A stretch of DNA of 64,000 bases from NCBI GenBank assembly GCA_001600615.1, contig BCKK01000003.1, positions 28,465-92,464 of the forward strand, in the 5' to 3' direction. The notes under the pieces were generated by a model. The model saw only the letters and a list, made by a program, of their open reading frames with translations. It searched no databases and was not told the origin of the DNA. The position numbers were made by a program, and so were the translations under genes. This stretch comes from Dioszegia crocea. Its lineage: Eukaryota > Basidiomycota > Tremellomycetes > Tremellales > Bulleribasidiaceae. This document shows, piece after piece, positions 1-64,000 of this stretch; position 1 is the first letter of the stretch, and every line of letters begins with the position of its first letter.

Positions 1-603
1 CTTCCCTGTCGACACTGCGGCAGTAATCCCCAGCTCGGACACGACGAGTTATGCCGCGGTCAGACCCGCCCCCGCTACACCATCGTCCGGCACAATGCGA
101 TTGTGAAAGCAATCGCCGATACTCTACGAACGGTTGACATGACCCGAGTAGAGATCGAGCCCGCGACGACAGACCACGCCTCTCGACGCCGAAACGACCT
201 CCGGGTCATCGGATCGAAAGACCTTGGCAATGCTACCACTGAGCATGATGTCAAGGTCTACTCCATCCTCGGGGACAAAGTGCACAGTTCGCTTGCGAAC
301 GCGAGGCCGGGGTTGACGGATGCTCCCGCAGCGGACGCTAACCCTTGGGACAAAACGCTGGTCCAACTACAGCGTTACCTCAACGGGGTGCACAGGGAGA
401 CGGTGAAGAACGTGGCAGGCAGTGTCGGCAGATTCTCCCCACTGGTGTTCTCTGCCGGTGGTTTGATCGAGACGGAGACANCGAAGAGGCTAGAGGAATG
501 GCGGAGAGTTGTGTCAGCAGTCGTGTGGGAATGGATGTTGCGGAGAATGTCGTTAGGACTGGTGAGAGCACGAGCGAGGACGTGGGAAGCGTCAGAGTGG
601 TGA
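1..603 (+). mobile_element. C-terminal end of a reverse-transcriptase-type retroelement ORF, cut by the window edge
   Basis: The frame is open from base 1 to a TGA at 601-603. It starts inside a zinc-knuckle-like motif (CRHC ... H ... C, residues 3-18), followed by 'RHNAIVKAIADTL', 'RRRNDLRVIG' and 'HDVKVYSILGDK', and ends with 'FSPLVFSAGG' and 'RRMSLGLVRARARTWE'. This order resembles the tail of basidiomycete non-LTR-type polyproteins, downstream of the reverse transcriptase domain. The 5' part lies outside the window, so it cannot be said whether the element is whole. An ambiguous base (n, 481) falls in the frame. The family assignment rests on recalled motifs and is an inference. Confidence 0.5.
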
Positions 604-1008
604 GAGAATGATTAGAGGTCAGAGCTGCTTGATTAGTAAAGACAACAAATACCTTATAGCTCATATACATGCAATCAATCACACCCTAAATTACTGTAGA
701 GACCTGCAGTGATGTTGTCATACATATAGCGGTGTACCGTACTGTAGCGATATGCTCACTGTACTGCATATGGGTCGAGTCTGACAATGCTCATTAAGGT
801 GAAACGGGCTGAAACGGCGGGGACTGAAGTCATGACGAGTCGATGACGCTGTACTTGGGGATGGCCGGGTCGCATTGCCCGCATATGGTCTACCCTATAT
901 AGGTTCAATACTCCTCTAGGAAAGGGAGGACATCTATATACAGTCCCCATAACTTACACCCTCTACTCTATTAGTAAACTCCTCTTCATCCACCTCGCAC
1001 ACAGCAAC
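604..1008. other. Intergenic stretch
   Basis: Between the retroelement end and the next gene no frame with coding character was seen on either strand. The last 100 bases before 1009 hold 'ctatataggttc' and 'tctatataca', TATA-like runs that could serve the downstream gene. Confidence 0.4.
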
Positions 1009-1700
1009 ATGGGTCTCCTTGGAACATCAGACCCTATCAAGGCGCAGGAGAAAGAAATCAAGAAGGGTATGTCTCTGCCCTGCGCGTTCATGACTACTAC
1101 AAGCTGATTGTTTCCCCAGACCACAAGGAAGAGGAGAAGGCATTCAAAGAGCACGCCAAGGAGGTAAAGAAGGCCGAGAAGGAGGAGCATAAGCTCGAGA
1201 AGAAGGAAGAGAAGGCGGAGAAGGTGAGTGATCTCTGCTAAGCTACCAAGGGATATTAGCTTATAGTGCGTAGAAACACGAGAAGATTGAGAAGAAGGAA
1301 GAGAAAGAGGCCCACAGTGAGTGTTCGCCCCACCTAGCAGCGCACAATTGCATCCATCACAATCGCCCTTTCCCCAAACCTCCCATATCCCCGCTTTTAT
1401 AGCTCTCCATCGTTCCATTTCCGTTCTAGACACCTCTGTGTTGGGCTGAGCTGACGTCCTCTGCAGAACACGAGAAGATTCTTGCCAAGGAGCACGAGGC
1501 AGCAAGCGATGCCGACAAGATTGCTATGGAGAAGCAGCGTGTTGCGGAGGGAACGAATGCTCACCGGGCTGGTTTGGCCCAGACCACGGCTGGAGTGAGT
1601 ATTTATATTCCCAAGGTCTTGCCTGCGATTCCTTAATGATAATTTTGGTCGAGTAAGGCTTCCGCTGACCCCGCAGCACCACGGCGCGACTCCTTTGTAA
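1009..1700 (+). CDS. Small lysine/glutamate-rich charged protein, five exons
   Basis: ATG at 1009 opens MGLLGTSDPIKAQEKEIKK; introns with GTATGT or GTGAGT donors start at 1067, about 1224 and 1319, then after the 'LAQTTAG' codons near 1593. The middle exons encode a long run of K, E and H residues (KKAEKEEHKLEKKEEKAEK and similar), predicted to be one charged helix or coiled coil. The last intron most likely ends at a GCTGACCCCGCAG, giving a tail HHGATPL and TAA at 1698-1700. A rival acceptor (taag at about 1657) would give a different tail ending at 1746. No catalytic motif is visible. Related short K/E-rich proteins occur in Tremellomycetes, but no function can be assigned. Confidence 0.6.
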
Positions 1701-2010
1701 TCACCTCGGGTACTGTAACGGTTGTTGAAGGTGGCGTTAAGGGGTGATCAGGTAGCTGTACATGAGCTATGAAATATTTGTTGGATGTACTTGAGCCGTA
1801 TGTGTGTTCACACAATATTGGATCGGATGCCATAGAAGGGGCAGTGTGAGCAGGAAAGGCCCTTAGCCTCACTCGGTACGCCGCTGATGTGGTTGGGGCA
1901 GAGAGAGTGGGGAGTGTACTGGTAGACGGTGGGTAAGGCTATATGGCCAGGCGAGAGGTCAAGTATCCTGAGTCATGAAATTCATTGAAGTGACTGATCC
2001 CTCTTTCCCC

Positions 2011-4080
2011 TTATCTCCTACCCTTGACAAGATACTCCAGAAAGCTCCCCTTCTCAACCCATCCCATCCCCTTCACACGCCGTACCCGTCCCGTTTCCGC
2101 CAGGACAGCAGCTACAGCCTCCCTCCATGCACCCTTGCCATCTTTGCCTACGCCTTCGAGTCCGCCAGTGGATGAGGAGAGGATGTCGGACGGGAGGAAT
2201 GAGGGTGATGAAGGTGCGTTGGAGGGGTGAAGGGTGCGCACGAGGAGAGACTGTGATGTTGGGGTGGCGAGAAGATTGTAGAGGTGTCGTGTGGGGTTGG
2301 GTAGTGGGCAAGGAGTTGGATGTCTGGGGAATCAGTAGTGTGTCCTGGGATGATAGCTAGATTCTCAGAAGGTCATCCAGCCGTGAAGTTGATATGATGG
2401 AATCCTGAAGATCTTCCCAATGTCTTCCCTCTATCCGGACCGCTTATCGATAGTCTTGACCAGTTCCACTCCCTCTTTCGCCCAGATCCGCTATCACGAT
2501 CTTCGCAAGCTTCCAAGGTATCAAATCTCTTCCACCACCCCCCAATCCCAAGTGTAAAGGAAGCGCATGAGACCACCAGCAACCGGCTTCGCACTACCCC
2601 CTCTCATTTGGGTGAGATGACCAATCCGCCTCCCCATCTCGCCCAATCCTAGACCTCAATGCCTTCAGCTGCCGATCTAGTTCCATCTGCTGCCGCCTAC
2701 AGTCCCATGCTTTGCTTATCATGAGCCGCCTGATTTCCCTGAATCTCTCGCAACGCCCAGCAGCTGTTGCTCGACCCACCCGCTGTAAGACTCTCAACCG
2801 CGCATACCGAGCACAACAGACAAGACCTCCGGAATCAACCTCGGGCCAAGCTAGACGTCCGCCTGGATCATGAGACCATCATCACTCCTCTGCCGCATTC
2901 TCCAACCCCACCCGTTACGCCTCTTCTATCGCCGGTAATAATTCCCCAGTAATCCTCCACCTTCAACATCTTTCAACATTCGCCTATCATCCCGATGCCT
3001 CATGCTTTCAAATCGCACGTCCACTCGACACTCGCGCTGGAATCCAATCCGACATAACGCCTCGCAATTCCATCTCTTCGCCAAAAGACAGCCCCACGAA
3101 CACGAACCAGACCTCGCTTGTGCCAGAGCTCAAACTCACTTGATGTATTTCACCCACACGACTCCCTCATCCACTCCACCCACATCCCCATCTCCCAAAA
3201 CCCCCTCTGAAACCTTCAACACCGCCCGACCATTCCCTGTCGTCCCTTCTGGCAACAGACAGACCAGCCCATTCCGCCTCGCCTCTTTGAGAGTCTTGTA
3301 CATCCCGACCGGGGGTGTATCGTACACCTCTGGTAGAGTTCCAGTTCGTTTGATCATTTCAAGAAGGGAGTAGGGCTTGTATCCGAGGAAAGGGGGCTGA
3401 GGTAGGGCGAGTGAGATTTGGGCCGATCCAGTTCCGGTATGGCGCCCAGTGAGGGATTTTTCGGATGGAGGTGCGGGAGAAAAGACGGGGAGTAGGAATA
3501 TGGGATTGTATCTGAGTCAGCTAGTTCAAACAGCTACTCACCTAAAGGCCAGATAGAGAATGTCAACGTAGCTCGTCCAGTTCGCGACGATCAGATCGCC
3601 TTTTCTTGGCTCTCTGACGGTCTGAGCGAGGGTTTGCCCACTGTCATTAGCTTAGCATAGCATCAACTCACCCTCTCTTTGCTGAGGCTGTCTCTGAGGT
3701 GATCCAGAAGTATCCCAGGCACGCTAGGGCCAGACGACATGTGAGGGCTGTGAAGAGGGCGGAGATGGGCCGATGTAGCGTAGGGACGGGTTTCTAATTA
3801 GCTTATCCTTTAACCAACTCACAAAGATCACACATATCCCTAGGAGTAGGACATATAAGATTGATATCAGAGCTAGGAGAACTCCACGAGCTAGAGCTAG
3901 GACCAGACCCAGTGGGAGTAACAGGGTCGATAGTGCTGACGAGGTTGCTCGTGCAGGAACGAACGGCTGGATATGAGCGCAATTCGAGGGGATAGCTCAC
4001 ATTTATCCCTGTCGTAGGGTCCTATCATTAGCTCTAGACTATATACAAACACTCACGCGCCATTGAGAGAACTTCTCCAT
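2011..4080 (-). CDS. LOA1: Lysophosphatidic acid acyltransferase, Loa1/Vps66 family, with one very long intron
   Basis: Seven exons give about 365 residues. The N-terminus MEKFSQWRDPTTGINPF is the family's opening signature. It is followed by hydrophobic segments (LSTLLLPLGLVLALARG; LISILYVLLLGICVIF), an acyltransferase block (DLIVANWTSYVDILYL) and the family motif LPEGTTGNGRAVL. The usual HX4D histidine is a Trp here (NWTSYVD); as I recall, yeast Loa1 also lacks that His, so this may be normal for the family. The last exon (2323-2011) continues in phase from 3140 (YIK then HPTPCPLP) and ends VEKGSFLEYLVKGRR. The intron between them is about 816 nt, while the others are about 30-50 nt. The family acylates lysophosphatidic acid at the ER and lipid droplets. 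Divergent from TRP1 across 120 bp. Confidence 0.8.
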
Positions 4081-4200
4081 GATGTATAGTGAAGGGGGAT
4101 GGATGTAAATTGAGCCTATAAGAGAGTGAGTTACGGCATGGTCAAACTCATCCTCCGAGTCAAGATTCAATCATCATGATGGACTATACATCTATATACA
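4081..4200. promoter_or_regulatory. Shared 120-bp divergent promoter of LOA1 and TRP1 with a GAGTCA site
   Basis: The start codons of the two divergent genes lie only 120 bp apart. GAGTCA (TGACTC on the other strand) at 4157-4162 is the core of the fungal Gcn4/Cpc1 recognition site, about 38 bases before the TRP1 ATG. General amino-acid control of TRP genes is well known in fungi; its use here is an inference from a six-base match. A TATA-rich run (atctatataca) abuts the TRP1 start codon. Confidence 0.35.
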
Positions 4201-6496
4201 ATGGGCTACACTCTCATCATTGACAACTACGACTCCTTCACCTGGAACGTATACGCAGATGTGGCAGTACTAGGTGGAAATCCCTTGGTCAGGCGGAACG
4301 ACAAGATCTCAATCGAGGATGTCGAGGTGAGCTTTGACTTTTTCGGCGCTGACTCTAGGCCATGTACAACAAAGGAGACCTGGACAGGATCGTCATCTCG
4401 CCTGGTCCTGGACACCCCAAGACCGACTCTGGTATCAGCCGAGAGGTCATCACTTGGGCGTTTGGCAAGGTGCCTTTGTTGGGGATCTGTATGGGCTTGG
4501 AATGCCTGGTTGATGTCCTTGGTGGAGAGGTGAGCTTTGATCCTGACTAAGCTGATTCAAGATCGCCTTTGCTGGAGAAATCAAACACGGCAAGACATCT
4601 CTGGTTGACCACGATGGTCTCGGTATCTTCCACGAACTTCCCCCGTTGATCAAATCGACTCGATACCATTCCCTCGCCGCGACTCTTTTGACCCTACCCA
4701 AAGATCTCGCCGTCACCGCTACGACTCAGGAGTCTGGCGTGATCATGGGCGTGAGGCATAGGACGTACTCTGTCGAGGCGGTGCAGTACCATCCGGAGAG
4801 CTGTATGAGCGAGGGCGGACGAGGGATGATGGCGAACTTTTTGCGGATGAAAGGAGGGTATTGGGGCGAGAATGAGTGGTGCGGAGCTGGAACCGCTCAG
4901 CCCGAAGCCAAACCCAACGGCTCGACACATCTCCCTACCATCCTCGATCGGATCCACGCCCAGCGTCTGCTTGATGTAGACGCCTCTGCCGCTATCCCCT
5001 CATCCACACCCGCCAATCTCCTCACCTCGCTCTTCCTTCACACCGCCCCTCCCCAGATCGACCTCGTCAAGCGGATCAACTCCACTCCCCACACTGCCAT
5101 CATGGCTGAGATCAAACGCGCCTCTCCGTCCAAAGGTGACATATCTCTCAACGCCTCGGCACCTCAGCAGGCTCTGAAGTACGCTCTCGCCGGCGCTACG
5201 GTCATCTCCGTCCTTACCGAGCCGAAATGGTTCAAGGGCGGTTTGACCGATATGCTCGCGGTCCGCCAAGCAATCGATTCCCTCCCCAATCGTCCTGCTG
5301 TCTTACGCAAAGACTTCATCCTTTCGCCATACCAAATTGACGAGGCTCGACTCTACGGCGCAGACACCGTCCTCCTCATCGTCGCTATGCTCAGCCCTAC
5401 CCTCCTCCAAGAACTCTACACCCACTCCCTCTCCCTCGGTATGGAACCCCTTGTTGAAGTCAACAACCCCGCCGAACTCCAAATCGCCCTCTCCCTCGGC
5501 GCCAAAGTCATCGGTGTCAACAATAGGAATCTCCACGATTTCAAGGTGGACATGGAGACCACCTCGCGGGTGAATGCAGCGCTGGATGGGAAGGATGTCA
5601 TTCTCTGTGCACTGAGTGGGATCAGCGCTCCTGAGGATGTAGCCAAATACGTCAAAGAGGGAGTAAGGGCGGTGTTGGTGGGAGAAGCGTTGATGAGGGC
5701 GGAAGATACAGGGGCATTCCTTCGCGATCTCATTTCCCTCCCTCCTCCCATCACCCAACCTCAACCCAAACCCCTCGTCAAGATCTGCGGTATCAGATCC
5801 GTCGCCGATGCCACTATCGCAATCGAAGCTGGAGCAGATCTCCTCGGCGTCATTCTCGTTCCTGGAACCAAGCGCTGTATCCCCCTTTCTCTCGCCAGGG
5901 AAATCTCCGATCTTGTCCGCTCCGCTCGCAAACCCCATACTCCCATTCCCGCACCTTCCACACCCGAAGGCTGGTTCGCTTTCCACGCTCGACAGCTCCA
6001 ATCTCGGCGTAAACCCCTCCTCGTCGGTGTATTTAGGGATCAACCCCTTTCGGATATACTCTCCGCAGTGGATGAAGCTGGGTTGGATATGGTCCAACTT
6101 CACGGTGATGAGCCGCAGGGTTGGGCAAGGCTCATTCCTGTCCCAGTCATCAAGGTGTTTAGGATTACGGCGGATGGGCAGGTTCTAGGTGGGGAGATTG
6201 ACCGGCCAGGGTTGAACCAGTTCGTCCTGCTGGACACGGCTGGTGGAGGTGGAGAGGGCAAGGCGTTCCCGTGGGAGTTTGCCAAGGGGGTTATTGAGAA
6301 GGGCGAAGTTGGGCAGGAGGGGAGTAGGCTACCGGTGATTCTGGCGGGTGGGCTAGATGGGGGAAATGTGGGGAGGGCAGTGAGGGAGTGTGGGGATAAG
6401 GGGCTATTGGGCGTCGATGTGGCTAGTGGAGTTGAGGGAGAATCTGGAAAGGATCAAGCTAAAGTGGAAGCGTTTGTTCAAGGTGCGAGAGAATAG
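4201..6496 (+). CDS. TRP1: Trifunctional tryptophan biosynthesis enzyme (glutamine amidotransferase / IGP synthase / PRA isomerase)
   Basis: Three exons (introns 4327-4358 and 4530-4561, each 32 nt) encode 743 residues. Residues 1 to about 240 are the class I glutamine amidotransferase subunit of anthranilate synthase: [21 protein letters not shown], the nucleophile Cys86 in GICMGLE and the His-Glu pair in VQYHPES. Next comes indole-3-glycerol-phosphate synthase ([39 protein letters not shown]), then phosphoribosylanthranilate isomerase ([39 protein letters not shown]). The order G-C-F is the standard fungal fusion. It acts with the separate TrpE-type subunit in the cytosol to convert chorismate-derived anthranilate towards tryptophan. 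The amidotransferase Cys is followed by MGLE where many relatives have MGLQ. Confidence 0.95.
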
Positions 6497-6649
6497 AGGT
6501 ATAGACCAAATGCAGACGTGACTAGCAAGTTCATACATCATGCCGCGCAGGGCACACACTAACCTATGCACATGACAATTATTAAGTACAAACTATTTTT
6601 GGGTTTCGGCAAACATACAGGAATCTCGACTCATTCTCCCAACCCCAGT

Positions 6650-8443
6650 CTAGAACTTATAGCACCAGTCCCCAAACTTATGGAGTACCGTCCTCACAAC
6701 TCCAACGTCCTCCTTGACCTCTGTAACCTCCACTGTCTCAGTGACCAATACCGCCGGCTGCTCTTCGGCCCTCCCAATCTTTGCTGGGGACTCCTCGACA
6801 TGCGCTGCCTCTTCAGCCTTGCGCTTCATCATCGCCTGGTGTATATCCCATTGACCAGTATAGGCAGGGACAGCTAGGCGAGGTAATGGTCTGAAGCTCG
6901 TCAGCTCAATACAATGGAACGATCGCGAAGTCAGATCCTTGACTTACAGTTTATAATCAAATCGGTCAAAGCCTGTATATCGCTGCGCTTGACCCTTGAG
7001 CTGATTCTGGAGGGTTATATTCTCAAGGGCTATGCGCTTGTTGTTTCGCGCCACCTGAGCGTTATCGGCGGCAGTACGTTTGTTGTTGCGGGCGTCCTGG
7101 GCATTCTTAATGGCGTTGCGTTTGATTTCTCGAGCATCGAGGTCATTCTTGACTTCCATTGCCGTACATTCCCTCTCCCTGTCTCATCAGTCTCGGGACA
7201 CCACAGCTGCATAGACAAATGTTTGACTGACCTATTGCCCACTGCCTTTTCGGTCTCGAATCTCTGGGTCTCGAAGGCGATCTTCCTGTACATATTGTCA
7301 GCTTGAGTATTTGTGACCCGCAGAAGCAAGAACTCACGCTAGCTCAAGATCCCATAATTCCCCAGCCCAAACAAATTCACGCTGGGCAAGAAGAGTGGTG
7401 ACATTTGGACGTTCGCTTGGTGTAACCGAGAGGAGTAGCTTGACGAAGACTCTCAATTGAGATGAATACATCAAGGGGAGATCTGGGCATTGGAAGTTGT
7501 TGCAATTGAATCGAGCGGCGATGGTATCTTCGCCGAATGGGTATCTACCTAATCAGCTTCTGCCGTGGGATTGGGCTGTCGTGGCCCAAGGAACTTACTC
7601 GCAGGTAATCAGCGAGAACAGAGTGACGCCCAACGCCCACACGTCGATCCCGTGCCCATACTCTTGGCCTCTGAGAAGCTCTGGTGCCATAAAAAGCGGG
7701 GTCTGGCCATCAGCTAAGGACTTCTCATCAAATGTCTAAACTCACGCCTTGCTGACTAGAGGTGGATTGCCTGTCTCTGAGTCTCTTGCTAAACCCAAAG
7801 TCTGTAATTTTCAATGTGCGTCCAGAGATAACGACTATCATTGATCAGCTTTGCCACACAATACTTGATAATGACTGAGAGACTAACCATTGGCAGGCTT
7901 GAGATCGCGGTGTAGAATGTTGATCCCAGCGGAGTGAAGATGCTTGAGACCGCGTAACATCTGGAGGGCGTAGTTCCAGACTAACTCCTCCTGCAAGGGT
8001 ATACCCTTGGCTCGTACATCCTTGATAAGCGTCTCCAGGCTTCCACCTTCACAGTACTGAACAGTCAGATATAGTCGACGAGCTAATATCAGACACTTAC
8101 TTCCATCAGAATCAAAAACCGTTTCAAATGACGTTCATGATACGAGTGACGATAAGTGACGATGTTTGGGCAGCCGATCAATCGCTTCAATATGATACTG
8201 GTTCCATCAGCTTGACCAGATTGACTATCCACACTGAACTCACATCTCTTCTTCGACCATGACTGCAGTGACATCTGAACCGCCTCCGTACTCGATTGTC
8301 TTGCAGGCATAATCCAGGTTGGTAACTTGACTATGCACACGATATACAGCCCCGAAGGCGCCAGCACCTAAGGGACACTCTGTGACAACGCTGTACTCTG
8401 CGCTAAGTGCGCGGGGGATGACGAGCCGTTTGAAGGCAGTCAT
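6650..8443 (-). CDS. Serine/threonine protein kinase with C-terminal coiled coil
   Basis: ATG at 8443 begins [17 protein letters not shown]. The kinase domain shows the glycine loop GAGAFGAVY, the lysine motif [16 protein letters not shown], the DFG motif (ITDFGFSK), an activation segment ending in PLFMAPELL, and the downstream [15 protein letters not shown]. All catalytic residues are present, so it should be active. After the domain (near VTPSERPNV) comes a basic, Asn/Ala-rich helical tail with repeated blocks ([26 protein letters not shown]) and a final stretch rich in E and V. At least seven introns with GCTGATC or CTGAC branch sites divide the gene. The group is not clear from memory: NEK-, CAMK- or Atg1-like kinases share some features. 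Confidence 0.85.
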
Positions 8444-8930
8444 GATTGTTGAGATGCCTTTGTGTGAAGATAGGTGAGCAGGGGTGGTTGGGGGTGGGAG
8501 TATGTGGGAAAGAAGGAGTGAAGGCAAAGTGGCAAATCGTCCTGCTGATATACATCGACTCGATCTGGACCGCATGGGAAGCGGTGCTCGCCAGCCATTT
8601 CATGACCGAGGTCAGATGCACCGTGCCTCAATAACGGAGATGTGGAGTTCCGAAACATCTTTGATCCACATTCCTCGGTCAAGCGTCTATTGACAGCCCC
8701 GACCGAGGGTCTCAGATTAAGGTCCGATGCTCGATCTTGCACAACACATGGACCAAGCTCGGCCGGAGCCTAGATGTCAAGCTCCGGGGGTCCTCATGGG
8801 CCTGGCCAGACCGTGGGAACGATGGAGCGTCATGAGGATTGATCTGAAATCTGAAACAAGTCTCACCTACAAGTCGGCATAATTTCCCCAAGTAGTAATT
8901 GCCTCGTCGCTGATTCATCTGAAACACGGA
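8444..8930. other. 5' flank of the kinase gene, no gene seen
   Basis: Both strands carry only short frames without recognisable motifs. This stretch probably holds the kinase promoter and leader. Confidence 0.4.
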
Positions 8931-9044
8931 GTGACATTTGGACGGTCACAGCAGCTGTGACTATCGCCGCCAAAAGTCACAAACAGCCTTGAAACAAGGG
9001 CAGTCACAGTCACAAAAGAGCATGTCACAATGACGCGTGTGACA
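8931..9044. promoter_or_regulatory. Cluster of eight GTCACA / TGTGAC sites
   Basis: GTCACA occurs at 8945, 8976, 9003, 9009 and 9024, and its complement or half forms (TGTGAC or GTGACA) at 8931, 8956 and 9039, all within 114 bp. Two pairs form hairpin-like inverted repeats: GTCACAG-cag-CTGTGAC (8945-8961) and TGTCACA...TGTGACA (9023-9044). Such density suggests a binding-site cluster or the edge of a mobile element; it sits just before the dispersed repeat copy. Function unknown. Confidence 0.45.
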
Positions 9045-9099
9045 TAGCCACCGAGTCCAGATTCAATCCAGATCACTCCAGGCACCTTGACTTTGCCAC

Positions 9100-9800
9100 T
9101 GACCCTGATGAGAACATTCTATATATGTCGCATGCACAGCTCTCTATTCCCTCTCTCTTCTCTCACCTGTCTCTTGTCTAACTCATTTACAAAGTCACTT
9201 AGCATCGACGCGGAGGGAAGCGGCGGTCCAACCAACCCCTCGTCCGACCACCCAAGGCCAGGGTCTTTAAGCTGTGCAGCTACATTCCGATTGGGCACTT
9301 CAGCGTAGGCTTACCTCCTGTGCCGGGAGTCAAACAGGCGATGAGGTCGACGGCAAAGACTTAAAAGGACGTCTGGCGGGTAGTATCAGCAACGAAGTCC
9401 GGAATCGCAGGATTGGCTGTCTAAGTGGTAACACTCACAGTGTACAGTCTGTCCGAGGCTTTGAGATCGATACTATCGGCGGGCCAGCGTCACGCTCCCC
9501 TGAACCAAGGGGTTAAACGGGTCACTCCTGGTTGGAGTATAATATCCCCCGTCTGCCGTTGGACGCAGACGTAAAACCTATTTGATGGCCACGACAGTGT
9601 GGATGGTAGAGTTATCGTTTTATGACCTCTGCCAATACGTCAGGCTGGTGAGGGATTACCTTGATTAGCAGCGTTAGCGATCCGTTGCCTTGATCGCTCT
9701 TCCTTCCTTACTTCCCGGAACATGTTCCCGTTTTTGCCCAGCAGAGCTCTCCCTTCGGGGTTGGCTTTGTTGGGCTGTTTTTTATGCCAAATTTCCTACA
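9100..9800 (+). repeat. Dispersed repeat, copy A
   Basis: This stretch matches, on the opposite strand, about 53690-54480. The clearest shared blocks are GACCACCCAAGGCCAGGGTC, GTCAAACAGGCGATGA, GTCTGGCGGGTAGTATCA, CACGCTCCCCTGAACCAAGG, GGGTCACTCCTGGTTGGAG, CGATCCGTTGCCTTGATCG and TTGCCCAGCAGAGCT. By eye the copies are roughly 70-80 percent alike in these blocks and poor between them. Open frames are short in both. It could be a solo LTR, a decayed transposon or a non-autonomous element; no target duplication was identified. Confidence 0.6.
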
Positions 9801-10332
9801 TGCACAACTGACAATCAGTCAAGTACATCAGTCGTTCTGCCTGTTGCTTACTGGGACCCATATGCTGAAGTCAGCCCTCCTGCAGACTGCAGGAGCAAAC
9901 CCCCGAAGCTTACGGCCTCAATTTGACATTTACGTTGGTCGCGTCTTCGTCAGTGTGTATCGGATCCTTTTGGATCACTATACTTCTCAGCTGCACGCGG
10001 CGTCCAATGTTTACAGCAATATCAGCCACACAATCAGAGAGCTGAGCCCTGAATTCTGGTAGATTGGATGTGCGCGAGCGATCAGCGGCACAATGTGAGT
10101 CTTCCTGTTCTCTCCTGTTGGATTCTCGACTCGCTTTTCCTGAGCCCTCTTTGTCGAAGCCACTCTATCCCGATCCTGACTCTCTGCGCCATATTTTCTA
10201 TTTCTTGAGCCTGAAATCTGCTTGAAGCGGTGATGAGTGCTGACATGCAGGCGCGAAACGAATCCCCATCCTATCCGCAGGTCTTGTCTAGCGAGGCCTA
10301 GCGAACCCCTCTCAACTCAACCTTGACATTCG

Positions 10333-10960
10333 ATGTGTCCAGTACACCTCTCCCTTGTGGAACACAGCGGGATGTTGGGAGGGGATGTTGAGCTTGGTCC
10401 AGCTATCCACCTTGCACTACAGATCGTGAGTTGTTCAGAACTTGCGTTTCTGGAGATATATCCCTCATCATGGGTTCAGGCTGTCGCTGGCGCTGGCGAT
10501 GAAGCAGAGCGGACAAAGAGTGGCGCTGGATCGGCAAATCACATAGATGGACCAGTGTTGATTGTCCAGATCAAGACATCTCGCTATCTTTCCCTTGAGC
10601 TCGTACCCAACAGCTCTAAATCTGCACAGCACCGCACCAGCCCAATCTCCCTCCTCTATCGATACCGAGAACGCGTCCCCTTACCACCCAAGTCGCTCTC
10701 CTCTATCCTGACCTGGTGCCGCCCAGCCATGTATCATAACTACGAGGAACTGGAGACAGCTGGGGAAAGGGGATTTCCGATCTGGCAGTCGGTCTGGCGG
10801 CAAGGCAGAGGTGATAGGGTAGTTGGATTCTGGTCTAGAGAAGTGAGTCTGTCGGGTTTATTCTTCTTGAGTTAGCAAATGCGGGTGTCAGGGTATTGCC
10901 TGTTTAAGCGCGATATGGAGCTGGGCTCTGCTAGATGGGCGCGAGCTGATCATTTCAGGG
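10333..10960 (+). pseudogene. Exon-like remnant of an unrecognised gene
   Basis: An open frame of 180 codons (10333-10875) includes WCRPAMYHNYEELE, GERGFPIWQSVWRQG and RVVGFWSRE, then meets a GTGAGT donor at about 10841. A short intron ending in TTGAGTTAG would join it to another open stretch (QMRVSGYCLFKR ...). A related piece recurs near 12840 (GVVGFWPTL followed by GTGAGT) and another near 12390 (RIWSRE followed by GTAATC). The recurrence suggests decayed tandem paralogues of one multi-exon gene, but no family was recognised and no complete frame could be assembled. Confidence 0.3.
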
Positions 10961-11649
10961 TGTATCCATATCTCACACACCTCCTTTGGATTGAATCCGC
11001 CTAAATCGCATCTGCCTGAAGATGAGCGCATGATGGGAAGAACTATGAAGGATGGATCTGATAAAGGGCTAGGAGGGTCTCTGGCGAGAAATAGTCAGAT
11101 TGTAAGTCTCTCAGAATACTTTCTATCGGCGGCGTTGCCTCGGAGTTGGAGAATGCCGGTGTAGACTTGAGAGAAGAGGCGACTGAGGATCTTTCCTGGC
11201 TTGATGCTATCGTTGACGCGAGCACATTACCGATATCTACAGCGACAATACCCACGTCCAGCAATCATCCCATCTTTGAGCTCGGGCTTTGATCCGCTCT
11301 GCAGCACTGGCGCTTTTCCATATTCTACCCAATTGGCCGATTCAGTCGATGCCAATCTCACATTCATCCTCTTCCCCTCGTCGATAAACCCTCGCACCTT
11401 CCTCTGATCTCCCTCTCACCACCTCCAGCTTTGTCACGGTACCGAAGCCACCCACCTTCTTTGGCGATGCTGGAGCTGAGTCAAGAGGGTCTGAATCGTC
11501 ATGAGATGGGAATGTCACAGAGGGAGTGTTGACGGATACAAGGCTGGCGGCAAAAGCAGAGCCATTTATATCCAGGTCAGGCGGCAGCGACAGGGGTGAA
11601 AGAAGGAGTTGGTGGTGTCTGAGTAAAATAAGTGAGTTTGGGCGCCTTC

Positions 11650-12160
11650 ATCTCTCTTATCGACAGATGCGCAAGTCAAGATCTGCCCCTTGACGGAATA
11701 TCGCGCAGGACTCTTGTTGATTGGATACGAGCTGATCCTTCAGGACCTATCCATACCCATTTACCTCATCCATCTGGATTTGTGCTATTTTGATCAACTC
11801 GATACTCTACAGCTCTAGAGATGTCGAGCGGACGCAGGATAATCAGGGCATGGATGTCAAGGAGAGATTCGCATCATGGTAAGTCCCTGCCTCGGTGGCG
11901 TGAGTTTGTGATTCCCTCATTCCTCTTATCGATAGATGCGCAAATCAGGATATCCCCACTTGACGGAATATGGAGTCGGACACTGCTACTCGGATACGAG
12001 CTGATCCTTCAGGACCCATCTATACCCCTTCACCTCATCCATCTGGACTTGCGCTGTTCTGGTTGACTCGATACTCTACAGCCCTACAGACCTCTAGCGG
12101 ACAATGGATGCTTAGGCTTGGATGTCAAGGAGAGATTCGCATCATCGTAAATTTCAGCCT
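11650..12160 (+). repeat. Direct tandem duplication, unit about 270 bp, with splice-like ends
   Basis: Two copies follow each other. CTCTTATCGACAGATGCGCAA (11654) recurs as ctcttatcgatagatgcg (11933); GATACGAGCTGATCCTTCAG (11724) recurs at 11993; and GATGTCAAGGAGAGATTCGC (11853) recurs at 12121. A third partial copy of the GCGAGCTGATCATTTCAGG block lies at about 10941. The repeated blocks contain GCTGATCNTTCAG, which has the form of an intron 3' end, and ATCATGGTAAGTCC, a donor form. Whether the units are transcribed is unknown. Confidence 0.55.
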
Positions 12161-12474
12161 CGGAGCCTGTGGAGAGTGGACAGAGGAGTTATAGCCCGCT
12201 ACGCTGCACGCGAGAAGCAGCTGATTGGGGCTGGAGTTTGAAATTTGAGGAAGCCAAGAGCTGATATTCCAGAGTTGATGTACCTATGCCTCCTTCCAAC
12301 CCAAACAACTCATCCGCCGCTATCAGCCAGTTTCAGACTTCGTCAGAATTTATCGCAGGATCGAAGCGCGGATGGGCGCGAATATGGTCAAGAGAGTAAT
12401 CCTGCAGGGAGGGAAGCCGGGAGACTTTGGAGAACAAGAAGGATTGGGCAGTAGAAGACCAGAGACAACACAGG

Positions 12475-13246
12475 GTAAGCCTCAGCTCTCCTCGTTCTAC
12501 TTCGGTATAGGAGGTATATGGGAGATCAAAAAGCGGCGTCGGGGGTTATTGGCGAGATCTGATTATTTATTCTGCGCTATCTATCCTCCAAAAGATCTCA
12601 GCTAATCATTCAGACGATACTTGCGCCACGGATGCTGGTCTGCCCTATCCTGCAACCCTGTTCCCATCCTCTGACATCCGCAATCATTCCGCGTACTGCC
12701 CCTCTGTCGGACCGGCGCTCATGTTCAGGCGCTCAGACTCCGCGCGAGGTTGAACCAATACGGGAGAGATGAGGGAGATATCATGCACTGTTGAGGGATT
12801 GGGAGGTTGGGGCTTTTCATGATGATGGAGTCGTGGGGTTTTGGCCTACCCTTCAGTGAGTTTAGCCTCTGCATATCTTTGACGAGAACTGTATAGCTGA
12901 TCACTCAGTCCGCGCGATTCTCGAGAGTAGGCTCTTATCGCCCTACCGCTGCTATCGCCAGAGATGTTTCGCTGAGGAGAAAGTGGGCTATGGTTTACCT
13001 ACGGTAAGTCGGCAAGTGCATTTATCGCCATTCGCCCGCTGACCCCATAGGTCTCTAGGTATCCCTGCCTCACTCGCTTCTTCGGGCCATGCTAGAAAGT
13101 CCAAAATCCAACTAGAGGTCTTATGCATCTGTCATCGTAATCTTGAACTTGAGTTCTGCAGACAGCTATCCATAACGTCTAAGAGCAACGGCTGCTTTGC
13201 AAGATCGCCCCCTACACCACATCCAACATCCGCCGGTACTCCTTAG
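12475..13246 (+). pseudogene. Spliced open stretch of an unrecognised gene
   Basis: Good intron signals lie at 12475-12614 (GTAAGC ... GCTAATCATTCAG), 12857-12908 (GTGAGT ... GCTGATCACTCAG) and 13004-13050 (GTAAGT ... GCTGACCCCATAG). Joining the last two exons in one phase gives about 95 open codons (SARFSRVGSYRPTAAIARDV ... SAGTP) to TAG at 13244-13246. A second phase is open for about 45 codons, so the true frame is unclear. The exon before 12857 has stops in the matching phase. This is either a decayed gene or a non-coding spliced transcript. Confidence 0.3.
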
Positions 13247-13826
13247 CAACTCTCTCTCTACCGCCAGAATTACGCTGCTAAGTCAAGATTGACGCCATCT
13301 AATCTGTTAATTGCTATTTCTCGTTTACCGCATGGGCAAATTCTGAAGAACGCAACTCACAAGTGAACGTTTCAGACGCAGACTTGATACCTCCCGCCCC
13401 TCCTCCCAGCTTCGCTCACATTCTCTGAGCAGGTCCTGTTGAGACCCCTTCTTCCCCATTGGTACTCCTCATCTCCCTCGGCACAGCCTCACGATGTTGC
13501 AGAACAAAAGTGGACCCTATCTGATTTGTCAGTTGTCGTCCTTCACATCCCGATTTTGGACTGAGCAAGTCAACTCACTTAGGACCAATCAATACCGATC
13601 CTTTCTGCACCTGCCCCATACTCCTCTCATCTCCCGGGCGGATTCTGCTGGAGACACTTCGCCCACCTTTCCGTCCTGCTTGATTGGCGCCAGAGCAAAC
13701 ATTGTCGTTTCGCCAATTCGGGTTTGGGTAGAAGTGAGGGATGGCGTAGGGTGTGATATTGTGATATTGCCGAGTGTAGTAAAGGATAAGGGAGAGCGGG
13801 ATATTGGAGTAGAAGAAGCTGAAAGC
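13247..13826. other. Stretch without a supportable gene
   Basis: A plus-strand frame of 164 codons (13494-13988) is open here but runs into the repeat array and is AT- and Ser-rich. Its unit-to-unit frame is not kept in the rest of the array, so it is probably chance or a repeat by-product. Confidence 0.35.
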
Positions 13827-14740
13827 TTTAGCAGTAATCTCATCCAGAATGCAAATTTCAACACTCACATTTTGTTATCTGATTCCTCAAGCAGTTCATA
13901 TATCCAGGTCAAGAAAGCGGAAGAGGATCTGGGCGATTTTAGCAGTATCCTCATCCAGAATCCAGATGCCAAGACTCACATCCACTGATCCGATTGCACC
14001 GATGTTCGGACATAGATAGCAGAAAAGGAACTGGTCACTTTAGCATTACCCTCGCTTAATTTGAACCCAGATGTCAGAACTCACGACTATAGGTATCATC
14101 CGTCGGATCAGCCATAGGTCCAAATCCAACACGATAGCAGAGGTTCTGGGTAGCTTCAGCTGCATCCTCATTGTGGATTGAGACACTAGGACTCACATTC
14201 ATTGAGACAGCACAAGCGGGACTGGGTAGCTTTAGCGGTATGCTCACTCCGAAACCAGATAGAAGTGGAGGGTGACGTAGAGTGTGTCGAGTGATGAGAT
14301 CGCGGAGCGGAGTAAGGTATGAGGGGGAGTGCGAGGTTGCGGTTGCGGTTGAGGAAGCTGAAAGCTTTAGCAGTATTCTGAATCCAGAATGTGGATGCCA
14401 ATACTCACGTTTTCTGATCCGACTGATCTACCAGCTCATAGATCAGCGGATGAGGAGCTGTATAGTTTAGCAGTATCCGTACTCTGAGCTCAAATGTCAG
14501 AACTCACGTACACTAATCAAATTTCTCCGCAAGCCCACTTGTCCAAGCTGAAACAGCAGAAGAGAAGCTAGGCAGCTTTAGCAGTATTCTTACTTTGAAC
14601 CTCCAGGTCAGGACTCACATTCAGCATTTCAATCCATCGGACAGCCGCAGATCCAGGCGCGTACAGCGGCAAAGGTACTGGGTAGCTTTAGCAGAATCCT
14701 TATCCTGAATTGAGACATTAGGACTCACGTTTACCAGTCT
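13827..14740 (-). repeat. Tandem array of nine units of about 108 bp, each with intron-like ends
   Basis: The block TTTAGCAGTATCCTCATCC ... GATG-TCAGAACTCAC recurs with core starts at about 13827, 13938, 14039, 14155, 14231, 14366, 14466, 14577 and 14687 (spacing 76-135, mostly 100-116). Read on the minus strand each unit begins GTGAGT (eight of nine clear), contains TGCTAAAGC about 35 nt on and ends in a YAG about 51 nt after the donor, like a small intron. It is followed by 45-60 nt of more variable, exon-like sequence. Exon-like pieces differ in length modulo three and contain stops, so a conserved protein repeat is unlikely. The units are diverged, which implies age or several rounds of duplication. 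Confidence 0.7.
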
Positions 14741-14749
14741 CAACCTTCC

Positions 14750-16213
14750 GCCTTCCTGGTCTAGCTATCGCCAGTCGACACATTGGAATGTACGTAGCAC
14801 GACCTGAGGTATCAGCAAGATTCTATATAGGGCGGCTATCTCTATCGGGCCGTATTGAGAGTAAAGCATAACTCACCGACCAGGTCTGTGGTGGAAACAG
14901 ATGCAGGGGAGCTCTAACTCGCGTCAGCATCATCCTTTGAGCTCGTATGAGGGAGTGCAGGGGAAGACGTACTATACGGAGATTGCAAAGCGGGTAGCAA
15001 GGACATTGATTGTCTTCGATCCTCTAGACCGCTGTGCCGCTCTGGATATAGCTGATTCGAAGACTATAAGATCAGGTCCGATATCAGTGCAGGCCTTATT
15101 CCGGCGGGCTCTATTGAGCCCCCTGCAGCTCTGGTTCCGCTGATCCGCGCCGTTCCCATCCGTCCCGGTGGGATTGCCCAGCATCTTCCTTCGCCAGTAG
15201 AAAAGTCAAGTGAAACTCACTCTCAGCCGACCTTTCCAGAACTTCCAGTCCTTCGCCCACACCCTTATCGCAAACCTTCCATGTTCCATATAGCCTTTGA
15301 CCTCTGACGCCTGGAAAACCCTCGAAGATAGTATACACCATTGAAGTCGGTACCGGAGCGGGAAGGTATATGGCGGGAAAGGGAATGGGCGAGTGAGGGT
15401 ATGTCAATGATAACGATAGCTTGATCCTGTTGCTTCAGCGGCAACCCTTGGGAATCTTGAACAGACGCAACATCTATCAACTGAAATGTATCAACTTACA
15501 GAGATTGTATTGACCCATCTCACCTCACTGGGAGTGGAGAAGTAACGATTTATGGTATAGCCAACACAGACTTTGGTGGATCTTGGGTTTCAGCTTCGAG
15601 CCCGCAGCGATTGGATAGGGGCAAACTTACCGCCAAAGAGGTCTAGAGACGTAGATCTTACCAGCATGACCGATCGTGACTACTGTAAGCGCAGTGGAGG
15701 CAAAGTACACCTCTGAGCAGATCTGTCTGGATCAGCATCATTCCCATTGACTTCTTTTCGAGCCTAGCCGAGCTCACCTATGAGGCGCAAAAGCAGGCTA
15801 TGGCTGCTGCTCGGCGAAAGGATGTAAGGCTGAGCTAGTCAGGATATCTCCCAGTCGAGCTTAGCAGTGGGCTCACCATGAAGAAGACAACACATTCAGT
15901 CTCGGCTTCGCTCGGACCCTCGGATTGGCGATGCGAAAGGCAGAGGATCATCCGCAATAGTATACAGGCTAGGGCGTTTTGTACTTGCTTTAGGAGTCAG
16001 CTAGTCCACTGAAAGGTGCAGTGAAGCTCGACTGATGTCTGAAAGGGGAAGTCCAGACGTACCTGGGCTGGTAGTCAAGTACCGGACGCGGTCAAATCCA
16101 AAGGTCACCTCGCAATCCTTACCCCCTGCATTCCATTGCTCTGCTCTGCTCTGCTCTGAGTGTGCGGAGTACAGGAAGGGAGAAGGGGGACATATGGGCT
16201 CGGAGGAAGACAT
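14750..16213 (-). pseudogene. Unrecognised multi-exon gene or gene remnant
   Basis: From an ATG at 16213 (MSSSEPICPPSPFLYSAHSE) one path gives an 80-residue two-exon protein ending near 15926 (FGFDRVRYLTTSPA joined to STKRPSLYTIADDPL). Another path uses exons VQNALACILLRMILCL, LTSFRRAAAIACFCAS, ICSEVYFASTALTVVTIGHA, GKIYVSRPLWR-STKVCVGYT and LIDVASVQDSQGLPLK, linked by canonical introns. One junction carries an in-frame TAG just before a GTGAGC donor. Several segments are hydrophobic, as in a membrane protein. No family is recognised. The donors at 15773, 15869 and 16420 (CTCAC on the plus strand) are convincing, so the region is probably transcribed on the minus strand or was until recently. 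Confidence 0.35.
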
Positions 16214-16661
16214 TGAGAAGGTGTAAGATGTATGAAAGGAATGAGGAGGATGGGTAGAGGGGGGATAATTAAATTCGCGCGGCTGGCGATCCGTGCGCGG
16301 TAGGTAAGCTTCTTTTGCTTCGGCTGTGATATGCTTTGCAGTCTATGCTTCAGGACTACCCTAGTAGTACAGGGATGGAGGAGGACCTGGTAGAGAGAGC
16401 GTATGCCCGCTATAAAGGGACTCACGCTACCCGCAGGAAGGTAGTGGGCGTCAAGGTAGAATGAGGAATGAGTAGGCGGCTTCCGTCGGAACCCTGCAGC
16501 ACTTGAAACAGACCACTATCACTAAGGAAGAAAGCAGCCTAGCACCACCAATTGAGACCACATCTAGTATGCATTGACTATAACTGCTAACAAGATGTCG
16601 ACGCACTAGATACCCAAGACTACAAAGACACGTAGATTCAACAACTCTCCCAAAGACCCAA
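16214..16661. other. Intergenic stretch with a CTGCT pentamer run just inside the neighbouring gene
   Basis: No gene was seen between the orphan locus and the end of PTR2. A short GCTCT/CTGCT tandem (16137-16160) lies just left of this interval in the orphan reading frame, and a GTGAGT donor on the minus strand sits at about 16424. Confidence 0.35.
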
Positions 16662-18664
16662 CTAATACTCCTCACCCTGCGCCTTCTTGTCCAAGATCGC
16701 CTGGGGCTGATAGTTACCCGCCATTCTGTCCTTGTCGGCAAAGTCAGTCATGGGGATGTTGAGGTGACGGAAGTAGGTAGGGAAGGTCAAGGCGCAGAGG
16801 AAGGTTGCGCAAGCGAGGGCGATCCAGGGGTAGATGAGGTAAGGGTCCTGGATGGCCTTGGAGCAGGCGAGGGAGATGGCGGCGGCAACGGCAGAGTTGA
16901 AGAGGGCAAGGGCGTAGACGAGGGCCTTCATGCGAGCAGGGGAGCGGGTGTAGGCAAGCTCGTACGAAGTGACATTGACGAACAACTCGCCGACAGCGGG
17001 AACCATGATGATGGGGATTTGGAGCCAGATGGAGATGGGGGTGACGGTGGCGCAAGTGGAAGCGTAGTATCCGCAGGCAGACTTGGAGTAGATCTGCCAC
17101 TGGACAATAGCAGCGACGATGTCGGAGAGGGTGGCGAGGAGGAAACCGATGCACATTCGGGTCATGGGTTTGATCGGGCGACCCATTCGGGCAAAGAGGG
17201 GGTAAAGACCAAAGTTGAGAATTGGAGCGAAGATACTGATGTATTAGCTTGATTCAACTTGTAGAGAGTAGACGTACATGATGGCAAGAGGGTTGAACTT
17301 GTCGATAAGGTCATTGGGGACACCGTTGAGGGTCATAGCGCCGGACATGGAGTTTGCGGAATTTCCGATACCTCCGTTACCCAAAGTGAAAATCTGTCAA
17401 ATCGTCAGCTAGAGCTCTGAAATATGGATAGAAAGATGCGCAAGAGCCAGACGTACCGGGATCAAGCTGAATACGGCACAAGCGTTTAGTGTTTGCCTGA
17501 TCTCATCGACAAACTTGTCGTCCCAGAAAACCTTTGTAACATCGAGAGACCCTTCCTGCTCGGCGATGTAGGAAGGTTTGGCCCGGTTCCAGAAGTCATC
17601 TCCGCCCTTCCACATGCGCGCCCATCCGCCGTTGGCTAGCAGCCTACCGAAGACTCGCCCAGTCTCGGAAACAACCGAACCCTGAGGAGGGGCTTTGTAA
17701 AGACGGGAGGAGGCGATGACGAGGACGATGGGCATGAGGCAGTAGAGTATACCGGGGAGGAGGAAGGCGAGCCAGAACCCGACGAGACGGGCAGAGTAGG
17801 TGGTAGCGACGGCAAAGAAGGACCCGACGTTGATGCACCAGTAGAAGACAAGGAGGTATCGCTGGACAGTGGTGGTGGGGTCGACAATAACTCGTTCGCC
17901 CGATGGCAGAACTTTAAGTGTGGGGTGACGGACGGGGGACTGGTCACAGAGGAGGGGGCCGAGACAGGGCTTGATGAACCCAGCGGCGCCGGCAAGGACA
18001 AGGATGGAGATGATGAAGGCGGCAAGGGAGCCCTCGGGGTTGGCAATGACGGAGGGGATGGCGGGGACAATGAGGATGACATGGGCGATACCACCGATGG
18101 CGGTACCGACGACGATGGTCTTGAATCGACCCCACTTGGTGTCTGCAATGATACCACCGACGATGGGCATGACGTAGGCGAGGAAGTTGAACATCTGCAC
18201 GAGGGCAGTGGCAGTGACGGATCCGCGACCGAGGGCACCGGCGGACTGGTTGAGACCGGCAACGCCAGGAGCGACAGCGCCGGCACCGTTACCGCCAGCA
18301 GGAAGGGGACGGTTGATGAAGTTGTTGAAGGGACCTCGGCACCCGTAGTACGAGGCACGCTCGGCAAACTCAATCAAACACATGGCAACACCGGCCCATC
18401 TGAAAGTCAGCCAAGATCAGAATGTAGAGGAAAGACTTACGGTAGAGGAGCAGCCACCTTTCGCAGCGTCAACAGATCCTCCTCGGTAGGGATGAGCTCC
18501 GAGTCCATCTCCTCCGCTCCACCAGGTATAGCCGAGTCGACCTTGACCGAGATGTCCTCGAAATCTTGTTTTTTGTCATTGCGGGCGAGCTCGGAGGTGG
18601 GCAAACCCTTGGGGTTGACGGGTGCCGACTCGAAATCGAGGACAGTGGTGGCAGTGTTGGACAT
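16662..18664 (-). CDS. PTR2: Proton-coupled oligopeptide transporter, PTR2/POT family
   Basis: Four exons (18664-18441, 18399-17457, 17393-17278, 17235-16662) encode 618 residues. After a hydrophilic N-terminal tail of about 75 residues comes the family signature EFAERASYYGCRGPFNNFI, in which ERxxYYG contributes to proton and peptide coupling. About a dozen hydrophobic segments follow (for example FLAYVMPIVGGIIADTKWGR, AFIISILVLAGAAGFIKP), with the second signature region QRYLLVFYWCINVGSFFA. The transporter takes up di- and tripeptides with protons at the plasma membrane. An upstream in-frame ATG (18739) exists, but the second ATG starts a more typical acidic tail. The gene lies tail-first towards the repeat-rich block. 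Confidence 0.9.
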
Positions 18665-20191
18665 TTTGAAGTGAGTATGGGGTTCAGCGGGAAGATCCAA
18701 GGTCCAGTTAAGTATCTTTGCGCCAGATAAGGCCGCCATCTACCCCGCATGGCGCGCTATCTTGCCGTTATCTCGCCATCCGGCATTCACCTTGTTATCA
18801 CCTGCGCAATGTGGACGTTGGCTCAGTCAAGCATTGGTAGCGAGTCCAAGATGGTCCAAGATGGTGCAAGGTGGGATCTGCGGCAAATGCCAAGGATGAT
18901 GGAGTGACGTGATAGGCGCTAAATCCGGAAATTCCCGGATCTTTCCGTCGATCCCGGCGAGCCTGGATCTTCACTCAGCATGAACCGCATGGGCCTTATC
19001 AAACGCCATACAATCGCCAGTGACCCATATGGTTTAGCCTACGCGCTAAGATTAGAACATGGGGACACCAAAGGTCAAATGTGAGCTCCCTTGAGCTTCC
19101 CCATAGTCTCTCCTTCGCGACAGATGGCAACATCTATCGACTGACGCGACTGGAATCCCTGCCCGATGCTGATTGGACATTGTCGAGTAGGCATTGGCTT
19201 TCGCTATGCATCTGCATAAGGTGATCCTCTGCCTTGACGGAATGACGCGTCCAAAGGTGATGTATACGCGATATGACCCTGCACTAAAATAGCGCTGAGA
19301 CTCTTGGCATATACCTCACATGGGCTCGCCTAATCTCTGATAAGCGGCTAACCGTACCGTCTGTATTCTAATCTAATCTTATCAGCCAAGAGGCAAAGCC
19401 AGCAGTCGGCTCAGCCGAAACTGAGTGGAGTCGAGTGGGCTCAAGTGGAGCACTGACGGCAGGTAACGCAGCAGCGGTATCCCAGCTGACATGTGCCATG
19501 CGAGGGAGATTGTCTTGGTTGCTCACCGGTAAGCATGCTATCGAGCACGCGGGTCAACATTCCTCTCCAGCGAGCGATAACAAGGAATGTAGGTCCGCAG
19601 CCTGATCCCCCATCGCCGATCGAGGTCTGAGCGCTCGAAGCTTGTCTGCAGTCTGACTGTCTCATTCAGTGTGTTGGATTTGAGGTGCAGCTTTGGGACT
19701 GGGATGTGGACCGCGGTTAGGCGGATGGTTATGCCCCGAACCGAGTTGTCTTAGACTCGAGACATGTGTGTATGTGGATACAACCTGCTAGCCCTGTAGC
19801 TGACGATGGTAGTGCCTTATCAATCATGATGGCGAAGAAAACATGAAAGAGTGTAAGTCGTTGTTGCCGTTTACAGCTAGGCCCGGTTAAGTTCTTGGTT
19901 GAAGCAACTTGAAGATTCCTCGGAATAGGTGGATGATGTGAAATATACAAGTTTGAGCAGGTCTGTACAACTTGGGCTCTCTACTGATCACGTCAGCCAG
20001 AGGTCAATGGTTGATGAGGCAGCTGAGCACTCACTGATTCTCTGATTTCTTATGCCAAGTAGATTCCCTACACCCGCCCGTCCTCCCAATCCGCTCATCT
20101 CCTCAAAGTACCCCCTCATATCCCGAATCCGAGCATACCCGCCCCATCCCATCGCCTCTCGACCCTCGCCATTCCCCGATTCCTCTGCCGC
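18665..20191. other. Long intergenic region, no gene supported
   Basis: About 1.5 kb upstream of PTR2 and downstream of the next gene. It contains CCGGAAATTCCCGG (18926-18940) and several short frames without motifs. It is likely the PTR2 promoter plus an unassigned remainder. Confidence 0.4.
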
Positions 20192-21067
20192 CTAGTCTCT
20201 ACCCGCCCGTCCACCATCCCTCCGCTTCAGCCTCTCCGCTGCTGCCTCCGTAGCCACCTCGTTGACCGCTCGCAAGGCCAAGCCAGAGAGGTTCAAGGTC
20301 CGCCTGACAATTTGAGTGGGAGGAGGGATTGGTGTGCAATGGGCGGGTGTAAATTGGGAAGCGGCTGCCGAAAGATATTGTCGTTCGTATCTTTGTGCCC
20401 TGGCCGTAGGTTCCGAGTAAGATGTGACACCTGGTATCTCTGCCGTCTGTGCCAGCCAGCCCTGCGAGTCTGACCTCTCAGGCTCCTCATACAGCCTCAT
20501 TCCATCAAGACTCGCCTGGACCGAGGCGATTTCCTTGCTTGCCTCCATCATCATCGCACCTTGGTTCTCCCACGCTCCAGATATCCCTTCACCGTATGCC
20601 ATCATCTCCTCATATCCACCTAGACCCATGAGGTCGCCTGGGTGATGTGGCGAATAGTGATCAGACTTTGGAATCGAGGATGGGGATGTGGGTGGGCCGG
20701 GGTAGTCGAGGTTGGATGATGTTTGATGAGGGGGTGGTTCTCTCCAGTCATCCAGATATCGGTCCAGAGCGGATGACTGCTCTTGGCCAGGGTAGGATGG
20801 ACCATCATGTCCCATCTTGATCCCATCACGCCGCCCTGCCCCGCCATCACTCCCAGTAGGCCCTCTCATCATCTGATCCTGCAAATATCCCAGATACCGA
20901 TCGTGCGCCCATCCCTCTTTCTCAAAATCTGGAGAGATTGCCTTATTCCCCGCTTCACCCTTCCTCTTCCACCGAGCACCACCACTGTCTCCACCTGTAC
21001 CTCGCCAGGGGTTATTGGGATCTTCGCCCGGGTTCGATCGGTTTCGAGATTTCCGTGTCATGATCAT
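20192..21067 (-). CDS. Hypothetical disordered protein, 291 residues
   Basis: A single open frame from MIMTRKSRNRSNPGED to ...RDGGRAGRD and TAG. The composition is rich in G, S, P, D and R, with a conserved-looking stretch KAISPDFEKEGWAHDRYLGYLQDQM in the first third (a Trp/Tyr-rich short motif) and a basic end (LKRRDGGRAGRD). A second Met at residue 3 may be the real start. No domain is recognised; the pattern suggests a mostly disordered scaffold or nuclear protein with one short interaction motif. The absence of introns is unusual for this window but fits low-complexity genes. Confidence 0.6.
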   Translation of the reverse strand: MIMTRKSRNRSNPGEDPNNPWRGTGGDSGGARWKRKGEAGNKAISPDFEKEGWAHDRYLGYLQDQMMRGPTGSDGGAGRRDGIKMGHDGPSYPGQEQSSALDRYLDDWREPPPHQTSSNLDYPGPPTSPSSIPKSDHYSPHHPGDLMGLGGYEEMMAYGEGISGAWENQGAMMMEASKEIASVQASLDGMRLYEEPERSDSQGWLAQTAEIPGVTSYSEPTARAQRYERQYLSAAASQFTPAHCTPIPPPTQIVRRTLNLSGLALRAVNEVATEAAAERLKRRDGGRAGRD

Positions 21068-21681
21068 CTGATGTTGATGTGTAGGGGCTTTTCGAGGGAT
21101 GTGTGGGTGCTGATAGGTTGCTGTAGAATGACAATGATGGGACAGTACGGTGCCAGGTACCGATAGAGGTTGGATGGATGGAGTATGGAAGATGATTGGA
21201 AGTGTGAAGTTGAAACGAGGAATGGCTATTTGGGTTCGTCTGAGCGTTTCAGCGGCTTCTCGGTTCTATTGCCGCCTCATAACGCGTGCTTGAGCATTGC
21301 TGTGGAATGGCTAGTTCTACAGCTCTGAGCGTTACAGGATGTAGAGTCAGGCCCAATGTCGAATCCAAGCCCAAGCGGTACACACAAGGACATTTGGTTG
21401 ATAAGATGAGATCTAGACATAGTCCCCTCTCAGCGCTGTGAGCTATCCATGATGCATACTTAGCCTCTTCCCAATGACGAAAGATGTATACAACGCAGAA
21501 AAGATGTACAACGTCGACCTATGAGCTCGAAAGATGGTGTAAATAGTGTGATGTGCGGCGCCGTATTTTGGATCCTGGAAAAGATTAGCTCGGACTCTAT
21601 GATTGATTAACGCCTCAGACTATGGGGGATAGTCAAGCACAATCAGGTAGAACTCACCATAGTCTTCTGATCGACCTTTGC
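21068..21681. other. Intergenic, no gene seen
   Basis: Lies between two minus-strand genes. The last part before 21067 is presumably the promoter of the 291-residue gene. Two similar phrases, AAAGATGTATACAACG and AAAGATGTACAACGTCG, follow each other at 21480-21515. Confidence 0.4.
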
Positions 21682-22548
21682 TCAATCCTCTCTCTCCCTC
21701 TTGACCGACTCCACCCTAGTCCCTGAGCCCTCACCTGACCCTTCTTCACCCCCGCTGACCGACTCCTCCTGGCTGACGTTGCCTCCTGATCCGCCACCGC
21801 GCTTCACCACCTGCCCCACTCCAGCCTCGACCGAACGACTGACTGTTCTAATGTGTCCACCCGTCATCCCCGCCCTACTACCTCCTCCCGCAACCCAACG
21901 ACCGTCTTCCAGCTTGACGCGTTTCGCCTCGGGTTCGTCATCCGGGGGATTGTGGGCTGGTCGGGGAGGAATCGGTGCAATAAGACGGTGTGGGATAGGC
22001 GCTGGAGGGTTCCGAGGTGCTGGGAGATGGATAGGGAGATTTGGGGCAGGCTCTAGGGGAAGAGGAGCGATGTTTGAGCGAGGGCCTGGTGGTGGAAGGG
22101 GATGAATTTGGCCAATATGAGGCTGCTGATGGGGCTGCAGCGGCTGCTGAGGTCGCAGCTCTCCCCAGGCATGTGTCGCCTGCTTCCCCATCACCCTGCT
22201 CTCTTCGATTCTACCCTGACCATCATACCTCCTCCTTCGCCTGACCTGTGCCGGAGGTTTGACAGTCGAAAAATGATTAGCGGCGTAGACCGACTCAACC
22301 GGGATGTTCAGTTCCCATGCTGTCGCGTCGGCCGCCATGTCAATGATGATTTGAAGGCAGTCGCGAGGAGGAGTATCTGCATCCCAATCTTCATCTATCC
22401 CTCCAAACCCGCCATACCCATCCCAATCATTATCTTCTAGATCCTCCCAATCATGGCGAGATTCCGCGTACGAAGTAGACAATCGAGCCATGTGGGCAAA
22501 GAGGTTGGCTCGTATCATGGCTTGGGTAAGCTGGACGGGAGCTTGCAT
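21682..22548 (-). CDS. Hypothetical protein with acidic N-terminus and proline-rich middle, 288 residues
   Basis: An open frame from MQAPVQLTQAMIRANLFAHM to VESVKRERED. The first 100 residues contain a helical start, an acidic Trp-rich stretch (HDWEDLEDNDWDGYGG) and DCLQIIIDMAADATAWELNI. The middle is proline- and glutamine-rich. The end has basic blocks (EAKRVKLEDGRW, a possible nuclear signal) and a Ser/Gly/Glu tail. No known domain. It could be a nuclear regulatory protein; this is inferred from composition only. Confidence 0.6.
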   Translation of the reverse strand: MQAPVQLTQAMIRANLFAHMARLSTSYAESRHDWEDLEDNDWDGYGGFGGIDEDWDADTPPRDCLQIIIDMAADATAWELNIPVESVYAANHFSTVKPPAQVRRRRRYDGQGRIEESRVMGKQATHAWGELRPQQPLQPHQQPHIGQIHPLPPPGPRSNIAPLPLEPAPNLPIHLPAPRNPPAPIPHRLIAPIPPRPAHNPPDDEPEAKRVKLEDGRWVAGGGSRAGMTGGHIRTVSRSVEAGVGQVVKRGGGSGGNVSQEESVSGGEEGSGEGSGTRVESVKRERED

Positions 22549-22912
22549 GGTGGGCAGCAGAGGTGGTGGTGGAGGAGTGTGGTAGGGTGCTTGTTGTAGT
22601 CGATGTTAAGTAGAGTCGATAGAGAGCCGATCTACGTCAAAGTTTCGTTGGGTTCGGCGCAAATCTGCGGTCAGGGGTAACATCTGAAACGGGGGTGGGG
22701 GGTCCTTTGAGTCTGCTATCCCGAAGTATGAGTGACCTCTGCAATCTGATGTCATTAGTCGCACTGCAGAAGAGGTCTGTACGATCATCCAAGCTCATCC
22801 TCAGCTGGCGATTCCCCTCAATTCCATCAGACGGTAATCCCGCGGGTCACAATCAGCCATGTTTCCCAAATCGTCCGTCCCATCTGTACAACTCTCAGTC
22901 ATCCATTTCCCA
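22549..22912. other. Promoter of the preceding gene and 3' end of the DUF962 gene
   Basis: No additional gene was seen. It contains CCACCACCACCTCTG-type low complexity near the start codon of the 288-residue gene. Confidence 0.35.
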
Positions 22913-23444
22913 TCAAACACTTCGCTGCAAAGACACCACCTCCCATGACATTCTGAAGTCACCTCGGAGCGAGTACAGAGGATACTGCCATGTTAGATTC
23001 TCTCCCATTGATAATTCACCTCACAAACTCACCTTGAAAGTAGCCGGCCTGTTCTTCTCCACAAAGAAGTGTCCGACCCAAGCGAATGCGTAACCCTGTA
23101 CCAGCGCCAAACCCAGCCATTTTGCCAACTCCCTGGATTGCAATCCCCATTTGGCAGCAAGTCGCGCTACCAGCAATTTGTCGTTCGATACCGCATTGAC
23201 GATCCGAGGAAGTAGAGAGAGGATGACTCTGCCATATATGGCTAGTGCGATAGAAGAGCCGGTCAGGTGAAAGATGCGATTGATCCGGGATGAGTGCTCG
23301 CCGAGATAGAAGGGGTAGAAAGACCTGGAGTCGTCAGCCGGGGGTATAGGGACTGAGATTGAAGACTCACTCGAAACTTTTGTAGGGCACTGGAGGGTGT
23401 GGTATGGGAGTGTACGACCGGTTTGCGACTGCTTTGGGGCTCAT
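22913..23444 (-). CDS. DUF962 / Mpo1-like membrane protein
   Basis: Three exons give about 145 residues: MSPKAVANRSYTPIPHPP..., then SFYPFYLGEHSSRINRIFHL, a hydrophobic segment (TGSSIALAIYGRVILSLLP), a second one (LGLALVQGYAFAWVGHFFVE) with KNRPATFKYPLYSLRGDF, and a short tail. The FYL-EHS and GHFFVEKNRPATF-YP motifs are the hallmarks of DUF962; the conserved His and Glu residues are thought to bind iron in yeast Mpo1, a dioxygenase in ER fatty-acid alpha-oxidation of phytosphingosine-derived chains. This copy is shorter than Mpo1 and closer to the compact eukaryotic DUF962 proteins, so the exact substrate is open. Confidence 0.85.
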
Positions 23445-23579
23445 AGTGGTTAGCTTAGTGTATGGTGTATAGAGCTCGACGATATACGCGCTTGCGGTCA
23501 GTTGTGCGGCACTTGCCGGTTAAAGATTTAGCCGGTGCCTTTTCCCCACCCGGGCCAATCCGAACGCGTCTACGCCCGC

Positions 23580-24083
23580 TCATACACTGTAGGTGAACTC
23601 TGGATCACTTGCCCATAGCTATAGCTCTCAGCTCACCATGATGTTGGGCACGTATGCAGAAACATAGCCATAGGTCCTCCAGAAACAGGTACTTGACCCT
23701 TCATCCGAGCCAATTTGGCGAAACCTTCCGCAAAGTTCAGGCTATGTGACGAGTGTGATGAGTGATCAACCTGCAGGGGATGTCAAGGTGATATCAAGGA
23801 GATGTGAAGATACTGGCTGAGCCAGTGACCTGAATGTTGACCAGAATACTCACGTCCAATTAGTCCGAGGATCAGTTGCGAGTCTGCTGGCAAGCTCATG
23901 TTTCGGAGGATATGGGGAGCTTGACACAAGAACCGACTTGAGCTAGGTGGTCAGATACTTACTCAATTCATCAGCTAGATGTCAGCCAATCAAGGTAGCG
24001 TCAGTAGCGTGGGTTAGCTTCTGACCTGTCAAATGAGGAAGCCGAGCTGCATTAGGGATCCCCTCTCTCTCGCTGGCCCCCAT
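23580..24083 (-). CDS. Possible small unrecognised protein, spliced
   Basis: Candidate exons carry the readings MGASEREGIPNAARLPHLTG, SSPYPPKHELASRLATDPRT and LNFAEGFAKLARMKGQVPVS, with the end ...PMAMFLHTCPTS. The second and third join in phase across GTGAGTATTC ... CACATAG. The first junction could not be made to fit a canonical intron, so the start is uncertain. The readings look protein-like but match no family I know. The gene would lie between EFM6 and the DUF962 gene on the same strand. Confidence 0.3.
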
Positions 24084-24195
24084 GCTGTTCGCAGTTTCTG
24101 CCCTCCCGCCGATCCCAAATATCAGTCCCTCTGAGACCCTCCAATTCCCATAGGCGACGGATTGAAGTGCCCGATCAAGACCTCCCCCATCTGAG

Positions 24196-25486
24196 CTATC
24201 GCCATCCCACCCATCCCACCCATCGACCCTTTGCGCCTCCATCCCAAAACCCCATCGATTCTTCGCTGAGCCGACTGATTGTCCAAGGTCCAGATGGATC
24301 GTTGAGCCATGTCTCCATGAATAGTGTGAGCTGAAGATGGGGAGGACGAGTCACCGCAATTGAAGAGAGGGATAAGGGGGATATCGAACAAGGAGAAGAG
24401 AGCGTCAGCGATGATTTTGCACGAAGGTCAAGGTCAACTCACAACATCAGGACTCCGTAGCTCAATCACCACCCAAACCACCGTCCGCCCTCCACTCGGA
24501 CAATATCGCACAAAGGTGTCAACCAGAGGCTGAACCAGCGATTCGTTGAAGATGCAATCTACCGCCAAAACCAGATCAAACGGCTCTTCCCCACTTTCCG
24601 CCTTCATCACCACTCCACTCCGCCGCTCCGCCGAGATATCCATCCAGTCAACCTCGTCAACCTTGACACGTCCCGGTTTCTGGTATGGCTTATCGTCGAC
24701 ACGACTCGCGGTATTGGTCAGACCATTCAGATCGAGGTTTCGCTGAATCAGACGGAGATTTTCGAATCGGTCGCTGGCGATGTAAGAAGCACAAAGAGGG
24801 CCGAGGAGGATGCCGAGGAGACCGGTACCTGATCCGAGTTCTAGTATGCGGGCAGAAGCGAGTTTGTCGGGTTGAAGAAGTGGGGAGGGGAATGAAGAGG
24901 GGAAAGCGTTTTGAGTGAGGATATGGCGTGCGAGGTGTAGACTGGGTGGTTAGCTATGATCTGGAGTCTAAAGTAGCCGTCAAAGCCGACATACCTGCTT
25001 CGCCATAGGACGCTGCCTGTTCAGTCAGCAATTTGCACATCACGACCAGGGGGCAAAAACTCACCTGTGTCACCCTTACTTGCCTTGAGCATATGCAGAT
25101 CCTGCTGGAGCTGTACAGATACAGTCCTACTCTCCGCCCTGGTGGCTACCGCAGTATTCCGCTTTGACCGCCCCTTTGCTGGTTTCGATTGAGGATCCGC
25201 GTTAGGGATAGCTGGGGCAGATAGTTCCAGCTCCAGCTTCAGGATAGACTGTGTAGCATCGAGGTACCCCAATCCACCTGTCGATTCGCCCGATTGCTCG
25301 GTGGCTGACGTTATCGTCGCCAAAGTCATATATAGCTCCATGATCTGCAAGTCTTAGCGGGGCCAAAGTCGTAACAAAGCTCGGTCTTACTTCTTCATCA
25401 GCATCGAGAACTTCGACCGATCCAGGCGGGAAGTTGAAGAGCCCATTGGGACAGAGAGGCACGTCGGTATCTTCGGTATCGGACAT
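24196..25486 (-). CDS. EFM6: Protein-lysine methyltransferase of the METTL21/Efm6 type
   Basis: Five exons give about 360 residues. The N-terminal part (MSDTEDTDVPLCPNGLFNFP) is acidic and variable. The Rossmann methyltransferase core shows the SAM-binding motif ILELGSGTGLLGILLGPLCA, then FDLVLAVDCIFNESLVQPLV, the motif used by this family around the substrate-lysine pocket, and ESMGFWDGGAKGRWV near the end. Yeast Efm6 methylates a lysine of translation elongation factor 1A. The family assignment is sound; the exact target is inferred. The last intron (about 24450-24325) joins SPDVV to LTLFMETWLNDPSGPW. Confidence 0.75.
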
Positions 25487-25724
25487 TGTGGCTTGAGCAT
25501 GTTGATGGGCAGAATGACAATGGGTGAAAATTTGACGCGAAGGAGCGGGCGAGATCCGAACTCCAAAATTCTGAAGGTTTGGACAATTCGATGCAGAATG
25601 AGTTCCCGATAGGCAAACCTCTGTCGATTATGATAGATAAGATGTAGTGGAAGGTAAGGAGTGCCAATGGAGGCGGAAAATCAACTCTGAATGCTGCCGG
25701 CATGCCGAGACAAGCTCATCTCGG

Positions 25725-25907
25725 CGGACCCACCGCCAAAAAAGACCCATCGTCTTGAAAAGTTCTCCACGCCCTCAATAGTTGAGGGAATCGGGTATGG
25801 TTGCTCCTGGACGATAGAGGGAACCCTAAGGTACACTCTACGCCAAAAAGAAATGGCAGGGAGGGCTCAGCTTGTCCTCCAGGCGCCTCCTTTCCCAAAA
25901 CATAGAT
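25725..25907 (-). repeat. 3' flank of tRNA-Ile copy 1, shared with copy 2
   Basis: Downstream of the tRNA on its own strand about 180 bp match the flank of the other tRNA-Ile (39445-39625): ATCTATGTTTTGG, CCCTGCCATTTCTTTTTGG, the tagagtgtaccttagggt/gaagtgtaccctagggt pair, CTCTATC, TACCCGATTCC, ACTATTGAGGGC and CTTTTCAAGA. The 5' flanks do not match. Confidence 0.65.
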
Positions 25908-26004
25908 GTTCAGTAGCGGGGTCGAACCGCTGACCGCTGCATGAACAGGCTAATGATCTCAAGGATTATTAGTACAGTACTCTAACCAACTGAGCTAACC
26001 GAAC
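25908..26004 (-). tRNA. tRNA-Ile (anticodon AAT) with a 24-nt intron, copy 1
   Basis: On the minus strand the acceptor arm GTTCGGT pairs with ACTGAAC, the D arm is GCTC-GAGT, the anticodon stem CTGTA pairs with TGCAG around a CTAATA/A loop that exposes AAT, and the T arm is AGCGG-TTCGACC-CCGCT. The intron of 24 nt sits at the canonical position one base 3' of the anticodon. Mature length is 73 nt without CCA. It lies upstream of EFM6 on the same strand. Confidence 0.92.
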
Positions 26005-26011
26005 GTTTGTC

Positions 26012-26496
26012 ATGTCTTCGGGCCCTGTCGGCGACGTATATGAAGGCCGACAGGGTCTGGGAGGGCTTCGGGAAGATTTTGAGATGGGTCCGAGGCAAAT
26101 GTCTTTTTGGGACCGGATCTACCTCTGCTTCGCTTTCTTTCTCGTATCTGCTGCTGCGCTACACCTCAGCGATAACCTAGGCGAAGTATGGAGCCTGTAG
26201 GTGGCAAGATGAGTGTTTTGTGGCCGATTGAATGAGTGTGGCACTTGCAATGATGGCGAGGACTGGGGGTGTTTCAGATTTCAGTTCCGGCGGAGATTGA
26301 TTTCGCCACGGAACATCCGGCGGTCTATCATACCAGTCTTCAGAGTACAACGTCTGGTATGTGCCTGCACACAATCTACCCATACATGTTCCATGCATCA
26401 CCGATGAAAGCAGAATTACACCTCGGCCTTGAGGGACCTCGATTCGAGAGTACGTTTCAGATCATCATTTGGGACAAGTGGGCTCCCGTTGCATGA
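26012..26496 (+). CDS. Small single-pass membrane or secreted protein, 130 residues
   Basis: Exon 1 (26012-26185) reads MSSGPVGDVYEGRQGLGGLR and then a hydrophobic segment, IYLCFAFFLVSAAALHLS. A 92-nt intron (GTATGG ... TTTCAG, 26186-26277) joins in phase to ISVPAEIDFATEHPAVYH..., ending FQIIIWDKWAPVA and TGA at 26494-26496. One transmembrane helix near residue 40 leaves a C-terminal domain of about 75 residues rich in aromatic and acidic residues. The start codon lies only 7 bp from the end of the tRNA on the other strand. No family is recognised. Confidence 0.5.
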
Positions 26497-26985
26497 AGAG
26501 CCTCGCCGGGTACTATCTATAGGCCGTGATACTGCACTACCTTCTGCTACACCGTCTCGGTACTCAAAGGGTTGCATTATACTTGCCACAAGCCTGTCAG
26601 AGCAGGACGGACAAGGGAGGGCTCTACAGCTTTCGGCCGAGCCTCGGCCCGAAGCTCGCCCACCACGTGGTCAGGGAGCTTCTCTTTGAAGGCATGAACC
26701 AGCTCATCTACGAGTATACAGAACACCATGCACACTGCTATCAGGTTAGAGGGCAGGGCCATGCAGCTCTATCAGCCCAGGTGCCCGCCTAGAAGATGAA
26801 AGAATTGGATCCCTGCGACACCCAAAATCTGCTCCACATGACACCCCGGCTCCTCCGACCGGCATCCGGGCGAAGCCCGAGGGCTAGCCTTAGGACGACT
26901 TGCTATCACTCTCATACACCTTGCTTAGCATCTCAACAACCGACATCTCAACATCAGCCTTAGTACCACTTGAGATCACGCGAAA
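26497..26985. other. Upstream region of the amidohydrolase gene, CGG-rich
   Basis: No gene is supported. Within 26840-26890 there are several CGG/CCG triplets (CCCCGGCTCCTCCGACCGG, CATCCGGGCGAAGCCCGAGG), including the inverted repeat CGGGC-gaa-GCCCG. These are the kind of sites recognised by Zn(II)2Cys6 factors, one of which is encoded nearby. Confidence 0.35.
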
Positions 26986-28786
26986 ATGACGACTACACGC
27001 CGCTGGACAGCTCCCGAAACCTACACCCCGAAAGCGCCGCCGAAGGGTGATATCAACAGCATCCCATGGCAACTAGAAACAGCTCAGCCTTTGGTCTTCA
27101 AAGGTGAGTACTCAGTCTGACCCTTTTAAGCGCTTAGCTGATGTAACAGATGCCAATGTTGTGGACGCGGCGGAGAATCGCGTTCACCAGGGCATGACGG
27201 TAGTCATTGAGGACGGTCACTTTTCGCAGGTGCTGAATGCGAGCGAGGCTGCATCTTTCACTCCGCCCAAGAATGCACGAGTCATCGATATGCGTGGACT
27301 GTATCTCTGTCCGGGATTGATTGATTGCCGTGAGTTATCTCAACGGTGCTAGACCCGAGCTCATGCCTCAGACGTACACGTCAATTGGTCGGACGGTCGT
27401 CCAGCTACTGGATATGTCGACCATCAGCTTCGAGCAACGTACACTCTGAAGAGCATGCTCGCTCGGGGTTTCACGACTGTCCGGGATGTGGTGAGTTTCT
27501 CGTCTTCACTCCGAATTCGCGCTGACCACGTAGGGAGGTGCCAACATCTTCCAGAAAGAAGGTACGCAAATGCGCGGGCAGAGCTGACCATCAGCGATCG
27601 ATCAATGGCTGACACCTGGACCAAGGCTTTTCCAAGGTGGCGACATCTGTGAGTCGTCTGCTGCATCTATCAAAGTCCGGAGCTGACTCAGCAGTGAGCC
27701 AAACAGGTGGCCATGGTGACTTTAGGCCCCGTGAAGCTCCCTCTCATAGCCTCTGTTGCGCTCCTCATATCGACTTCTGCACTCTTGCCGATGGAGTAGA
27801 TGGCGTTACTGTTGCTACAAGAGAGATGATACGCAAGGGCGCACAGCACATCAAGGTGAGCAATAGCTTAGTAATTTACTGACCGCAGATCTGTACTTCT
27901 GGCGGAGTGTCAAGTCCAACTGGTGAGCGACCCTTCTTCGGCGCTGACAAGTTGACAAGCTGGAGGGTGTGCAATTCACCCCTGAGGAGATCAGAGCGAT
28001 TGTTGGAGTCGCCAAAGACATGAGAGCAACTCTAGTCACGGCACACGCTTATACTTCCGAGGCGGTGCGTCGGGCGGTGGACAATGGTGTGCGGGGGATA
28101 GAGCATGGGAATCTTATCGATCGTGATACCGCTAAACTGCTCGGTACGTCCTGAATCTGGTCCAGTGACTGATTGAACAGCTTCTACCGGCACTTTCCTC
28201 ACCCCGACGCTGATGATCTCAACAGTCAAAGGTCGAGCCCCTTGGAACGAGACGCTGCCTGGGTACATGCGGGAGAAGAACGCTATGGTCAGAGATGCTG
28301 GACGGCGGGCTCTGCAGATTGCTGAGGAGGAGGGTGTGATCGTCTGTTTTGGTAAGTTGCCGTTTGCGAGCTTTGCGCCAATGCTGACTGGCAGGCACCG
28401 ATTTGACAAATGGGTGAGTACTTCATAAGGTGGAGCTAACTTGTAGTACCGGCTACCTCCAAAGCGAGGAAGTGAGTGCAGTCAGGGTTCACCCGCTGAT
28501 ATCATAGTTCACTCAAAGACACGCGCTCGTACCCTCCCACCGTGTCGTCGCCCACGCTACTGTCAATGGCGCCAAACAGCTAGGCGATGACAAGCTGGGA
28601 TCTATTCGTGTAGGAGCCTATGGTGACTGCCTTATCCTGGCCGCCAACCCACTCGAAGATTGCAGAGTGCTGGACAGTGGGAAAGATGGGATTTGGGGAG
28701 TGGTCAAGGAGGGTCGGGTGGTGGTTGCTCGTAGCGAGATTGCGGATCAGGTCACTATAGACGTAGTATTAGCCGTTGGGGAATAG
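26986..28786 (+). CDS. Metal-dependent amidohydrolase (imidazolonepropionase / prolidase-like branch)
   Basis: About ten exons give roughly 430 residues. The N-terminal part has DANVVDAAENRVHQGMTVVI, typical of the small beta domain; the core begins CPGLIDCHVHV, with the HxH metal pair, then FTTVRDVGGAN, TGGHGDFR, KICTSGGVSSP (candidate bridging-lysine strand), VTAHAY and GIEHGNLID (further metal His), and FGTDL (the catalytic Asp). The C-terminal end is LGSIRVGAYGDCLILAANPL. All metal ligands appear present. The family hydrolyses amide or ester bonds in cyclic or dipeptide-like substrates; the precise substrate is unknown. The regulator and permease immediately downstream suggest uptake and breakdown of one nitrogen compound. 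Confidence 0.85.
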
Positions 28787-28911
28787 GCTCTAAGAGATGC
28801 ACAAAAAATCAGTCACTACTTTGCCCATGTACAAGTGCCACAGGGCCATTAGCGCATCTTGGTCTAAATCCAAATGTCAATTCCCGCCCGTCGCGTTGCA
28901 CATCATGCATC

Positions 28912-30998
28912 ATGTCTCGCTCACTTATTGCTTGTCTATCTTGCCGCAAATCAAAGATCCGTTGTGATGGAGCTACACCTTGTAAGCGGTGAGTAAAAGC
29001 TCTGCCCATACTGATCATCAGATGTCGACGCTCCGAACTGGAATGCATATACAACAACCCCAAAGCTGCCCGAATCCGACGCGAATCCACCGAGGAGGTG
29101 GCAGAGGGTTCCCTTGAACATCACTCCCAAATACTAGCCGAGCATAACTCCGCACTCACTGCTATCCTTACTCGACTAGGCCTCACTGCTGAGCTTGCTG
29201 CTCTGTCCAGCGCAAATGGCGAACAATCACCATCGGCCGAACTCCAGCCAATACAGCGGACTATCCACCATCAGCCCGTCTCTCGTCCCTACCTCAATCC
29301 CTCTCAGCAGGCCGATCCTATTCCCCCTCCTCTCCCCTTTCTTACCCTATCATCCGGCCTTATCGAGAGCGGAATTATCAATCTAGAGCAGGCAAATGTC
29401 TTCTTCCAGCAATATCGGACTCATTCCTCTTCCCGCCTCGCAACTCTTCTTCCAGTGGAGTACCTCCCTATCGAGCCCTGCCTCCTCCGCGATGTCATCC
29501 TTACCCTCGGTGTCAGATCTTGTCTCTCCGCAGAGACAGAAGACCTTCACAAAACCTGCATGGCGTTCACTCGACATCGGATCATTACATCGGGAGCCGT
29601 CTCGCTGGATGACGTCAATGCGGGAATGATGTTCAGTCAGTGGTACTCGGACCATCGCATGTGTCGGATGGTGCTAGGGTGGGCGATGGAGCTAGGATTG
29701 CAGCACTCTGCATCAGCTTTCAGGGCATTTAGATTGGACGAGGGGATCAGCGATGCGGCAGAATCGCGCAGAAGGGCGGAAACGGTGGTGAAGCGGTTGA
29801 GAATATGGATGTCTTGCTGTTCCGCCGAGATGATGTGAGTAGTGGCTGGTGGTGAAGCTGACTATAGAATGTGCCTGATGTCTGGCCTCCCAACATCAGC
29901 TCCATCGATTACTTTCGCCCTGCAAGAATCCAGCGGATGGCTCTTCCCTCCCCCCAACTCTGTCAAAACTCCTCATGACATTGTCCTCGCTTCCTACCTC
30001 ACCGACTTTGACTTCCGGCTTGTCTCCTACGTTCAACTCTGGTCCCTCATTGTTCAATACCGCGAGTCTCTGCCGTTCTCACCCACCGACCCTTCTGACA
30101 ACATGGAGATGGATGGGCGTTGGGATCAGCTACTTGCGGAGTACACTGGCTACTTGGATGTTTGGGCTACTCGTTGGCATGCTGGCTTAGGTATGCTGTC
30201 CTACAATTCTCTCAATCACGCTGATTTCTCAGATCCGGAAACCCGCACAGATGTTCTGGGCGATCCCAGCATCAAGTCTTCCCAGGCGGTGATGGACCGG
30301 CACCGCCTAAAGGTCATTCTTGCCTATGCTCGATGGTAAGTTGACCATAAGCTTTCGCTGACCTCAGCTACATGCACTCGTTTGGTCTTCGCAGAGTCAG
30401 CTCTGTCCAATCCGATCCTCTCGAATCTGCATCTTACGCTGTCCGTGTTGCGGCCAACTCAGCTCTCGATGTGATACGTTGGTCCCTCGAAACCAAGCTA
30501 TACCAGACTGCTCTGAACTCTTCAATGGTATGTTCTGCTTTAACCAAGCTGACGTATAGGAGTACATGCTTCACAATTCCGTCGGTTTTTGCCTGGACTA
30601 CATATCAGCTGCTCTCGCGTACGCACCAGCCGCTGCGTTCACTGAAGATATGGCACCAGTCATTCAGAGTTTGGCGGCGATTTTAGGGGATCTGAAAGAA
30701 GCAGGGATGGACGATGGACTGCGAGTCTCGAAGAGCAAAGTCAATACGCTCGCGGGTCAGATAGGGATTGCTCAGACGGGCAAGTCTCATTTGCTCAGTA
30801 TTCGCTATTCGCTTACAATGTACAGCTGGAACATTCAATCTCGATAACTTTGACTTTGGCCCGCCTGCTGCTGGCCCAAGCACAGGAGCGGCGCTGAACG
30901 AAGAGAGCTTTGCGTCATTGGCGGGGATGGTTGATGTCGCCTCGTTCTGGCTACAGACGGATCTGGACGATTCTGGATTCTGGAATCCTGGTGTGTAG
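28912..30998 (+). CDS. Zn(II)2Cys6 transcription factor
   Basis: The start MSRSLIACLSCRKSKIRCDG carries the zinc cluster: C-x2-C-x6-C-x5-C-x2-C-x6-C, completed after the first intron (28989-29021) by CKRCRRSELEC. A short linker leads to LEHHSQILAEHNSALTAILT, a likely dimerisation helix, and then a long middle region with weak similarity to the fungal_trans domain. The end is ...SGFWNPGV. There are six introns; the last (30780-30825) has a GC donor (GCAAGT) instead of GT. The gene starts 125 bp after the amidohydrolase stop on the same strand and is convergent with the permease, with stops 79 bp apart. A role in controlling its two neighbours is inferred from position. Confidence 0.88.
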
Positions 30999-31077
30999 GA
31001 ATCTACAAGATGCATTCTGTTAACCCGAATCGGACTGATACTACTATTCTCCAGTTGACTAACAATACCAACCCCTT

Positions 31078-33014
31078 CTACAAGACATACCTGACAGTCA
31101 GCCTAGAAGACAATTGACTCACCTGAAGTGTAGGTTCTCCTTCTCAGTCATACCTCTCATCCCGTTGTCGGCTGCAATACTCTCGATCGCCGGGCCATAC
31201 AGCTTGTCCCTGCTCTTATTCTCGCGCCACATCTATGGTGTCAGCGAGGATCCGGGGAAAGATGAATCCAACTTACGTAGACCCATAAGAGGCAGTGGCA
31301 GATGGTCTTGAGGATGTAGCCAGCCATCATACAGATCGCAGCGGTGCGGTAGAGTGGAGCTTCTGTCTCGAGAGCGGTAAGGGGACCAACTGAGATGTCA
31401 GCTGGAGCTCAGTAGAGATTAGAGTAGACTAACCAGCATTGCCAACGCAATATGCAATGAAGACGCATGATGACACCACGATCCGCTTGGAGTAAGACCC
31501 GATGTTGGAGGAGATCATGACCAGGCCCATGGTAAAGCCAATGGATTGTAGACTGATTGTCAGCTCTGATCTCACATGTACTTACTTGACAAGCCAGAAC
31601 CCAATCAGCCGTCCCCAGGTGTACTGCGTCGTAAAGGGTAGGAACGCCATTAAAGCTGTACCAAAGACACAGATGACATTGCCGATGGTCATCATGAGGA
31701 GTCGAGTGTTGGCCCAACGAGAAGCGACAAAGCCTGACACAAGCAGGGCGAAGACCTGCAAGGAGCGACCGGCACAATCAAGGAGTGCGGCGTTGAAGGT
31801 CGAGTATCCCAACCCTTTGATGATGGTACCCGAGAAGTTGGTAAGGACGCCGTTAGGGACGGAAGAGCCGAACATAGCGAGGGATAAGAGCCAGCTGAAA
31901 GGTCAGCACAGATCCCCACTTGAGCTTACTTCTTCGGGTCCAGCAAAGCTTCTCGCCCATGAGCCCAATTGAAGTCGATAGTCTTGACACCCACACCGGA
32001 CGAAGCGACACGAGCTACAGCCAAGAGCCGGTCTTCTTTGTTGAGCCATCGAGCGTTGCTGGGGCCGTCGGCCATGAAGAACCAAAGGAAGATGCCTAGA
32101 GCGGAAGTGACGGATCCGAGGATGTAGAAGATGAGTTTCCAGCGGGGAGTGGGCTCATCGCTCATCTGATTGTCAGCTGTGTCTCATTGATATAGAGTGG
32201 ACTTACGAAGGTGATACCGGCAGCCATCAAAGATCCCTAGATCGTGTCAGCGCTGAATGCTTGATGAGGAAAGAGACTTACAACCATGCCCCCGATACCA
32301 TTCGCTGAGTACCAGATAGTCTGTCGCAAAGGGATCTCATTCCTCTTGTACCACCAAGCAGTCATGAGGGATAGACCAGGGGTGACGGCGGACTCGAAGA
32401 CGCCCAAGAGGAACCGAGTGATCATGACGTGGGTGAAGTTTTTAGACCAGACCATCACCAGCACCATGAGACCCCAGATCGTGGCTGTGGTACCCATGAT
32501 GCGGCCAGCATGGTATCGGCCGAGGAGGAAGGACCAGAATGGTTGAGACACGAGATAACCACTGAAGATGTCAGCGGTATCGACGATGCTGGCTTACATG
32601 TAGAAGATTGCCGCTCCCAACGAGTATTGATTCCCGCTCATGCCCATAGCCGCCTGGATGTCAGCGCTACCTACAGGAAAGACCTACCTCCATACCGAAG
32701 ACCTTAGCATAGTTCAGAGCCGTCTTATCCATGAACTGAAGCGTTTGAGTAAGCAAGAACAGGGGGAGAATGAACATGTCAATCTTCCTCCTGATACGCT
32801 TGTTCTGCTCGGGAGTCTGGCCGTTAGCGACGACTCTTCACAGATGAGAGAAACTTACGATCTCACCGAGAGCCTTAGACTCCTCGTATGCGGCTAAGCC
32901 GACATTGGTATCGTCCTCTTTAGCTGTGACGGCGAATTCGGAAGTCTTGAAATCCCCCTTCTCCCCATCGTCCAGAACAGCTTTCTCGTTGATAGTAGGG
33001 TTGTAAGGTGTCAT
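31078..33014 (-). CDS. Major-facilitator permease of the Dal5 / anion:cation symporter family
   Basis: Multi-exon gene of about 500 residues starting MTPYNPTINEKAVLDDGEKG with a hydrophilic tail. The first membrane segment region reads RKIDMFILPLFLLTQTLQFM-DKTALNYAKVFGM, the classic Dal5 motif. Later come LLGVFESAVTPGLSLMTAWW, YSANGIGGMV, EDRLLAVARVASSGVGVKT and GYSTFNAALLDCAGRSLQVF. The last exons encode MWRENKSRDKLYGPAIES and a short YVL end. Members carry allantoate, ureidosuccinate, nicotinate, pantothenate, biotin or dipeptides across the plasma membrane. Together with the adjacent amidohydrolase this points to uptake of an amide-containing organic anion; the substrate is not readable from sequence. 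Confidence 0.88.
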
Positions 33015-33470
33015 ATCGAGCGGGAGAGTTTGACTGTCATCGTGATGGATGACTGAGCCATATATACGGCTCACATTTAACGCAGCTGGGTATAGTGTCA
33101 AGTGAGAGCGGCTCCACAACGGCACCTCCGCCCGGCTCAGCTCGGTCTTCCCGAGCGCTTATCTCCCGGCCGGCGCGATGCGTTACGGCATGTCGGCATC
33201 CTGATAAGCCCACCTGAGCCACTTTGGTGTCTTGCAGCACGATGCCCTTGATCCAGAGGTTGCGACAGGCCTAGATATGGTGGAATAGAAGCGTAGTCGA
33301 AAGCAGCTGAAGTGGCGTCCTCCTGAAGCGATCTTCGAGGATGTTGTCACTAGATTTTGGAACAGCCAAGGCGGAATTCTAATGATCACAGACATGGATG
33401 AAGGGTCAGATGTCAATCATTTCAGATCTACCTCTACACTATAGGTACAACTAGACATCCCAGTCGATCA
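33015..33470. other. Promoter of the permease; no gene seen
   Basis: It contains CTCCCGGCCGGCGCG (33164-33178), a CCGGCCGG palindrome, and several other CGG triplets that could bind zinc-cluster factors. Otherwise it contains no recognisable feature. Confidence 0.35.
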
Positions 33471-36400
33471 TCACACACGCGTCCGCCCTGGCCCTGGTCG
33501 CCTCCCCGTAAGGGCCTCGATTTTCGATAGCAGATCCGCCATTTGAAACGGTTTGCTGACGACTGCATTCATTCCAGCATCCAGCATCTGACTGATCAGC
33601 ATCTGATGTGAAGAGATGACAGGCGCAACGGTATAAATCGATTGGAATAGGAAACGAAAAATAGCTTACTGATTGGATTTGTTCTTGCCGGGCATTTGCG
33701 CTGACTGCAATGATTGGGACGTCGTGTGGTAATGTGCCGTCCGCCTCCAATGCCCGGATATCCTGCGTAGCTTCTATGCCTCCTTTTCGCGGCATTTCGA
33801 TATCTGCTGGTCAGCTGGGACTATATAGCTAAGGCGTAGAATGAACTCACCCATCAAGATAAGCTCGACCTTGGTCGTACCCTCCAAACTTGCGTTCCGC
33901 AGCAAAAGCTCCACCGCCTCAACCCCATCATTGGCAGTCACCACGCTACATCCCGAGCGATGAAGCTGCTTCTTTAAGAGCTTCTGTGAGATCTCATTAT
34001 CCTCGACGAGAAGCACGTGTAGCGTCCCCTTTGAAATGCTTGTAGTGCGATGAGGGCGGGATTGGACTTTTGTAGGCGTGCCAGACGTGGATGCCAATTT
34101 TGGCGAGGTGATTCTAGACTGATTTGTGGTTGGGTGCGGGCTTTGTGGCAAGTCGACAAGGATAGGTGCATGTCGGACGGGAGGGGAGGAGAGCAAGACG
34201 GGGATAAAGAAGGCGAAGGTGGACCCTTTGGCGAGTGTTGACTGGACGGATATTTCGCCTGTATAATGAGCGGGATATAAAGGTGCTAATGAAAAGAGAC
34301 CTCACCGCCAAGTAGATGCGCGATCCGTCGGCATATAAACAGACCTGCATGAGTCAGATCCAGCAAGAATGCAAATCGGGAAAGACTCACCAAGACCGCT
34401 TCCGCCATATGTGAGATGTGTCCGATTTGAGCCTTGTGCGAACCGCTGGAACAACCGCTGTATCTCGGCGTCCGACATTCCGACGCCTGTATCGCTGATT
34501 TCAAAGACAAGATTTACAGAGTCCGGGCTGTTCGGTTTATCGAAAGTGGTTACTGTCTCGTTCAGAGACTCGCCCGGAAGTTGAGGTCGGACTCTCGTGG
34601 CGTCGAGAGTTATAGATATGTGTCGCGTTTCCGCTCCAGTGGTGAATTTGATAGCGTTGGTAAGGAGGTTGATCAACTAGATGATCAGCTGGAACAAGCC
34701 TACGGGATGGAGACCTGACTTACGATTTGCGTGACTCTTGATGGATCTAGCTCGGCCCAATCTACGCCTACATCTCGATACCCCTGCTTCAAACTGAATG
34801 TGCAGTTGATGTCATATGTGAGCATCTCGCTCTTCATCATATCCATGACCTCTCGACACATCGATTCGGGTTGTGTTGGTATAGGCGTGATGAGGAGAAT
34901 ATTGTTATCTATGGCTGTGTCAATGCGAGTCCCTCGATGTGAGATTCGAGGCATGCTTACCAATTTTACTCAGCGCTAAGACATCGTCCACTAGTCGCCG
35001 CATATGGACCGTGCAAAGCTTTATCACTCCGGCATCATTTACGATGTCGCGCACTTCTTCCGCCATTTCTGATGAGCATCTCGGCGCGAGCGCCTGCAGG
35101 CTTTCGACTACGCCGTCGCTGCTGAGGCAAATCGCGCTGAGCGGATTCCGAAGCTCGTGAGACTGCATGAGTTAGCTATGTCATCATGTCAGGAGAAGTC
35201 ACTCACCAGCATATCAATGAAATGATCTTGCAATCTTTTCAATTCAAGCGCCTCGTCCGCTCTTCTAGTCTGACTCAAAAGATGTAGCCTTCGCTGAGTG
35301 ATGTCTAGTAAGGCCCCTAAATCAAGGTTAGGTAAACCCTCTTTGAAGCTAAATATACTCACCGGATAACATGACTAGTTCTCCGTTATCGTCAAAGACA
35401 GGTCCCCCAGTCGCTTCTACCCATATCTCCTCAAGACCGGCAGCGACATGCTCCTCGCTCGGCAGGAAGCGAAACTCGGTGCGAATCGGCTTCGTCTTAC
35501 AGTGTTGGAACATGTCCAAGACGCGATCCGAATCATCGGGATGTAGCCTGGCCCCTGATGAGTAACCTTCCAACTGCGTATAGACCTAAAACGTACCGGT
35601 GAGTCCAGTCCTCCAGAGGCCCTGTAGTTGACAGACCCGATATCTTAAAGTACGCCTGATTCATATCCCATATCTCGCCTTCCGGGCTACCTATCCAGAT
35701 TGCGGCTGGGCAAGCTGCAAAGGCCGACCTGAACTTGAGCTCCGAGTTCTTCAACTCCATAGTCCGATGTTTGAGCAAAGACTGCAGCTCTTCATTCTTC
35801 TGCCGATTGAGAGCTGCCATGTATTGCGCTCGGGACAGATCCTCCTCGTGTAGTTTGATTGTCGCTAGTCCAGTGGCCAAGAGGCCCTTGACCAATTGTA
35901 TGTAGTTGGAGTATTCGCTGTCCCATGGCGAGCGGGTGTTGAGACCGAGTAGCATAACCCCGTGCAGTCGATCCTCAGCTGAGGCCCGTATGGGCAGTAC
36001 GACCGCAGCTCCGGGCGGATCACCGAATGGGTTTCCGTGTAATGATGGGACGTCTACCTCGGCCAGGTCCGGGATGTGGAGAGCTAGGTCCTGTTTCCTT
36101 GCCTGTCGAACGAGTCGTATGATGGCATGTTCTAAATTGACGTCGGCCTCGTCTTCCGGTAATGACATAAATTCAGAGGGGATGTCCTGGGTACCGGGCC
36201 GTATGTCGATTCCGTAACTCCCCACCAGCCGAAACCTCACAGCCGAACTTTGGCCTGTGCTGCTCGACTCTGACCGAAGGGAGGGTGATTGTTTTCGGGA
36301 TCTTCCGTCGGAGAATGATCCCCTCGAACCCACATCACTTCTCCTGCCTACTCCTTCCATACCGCCTTTCCCATGACCACCATTTCCGCCCGACCATGCC

Positions 36401-37553
36401 TCGCGATCCACATTCTCTGCAATGTAGAACAGCGCAAAGTGCATATCCCGCGAATTGCTAGCCTCCATTCCCCTCAATGCGTCTTGCACCACTCGTTCCT
36501 GTGTGAGACTGCGTTTGATATACAGCGAGATCTCATGAAGCGATCGTATTCGCCTTTCGGTAACAATGCGAACTGTATTGTCGAAGTTGGGTATGTACAG
36601 TCCGCAGGTGAGATTATTCGTGTCTCGAATGGGGATTAATGAATAGCTGAAATACGTTTCTGATGGATCAGCTCAGTAGCTATTTGAGGGAGAAAGGTAC
36701 CTTCTAGCTTCGAACCGCGCAAGAGGAACATCTCTTGACAATCGACATTAAGCACCCTGCCCTGATAACCATCCCGAATCACAGGCTCCAAAATACCCCA
36801 CACCTCCGGCCATGCTTCTCCGTACTTCATACCCAGTATAGTAGGGTGCTTGGTTCCGATGACCTTACTGTACGGCTCGTTGTACAGTAAGACATATTCC
36901 GGACCGTAGCTGATCAGGACGGGGAAAGGTGAAGCCATCATGATTTGAACGAGGCCGCGCAGCTGTGTAGACCAGGTGTCTATAGGACCGAGGGGGGAAG
37001 AAGCCCATTGGCGTGATAGGAAAAGAGCGTTATGATCGAGGGCGGGAGTAGGATAGGCAGTGAGATCAAGCCCGGATGTGGAAGGGAATGGCTGGGGTTG
37101 GGTCGGGGTTGGTAAAAGTAGCGAAGATGGAGATTCCGAGGGGTACTTTAAAAGTTTGGGTTTCGGATTAGGGGGTGGGATGGGTGTTGTGATAGCTGTC
37201 CCTTCGACGACGAGGACAGCGCCGTGTGACAGTGTTCGAGTAGTCCACTTCCAGTGGGGAGACAAGCCGCAAGGCTCTATCGGATCTGATATCTCTCGTT
37301 GCGGCGTTTTCTCGGACGCTCCCGTGCACCCTCCCGGCTGTCGACTGCAAGACCAGGATCCGGCATGTAGCAGAGCATGTTTTTTATCGCTTGGCGAGAA
37401 GGCATCGTTGTGGAATATGATGCTTGGCGAGTTGGTACAGGTGGATTCATCGTCATGCTGCTCGCGACAAACAGACAGGACGACGACGGGATAGGGGAGC
37501 GGGGCGATGTACTCGCACAGGAGAGCTACTCCTGCATCCCCGGCCTCGATCAT
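33471..37553 (-). CDS. Hybrid histidine kinase with PAS/GAF sensor region and receiver domain
   Basis: A large multi-exon gene of roughly 1,100 residues. The N-terminal part (MIEAGDAGVALLCEYIAPLP ... SIIFHNDAF) and the later PFPVLISYGPEYVLLYNEPY are PAS-like; a GAF-like stretch follows (DMHFALFYIAENVDREAW ... GVMLLGLNTRSPWDSEY), then a PAS ending in ATGGPVFDDNGELVMLSGEY. The HisKA domain has the phosphorylated His in SHELRNPLSAI; the ATPase has LLTNAIKF (N box), FEISDTGVGM (G1) and YGGSGLGLFICRRI. The receiver reads HVLLVEDNEISQKLL, with Asp in LILMDIEMPRKGG split by an intron, and Lys in VVSKPFQM. Such kinases feed stress signals to the HOG-type phosphorelay through Ypd1. The sensing ligand is unknown. 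The start could lie further upstream. Confidence 0.9.
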
Positions 37554-37834
37554 CGGAAGACAGCGGCGGGGCTGATGAGGAAGCGGAAGGCTGCTTTGTG
37601 TGGCAGAGATTGGGCAGAGAGACGAGGAACAACAAAACTGATCGACAGACAGTCAATGCCGTAAAGGAGCCTCAGGCCCAGGCCTCCATATAAAAATTAC
37701 CAAATCAATGTCTTCCAAGCCTGCCAGGTGCCTTGCTACAGAGGCCAAGTGCAATTAATCTCATGCCTGCAGCAACATGGGACACTATGTCCTCGAGATC
37801 CATGGCCCTCTCGGACACATGTACCAGCCATGCA

Positions 37835-39137
37835 TCATCCGGCAATATTCTCCGCCACCGCTTTCCCGTCCAGACCGACAACTCCTTCGGCCCGCCGTCC
37901 GTGTACATCGCCCTCCGAACCCGAGCCTTCCTTACCAAACATCGCCGCAAGCGCATCCAGAGTAGTATTCCCGCCTGAGAATATCACTCCGACATCCCAC
38001 ACTTCGCCCTCCTTTTGCTTCTCCGCCACCATCCGCCTAAACTCCTCATTATACAGAATCACCGCTAGCGGTACCACCGCACTCGGCTCCACAAACACCT
38101 TCATCCGCTCCATCACCAACCTCAGCGCCTTCTTGATCTGTTCCTCCGTAGCGCTGTAGACACTTTCGATGAATTTGGGTTTCACCGAGTTGCCGCCGGT
38201 AAGGATGGACCAAGGGATTTTGCCGACCGGAGTGCGAAGACCGTCCGCAATGGTCAAAGTCTTGACCGTTTCGATCCGTTTGGGAGGATTTGACTTGAGT
38301 CCTATCTCTCCGTCGTTTCCGCCTTGATAGCTGGGTTCCGTACCGAAAACGAGGGTAGACGGTTTATCGGAGAACCATGTGGCCGTACCGCTAAGCAGGC
38401 CGCCTCCTCCAAGTGGTGTCAAGACCATATCCAGTCCCTTCGCCTTTCCGTCTGCCAGATCCTTGTATTGCCCCTCCATTTCCATTCCCGCCGTGCCCTG
38501 ACCTAGTATGATATCGGGATGATCATATGGGGGAACAAAGATTGCCCCAGTTTCGGCAATGACTTCCGAGACCATTGCTTCCCGCTCTTGGCTGGTCGAG
38601 CCACTGAACTTGACATTTGGAGTGTAGATCTGGGTTCCAGCAATCTTGGAAGGGGTAGAGATGGTAGGCATGACGATGTGGGCCGGAATTTGAAAAGTCG
38701 ACCCGGCTAGGGCGAGAGCTTGGGCGTGATTTCCTGAAGTTTCAGCATGCTTTGTGGAAGATCTCAATTTCCCTATTCTGGCGTTGTTAAAGTTCACGAA
38801 GACGAGCCACCCCTCTTAGATTCAGCTTATACTTACCTGAAGAGTGTGTGACTATGCCCCGCCGCTGAACTTCCTCCAAACCCAGCTCATCGATAAGCCT
38901 CAAGACAGCATGAAATGCTCCTCTGGCTTTGAAAGCCCCGATTCGCTGGGTGTTTTCGCATTTGAAGAAAATCCGAAGCCGCGGAGCTGCTTCGCCAGGA
39001 TACAGCGGAGCACATGCTAAGGTGTTGATGGTGCGATTGGAGATGAGTGGGGTGAGATGAATGTGAGAGGCGATCTTTGCGTGAGCGGCTTCGACCGACG
39101 ATGGGGTCAGGGGTGGACATGATGTTATCTCGGCCAT
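37835..39137 (-). CDS. PLP-dependent serine/threonine dehydratase or serine racemase family enzyme
   Basis: Two exons give about 420 residues. The PLP lysine lies in FFKCENTQRIGAFKARGAFH, the substrate loop in THSSGNHAQALALAG (split by the intron), and the phosphate-binding glycine loop in LTPLGGGGLLSGTA. DEDG-type cofactor contacts continue to VFSGGNTTLDALAAMFG. There is no C-terminal ACT domain, so this is not the biosynthetic threonine deaminase; it fits serine racemase, L-threo-3-hydroxyaspartate ammonia-lyase (Sry1) or a catabolic threonine/serine dehydratase. The tail after MFGKEGSGSEGDVHGRR is slightly longer than usual. It is a cytosolic enzyme in amino-acid breakdown or detoxification. 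Confidence 0.88.
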
Positions 39138-39344
39138 TTTTTATGCTATGCTCGAGATTAGAGGTTCCCTGGGACCAGCTGAATGTACAGCAGGTGCAGC
39201 AAGCAAGAAGAACGGTCGCAGCACAAGGCGGGACCGGCAAAAAAATCATTTCCTTCCGGCCCGCCTCCGAAATCTTCCCGGGGCCCTCCCTGGTCTCGTT
39301 GGTCTTCCTATACGTCGCCGACGCCTGCAGAGCACCTCTACATT

Positions 39345-39444
39345 GTTCGGTTAGCTCAGTTGGTTAGAGTACTGTACTAATATTCCATTGGATCATTAGC
39401 CTGTTATACATGCAGCGGTCAGCGGTTCGACCCCGCTACTGAAC
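39345..39444 (+). tRNA. tRNA-Ile (anticodon AAT) with a 27-nt intron, copy 2
   Basis: The mature part is identical to copy 1 in all arms: GTTCGGT/ACTGAAC acceptor, CTGTA/TGCAG anticodon stem, AGCGG/CCGCT T stem. The intron after base 37 is 27 nt and differs at several positions while keeping GGATCATTAGCCTGTT or its close variant. It lies 207 bp upstream of the dehydratase start, divergent from it. Confidence 0.92.
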
Positions 39445-39625
39445 ATCTATGTTTTGGAAAGGGCGGCGTATCTCCACATGCCGTACCTTCCCTGCCATTT
39501 CTTTTTGGCCGGAAGTGTACCCTAGGGTCTCCTCTATCACCCTGGAGCATCCGTACCCGATTCCTTCCACTATTGAGGGCTTGAAGATCTTTTCAAGATG
39601 ATGGCCCCTTTTCGCGTGTGGTGAG
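39445..39625 (+). repeat. 3' flank of tRNA-Ile copy 2, shared with copy 1
   Basis: Partner of 25725-25907. Similarity begins at the last tRNA base, continues about 180 bp with small gaps, and fades around TTTTCGCGTGTGGTG. It encodes no frame common to both copies. Confidence 0.65.
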
Positions 39626-39697
39626 TCTCTGCTGGCTGTTCGATCTCCGCAAAGGACCTAGCTGAGTTCCCAGCGTGTTTTATAGGCTTCAGTTGAG

Positions 39698-40228
39698 CTA
39701 GTCTACCTCCGACATCCATCCCTCAGCTCTGTCGGTCCAGGGGAACGAGCAAATAGGGATAAAGGATGGGGTGCGGGTAGTCTCTGTCTCGTGGTCATCC
39801 ACGCAAATTTCTCGCTGTAAGTTTTTCAACTGTGTTGCGTCGGGTGCTTCGATGACATTACTGATATCTAGTCCTGCTGTGCGGTCTTGATACACCGAAT
39901 CCATATCCCTACGGACCACGAGGAAAAGCTCAGCACCCATCCATACTACAGCAACTATCCGAGCCTCCCCTATCCTCGTCGAATGACTCCCACACACTCT
40001 CCCGTCGCGTCGAAGGCAGTATCTGGAGATATCGGACGGATCCATCCAGAGCCAATGGGTATGGTCAACCCCCAATACCGCCTAGCTTCCCTGCCGGCAA
40101 AGCGGAAGATGTTTCCCCATACAGCATCAACCCACATCGCTATGCTCGAGGATGGATAGGCTCCGCTGGACAGCTTTGTGCCCTGTAGTAGACCCAGACA
40201 AGGAACCCTTGCCTTTCGGAAGGTATCC
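39698..40228 (-). pseudogene. Unrecognised ORF with an apparent frameshift
   Basis: From a likely acceptor (GCTGATCTTAG) at 40228 a frame reads DTFRKARVPCLGLLQGTKLS ... AMWVDAVWGNIFRFAGREAR ... TIPIGSGWIRPISPDTAFDA, then meets TAG at about 39972. A second frame overlapping by about 60 nt carries on as IGEARIVAVVWMGAELFLVV ... CSFPWTDRAEGWMSEVD to a stop at 39698. Together they read like one protein interrupted by a one-base shift near 39975. No domain is recognised. It could be a young pseudogene, a sequencing error or a missed intron. Confidence 0.4.
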
Positions 40229-40494
40229 CTAAGATCAGCAATCCGACCCTACCACCACGATCTCAGTCTAGATCTCGAGAGGGGAGGGTGCAGAAGAGGC
40301 GAGAGTAGGGAGATAAGGGCGAACTCGTCTAGGTGTGGCGTACGGGTCGTAGAGTTGGGCCTTGTGGCGGATCAGAGTCGACTGGAGTCGTTCTCACCAC
40401 ATTGGACTTGGACACTCTTTCTTTTGAGATATTTCCTGGTGAAATGAGTGAGTAAAGTCAGAATTACCCCGTCCAGAATCTCCACTAATCAGTC

Positions 40495-40804
40495 TCAGGT
40501 ATCTTCAAACTGCGCAGTGCGTGACGCCATCAGTTCCTGCCCTTCGCCAAATTTGACCCGAGCCACATTTGGACTCATACCCGACGATCGCAACAGCCCC
40601 ATCTCTTGTTGCTGCTGGAGACTGTATTTTCGCATCATTTGCCGCATTCCTTCGTAGTTGTTGTTCTCTAGGTGAGTACTCAAGTCAAAAGTGAGACTCA
40701 AGCTGATAGTCAGTATAGTCGTTGTGTGTCAAACCATGCATCAGTTTCAGCTCCAGCCTTCTAATCTGAGCGATAAGGTATAGATACTGCGCCAATACTG
40801 CCAT
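40495..40804 (-). CDS. Small helical protein, about 83 residues, one intron
   Basis: The start MAVLAQYLYLIAQIRRLELK-LMH joins in phase across an intron (GTTTGA ... CTCACCTAG) to ENNNYEGMRQMMRKYSLQQQ, then SGMSPNVARVKFGEGQELMA and the end TAQFEDT. It is mainly helical and positively charged. It may extend upstream, since an acceptor-like tttcag sits near 40862. It is divergent from the first F-box gene (172 bp between start codons). No family is recognised. Confidence 0.4.
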
Positions 40805-40975
40805 CCTTTGACTTTTGAAGCAGGACACGCACGGATCTGGCGCGAGCCATACGAAACTTTACTGAAACACATTCCATCTCATCCATTTCATACACCCACT
40901 CGACCCACCTACCGATCACTGACACGCCCCAGCAGCTCTAAATCTCGCATAGAAGCGAGAAGGGCCATCTCCAAC

Positions 40976-42928
40976 ATGGGGGAAATAACTTCAGCAGCAC
41001 AAGTAAGCTCAGTCGTCTCATCAGCCGCAACAACCCCCCTCGCTTTCCTTGGCTGACGTTATCAGCTATCTTCTCATCCCGCTCGACCTCCAATCTCCAT
41101 CCTATCCCTCCCTTTCGAGCTCCTATCCCAGATAGCCAAACTCCTCATCCGCTACGATGCCATCTCCTTCGCTCTGACCTCACGGAAATTCCTCGCTCCC
41201 TCGGAACCCCACATTCTGCATCATCTTGACCTATGCGGCTCCATACATTTTGGCGAACGACCATGGGTTCAGCCCTTTGTGGAGAATGACGGCGAGGAGT
41301 ATTGGGAATGGTCCAGGGGTGAAGCCAAAGTGATTGGATGCTGGAGGATGAGAGAATTGGCGCACAAGGTCAAAAGGGTGCTGCTGAGGACAAGCGAAGT
41401 CCAGCTTCAAATGGTCCAGCGAATGACGGTTCCCGCAAGGTCTGGGCGGAATCACGGACCACTGCAACTGCTGGAGATGACATCGGATCATCTGCGCTCG
41501 ATCGATATCGAAGCCAACGACTGGAGTTGGTCATTGGGCTGTGAAACCATCGACAACAGCGCGATGCCCCTGGTTACCTCATTTCGCCTTGGCGGGTTGA
41601 AATTCCCAGTTCTCACGCATCTCCGCTTAGGCGCGTACGCCATCAACTCTCCAACCCTCTTTCTCGTCATATGTGACGCCCGCCCCAACCTCATCATTCT
41701 GGAGAGTGGAGTCACAATCTATATCGATACTCCCATCGAAACCACTCTCGACAAATACTTGTCACAACCCACCAAGATCCGTCACATGCGTATTCCCTTC
41801 TGCAGGCTTGAGGGCCGTGCGGATGATGATGCTCAGTATAATGCCGTCGCACCCCTCCGCACCCTCCTCGACGCTAGTCCCGCTTTGACGCAACTCTCGG
41901 TGACTTACTTTGACCAAGTCCAGTCACTTCTCGCCGCATTCCCTGAGTTCCTAGCCCGGCACTCAAATCTCCGGGACCTACACATCAGCCTCGGGGCGAA
42001 GGAGCTTGACAAGTGGACTAGCGAGAAGGGCCCAATCACCTGCGTGAGGAGGTTAGTACTTGAGGCGTACCACTGGAGCGACGTGGTGAGTCTCTTCTTA
42101 TCCCCTTCCCTACTATTGCGATCTCAGTTGACGGGAAGTCCTACCTGCCCTCTCGACTACCCAATCTGGAGCTTCTGTGCTACCTGCGCCCCATTCCTGA
42201 CCCCAAGGACTACACGGTTCATCCCAGCTTCCGGCCAGCAATTCCCTGCTCGGCCTATTCCATGCTCCCCACTCTCGCCAGTCAACTCCGTCTTACCCCT
42301 CACTTGCGGTATATGCAACTCCTCGATTATCACTTCGACCGGTATATCGACTTCAAATTCTCCACATTTGATGGGCTGAGTGACACCGCATCAGCGGGTA
42401 CATCTACGGGTCGGATCCGGTCGTTCTGCCGGGACGAGGGCGAATTGCTCCATGCGAGCTTTTGGATGGAGTATCTGGAGATATCGGACGAGGCGGGCGT
42501 AGATGGGGTTTCGGACGATGAGGTCTTTGATCACTGGGACATGCCTGTGATTCGGTATGATGCCAGGGACGGTACATCTCGTCTGAAGACCTACGTCCGA
42601 CTCCCCAAACCTGTCTTGACGGAGTATACAGATTTTGAGGGGATGATGGTGCCGATGGAGATTATCGAGCGGATGAGGGTGGTAGAGGGTGTTACGGAGG
42701 CGGAATGGCAAGGGAGGGGAATGGAGGTTGGAGCGGAGGCATGGAAGGTTCTCATGGATTGGAAAGAGCAGGCGGATGTCGATGGGAGTAAAGTGGGAGC
42801 TGAGTCGACATATTGGTCTGGTCAAGATCACCGTGAGTCACCCTTTCATCCACTTCTTCATCCGCTTTGATGTCCTTTTGGATCTCAGAGCTGACTTGTC
42901 AGGATTCAGCATTGGCATACCCTCCTAA
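40976..42928 (+). CDS. F-box protein with LRR-like body, family member 1
   Basis: Four exons give about 590 residues. After a short first exon (MGEITSAAQ) the F-box reads ISILSLPFELLSQIAKLLIR-YDAISFALTSRKF. The body contains repeats with leucine spacing (LKFPVLTHLRLGAYAINSP, PLRTLLDASPALTQLSV, HSNLRDLHISLG). The C-terminal family motif is YTDFEGMMVPMEIIERMRVV-EGVTEAEWQGRGMEVGAEAW-KVLMDW, shared with the other F-box genes here. Intron 2 ends in an unusual acceptor (TTGACGGGAAG) that alone keeps the frame. F-box proteins dock on Skp1 and bring targets to the SCF ubiquitin ligase; the target is unknown. Confidence 0.8.
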
Positions 42929-43797
42929 TTCCTATATCGCTTGTGTACATGCCTGATCGTGTGTTTGAAACTCCGGCGTAGTGTTGAGAGGGGTAGCGGG
43001 CGGATAGGATGGCAGTGGGGAATCATTCCCAAGGGGTAGCAGGTGGATGACGACATTAGAGGAGTAGCAGGTGGACAATGAGGCGATTGGGGAATCACAA
43101 CAGCTGGGAGGAAATGTCATTGTGAGTTTACCGCCAATGTGGCCTTACGCTCAATCTACTCATCAAGGCCAAGGACTGATAATACAGATCATACAGTACA
43201 GCAACCCGCTCAACACTCATCTCACACCATCAACCTATACATCTCATTCCGGGCGTTCTCAAATCTGGTCATCCGAAATATCCAGCACTGCAATCACTAC
43301 GGGTCGACTCGGAACTTTCCTCTTCCGCAATCAGGGTGCTTGAAGCTTGACGGATGAGGACGGGGAGTAAGGATAGCATTAGTTGGTTTTGAATCTTGGT
43401 GGATGTATGTACCGTTGAGCTTTTGGGTGTCATCCATGCAGATCTCGAGAGGATGCAGATTTGCCGCCTGGGTCCTGCTGAATCGAGTCCAGTAGAGAGT
43501 CAGTACTTTCGAGATTTGGTCTATTCATCCAGTCCAGCACAATTGTAAGGAGATGCATGGTGAATTCTAAGTCATACTGCTGAAACCGAGCAAAGACGTT
43601 GGTATGGGTGCGGTCGAGGTCCAGATCTAGTCGAGGAGGAAAGTCGAGGTCGGAAGCGAGCGGTATGATACATGTGTCGAGCGAGAGTACAAGTCGTTAT
43701 GAGGCGAAAGCGGTAGAGCATAGTGAAGAGGGGCAGGTGGTACATCTACATCTTCAGCAATAGTCAGCGAACATTCCCAAGCGCAGAGAGACCAAAC
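42929..43797. other. Convergent intergenic region with a short repeat
   Basis: No gene is supported between the 3' ends of F-box genes 1 and 2. Three copies of a 13-mer (GGTAGCGGGCGGA at 42992, GGTAGCAGGTGGA at 43034, AGTAGCAGGTGGA at 43062) and the small palindrome GGGGAATCATTCCC (43017-43030) are visible. Confidence 0.45.
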
Positions 43798-45548
43798 TCA
43801 CCATTCACCCAAACCCTTAATCTCATCAAACCAATCCATCAACACCTGCCAAGCCTCATCCCCAACTTCAATCCCTCTCCCTTTCCAATGTTCCACGCTG
43901 ACACCCTCTACCACCCGCATCCGCTCCAGAATTTCCAGCGGCACCACCTTCCCATCATAGTCTGTATGATCCACAAAGACCGCCGAAAGTTGGTAGAGTA
44001 AATGCGCATGTAGCACTTCTTCTTCGCCATGTCGGAACGAGCTGATGGTGCCGTTCGGAGTAGGTGACGCTTCGATCTTGTCGAGTTGATCGAATATGCC
44101 CAGACCGGATTCGAGAGTTGTGGGGTCGAGGATGTGGAGGAGGCGGAGCTGGGGATTGGTGCGGAGGGTCGAAGCGAGATCGGAGGACATGGTCGATTCG
44201 GATGGTGGGCTTTCGGAGGATTCATGGGTAAGACCAGAAAAGTAGACGACTTCGAGTGCTGGAAATGGAACGTCAAGTATGAACTACATAGAGTCAGCTT
44301 ATCTAACATATGACTTGCAGAAAGTATCACGGGCGCAGTGGTCACTCACGCTACTGCACGTCCCGAGTCCGATCACCAAGCGCCGCAGGGTTGGGAAGGC
44401 AGATGGGTAGCCTAAGACTTCGACACAATCCTCAGTCTCAATCCCCCGCCAGTCCAAGTCACTTAGATGCTGGAGCCCGCCGATCTTGGTAAATAGCTCC
44501 TCGACCGCCATTTCCCGCCCTGCTGCCGCCTCGTCCATGTTAGGATAGTCACCATCGTCAAGCTCCTGAGGATGTTCCGAGTCCTCCCGCCGGCATTGAT
44601 CATTGTAGCGAGAAATTTCATTTTCAATCGCAAAGGGATAATCGATCGAGAGTTGCCGAAGGTTCGGGAAGAATTCGCAGTATTCTCTCATGAGATCGAT
44701 ATTGGCGCCATCGTCGTAATCGTCTGCACGGCAACTGATGTGGAGGTTTTGGATGCCGGAGATGCCCTGAGAGAGGGGATAGTCCGGGGCGGGATCATGA
44801 GAAGATATGGACTTCCGTCGGCAGTATCCGGTAAGGTCGAGGATGAGGGTTTCGAGAGCTGGAGCGAGGTCGCAGAGGTACCGTACAAATCCGCGGAAAT
44901 GCGGCGCAAATTTACCGATCGAGAGCACCGTAAGTGCTGGAAATGTCAAGCCTGCGTCAAGCAGCTTGACATCAAGCGTCTCGCTACTGGGAGATCGCCA
45001 GTGAGATTCGAGGGGGTGTGGCTCTGGAGCCTCGATAGTCAAATGCTCGAGATTGGCAGAAGCGCGTTCGAGGATCTGGACCAGGGAATCACCCGAGGTC
45101 GGTCGAGTTGTGAGTTCGATAGATCGAATCATAGCGTACCGCCTATCGTTTGCCCGGAAGGTGATGGCTCGGATCTTAGCGTTGAGCTTCTGCCGAAAGG
45201 TATTTTCGGCACGCTTAGCTTCAGCAAGCGCAGCAGCTATGGCTCGTTTGGACTTTCCGGGATTGGCCGTGGGGTGATGGTCGCTCACCGCCATTCGGAG
45301 GGTGTGCCAGAGTATAGGCTCGGCACCGGAGTTGAATCGAGGGGATACGCGGGTAAGCGCGAGTGCGGTGGGTTGGTCGCAGTGGATGATCATGAGGTCG
45401 AGGAGTTCGTCGGGGAGGGTCAGGAGGGAAGTGCGTTGGCTCATCCTCTAGATATCAGCTATACCTCCTGACTGGACGTGTGGTGATGTAGAGGGTCGAG
45501 AGGAAAGCGGGGTGATTGGCTTACTGAAGGGGTTTGGCTGGAAGCCAT
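43798..45548 (-). CDS. F-box protein, family member 2
   Basis: Exon 1 encodes MASSQTPS and ends at GTAAGCC; exon 2 continues RMSQRTSLLTLPDELLDLMI-IHCDQPTALALTRVSPRF, an F-box. The body (about residues 60-390) has LRR-like rows such as LTFPALTVLSIGKFAPHF, IQNLHIS, FFPNLRQLSIDY and FPTLRRLVIGLG. The last exon carries the family motif HTDYDGKVVPLEILERMRVV-EGVSVEHWKGRGIEVGDEAW-QVLMDW and ends GLGEW-TGA; a GTGAGT overlapping that stop could instead splice to a short further exon. It shares a 318-bp divergent promoter with BTB gene 1. It is a likely SCF substrate adaptor. Confidence 0.8.
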
Positions 45549-45866
45549 TTCGCGAAAGCCTCGGGCTGTCTGCCGGGGTAAGCTGAGCACAGCTTGTGGT
45601 ATCTGATCCGGCTGATCTGTAGGTGCTGAGGGAGCTCGTCTATCTGCTCTGAAGGTCAGATAGTGAGCGTGGTAAACAAGAAAGAGGTGAGGAATGTGGA
45701 GTCGGAACACGGTGCGCGCGATGGCTTGGGCATGCTCCGGAAATTGAATATCCGGCCCGGAATGTCCCCATGTACTGTAAAAAGCTCAATCCGGATTCGG
45801 CAACAACACCTCCTACAGTATATCCTACATACTCCGCATAGCTAGCTACCTCCAACGTCAGTCAGC
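45549..45866. promoter_or_regulatory. Shared divergent promoter of F-box 2 and BTB 1 with CCGG motifs
   Basis: The 318 bp between the two start codons contain AATATCCGGC at 45747-45756, flanked by CTCCGGAAATT (45735) and CCCGGAATGTCC (45757), with CAATCCGGATTCGG further on (45789). The same AATATCCGGC decamer is found before BTB 2. The arrangement suggests joint control of a F-box and a BTB adaptor; this is an inference. Confidence 0.45.
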
Positions 45867-46928
45867 ATGTCGGGCAACCTCGCTTCCAGCATGCCGACTT
45901 CTTCCAGTTCCACTTCCTCTCTCGGTGGACTCTCAGGCGTTGTCAAACAAGAGCCGGGCGTTCAAGCGCCCCTCACCCCTCCTCCAACTGCGGATGCTCC
46001 TGGCCTGCCGGCCGCATCTGCTACTGCTATTGCCACGCCCAAGCGTAGTCTTGATGTAGAGGCCGAAGAACAGCCTGAGATCGATGCGCCAGAGGTGAAG
46101 AGGGCGAGAACGGATGCGGCAGAACCTGCAGAGATCCAGCCGCCCAAGGTCTCGCCACTGTTCTGCGACCCCGAGGCGAACTTTGAGATCATCTCGAAGG
46201 GTGGTGTGGTACACCGGATACAGCTCTATCATCTTTTGGCAAATAGGTGGGTTCTTTATGCCTGAAGGTGAAGCAGAAGCTGACATCTATAGCCCCGTCT
46301 TTCAATTTCTAGAAAAACACGCCCGATTCGCCTCGCCTTTCCGTCAGCCCGACGAATTGCCGGCCACAATTGACGACGTGCTGTGCCTCATGACTCGGAA
46401 GGACATCGATTGGAATCTGACCACTTCGGCCTTCGTCATTCGGATAATGAGGATTGCCAAACTTTGCAAGCGATGGAAATGCGAATTCCTGCTTGAGCGC
46501 ATCTCGACAATGGTCCGCGCTGCGCTTGAAGTTGAGGGGAATGCGCAAATCCTTCTTTTTTGCGCTACAATCGCTTTGAATGACCCAGCGATGAGCAGAA
46601 AGGCATTGCCTTTGACTGCCGGTCGGATCTGGGTCCAAACGGCCATTCCACCTGGAGATACCTCGATCGAGGCGGCGGAGGTGGGGCAGAGCTGTCTCGA
46701 CGTGGCGGCAATGCCGTTGTGGCTTTACGAACTCATTCCTTATCGACATCGGATCGCGCTGGGCCGGGCGTATAGATTGCGAGGAGATGGCAAAAGGGGA
46801 GGTGATGGGGACTGGGAGAAAGTTGCGGAAGAGTACCACAGGCTGATTACCGAGATTCCTGTAAGTCTGAGTGCTATCGAAGTCTAGCAGTGGCTGATTA
46901 GTGCTAGGTTTCAGTGCCAAAGCCATAG
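45867..46928 (+). CDS. BTB/POZ-domain protein, paralogue 1
   Basis: Three exons give about 320 residues. The first about 90 residues are low-complexity (S, T, P, A) with KRSLDVEAEEQPEIDAPEVK-RARTD, a possible nuclear signal. The BTB domain begins PLFCDPEANFEIISKGGVVH-RIQLYHLLANSPVFQFLEKH, followed by ATIDDVLCLMTRKDIDW and the helical region IRIMRIAKLCKRWKCEFLLE. The C-terminal part has MPLWLYELIPYRHRIALGRA and DWEKVAEEYHRLI. BTB proteins dimerise and often bridge CUL3 ubiquitin ligases to substrates; no MATH, Kelch or zinc-finger partner domain is seen here. Confidence 0.75.
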
Positions 46929-47184
46929 TAGAGCATATATGGTCCACATGTTCCCATTCCTTTGGTCCCAGTATACTCGTCGCGCTACTTTGCCCTCCAT
47001 CTCGGATTCCTCGACCTTATCCTCATCAGTCCTGCGCTTCAATTTTTTGTCGTTATCTACATGTCCGTCCCTTTTCATCACCTAGACGTGCTGCTCCTTG
47101 GGAAGAGCGAAGGTGGAAGAATCAAGTTTAAAGGGGTAACGAGGAATGAGGAGTCGGAAAGGGGTTGGCAGGGTGAAACATATC

Positions 47185-47212
47185 CCGGATATCCAATATC
47201 CGGCATATTCCG
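47185..47212. promoter_or_regulatory. Inverted CCGGATAT-cca-ATATCCGG element before BTB 2
   Basis: CCGGATATCCAATATCCGG (about 47185-47203) has perfect 8-base arms and a 3-base spacer, followed by CATATTCCGG. AATATCCGGC at 47195-47204 matches the decamer in the BTB 1 promoter. It lies 88 bp before the ATG. Confidence 0.5.
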
Positions 47213-47291
47213 GTGTAAACCTACACCAAGCGGCTTCACGATACCAATCATCCATCTCACACCATCTATCCACATATAGATCTATCTCAAC

Positions 47292-48564
47292 ATGTCAGAA
47301 ACTCCAGCCGGCAGCACCTCCCTCCCCGCCAAGACCCCCACCAACGTTTCGGCTAAACCGAAAACTCCAGCTGGCAGACCCGTCCCCGCTCAACCTTTTC
47401 CATTGCCTCGCGTTGACCCTGTTTCCGCTCTTCCCCTCGCCCTCGACTCCAGACCCGTACTTCCTCTCCCTCGCGATACTCATCCAAACGTCTCGGCCTT
47501 CGCCTTCCCTGCCATCCCAGCCGGTCCAGCCGGAAATACGGCATCTCGTCAGCCACTGCCCAACGCGCTCGAAGCTGGGCCTTCTACCGCTAGTGCTGGA
47601 CCGAAGCGGAAGTCCGAGATGGTCAGTGACGCGATAGATGATGGAGCCTCGGAGCCTAAGCGGGTGAAGGTGGAAGGAGAGTCGCGTGAGGGTGTGGAGG
47701 TGAAGGCAAAGGCAAAGGCAAAGGCAAAGGCAAAGGCAAAGGAGAGGGTTTCGGTCTTGTTCAATGATCCCAAGGCAGATTTTGTGATTGTGTCAGAGGA
47801 TGGCATTAGCCATAGGGTCGAGACGTATGATCTACTCGCCAACAGGTGAGTCTTTCTTTCTGGTAGTGAAGGACCCGGAGGCAAGCTGCGCGGAAGGGAT
47901 ACAGGCTGTTCTTAGCTGATGCCTGCAGTACCTACTTCAGAAACTTGCGCAAAGCCGACACACTCGTCTCTCCTCTTCACCTCTCCCTTTCATCCCACAC
48001 ACTCGAAGACGTCCTATCACTCATGTTGCGCCGACCTCCAAGCTGGATCATATTCAACCAATGGTCAATTCTTCGAATAACGCGCCAGGTCAATCTCTGC
48101 CGGCAATGGGACTGCACTCATCTGCTTGATCGCGTCTCGGAATGGATACTTCGACACGTGAAGGAGAATGGTCAGCTCATCGGCGATGTCTTCTTCTGCG
48201 CGGTCGCCCTGGGCAACTTGGAGTTGTGCCGGCGGTACCTGCCAGCAGCCGCCAAATGCTGTTGGCCCACATCTGCCCGTCCTCAGCCGGAACTGGGTCT
48301 CCATGAAGCAGAACGCGGGTGGAGCAAGCTGGATATCGGAGCGATGCCGTCGTGGCTTCTCGATCTCATACCAACGGCGCACAAGACGGCGTTGCTCCGA
48401 GCATTCCGTCTAAGGGGGAGTGATGGTCCGGGCCCGGCAGGAGATTGGGAGAAGGTGGCGGATGAGTATTTCAGGCTGATCTCCAAGGTAAGTCTTCCAT
48501 GATGGCTTTGTTCATTGAAGTAAGGGGTTATGCTGACTCGAAACAGCCAATCAAAGCGGAGTAG
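47292..48564 (+). CDS. BTB/POZ-domain protein, paralogue 2, with a (KA)n run
   Basis: Three exons give about 380 residues, parallel to BTB 1 in exon borders (both first introns split an AG|Y codon after LLANR/S). The N-terminal 135 residues are P/A/T-rich with GPKRKSEM and ASEPKRVKVEG basic blocks. An AAGGCA hexamer repeat (about 47703-47740) encodes a KA run. The BTB region reads VLFNDPKADFVIVSEDGISH-RVETYDLLAN, then FRNLRKADTLVSPLHLS and TLEDVLSLMLRRPPSWI. The end matches paralogue 1: MPSWLLDLIPTAHKTALLRA and DWEKVADEYFRLIS. A tandem duplicate in the same orientation; likely a CUL3-type adaptor. Confidence 0.75.
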
Positions 48565-50043
48565 GCCCAATATCCTATTTCTCCATAACTCGACGTGAGT
48601 CAGATTCTGCTTTTTAGACCATTTGACAGATCTGACCAATGTAGGCCAAAGATCACTTGTGTACATCAATCCGGATATGTCATATACCACTTCGATCCTC
48701 TCCAACGCCGATATCGCTCAATTCATCCCAATTCCCCTACACACCATGGCCCATTTACCCCCGTGCTCGCCACACTATGTCTACACAACCGCTTTCCCAT
48801 CTCGGAATTGACCCAATTCGACTACACTACCTTCGCCCACCACCTTACCACTCCGTCTGATACTGGCGTACGTCATGGTTAGAGCTTGATCAAATACATG
48901 GGTCGGTCATGGCTATTCTGGAGAATCAAGTCTGCTCATCTCCACTGACGAGACTGTCTGAGTACTGATATCATTTGATACTGACTTGGCGAGCTTCACA
49001 GTCATCTATGAGTTGGCTTAGCCCTCTCATCGTCAATATTGCTCTTACATGAGAAGGGAGAACGGTAAGCACGTCTGAGCAGCTTATGACCCAAGGGTCC
49101 CAATCTCCATGACGCTACTGAATCAGCTGAGCTACGATGTCCACACTATCTCATTCCCTAGGCCTTCTTCCTTGGATACAGCGCCTTCCAAATGTCAGGA
49201 GCCGATCTGTCAAGAAGGGAACAAAGTCAGGCGGCTGCAGCTATGGTAGAGAGTGAGATTTGGGAGCATGGCGAAGGCGAACTCGTCCACTGAAGATGAA
49301 GGAATCGTGACCAGGAAGTATCCGGCTCTGCCGAGTTGTTCTCTACAAATTGACTGCTGTCATCATCAAAACCATCCACTCCATATCCTCCTGATCTCAC
49401 TCATCTTGGAGCTGGTAAGCTGACCAGTGACGGTGGGACTCAAGCTTCTCCTGCGATCTCGAGTTATAGATTCCCGACTGATCAGTGCTTGGCATTACTA
49501 ATGGGTTAAGTCCATGCTGAAAAAGTGACTCGCCCTATCTTCACAGCCTCAACTGGAATCCCTTACCAACTCTGACCCAAGATGACCGTGTTCTTCTCCA
49601 GCCTCTAATAGAATCCTCGATATATGAGAAGGAGACTGACATCTCATTGGGCGCACGTACTGGCTACCCAACATCGGGAATCAAGTACTCGAGTATAGCG
49701 AGCGCGCTGAGGCACAGAGCTGGGATCAAGCTCCATATACATCGTCAGGTGTGGTACAGCAGTTTGAGGAATGAAGTTGGCGTCGTGCAGTGTAAGATCC
49801 AGGTCGATTCGGGCAAAAGCTCTCGATAAACACCGAGTTGGGCTGTCCGAAGTCCGGCCTCATATGGCCATATGCTCCTCTCTTGAGTGTTTGACTCTAA
49901 GGACGAGGCAGTTTGTAGACGGTGTGCGATGTAGATTAGATCAGCAAGAGAGGCAGTAGAGAAGAACAGAGGGGAAGTTGTCTCGATCTATACTTGAGCT
50001 TGATGATGGGCGTGTGTTTGGCGAAAGGTAGAGGCGGGAGAAC
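48565..50043. other. Gene-poor stretch
   Basis: About 1.5 kb after BTB 2 in which no frame with family motifs or consistent intron signals was found on either strand. Confidence 0.4.
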
Positions 50044-50397
50044 TCAAGAGTGCACGGATGGCCAGGGTGTAATCTGAGCTGTTACTGATGTGCGTGAGAG
50101 GTAAGTTGAGACTGTGACAAGTTCTGTGTGAGTGAACAATCCAAACAAGTTCCTGCGTCGCTTGAGCGATCGTCGAATGTGAGCAAGATGAAGGTCTCTA
50201 CCATGAGTAGCCAAATTAAGGTCGTCTGGACTGCTTCTCCCCTCTTCTGTCAAACCCGCCATCTGGGCACATGAGGATATCAGCATGGGATAATTTGGTG
50301 GAGTAAGAGGGGAAGGACTCTGCAGACTTCTGGATCCCATAGTGCATTGGTGAAGCGAGGGAAGAAGATCGCAAAATTCACATTTTCGAGATTTCAA
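50044..50397 (-). CDS. Doubtful single-exon ORF, 117 codons
   Basis: MKSRKCEFCDLLPSLHQCTM runs to PWPSVHS and a stop. The start has a CxxC with nearby H and C, and the middle is basic (HIRRSLKRRRNLFG). No introns and no known family; it may be chance. Included only because nothing else occupies the region. Confidence 0.2.
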   Translation of the reverse strand: MKSRKCEFCDLLPSLHQCTMGSRSLQSPSPLTPPNYPMLISSCAQMAGLTEEGRSSPDDLNLATHGRDLHLAHIRRSLKRRRNLFGLFTHTELVTVSTYLSRTSVTAQITPWPSVHS

Positions 50398-51737
50398 GGT
50401 CAGCCCCTTAAATAGCCCACCATCCCCCGCACGAGCCTTGAGAACTCGACCTTACAGCTGACCAAACCTCACCCTTCAACCTGTCATGCATCCCTTTATC
50501 CAACTGTACACCAAGCCCGACCCAAATCAAGATCTCCCGATATCAGCTTTACCCTCAGCTTTACCCCTTCTCGAAGCCTCCATCCATCATACCATCATCA
50601 CTTTCTATACTTGACGATCTGGTGCTGTCCAGTATGGCGAGTAGATAGCATCCGAGAATTGAAGAGTGAAGTGTGTAGACTGTATACATTGAACATGAAG
50701 CAAACTACGTACTATACAACCTATCATCCTCAACCCTTAGATCATATCCTCCAACCCTGCTCTATTCACCTCCATACCCTCCTTGACACCGCAGCATGAC
50801 ATTCCCTCTTCGTCCCGTAAAATCTTCACCTGGCCAGCCCATACCCCAACCCATCCATCGTAGAGCATCACCTCCCATATCCCCATGTCCCCTACCGCCC
50901 TCATCCTCCTGCGCTAGCCACTCACGCCAAACCACCCTTATCCTCCGATCCCAACCTTTCCGTCCTGTACCCGCCAGACCTGGACCGCCTTCGAAGCCGT
51001 GAACGCCTTGGATCGACCGGGCCTGAGTGAAGGTTGAGCGAAGGAGGAGTTGAGTAGGACGGATGAGGGAGTAGAAGGGATGAGAGTCGAAAGAAAGGCC
51101 AGTGTAGAGTGGCGAGGGGATGGTAGGAGAGGAAACGAGCTGAGTTGAGGGATGTAGGGTGGAAATGTGATGGTTGGACGGGATAAGGTATAGGGAGATC
51201 GAGTGTGAAGGGCATGTTGGATGAGATGGATATCTGGCATGAGTGGATAAAGCTAATAGCGGTGCACGGGGATGAAGAGATTGTGGTGAAGAGGCGAAGT
51301 GGTCAAGAACGGAGGACAGCGCGGAGGGAAGGAGGGAAGGATGGGGAGGCAGGGATGAAAATGGTTACACCCTTAAAGCTGGTGACCGCAGAGGTAGGAA
51401 GACCAGATGAACGGAATGGAGCAGGGATAGTTGGAGGTAAGGGCAGTCTGGATGGATGGTGCTGGAATGCAGGCAGAGAGAAAGGGAGGTAGAGCTGGAA
51501 CAGAGACGGGATTGACGCCGGAGAAAAGGAAACGCAGAGCTGAGATGAAAATTTTGCATGGTCAAGACTAGATACAATACAACTCTGAATATAATCAGCT
51601 TGTGCCCAATGGAGTGTTTACACAGGCAAGGCGACCAAAGGAATAGAAAGAAGTGTCAGAGGTTTAATTTAGGTAGCGTGGTTTTTTCAGCAGCGACGAA
51701 AAGTCCTCAAGCCAAATGCACTCAGGTCATCATTGTG

Positions 51738-51870
51738 TGGGAAGGGTGGGAGGGGAAAGTGTAGAGGAAGGGAAGAGAGAGAGGAGGGGAAGAGAGAGAG
51801 TGTGTGAAGAGATGGGAAGAAGTACGAGAGGGGAGGAGGAGAAAGAGAGGGACAAGAAGGGATGAAAGGA
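51738..51870 (+). repeat. Polypurine tract (GGGA/GAGA-rich)
   Basis: About 130 bp are almost all G and A on the plus strand (GGGAAGGGTGGGAGGGGAAAG, then GGAAGGGAAGAGAGAGAGGA), with only scattered T and C. Such homopurine runs can form triplex DNA and are often unstable. Confidence 0.6.
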
Positions 51871-52428
51871 TATGGATGCAAAACTCTCCCTTTCCCTCAC
51901 TAGCCCACGTCCAGTCTGATAGCCCTGAAGGAATGCATGCTCACCTAGCTAAATCTATCTGTTGCTTAGACGTCGATCAGAAAGCCCGCTCGAGCCCACG
52001 GCCAGACCTCACCTCGCCCGAAAGCTCAGCTCCGTCTTACCGCCAGCGTCCTCGATGCTGAGCCCTTTGCAAGGCATCAACAGTTACCTCTGTAAGAGAG
52101 CCGAGCGGGTACTTTATCATCGCCTCGACGTGGAATTTATGACTAGTGTGGACTAGCATAAGAGAACAGTGACTATACAGAAATCCTGTAGGGTTAGCGG
52201 GGCTCTGTAGGGTGGGTAGGGGGAGGATGGGAAGTGAAGGATGATAGTAGATGACTTGCCTGCAGAGTATGATACGATGAAGAAATTGAAATATCCCCAG
52301 CCAGCCTTATATATGCACTGAGAATTGGCTCGCGGCGTTTCGGGATTACGCAAATCTTCACTTGTGGCACATTCCCGTGCGTCACCTAACCAAGCGGAAT
52401 GTTCTGGTGTGGCGGCATCTCCCGCCTG

Positions 52429-52525
52429 GACAGAGTCCGGGTTTCTCTCAGTCCGGGCTGTTTCACACCTCGGATATCCGGATGTTTTAGCAAGTCCGGG
52501 CTGTGGTCCGGTTTCAGACCTCAGC
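52429..52525 (+). repeat. Short repeats AGTCCGGGCTGT / TTTCACACCTCGG
   Basis: CAGTCCGGGCTGTTTCACACC recurs as aagtccgggctgtggtccgg followed by tttcagacctcag about 40 bp later; a third AGTCCGGG starts at about 52435. The palindrome CGGATATCCG sits at 52471-52480. The block lies about 220 bp before F-box 3. Confidence 0.5.
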
Positions 52526-52746
52526 CAGCTTCAATTATCGACCGTACCATCCATGTCTCCTTGCTTCGACTTGAGAAATAGCTACTTGTCGCTGGCAGAG
52601 GACAGCGGTAGAAGTCCCCTCTTTAACGGCTAACACCTCTGACCGTAACTGATAGGCGCGATCGGTGAGTCCGCTCGGATCAAGCTGCAAAGGCAACCCA
52701 TCACGCAGTAGAAGCTGATGGGCACAGGCCCATATCGTCTACCACA

Positions 52747-53523
52747 ATGCAATCTCCATCGACCAGTCCCCAGGGGCTAATTATCAAACATGATAATTGG
52801 GCATTTCCAGTGAGTAATCCTCGCGACCTACGCTGAGTTTAGGGCACCACCGATAACATTCTCCCCCTTCGCACAGACCTTCACTCCGTCCGCTTTGACT
52901 GTACATCCCGGACGTCTTACCCTACCTTCATAACCCGATCAGACGATGCTCGGGCGATCAACCGCGGCTTAGCCAAATGGCTCACCACCAACTCCACCCT
53001 AACATTCCTCTCTTTCGTCTCCCACCCCGATGATGCTCTCAATGTCGAAACATCAGACAACACAGGCTCTATCCTCTCGCTCCGGCATGGCGACGGCGAG
53101 TTGCTGTACATGATACTCCCACTACAGGATGTCGACGTGTCGGACGGTAGCGGAGGTATCACCCGAAAGACCGTCATATTCTCGCAGGGCGATACTGTCC
53201 TCAGCTCGCACGTCGTCAAGGTGTACCCGCCTGTCCTCGAAATCTATACCAAAGCGTATGGATGCGTCATCCCTTTGGATGTGCTGGAGGATATATTGGC
53301 GACAGAGGGATTGAGCATGGAGGAGTGGAGTCTTAAGGGGAGAGGTGTGATTGTGGGCGAAGAAGCATGGGCGGTGTTGATGGAGTGGGTGAATGAGGAA
53401 CGGCGGTGGGGTGAGACGGACGAACCTCAGTCGCATGCAGAGCTCGAGAGGTTATGGGCGGATGTGCCGGAGGAGGATTATGGGGAGTATTACGGCGAAG
53501 AGGAATTTGGGGATGGGGATTGA
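52747..53523 (+). CDS. N-terminally truncated F-box-family paralogue, 247 residues
   Basis: A short first exon (MQSPSTSPQGLIIKHDNWAF-P) joins across a 33-nt intron (52810-52842) to GTTDNILPLRTDLHSVRFD, KWLTTNSTLTFLSFVSHP, SILSLRHGDGELLYMIL and the family's C-terminal motif YTKAYGCVIPLDVLEDILAT-EGLSMEEWSLKGRG, then GEEAWAVLMEW. An acidic tail ends EEEFGDGD. The F-box and most of the LRR-like body of the paralogues are absent, and no F-box was found upstream. It may be a decayed copy or a shortened protein that lacks Skp1 binding. Confidence 0.65.
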
Positions 53524-53689
53524 GGCGGAGGTTTAAGGGGAGAAGGGTCTTATGGGGTTAGTATGGTTGTATATTTGAGATTTGAGCCATAGCGAGATAG
53601 GCACACAGTAGGCTATGTATACACTCACTTCATCTACTCTACGATGTTTTTACAGGCGAGCCTTGACCAAGACTCGTCCAGTCTAGACA

Positions 53690-54480
53690 TGGCTCGATTT
53701 GACAGTAAGAAAGCCCAGAACAGCGACCCCAAAGGGAAGCTCTGCTGGGCAATGTGAACAGAACATCTGTCGATGAGGATAGTGACGATCAAGGCAACGG
53801 ATCGCCGATGATGAGTAGAAGCCACACCGCAGGCACATGACCCCATCACCATACCCCGCTAGTCAAGGTCGTAAAACGAGTACCCAACCTTCCGCGGAAT
53901 ATAGCCATCAAAGTAGTTTAACGTCGGTGACCCACGACAGACGGGGGTTATTATACTCCAACCAGGAGTGACCCGTTTCGCCCCTTAGTTCAGGGGAGCG
54001 TGATGCCTGACCCGTCGATAGTATCGACCCCACCCCCTCGGTAGTTCCCTGCGAGCGTATGGTGACACAGGGCCGGAAGATGTTGGTGATACCACCCGCC
54101 AGACATCGTTTAAAGTCGTTGCAGTAGACGATCATCGCCTGTTTGATTCCCGGCGCAGGAAGTAGGCCTATGCTGATATGCTTGGTTCAAATGTAGCTGC
54201 TTAGTTTAACGACCCTGGCCTTGGGTTGTCGGACGAGGATTTGGGTGGACCGCCGTATCCTCCGTGTCGTGTGTGTCGCACATAGTGCAGGTACTGCTGA
54301 TGATGTTGTTGGAGAGTGTAGGTATTGTTGATGATCATGAAGAGATAAGCATAGAGGAGAGAGGATAAGAGACGAATGAGAGATATGAGGTGGCGAGGGA
54401 AGAGTCGATCGAACCGAGTATTGCCTGCTGCGGCAACTCCGGACCCCGCTGACATGCCGTAATGAGGAATGTGGATTTGC
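53690..54480 (-). repeat. Dispersed repeat, copy B (inverted relative to copy A)
   Basis: Reverse complement partner of 9100-9800 with the same block order, including GACAACCCAAGGCCAGGGTC, ATCAAACAGGCGATGATCG, GTCTGGCGGGTGGTATCACC, the sequence from CACGCTCCCCTGAACTAAGG to GGGTCACTCCTGGTTGGAGT, and GCGATCCGTTGCCTTGATCG. It lies in the F-box block, 44 kb from copy A. Confidence 0.6.
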
Positions 54481-54757
54481 CACTCGACGCGCTCAGCGAA
54501 GACACTGCCGGTATCCAGCACGATGAGAGCTTGGACTGCTGCTTGGGTTTCAGACCATGAAAGGAGAGCGCCTAACTAGCTCGCGTACAACGCCAAGAGG
54601 ACTCGCATGGGAAATAAGGGTTATATCATGGTACTCGGCTATCAAACATGACCCCCCAATACCCCATCTTCCGAAATACAATCCGGCATCTGATCGCCTG
54701 ATCTCCCCCCATTGTAGATATAAAGAGATACCGGTATATATCTCGACACTAAAGATG

Positions 54758-56825
54758 TCAGGGTGGGGAAGATGATGCATGATTGAAGAGAAGATAGCGG
54801 TCGACCAGGGGGAGTTGGAGTGGTCTGAGAAATCAGCTGAATTCACGCCATGACCCCCCAGGCAACCGATTCGCATTCAACTCACCTGAAATCATTCTCA
54901 CAAAGCAGCCATACCACCCCCGAAAGGTTCCTTAGCTCCACCCTCGCTCCTTCCGGAATCTCCACCTCTCCAATCTGCTTCCCTAATTCCCAATCCGCCC
55001 CGCTGATATCCTCGCACACCCTTAATACGCGCCTTGATCGATTGTCATGTATGGCAATTGTTGAGAATGAAAGATCTGGTAAGTCAGTCATACCATAGCA
55101 AATCACAAGCCAAATAAGATAGCGGCAACTCACATTTGCCTCATCCAGAATCCTCTCCCAGTCAGCCAACACCGCCCACGTCGCACGCCCCACTGATATC
55201 CCCCTGCCCTTCCAATCCGCCTTGCTGATCCCCTCCAGCACCCTCATTTCCTCCAAAACCTCCATCGGAATGACTCGTCTTCTGAAATCCGTCATATTGA
55301 CCCAGCCCGGGTGTGTATCGACAGCAGCACGAACAAAAAGGAGTTCTTCTCCGGCGTGCCGGACCGAGGAGATGGAGTAGTCGGTAATACCGGACGCTTC
55401 GATCTCGTCAAGGTGATCAAATACGAGCAGGCCGTCATCTTTGTTTCCGATGTGAGGTGGTAATTGATGGATGGTATGGAGGAGGGGATTACCGCGTAGT
55501 TTCGCCGCGAAATCTTGGTGGATGCCAATCGCTGACCCAGAACTGGCCAAGTCGATGTGTGACAGGAAAGGTCGGAGGGAGACACGGACAAGGGGGCCCC
55601 GTGGGTGGTGAAAGTATAGACAATGTAGCTGAGGAAGCTCTGGCAAGCAGCCATACTAAACTTTGAGCGGATCACCAGCAAGTGGGACGAAGCAAGTTGA
55701 GGAGGGGAAGGTATGTACTCACGGGCCAAAAATAGCTAAGTGGCCCCAACACCATCCGCTGTACATGCTGGAATCCATTTCCTCCCGCTCTCTCCAGCAC
55801 TCGCAAGAGGTTGTGCGGCAAGACATTCCAGCTTAGCTCCTCCAGCAGACCCAGCGCAGCAAGTTCCACAAAGGCGCTTTGCGCGTGCGCGGACACCAAT
55901 TTATCCCGAGGGAGGCCGTCCAAAGCAATTCGGCGCACTTCGGGATAGTCAGCGAACCGGGCAGGGTAGAAAATGTTGTAATTATTCCGTACAGATTCGA
56001 GCTGCCATCTACCGCCGAATCGGCTGCGGAATGAGGTATGAAGGTGAAGATTTCGTACATTCATCAGAGGCCGGGGAGGCGCGATCGACAAAGAGTCGAA
56101 AGGGTACATTGACCATTCGGGGCTAAGGCGCCATTGACTTCGATCAATCTGGAGGGTTTCGAGGTTGGGTGCGAGACGCGAAAGGAAGGAAAGAATGGTG
56201 GGAAATGTAATCCCATAACCCTCCAGATTGAGTTGTCTCAAATTCGGGAGGATCAGATTCCCTTGATCGATGTGATTTTCGAGGCTATTGATAGTCCAAT
56301 CATGAGGGGAGATGACCAGGTCGGTCCTTTGGATAGTCAAAGACCGTAAGACATGGGAGGAGCGAGCGAGAACATCGACGATCCTGGCGGCGGAATCAGA
56401 GCATGTGGGGATAGTAGCAGATCTGACGAATGCAGAGCGCGTAGAGTTCGCCTGTCGAATGATGGATGTCAGATAGTTGTCGAATTTTCGGTCTACCAAC
56501 CTCTCCGCGTGGGGGTATGTTCTGGTAATACTTTGCCCGCGCCGGGTCGGAAGATAGAAGTGGGAGGTCTCGCCAGATGACGATATCGGCGAATGACCTG
56601 AACCGATGGCTGACTAGCGCGAGGGCTAAAGCGGTAGGTTTATCGATGTAGTGCGTGAAGATGTGGATGAGGATGTCGTCGGGGAGTGAGGGGAGGGCAG
56701 GGGTGGTGCTGGTGGGCTGGAGAGTTAGCTAGATATCACCCAAGATGGAGAAGGCGAGATCAGGGTCGAAGTGGAGGGGGAAAGTTGGATGATTGGCTTA
56801 CTGAAGGGGTCTGAGCGGGGATCAT
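54758..56825 (-). CDS. F-box protein, family member 4, with a frameshift and uncertain 3' end
   Basis: Exon 1 is MIPAQTPS followed by GTAAGCC, as in member 2. Exon 2 gives LPSLPDDILIHIFTHYIDKP-TALALALVSHRF, an F-box. Near a run of five C's (56511-56515) the frame shifts, after which VDRKFDNYLTSIIRQANSTR and LRR-like rows (LILPNLRQLNLEGYGI, LEELSWNVLPHNLLRVLE) follow. The C-terminal motif MTDFRRRVIPMEVLEEMRVL-EGISKADWKGRGISVG ends LADWERILDEAN. There, splicing a GTGAGT intron gives a stop at 55022, whereas reading through gives about 100 more residues (IGEVEIPEGARVELRNLSGV...) and, after another intron, a stop at 54758. The copy may be a pseudogene. Confidence 0.6.
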
Positions 56826-57048
56826 TCTGGATTCGGTATCGGCCAGAATACAGCTCAAGTACACTAGGGTCTATTGGATCTTATCAGCATGAGATCCAGC
56901 GGTCGAAGACAAGACTTACCGGTTCACTGCGCAATGGTATGGATGAAGATCACTGCAAAGCTGAGGTTTGGGATTTGAGTTTGGTCGACGGTGAGTTCTC
57001 GGTAGAATTTCGACAAGGGGTCCTTTGGGTCAATAACTCGGCTAGGCG

Positions 57049-57534
57049 CTATCTGATCTGGACAAGGAACTCACTGGACGGTCTATATGTGCGCATAGTC
57101 TTTACAGCAATACACTTGACATCTCTAGCTGGCGAACCCAGCGCCGAACTCCGAATCATCATTCTAGGCATGTGACGCCTCGCTGGCTCTAGAGCGCCGT
57201 GGTTGTCCGTGGGTGTACATCTGATATAGTTTTTAGCCCTAGAAGACGTCAGCGATTGCAATCTCATCCCGGATATACTGACAACTCACTTTGTCTTCGC
57301 AGTCCACTCCTCTCCAGTCCCATCCGAGTACCGGCAATTTGCAACCACCGGCGCCTCCAGCCAACACATAAGATCTGTCCCCCTTGACTTGACCGCCTCA
57401 ACTCTTGTAGTCCTACAAGTAAGTTATGTGAGAGGATGATCAGTACAGAGGGTCATAGATATCGACTATACATGGCATGATCCAGTCTACTCAGAACCCA
57501 GCCCGCCAGTAGGGATGATATCGTTTTCGCCCAT
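57049..57534 (-). CDS. Small orphan protein, about 117 residues, three exons
   Basis: MGENDIIPTGGLGSE joins (donor GTAGAC, weak) to TTRVEAVKSRGTDLMCWLEA-PVVANCRYSDGTGEEW, then across GTGAGT ... GCTGACGTCTTCTAG to AKNYIRCTPTDNHGALEPAR ... SSEFLVQIR and TAG at 57049. The second intron is canonical and keeps the frame. It contains three Cys and a basic middle; no family is recognised. It lies between F-box genes 4 and 5. Confidence 0.4.
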
Positions 57535-57747
57535 CGTGATTTATCGGAGCTTTCGGAGCTGATTGGCGATACCCGGTCGGTGATACTTATAGACAGCACG
57601 AGAGGTGAAGCCGAAGAGGTTGATGAAGCGCTATGAGACAATACACATGATTGGCGCTGGTCGAGAATGGTGAGACTGAGAGTCAGCCACGATGCAAATT
57701 TCCAGTCGAAGTAGGAGATTAAATTAATACTCACATCTGTCCGGTCC

Positions 57748-59373
57748 CTACTGAGCCTCATACCAGCTCGTCAATATGGCCCATGTCTCACTCCCCACTG
57801 ATATCCCCCTACCCTTCCAATCTTTCCTCTTAATCCCTTCCATCACCCTCATCTCCTCGATAATCGACCACGGCACTGACCTCCCCTTGCAATCCGCCAT
57901 ACTGGTATGAATAGTTCTGGGGTCGAGTTTTACTTCAGCAAAGAGCAATTCGTCCTTGTCACGCCGGACCGAGCTGAAAATTGCCGCGGCGGATCTCAAG
58001 GAGCTGATATTGTCAAGTTTCTCGAAGATGTCGAGATCGCCAGATTGGGTATCGAACGGGAGCTGAATGAGTTTATGGAGGTTGGGACTGCCACGAAGGC
58101 TCGTGGCGAGCGCAGGAGGCATGGGTTGGGGAGAAAGATCATGTACGAAGGGCCCGCCATAAGCACCTGAAGTGGAGTAGGCGATGACCTCCAAGTTGGG
58201 CAGGCTGGGAAGGTCCCGTATCTAAGCACAAATCAGCTAAAGGCACCCGGAGGCAAGGACTCTACCAGACTTACAGCTGAGGCGGTGGTCATGGGACCTA
58301 GAACCAATCGACGGAGATTCGGAATCTCGAATCCCTCCCACTGGAGACAAGCTGTGATGTCCGATGCGTCGAAATGCCACGCTAGCTCCTCTAGCAGCTT
58401 CAGATTTACGTGGATGTTGATGAGCACAGCTGCCATCGCGTCATGCCGATCATCGATGAAAGCGTCGGTGAGTTGATCATATGTGTCGAAGTTACACATT
58501 ACCGAGAGGCGCCGAAGGTTAGGTAGGTCGACGAAGTGGCAGCTGACCGATTGGCAGGCTGCCATTTCCTCTCCGCGCGTCACTGCATGAGAGATTCGAG
58601 CAGTGCGAATGGTCAAGTGGGGTTCTGGGAGGGAACCGTACTCCGGCATGAGATCTTCATCTTCATCTTTGTTGGCCATGTCGTCTGGATGCGCGACGAT
58701 ATCGATATCAAGGATTTCGAGGTTCGGAGCGCAGTGCGCAAGATGAGGAATGAAGTGATTGAATCGGTACGCGTACCGCCCAATGGTGAGTCTGCGGAGT
58801 GCTGGGAAGGTGAGGTCTGCGTGGAAGATCATGTTATCGAGTGTGAGCTCGGTCGGTGGACGCCAGTGCGACTGGCAAGGGTGAGGGGCAGGCGCGAGTA
58901 TGGATAGCGAGACTAAGGTCGGGAAGACCAAGTCGAAGACATCCACTAGTTCATCTAGTACGAGCTCACGGGGGACCATCGTGAGAGCTCGCACCATGGC
59001 CACGCGCCTAGGATTCGCCTGCCGGAGGATGGATTCGATCTTCGCCAGTAGATCATCCGCGATATCCTCTTCGTCTTCCTGCGCAGTGGCGATTGCAGAC
59101 GGACAGAGAGGATCGATCGAAGAGACCGAGGGTGGATGATCAGGCACGACCAGGTGGAGACGGGACCAGCGATGTGAGTCGGCAATGGGGACGAAGCGCA
59201 GAGCGACGAGGGAGAGATTGAGTGCGGTGGAATAGTCGGATAGGGACATGATGTGGTGGATAATTTCATCAGGGAGGGAGAGTAGATTGACGCGAGGACC
59301 GAGAGCCTGCTTGTCAGCTGGGTTAGACGCGTAGGAGAAGTGAGCTTACGGGTGATGGTTGGATTGATGCCAT
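57748..59373 (-). CDS. F-box protein, family member 5
   Basis: Three exons give about 500 residues. MASIQPSP (exon 1) is followed by NLLSLPDEIIHHIMSLSDYS-TALNLSLVALRFV, an F-box. The body reads VFPTLVSLSILAPAPH, LTFPALRRLTIGRYAYRF, CAPNLEILDIDIVA, LPNLRRLSVM and EIPNLRRLVLGPM, regular leucine rows like members 1, 2 and 4. The last exon carries MADCKGRSVPWSIIEEMRVM-EGIKRKDWKGRGISVGSETW-AILTSW and ends YEAQ. It shares the SHWR block (CQSHWRPPTELTLD) with member 2 (LESHWRSPSSETLD). It is the most intact copy in the right half of the block; likely an SCF adaptor. Confidence 0.8.
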
Positions 59374-59780
59374 TTTGGCCTGGCGACGGGTATTGTAGCT
59401 GTCGGACATTCGGTATGGCTGAGCTGGGCAGAGTGTGTGGACTCTTGCCGGGAGATGGGCAGGCAGGTAGTGAGTGAGCTGAGGATGAATTGCTCGGTGT
59501 CGGTGTAATTGAGGTTGGATGGATGGATGAAAGGGTCATTCAGAGCGGCCGGTGGAGGGAGTCGCTCTCGGCGTGAAATGACTCTCGGCAGATCACTTCG
59601 CCCATATCTTCGGCCCTGCACAGCGTGAGGCGCAGACGGATCACCTTGGGCAAGAAGAGACCAAGCACGCTGAACCCAGAATGCATATTAGACCCCTCTT
59701 TCCACTTTCGCCTCGGGCCACAGCTCCTCCCCAGATTTCCAGATCGCACCTTGCCCCATTATTCCCACTTGGCGCATTTC
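59374..59780. other. Promoter of F-box 5 and 3' flank of the peroxiredoxin gene
   Basis: No gene is supported. A frame of 91 codons on the minus strand has no motif. Confidence 0.4.
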
Positions 59781-61007
59781 CTACTTGTGGTGCGCCTTGA
59801 TGAACTTGAGGCAGTTTCCGGGGCTGTATAATGAGCTGATGCCCCATTCTCTGCAGAGCCCCAAGTCAAAGGTAATGGCAACTCACTCATCAGCAGGCTT
59901 GACGGAGTACTTCGCTTCGACGAGTTTCCCGCTGCCCTTTTCAAAGATGAAGTGGGATCGCTTGGTGTTTTTGGGCAAGACGAAGGCGCCGAGTCTGCAG
60001 AGGTCAGCTTGCTTGAATGGATCATCCTCATAGGCCTAGAAGCTGAGACATACCGCTTGATCAGGACGGAGTCTGGGTCGCAGAGCAGGCTGTAGTTGAG
60101 CTTTTGCTTGACTTTCCACTGAAGGGTCAGCTCTTGCTGTCTTCGAATTCTTCATGAAGGGAGGATCTAAGAGGAGCAACTGACGTTCTTCTGTGCGGTA
60201 GGCCCGTCTCGGGACAAGCCGTAGACATCGTAGCCCAACTCAGCGATCTCGTCGAACGCGTCCCTAAACCCGCAAGCTTGGTTGGTGCATCCTGGAGTGT
60301 TGGCCTGTGGTGTCAGCATATGATCCTGTATCAGAAGCAGTCATTATTCATTGATTAGACACAGCCGGTAGGGCTCATCACGCTCTCCCTAGACCAAACC
60401 CCCTGCTAACACCCTGAACTCCTCTCCGTCCCATCCCATCGCCTGTCTCAGATGTCCGCAATCTCACATCATCCGCCTTCACGCGTCTCTGCTATCCACA
60501 TCTTCCTCAACTCCCTCTGCTTAGCCTGTTGACTCACCTTGGGATACAAGAAGATAACCACCCCCCTCTCCCCCGCCAAATCCGCAACAGCCACATCCTC
60601 CCCTTCCTCATTCTTCAGCGTAACCTTAGGCAGCTTATCCCCTTCCTTCATCGCCTTCCCGCCATCCGTACTAGGCTCAGCTTCAGGCTCAGCCTCTGCC
60701 TCTTTCTCCTCCTCGGCCGCTTTGGCCTTCTTGGACGTGGCGGACGCCTTGGATTTGGTAGGTTTCGATGCCGGTGCAGCAGGGGTGGGTTTGGCCTTCT
60801 TGCTGGCTGGAGTAGGTTTATCATCTGCTGCAGCGCGCTGAGGGATCAGCATCAACCCAGGCTGGACTGGGACCGATATACCTTCTTGGCCGGCTCTTGA
60901 GGGGCCTCGTCAGCAGTCGTACCTGCCAACCTTCCCGATCGCCTGCTGGGCGGTGGCGGAGCGGCTTTTTCGCCCTTTGCCGATTTAGTCTTGCTTTCAG
61001 CTGCCAT
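59781..61007 (-). CDS. Nuclear peroxiredoxin of the PrxQ/BCP type (Dot5-like)
   Basis: Six exons give about 260 residues. The N-terminal 140 residues are lysine-, alanine- and proline-rich (PPPPSRRSGRLAG, TPASKKAKPTPAAPAS), a likely nuclear-localised tail. The thioredoxin fold follows: GDKLPKVTLKNEEGEDV, GVVIFLYPK, then the peroxidatic Cys in ANTPGCTNQACGFRDAF, which also holds the resolving Cys five residues on, YDVYGLSRDGPTAQ, LCDPDSVLIKRLGA and the end FIKAHHK. The family reduces hydroperoxides with thioredoxin; yeast Dot5 is nuclear and linked to telomeric silencing. It is divergent from REX4 (197 bp). Confidence 0.88.
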
Positions 61008-61204
61008 CTTGCGTTGGATACAGGTGTGGATGTCTGTATAGGGGGTAGAATGAGGTATAGAAGGCAGAGGATAGATTTGTTTACGCGACGGGTGCGGAAT
61101 GAGGAGGTGTTAGTCCGTGCGCGACTCTGAGAGGCCAAAAGGTTGGAATTCGTAAGGTTGATTTCGTCCTCTATACTTCATCCCGCCACAGGGAGATATA
61201 TCAG
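61008..61204. promoter_or_regulatory. Divergent promoter of the peroxiredoxin and exonuclease genes
   Basis: Only 197 bp separate the two start codons. No specific known motif stands out except the palindromic run CCTCTATACTTCATCCC and TATA-like GGGAGATATATCAG close to the REX4 start. Confidence 0.3.
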
Positions 61205-62112
61205 ATGGAATACCCGCCTCTCGATAAATATGTCGGTATAGGTATGTTCACCAGTCTGATGAAAGGGATAGAGCTAAATTGATAGATTGCGAGACTGTCT
61301 CCGTTCGAGGTGGATCAGCACTTGCGAAGTGTGTCTGCCTGTCTCTGATCGATACTGATAGAGCTGACGGGTAGAGTGGCTATTATCAACTATAAGGGCG
61401 ATATATTGCTGCTGTCGACGGTTTGGGTTCACCCGAAGAATGTCGTCAGCTGGGTCACGAATAGTATGCCCTTTGACCTCAAGGTGGAGGAAAGAAGCTG
61501 AGCGATTTCAGTTACTGGTTTGAAACCTGGAGATCTGGATGGCGGTGAGCTATGTGCAACCGTAGAACGCCTGGGATATAAGCTTACGCTGTAGCGCCCA
61601 CATTCGAAGAGATCAAGCCGAAGATCGATGCGGTGCTAGAAGGCAAGATCATCGTGGGTCATGCGGTCTTTAACGATCTCGCTGTGAGTCTTCTTTCTTC
61701 CGACTGTACCACTCCCTTTCTACTCTCATGCCTCCGTAGCCTCATTTTGCTTATGCCATCACTGACAGTCAGGCTATACAACACCAACATCCATACGAAG
61801 ACGTACGCGACACGGCACTCTACTACCCCCTCCGAAAGGCCCTCGGCGTCGAGCGGGAGGGTGAACACCCGTCTCTAAAGAAGATGACGGCTAAGATATT
61901 GGGTAAGGAGATCCAAGGAGGGGTACATGACCCTGTAAGCTTCCCCGCATATGCGACAGTAAATACAGGGTGCAAGCTGATACCAACAGATCGAAGATGC
62001 CAAAGCGTCCATCGATATCTTTATGACTGTTCGAGAAGAGTACGAGACGAGTTTGGCGAAGGGGGAAGAGATTTCGGGGATTCCACCGAGTTACGCAAAG
62101 TGGTATTGGTGA
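61205..62112 (+). CDS. REX4: RNA exonuclease 4-type DEDDh 3'-5' exonuclease
   Basis: Seven or more exons give about 200 residues. MEYPPLDKYVGI leads into the DEDD motif I, DCETV (D and E metal ligands), then GGSALAKVAIINYKGDILL, VSWVTNITGLKPGDL, EGKIIVGHAVFNDLAA (motif II Asp), SLKKMTAKILG and HDPIEDAKASIDIFM (motif III His and Asp). The end is GIPPSYAKWYW. The protein has only the catalytic domain and a very short N-terminus, while yeast Rex4 carries a longer N-terminal tail; it may start further upstream. Rex4 acts in pre-rRNA processing in the nucleolus. Confidence 0.85.
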
Positions 62113-62784
62113 GGTCTGGTCAGTGGACAGGGGCGGGAGCAGGGACCATGCGGCTGTAATCTGGAGCTGAGTGGCAGCTGGGCGTGTGTGTGAAGATGGG
62201 GAAGGGACGGGAAATGGGTAAACCCAGAGGGGGAAGACTCATCATCATTCAACCTAGCATAGTGCATTATATCGACCATCATTTGTAAGCATAATCATAA
62301 CGACTGTAGAATCTGCAGAGGGCGTGAAAGGGGTATGGCGGTCTGGTGTACTGATTGAAGCGGTCCTGCACTGCGGTACTGTGGCTTCCAGCTGGCCTGA
62401 GCACACAGCTCGTCGTGCTGGCTGGTGGAAGCCAGGTATGTTCGCGGCTGAGAATGACTGCACTAGCGTATGCCCTGAGCATCGACGTGCGGCGGAGAGG
62501 ACATGTATCAATCTATGAGGCCCGCCTCTTACGCAATTCTCGCCGATACTACTTCACCCAAACGGCCAATCCAGGTCTAATTCAGATCGTATCGCATCAT
62601 CACTAGGGATTATTCTAGGTGTCTCGTTGGATGGGTTCGGAATGTACAAACTTTTCGGGTTCCCCTCGTCTCTGATCAGCCCCTCTCTGGACCTCTCAAA
62701 TCTCACACCCCCACTGATCTCCATCCATTCCACACTCGGTCCCTCCTTCGATCCACGTATCCAGATCTCCTCGTCTCGTCTAGC
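62113..62784. other. Convergent intergenic region with a hairpin
   Basis: No gene is supported between the stops of REX4 and the clathrin light chain. TGGCTTCCA (62392-62400) and TGGAAGCCA (62426-62434) form a 9-bp inverted repeat with a 25-nt loop. Confidence 0.4.
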
Positions 62785-63947
62785 CTAAAAGCCCGCTGCG
62801 CCTGGGGCCTTGTCTCCCTCCCTCTTTAGCGCCAGGAGGATTTCTTTCATCCGCGCGAGGTCTGAACCGCCTGGGACGGATGGGCGGATGGTTTTGGATT
62901 CTGGATTGTTAGCTGTGCACGTAGAATTGTGCAGGATGGCGATGTGGTGGGCAGAAATAATGAGAAGGAAAGAACGGAAGAAAGCGCTTCAAATACGCCT
63001 GAGACCTGTCTTCCGAAACATCCTCAAAGTCGCAACCCAAGCCTGCCAATATAGGTCAAGAACAGAGCAACCAACTCACGAGAATTCTCCAAACTGATCA
63101 AATCCGCAATCCTCTCCCACGCTGAACCCTTCGCAATCCCCTCACTAAGCTTCTCAACAAACACCGCTTCGTTTTCCCTTATCGTCAGCCCAAACCCAAG
63201 ACGCCCAACTCACTTATTCTCCCTAATACTCCTCTCCTTCTTCTTATTATAATCCTCATAAAACGCATCAATGCTCTTCTCGGCCTTATCCTTCATTTCA
63301 TCCCTGCGCTTCCTGTCGCGCTCGTCCCTAGCTTTAATCTCCGCCTGCTGGGATTCGCGCCATTTCTTGATAGGCTCCGTGTCTTCTTCCGTGGCGGGAA
63401 GGGTGTTGTTGAAGCGCGGAGCGGGTAGGACGGATGATGAGCGGGGGACAGGGGAAGGGGCGGAAGGGTATGGAGAGGCGCCGTAAGGCTGAGGAGCTAG
63501 GGCGTTGAATTTGGGTTTGGCCTAAAATCAGCCAAAGCTTTAGGAAGAGTCCTACAGTTTCGTATGAGACTTCGCCCGATAAGTCAGGGAAAGCACTCTC
63601 GAATTGCTCCCTCTCCACATCGTCCGTCCCACCCGCTCCAGTCACTCGGACCTCTGTTGATCCGCGCCCTTCATCCAAGTCTGGGAAAGCTGAAATCCCT
63701 TTCGGCGCCGAAGGGGCAGGAGCAGGAGCTGATTGCGGTTCATCTGATATCAGCATTGCCTACATTGACACATACCAAAAGATGGGAAGTCGTCGATACC
63801 GCTCGGAGCGGATGGGGCTTGGCCGGATGAGAAGAGGTCCGCGTCGTCGCCTGTGGGTCAGTTCTGGCTTGTTTTTAACGCTTGAAAAGACCCACCTAGA
63901 GCGGCCTTTTCACGGGCTAGGAAATCTGCCATAGGATCGTCAGACAT
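62785..63947 (-). CDS. CLC1: Clathrin light chain
   Basis: Multi-exon gene of about 245 residues. MSDDPMADFLAREKAALGDD-ADLF is the typical acidic start; REQFESAFPDLSGE and a Pro/Ser/Ala-rich linker follow. The heavy-chain binding helix is highly charged: EPIKKWRESQQAEIKARDER-DRKRRDEMKDKAEKSIDAFY-EDYNKKKERSIRENK. The end carries VFVEKLSEGIAKGSAWERIA-DLISLENSQSKTIRP and SDLARMKEILLALKRE. It binds the clathrin heavy-chain hub and regulates coat assembly at the plasma membrane and Golgi. One intron has a GTCTCA donor. The gene body is complete within the window. Confidence 0.93.
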
Positions 63948-64000
63948 GATTGCTGGGGTTGATGTATGTATAGGTAGGGTGAGTAAAGGTGAGGTATGGT

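Follow-up and report, generated by a model that had tools for sequence, protein, structure and literature searches.

An apparently old, largely tandem-expanded F-box gene family with a conserved C-terminal tail in Dioszegia crocea

In a 64,000-nucleotide stretch of Dioszegia crocea DNA (the window), we identified a cluster belonging to an F-box family that appears to be old and largely expanded by tandem duplication, and whose members, judging from their sequences, are probably substrate adaptors of SCF ubiquitin ligases. A profile of the C-terminal tail of these proteins revealed at least 51 tail-bearing loci in the 20.6 Mb genome. We further found that a 20-nt block across the exon 1 splice donor is identical in four members, and we favor the view that it is a candidate regulatory or splicing cis element kept by selection.

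Results

The cluster covers 18.4 kb (40976-59373), with the start codons of F1 (40976) and F5 (59373) as its limits, and comprises four F-box genes (F1, F2, F4 and F5), one C-terminal remnant (F3) and two BTB-like genes (B1 and B2). All seven gene models were built from the sequence and from similarity between members, without transcripts. Open frames were observed in the three-exon genes F1 (40976-42870, + strand; exons 40976-41002, 41066-42085 and 42139-42870), F2 (43798-45548, - strand; exons 45548-45525, 45447-44350 and 44283-43798) and F5 (57748-59373, - strand; exons 59373-59350, 59306-58275 and 58221-57748), each encoding an F-box, an LRR-like part and the tail. B1 (45867-46887; exons 45867-46246 and 46293-46887) and B2 (47292-48502; exons 47292-47845 and 47905-48502) are two-exon genes on the + strand. 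F4 (54882-56825, - strand; exon 1 56825-56802) carries the F-box in exon 2, followed by a frame change, an LRR-like part and the tail; the F-box lies in one frame and the remaining length in another, the switch falling between 56613 and 56396 on the - strand, and no consensus intron joining the two frames was found in 56396-56613. F4 is thus a possible pseudogene, the alternatives being a very short intron or a sequence error. F3 (52843-53523, + strand) consists of the end of the LRR-like part and the tail, and neither a Pfam scan of this interval nor a check of the sequence upstream detected an F-box. The original prediction of five F-box genes and two BTB genes was confirmed for F1, F2, F4 and F5, but not for F3, nor for B1 and B2, which gave no Pfam BTB match.

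Together, the seven models cover only about 10.1 of the 18.4 kb, so the earlier description of the interval as holding almost nothing else was too strong. About 4 kb inside the cluster (48700-52640) is single-copy as far as found: a genome search, which passes over simple repeats and highly frequent words, gave no second copy of the 48.7-52.6 kb segment, and a transposon between B2 and F3 was rejected on this basis. The four ORFs tested in this segment (49521-52530) and a fifth at 54553-54876 yielded no Pfam match at E <= 0.01. Outside the cluster, flanking ORFs at 35536-38815 and 60472-60909 (both - strand) look ordinary, with matches to a PLP-dependent enzyme (139 bits) and to PAS and AhpC/TSA, the latter two each just under the cut-off.

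When whole proteins were scanned, F4 alone, through its first open piece, exceeded the Pfam cut-off for an F-box (PF12937, 37.1 bits), whereas F1, F2 and F5 reached at best 16.5, 14.5 and 19.0 bits, all below it; the N-terminus of F1 scanned alone reached 21.1 bits, above the F-box cut-off of 20.5. We then scanned 18 family N-termini, four of them from the window and 14 from a set of 17 paralogues, of which C9_401 and C3_403 (in-frame stop) and C6_578 (not read) were left out. At E <= 0.01, F-box-like was matched in 15 of the 18 and F-box in 13, and a profile built from the family N-termini matched SKP2 in the PDB at 1.4e-5. The Pfam search therefore bore out the F-box for F4, for the N-terminus of F1 and for the family, but not for F3, and was negative for BTB in B1 and B2; by sequence comparison, the F-box is clear at the family level.

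The tail, which the original prediction had described as common to the five F genes, is indeed present in F1, F2, F3, F4 and F5, with an approximate consensus of W.D.TDY.G..VP.E.IE.MR.VEG....W..RGVEVG..AW.VL.DW. No Pfam or solved-structure (PDB) match to it was found; a PDB profile search returned only weak matches with unrelated names, and the Foldseek and VIA-align rows were not meaningful. We consequently regard it as a putative conserved C-terminal domain for which these searches found no described family. Across 21 sequences, the F-box and tail are more conserved than the LRR-like middle, whose rows are diverged and fall below Pfam cut-offs; a structure model of modest confidence displayed an LRR-type solenoid after the F-box, in support of the LRR-like rows noted earlier. 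Overall, a tiny start exon precedes the F-box, after which come a predicted LRR-like solenoid and the conserved C-terminal domain.

Genome searches with F2, F5, F1 and F3, in which only the best candidates were scored, found the family in many places, and the tail profile gave 55 matches, which after removal of four fragments of already counted genes leave the 51 loci, a lower bound. These form 18 clusters, eight of them single loci, so the expected duplicated F-box family was recovered but the term "local" expansion proved too narrow. Contig C3, about 10% of the genome, carries 25 of the 51 loci, all within its first ~410 kb, and this region may therefore be special and duplication-prone. In a tree of the tails, 23 of the 51 loci had their nearest relative within their own cluster, whereas 5000 shuffles gave 4.56 on average and 14 at most; tandem duplication is therefore real and a major mode of expansion. 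It is also old: the 210 pairs among 21 longer sequences are 21.4-50.7% identical (median 27%). At this level of identity, divergence among the paralogues is too great for dN/dS, and recent duplicates are absent among the 21 sequences, the best pair being 50.7% identical. Homology searches with F2 and with a five-row alignment detected no homologue elsewhere at E <= 0.001 among 7997 and 7994 candidates scored, respectively.

In the tree of the longer alignment (21 sequences), a 100/100 branch separates a group made up of F2, F4, F5 and four genes at C3:132-142 kb (45-70 kb from the cluster) from F1; the tree was rooted at its midpoint, and to call this group a clade assumes that root. F4 and F5 are sisters on this alignment (97/91) and on the tail tree of 51 loci (89/28). 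The latter, which is short and whose bootstrap had not settled, places F2 with three of the four C3:132-142 kb neighbors (97/95), whereas F4 and F5 join a locus on C1 (96/88). Because of this partial disagreement, we consider the local clade likely but not settled. The nearest relatives of F3 lie at C3:149-152 and 398-407 kb.

Exon 1 ends at a GTAAGCC donor in F2 and F4, as originally described for these two members, and at GTAAGCT in F1 and F5. Around the GTAAGCC donor, a 20-nt block composed of CCCCTTCA in exon 1 (8 nt) and GTAAGCCAATCA in intron 1 (12 nt) is identical in F2 (45513-45532, - strand), F4 (56790-56809, - strand) and, outside the window, the genes C3_132 and C3_140; the proteins of these four genes share 25-35% identity. 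A 19-mer of the block has exactly four exact sites in 20.6 Mb, which are these four genes, the next best site having two mismatches. Allowing up to three mismatches gives 20 sites, compared with five for the reversed pattern. The intronic 12 nt alone found the same four sites, with about two expected by chance from the base count. In a comparison of eight genes over ~2.0-2.2 kb each, no word of at least 12 nt was common to three or more genes outside the block and its margins. In the windows adjoining the block, 3-11 of 20 positions agree for most pairs, and 20-base windows farther off are at background. For control tandem groups, common stretches were no longer than 16 nt in C3_398/400/403 and C1_519/523 (C3_398 and C3_400 being compared over 1.1-1.3 kb only) and no longer than 17 nt in a C8 trio.

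About nine positions of the block are accounted for by the splice donor alone. Within it lie two putative sites, AGCCAATCA, fitting the CCAAT-box consensus, and CCCCT, the core of a yeast stress element. If read through, the block would encode identical residues in all four genes, and it is identical at synonymous positions too, from which we infer that the level under selection would be DNA or RNA and not the peptide. The block is absent in F5 and its site was not found at C3_134 and C3_138, which argues against a general need for it.

The BTB-like family comprises 13 loci, of which two lie here, five at C1:766-776 kb and six at C5:928-937 kb; B2 is 39% identical to B1, and a protein search with B1 matched one protein (P0001, source code lgn). 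A BTB match was obtained for two of the seven family members scanned, one above the cut-off of 20.5 bits (a C5 member, 24.8 bits) and one just short of it (a C1 member, 19.9 bits). A PDB profile search with the family gave no BTB match, only weak matches with unrelated names. No tail locus was found near the C1 and C5 arrays, the nearest on C1 being ~244 kb off and none being seen on C5, so that an F-box neighborhood occurs in one of the three arrays. Since the other two stand alone, F-box and BTB genes as one functional module, as first envisaged, are unsupported; B1 and B2 belong to a separate tandem family, and their pairing with the F-box genes may be due to chance.

Discussion

The family, its clustering, its F-box homology and its conserved F-box and tail around a more variable middle are observed features. 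A conserved F-box and tail with a varying LRR-like middle are as expected of SCF substrate adaptors; Skp1 binding, ligase function, substrates and a role for the tail are inferred. In such an adaptor, the F-box would hold Skp1, the variable LRR-like middle would choose substrates, and the tail would cap the solenoid or bind a common partner. Quite unlikely, in our assessment, is genomic drift, in which an F-box family expands and decays with little function and is kept by a few active members. The remnant F3, the frame change in F4, the in-frame stops in matched stretches of several paralogues (some of which are introns) and the low identity of members would all suit such a history, but the greater conservation of the tail and F-box relative to the middle across 21 sequences and the identity of the 20-nt block in four genes speak against it. 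We assign a lower probability still to a self/non-self, defense or toxin-antidote module, in which F-box and BTB-like genes would co-evolve under diversifying selection: although a variable LRR-like middle flanked by a conserved F-box and tail would fit this scenario, two of the three BTB-like arrays lie far from any family member found, and the longer sequences include no recent duplicates.

With regard to the 20-nt block, a short gene-conversion tract or the remainder of a 5' end shared until recently, neither under selection, would also produce identity. F2, F4 and C3_140 share the first-intron acceptor word GATATCTAG (read by eye), the sequence just upstream of the block matches at 16 of 20 positions between F2 and C3_140 (10 of 20 for F4 against both), and the block has a patchy distribution across the tree. 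However, C3_132 has the whole block with adjacent-window flanks matching at only 3-9 of 20, and a tract would need to be ~20-23 nt in four genes and centered on the donor, making such an origin unlikely. The favored reading is that the block would act as a cis element, either a CCAAT-box-containing regulatory site in the DNA or a means of splicing control. A tentative and somewhat improbable extension is that it exerts joint control over a set of F-box genes while their proteins, which carry an undescribed C-terminal domain, have diverged to 25-35% identity. Such control might operate through regulated first-intron retention, a CCAAT-type site within the transcript or a ~20-23 nt small-RNA target; the block would then be frozen by selection, and a fast-diverging adaptor family would be switched via one fixed splice-site word.

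Large F-box adaptor families are best known from plants and nematodes, in which tandem clusters occur. These resemble the present family in comprising F-box adaptors in many copies and differ from it in the tail, which is not named in the literature examined; in the open-access literature, we found no published account of this F-box family, its tail or the 20-nt block. The FBXL proteins (SKP2, FBXL2 and FBXL17, and plant TIR1/COI1) are alike in having an N-terminal F-box, here recognized by sequence, and an LRR-type solenoid, here suggested by a model of modest confidence, whereas the LRR-like rows of the present family fall below Pfam cut-offs and are followed by an extra conserved tail with no Pfam or PDB match found. 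F-box adaptors are also present in other fungi: one survey counts 19 F-box proteins in Cryptococcus neoformans, a single one being of the LRR type, and gives Laccaria bicolor the highest number (PMC7991009). Against that single LRR-type protein in C. neoformans stand at least 51 tail loci here, counted by different methods, and measured against that survey the family is large. At least 51 loci with an unmatched conserved tail in a small fungal genome offer a compact system for studying the drivers of expansion, and the identical 20-nt block permits a direct test of whether one splice-site element controls diverged genes.

B1 and B2 resemble BTB/POZ proteins through their C5 relative, which matches Pfam BTB, but differ in giving no such match themselves. 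The start codons of B1 and F2 are 318 bp apart in divergent orientation, and the two genes could therefore share a promoter. In addition, GAGGAATGNGGAGTCGGAA occurs on the + strand at 45689-45707 and 47141-47159, 151-178 nt upstream of the B1 and B2 start codons. Genome-wide, it has three exact and 14 one-mismatch sites, with no clear common flanking sequence around the 15 sites outside the window, and 194 sites appear when up to three mismatches are allowed, compared with 58 for the reversed pattern; it looks like a putative binding site.
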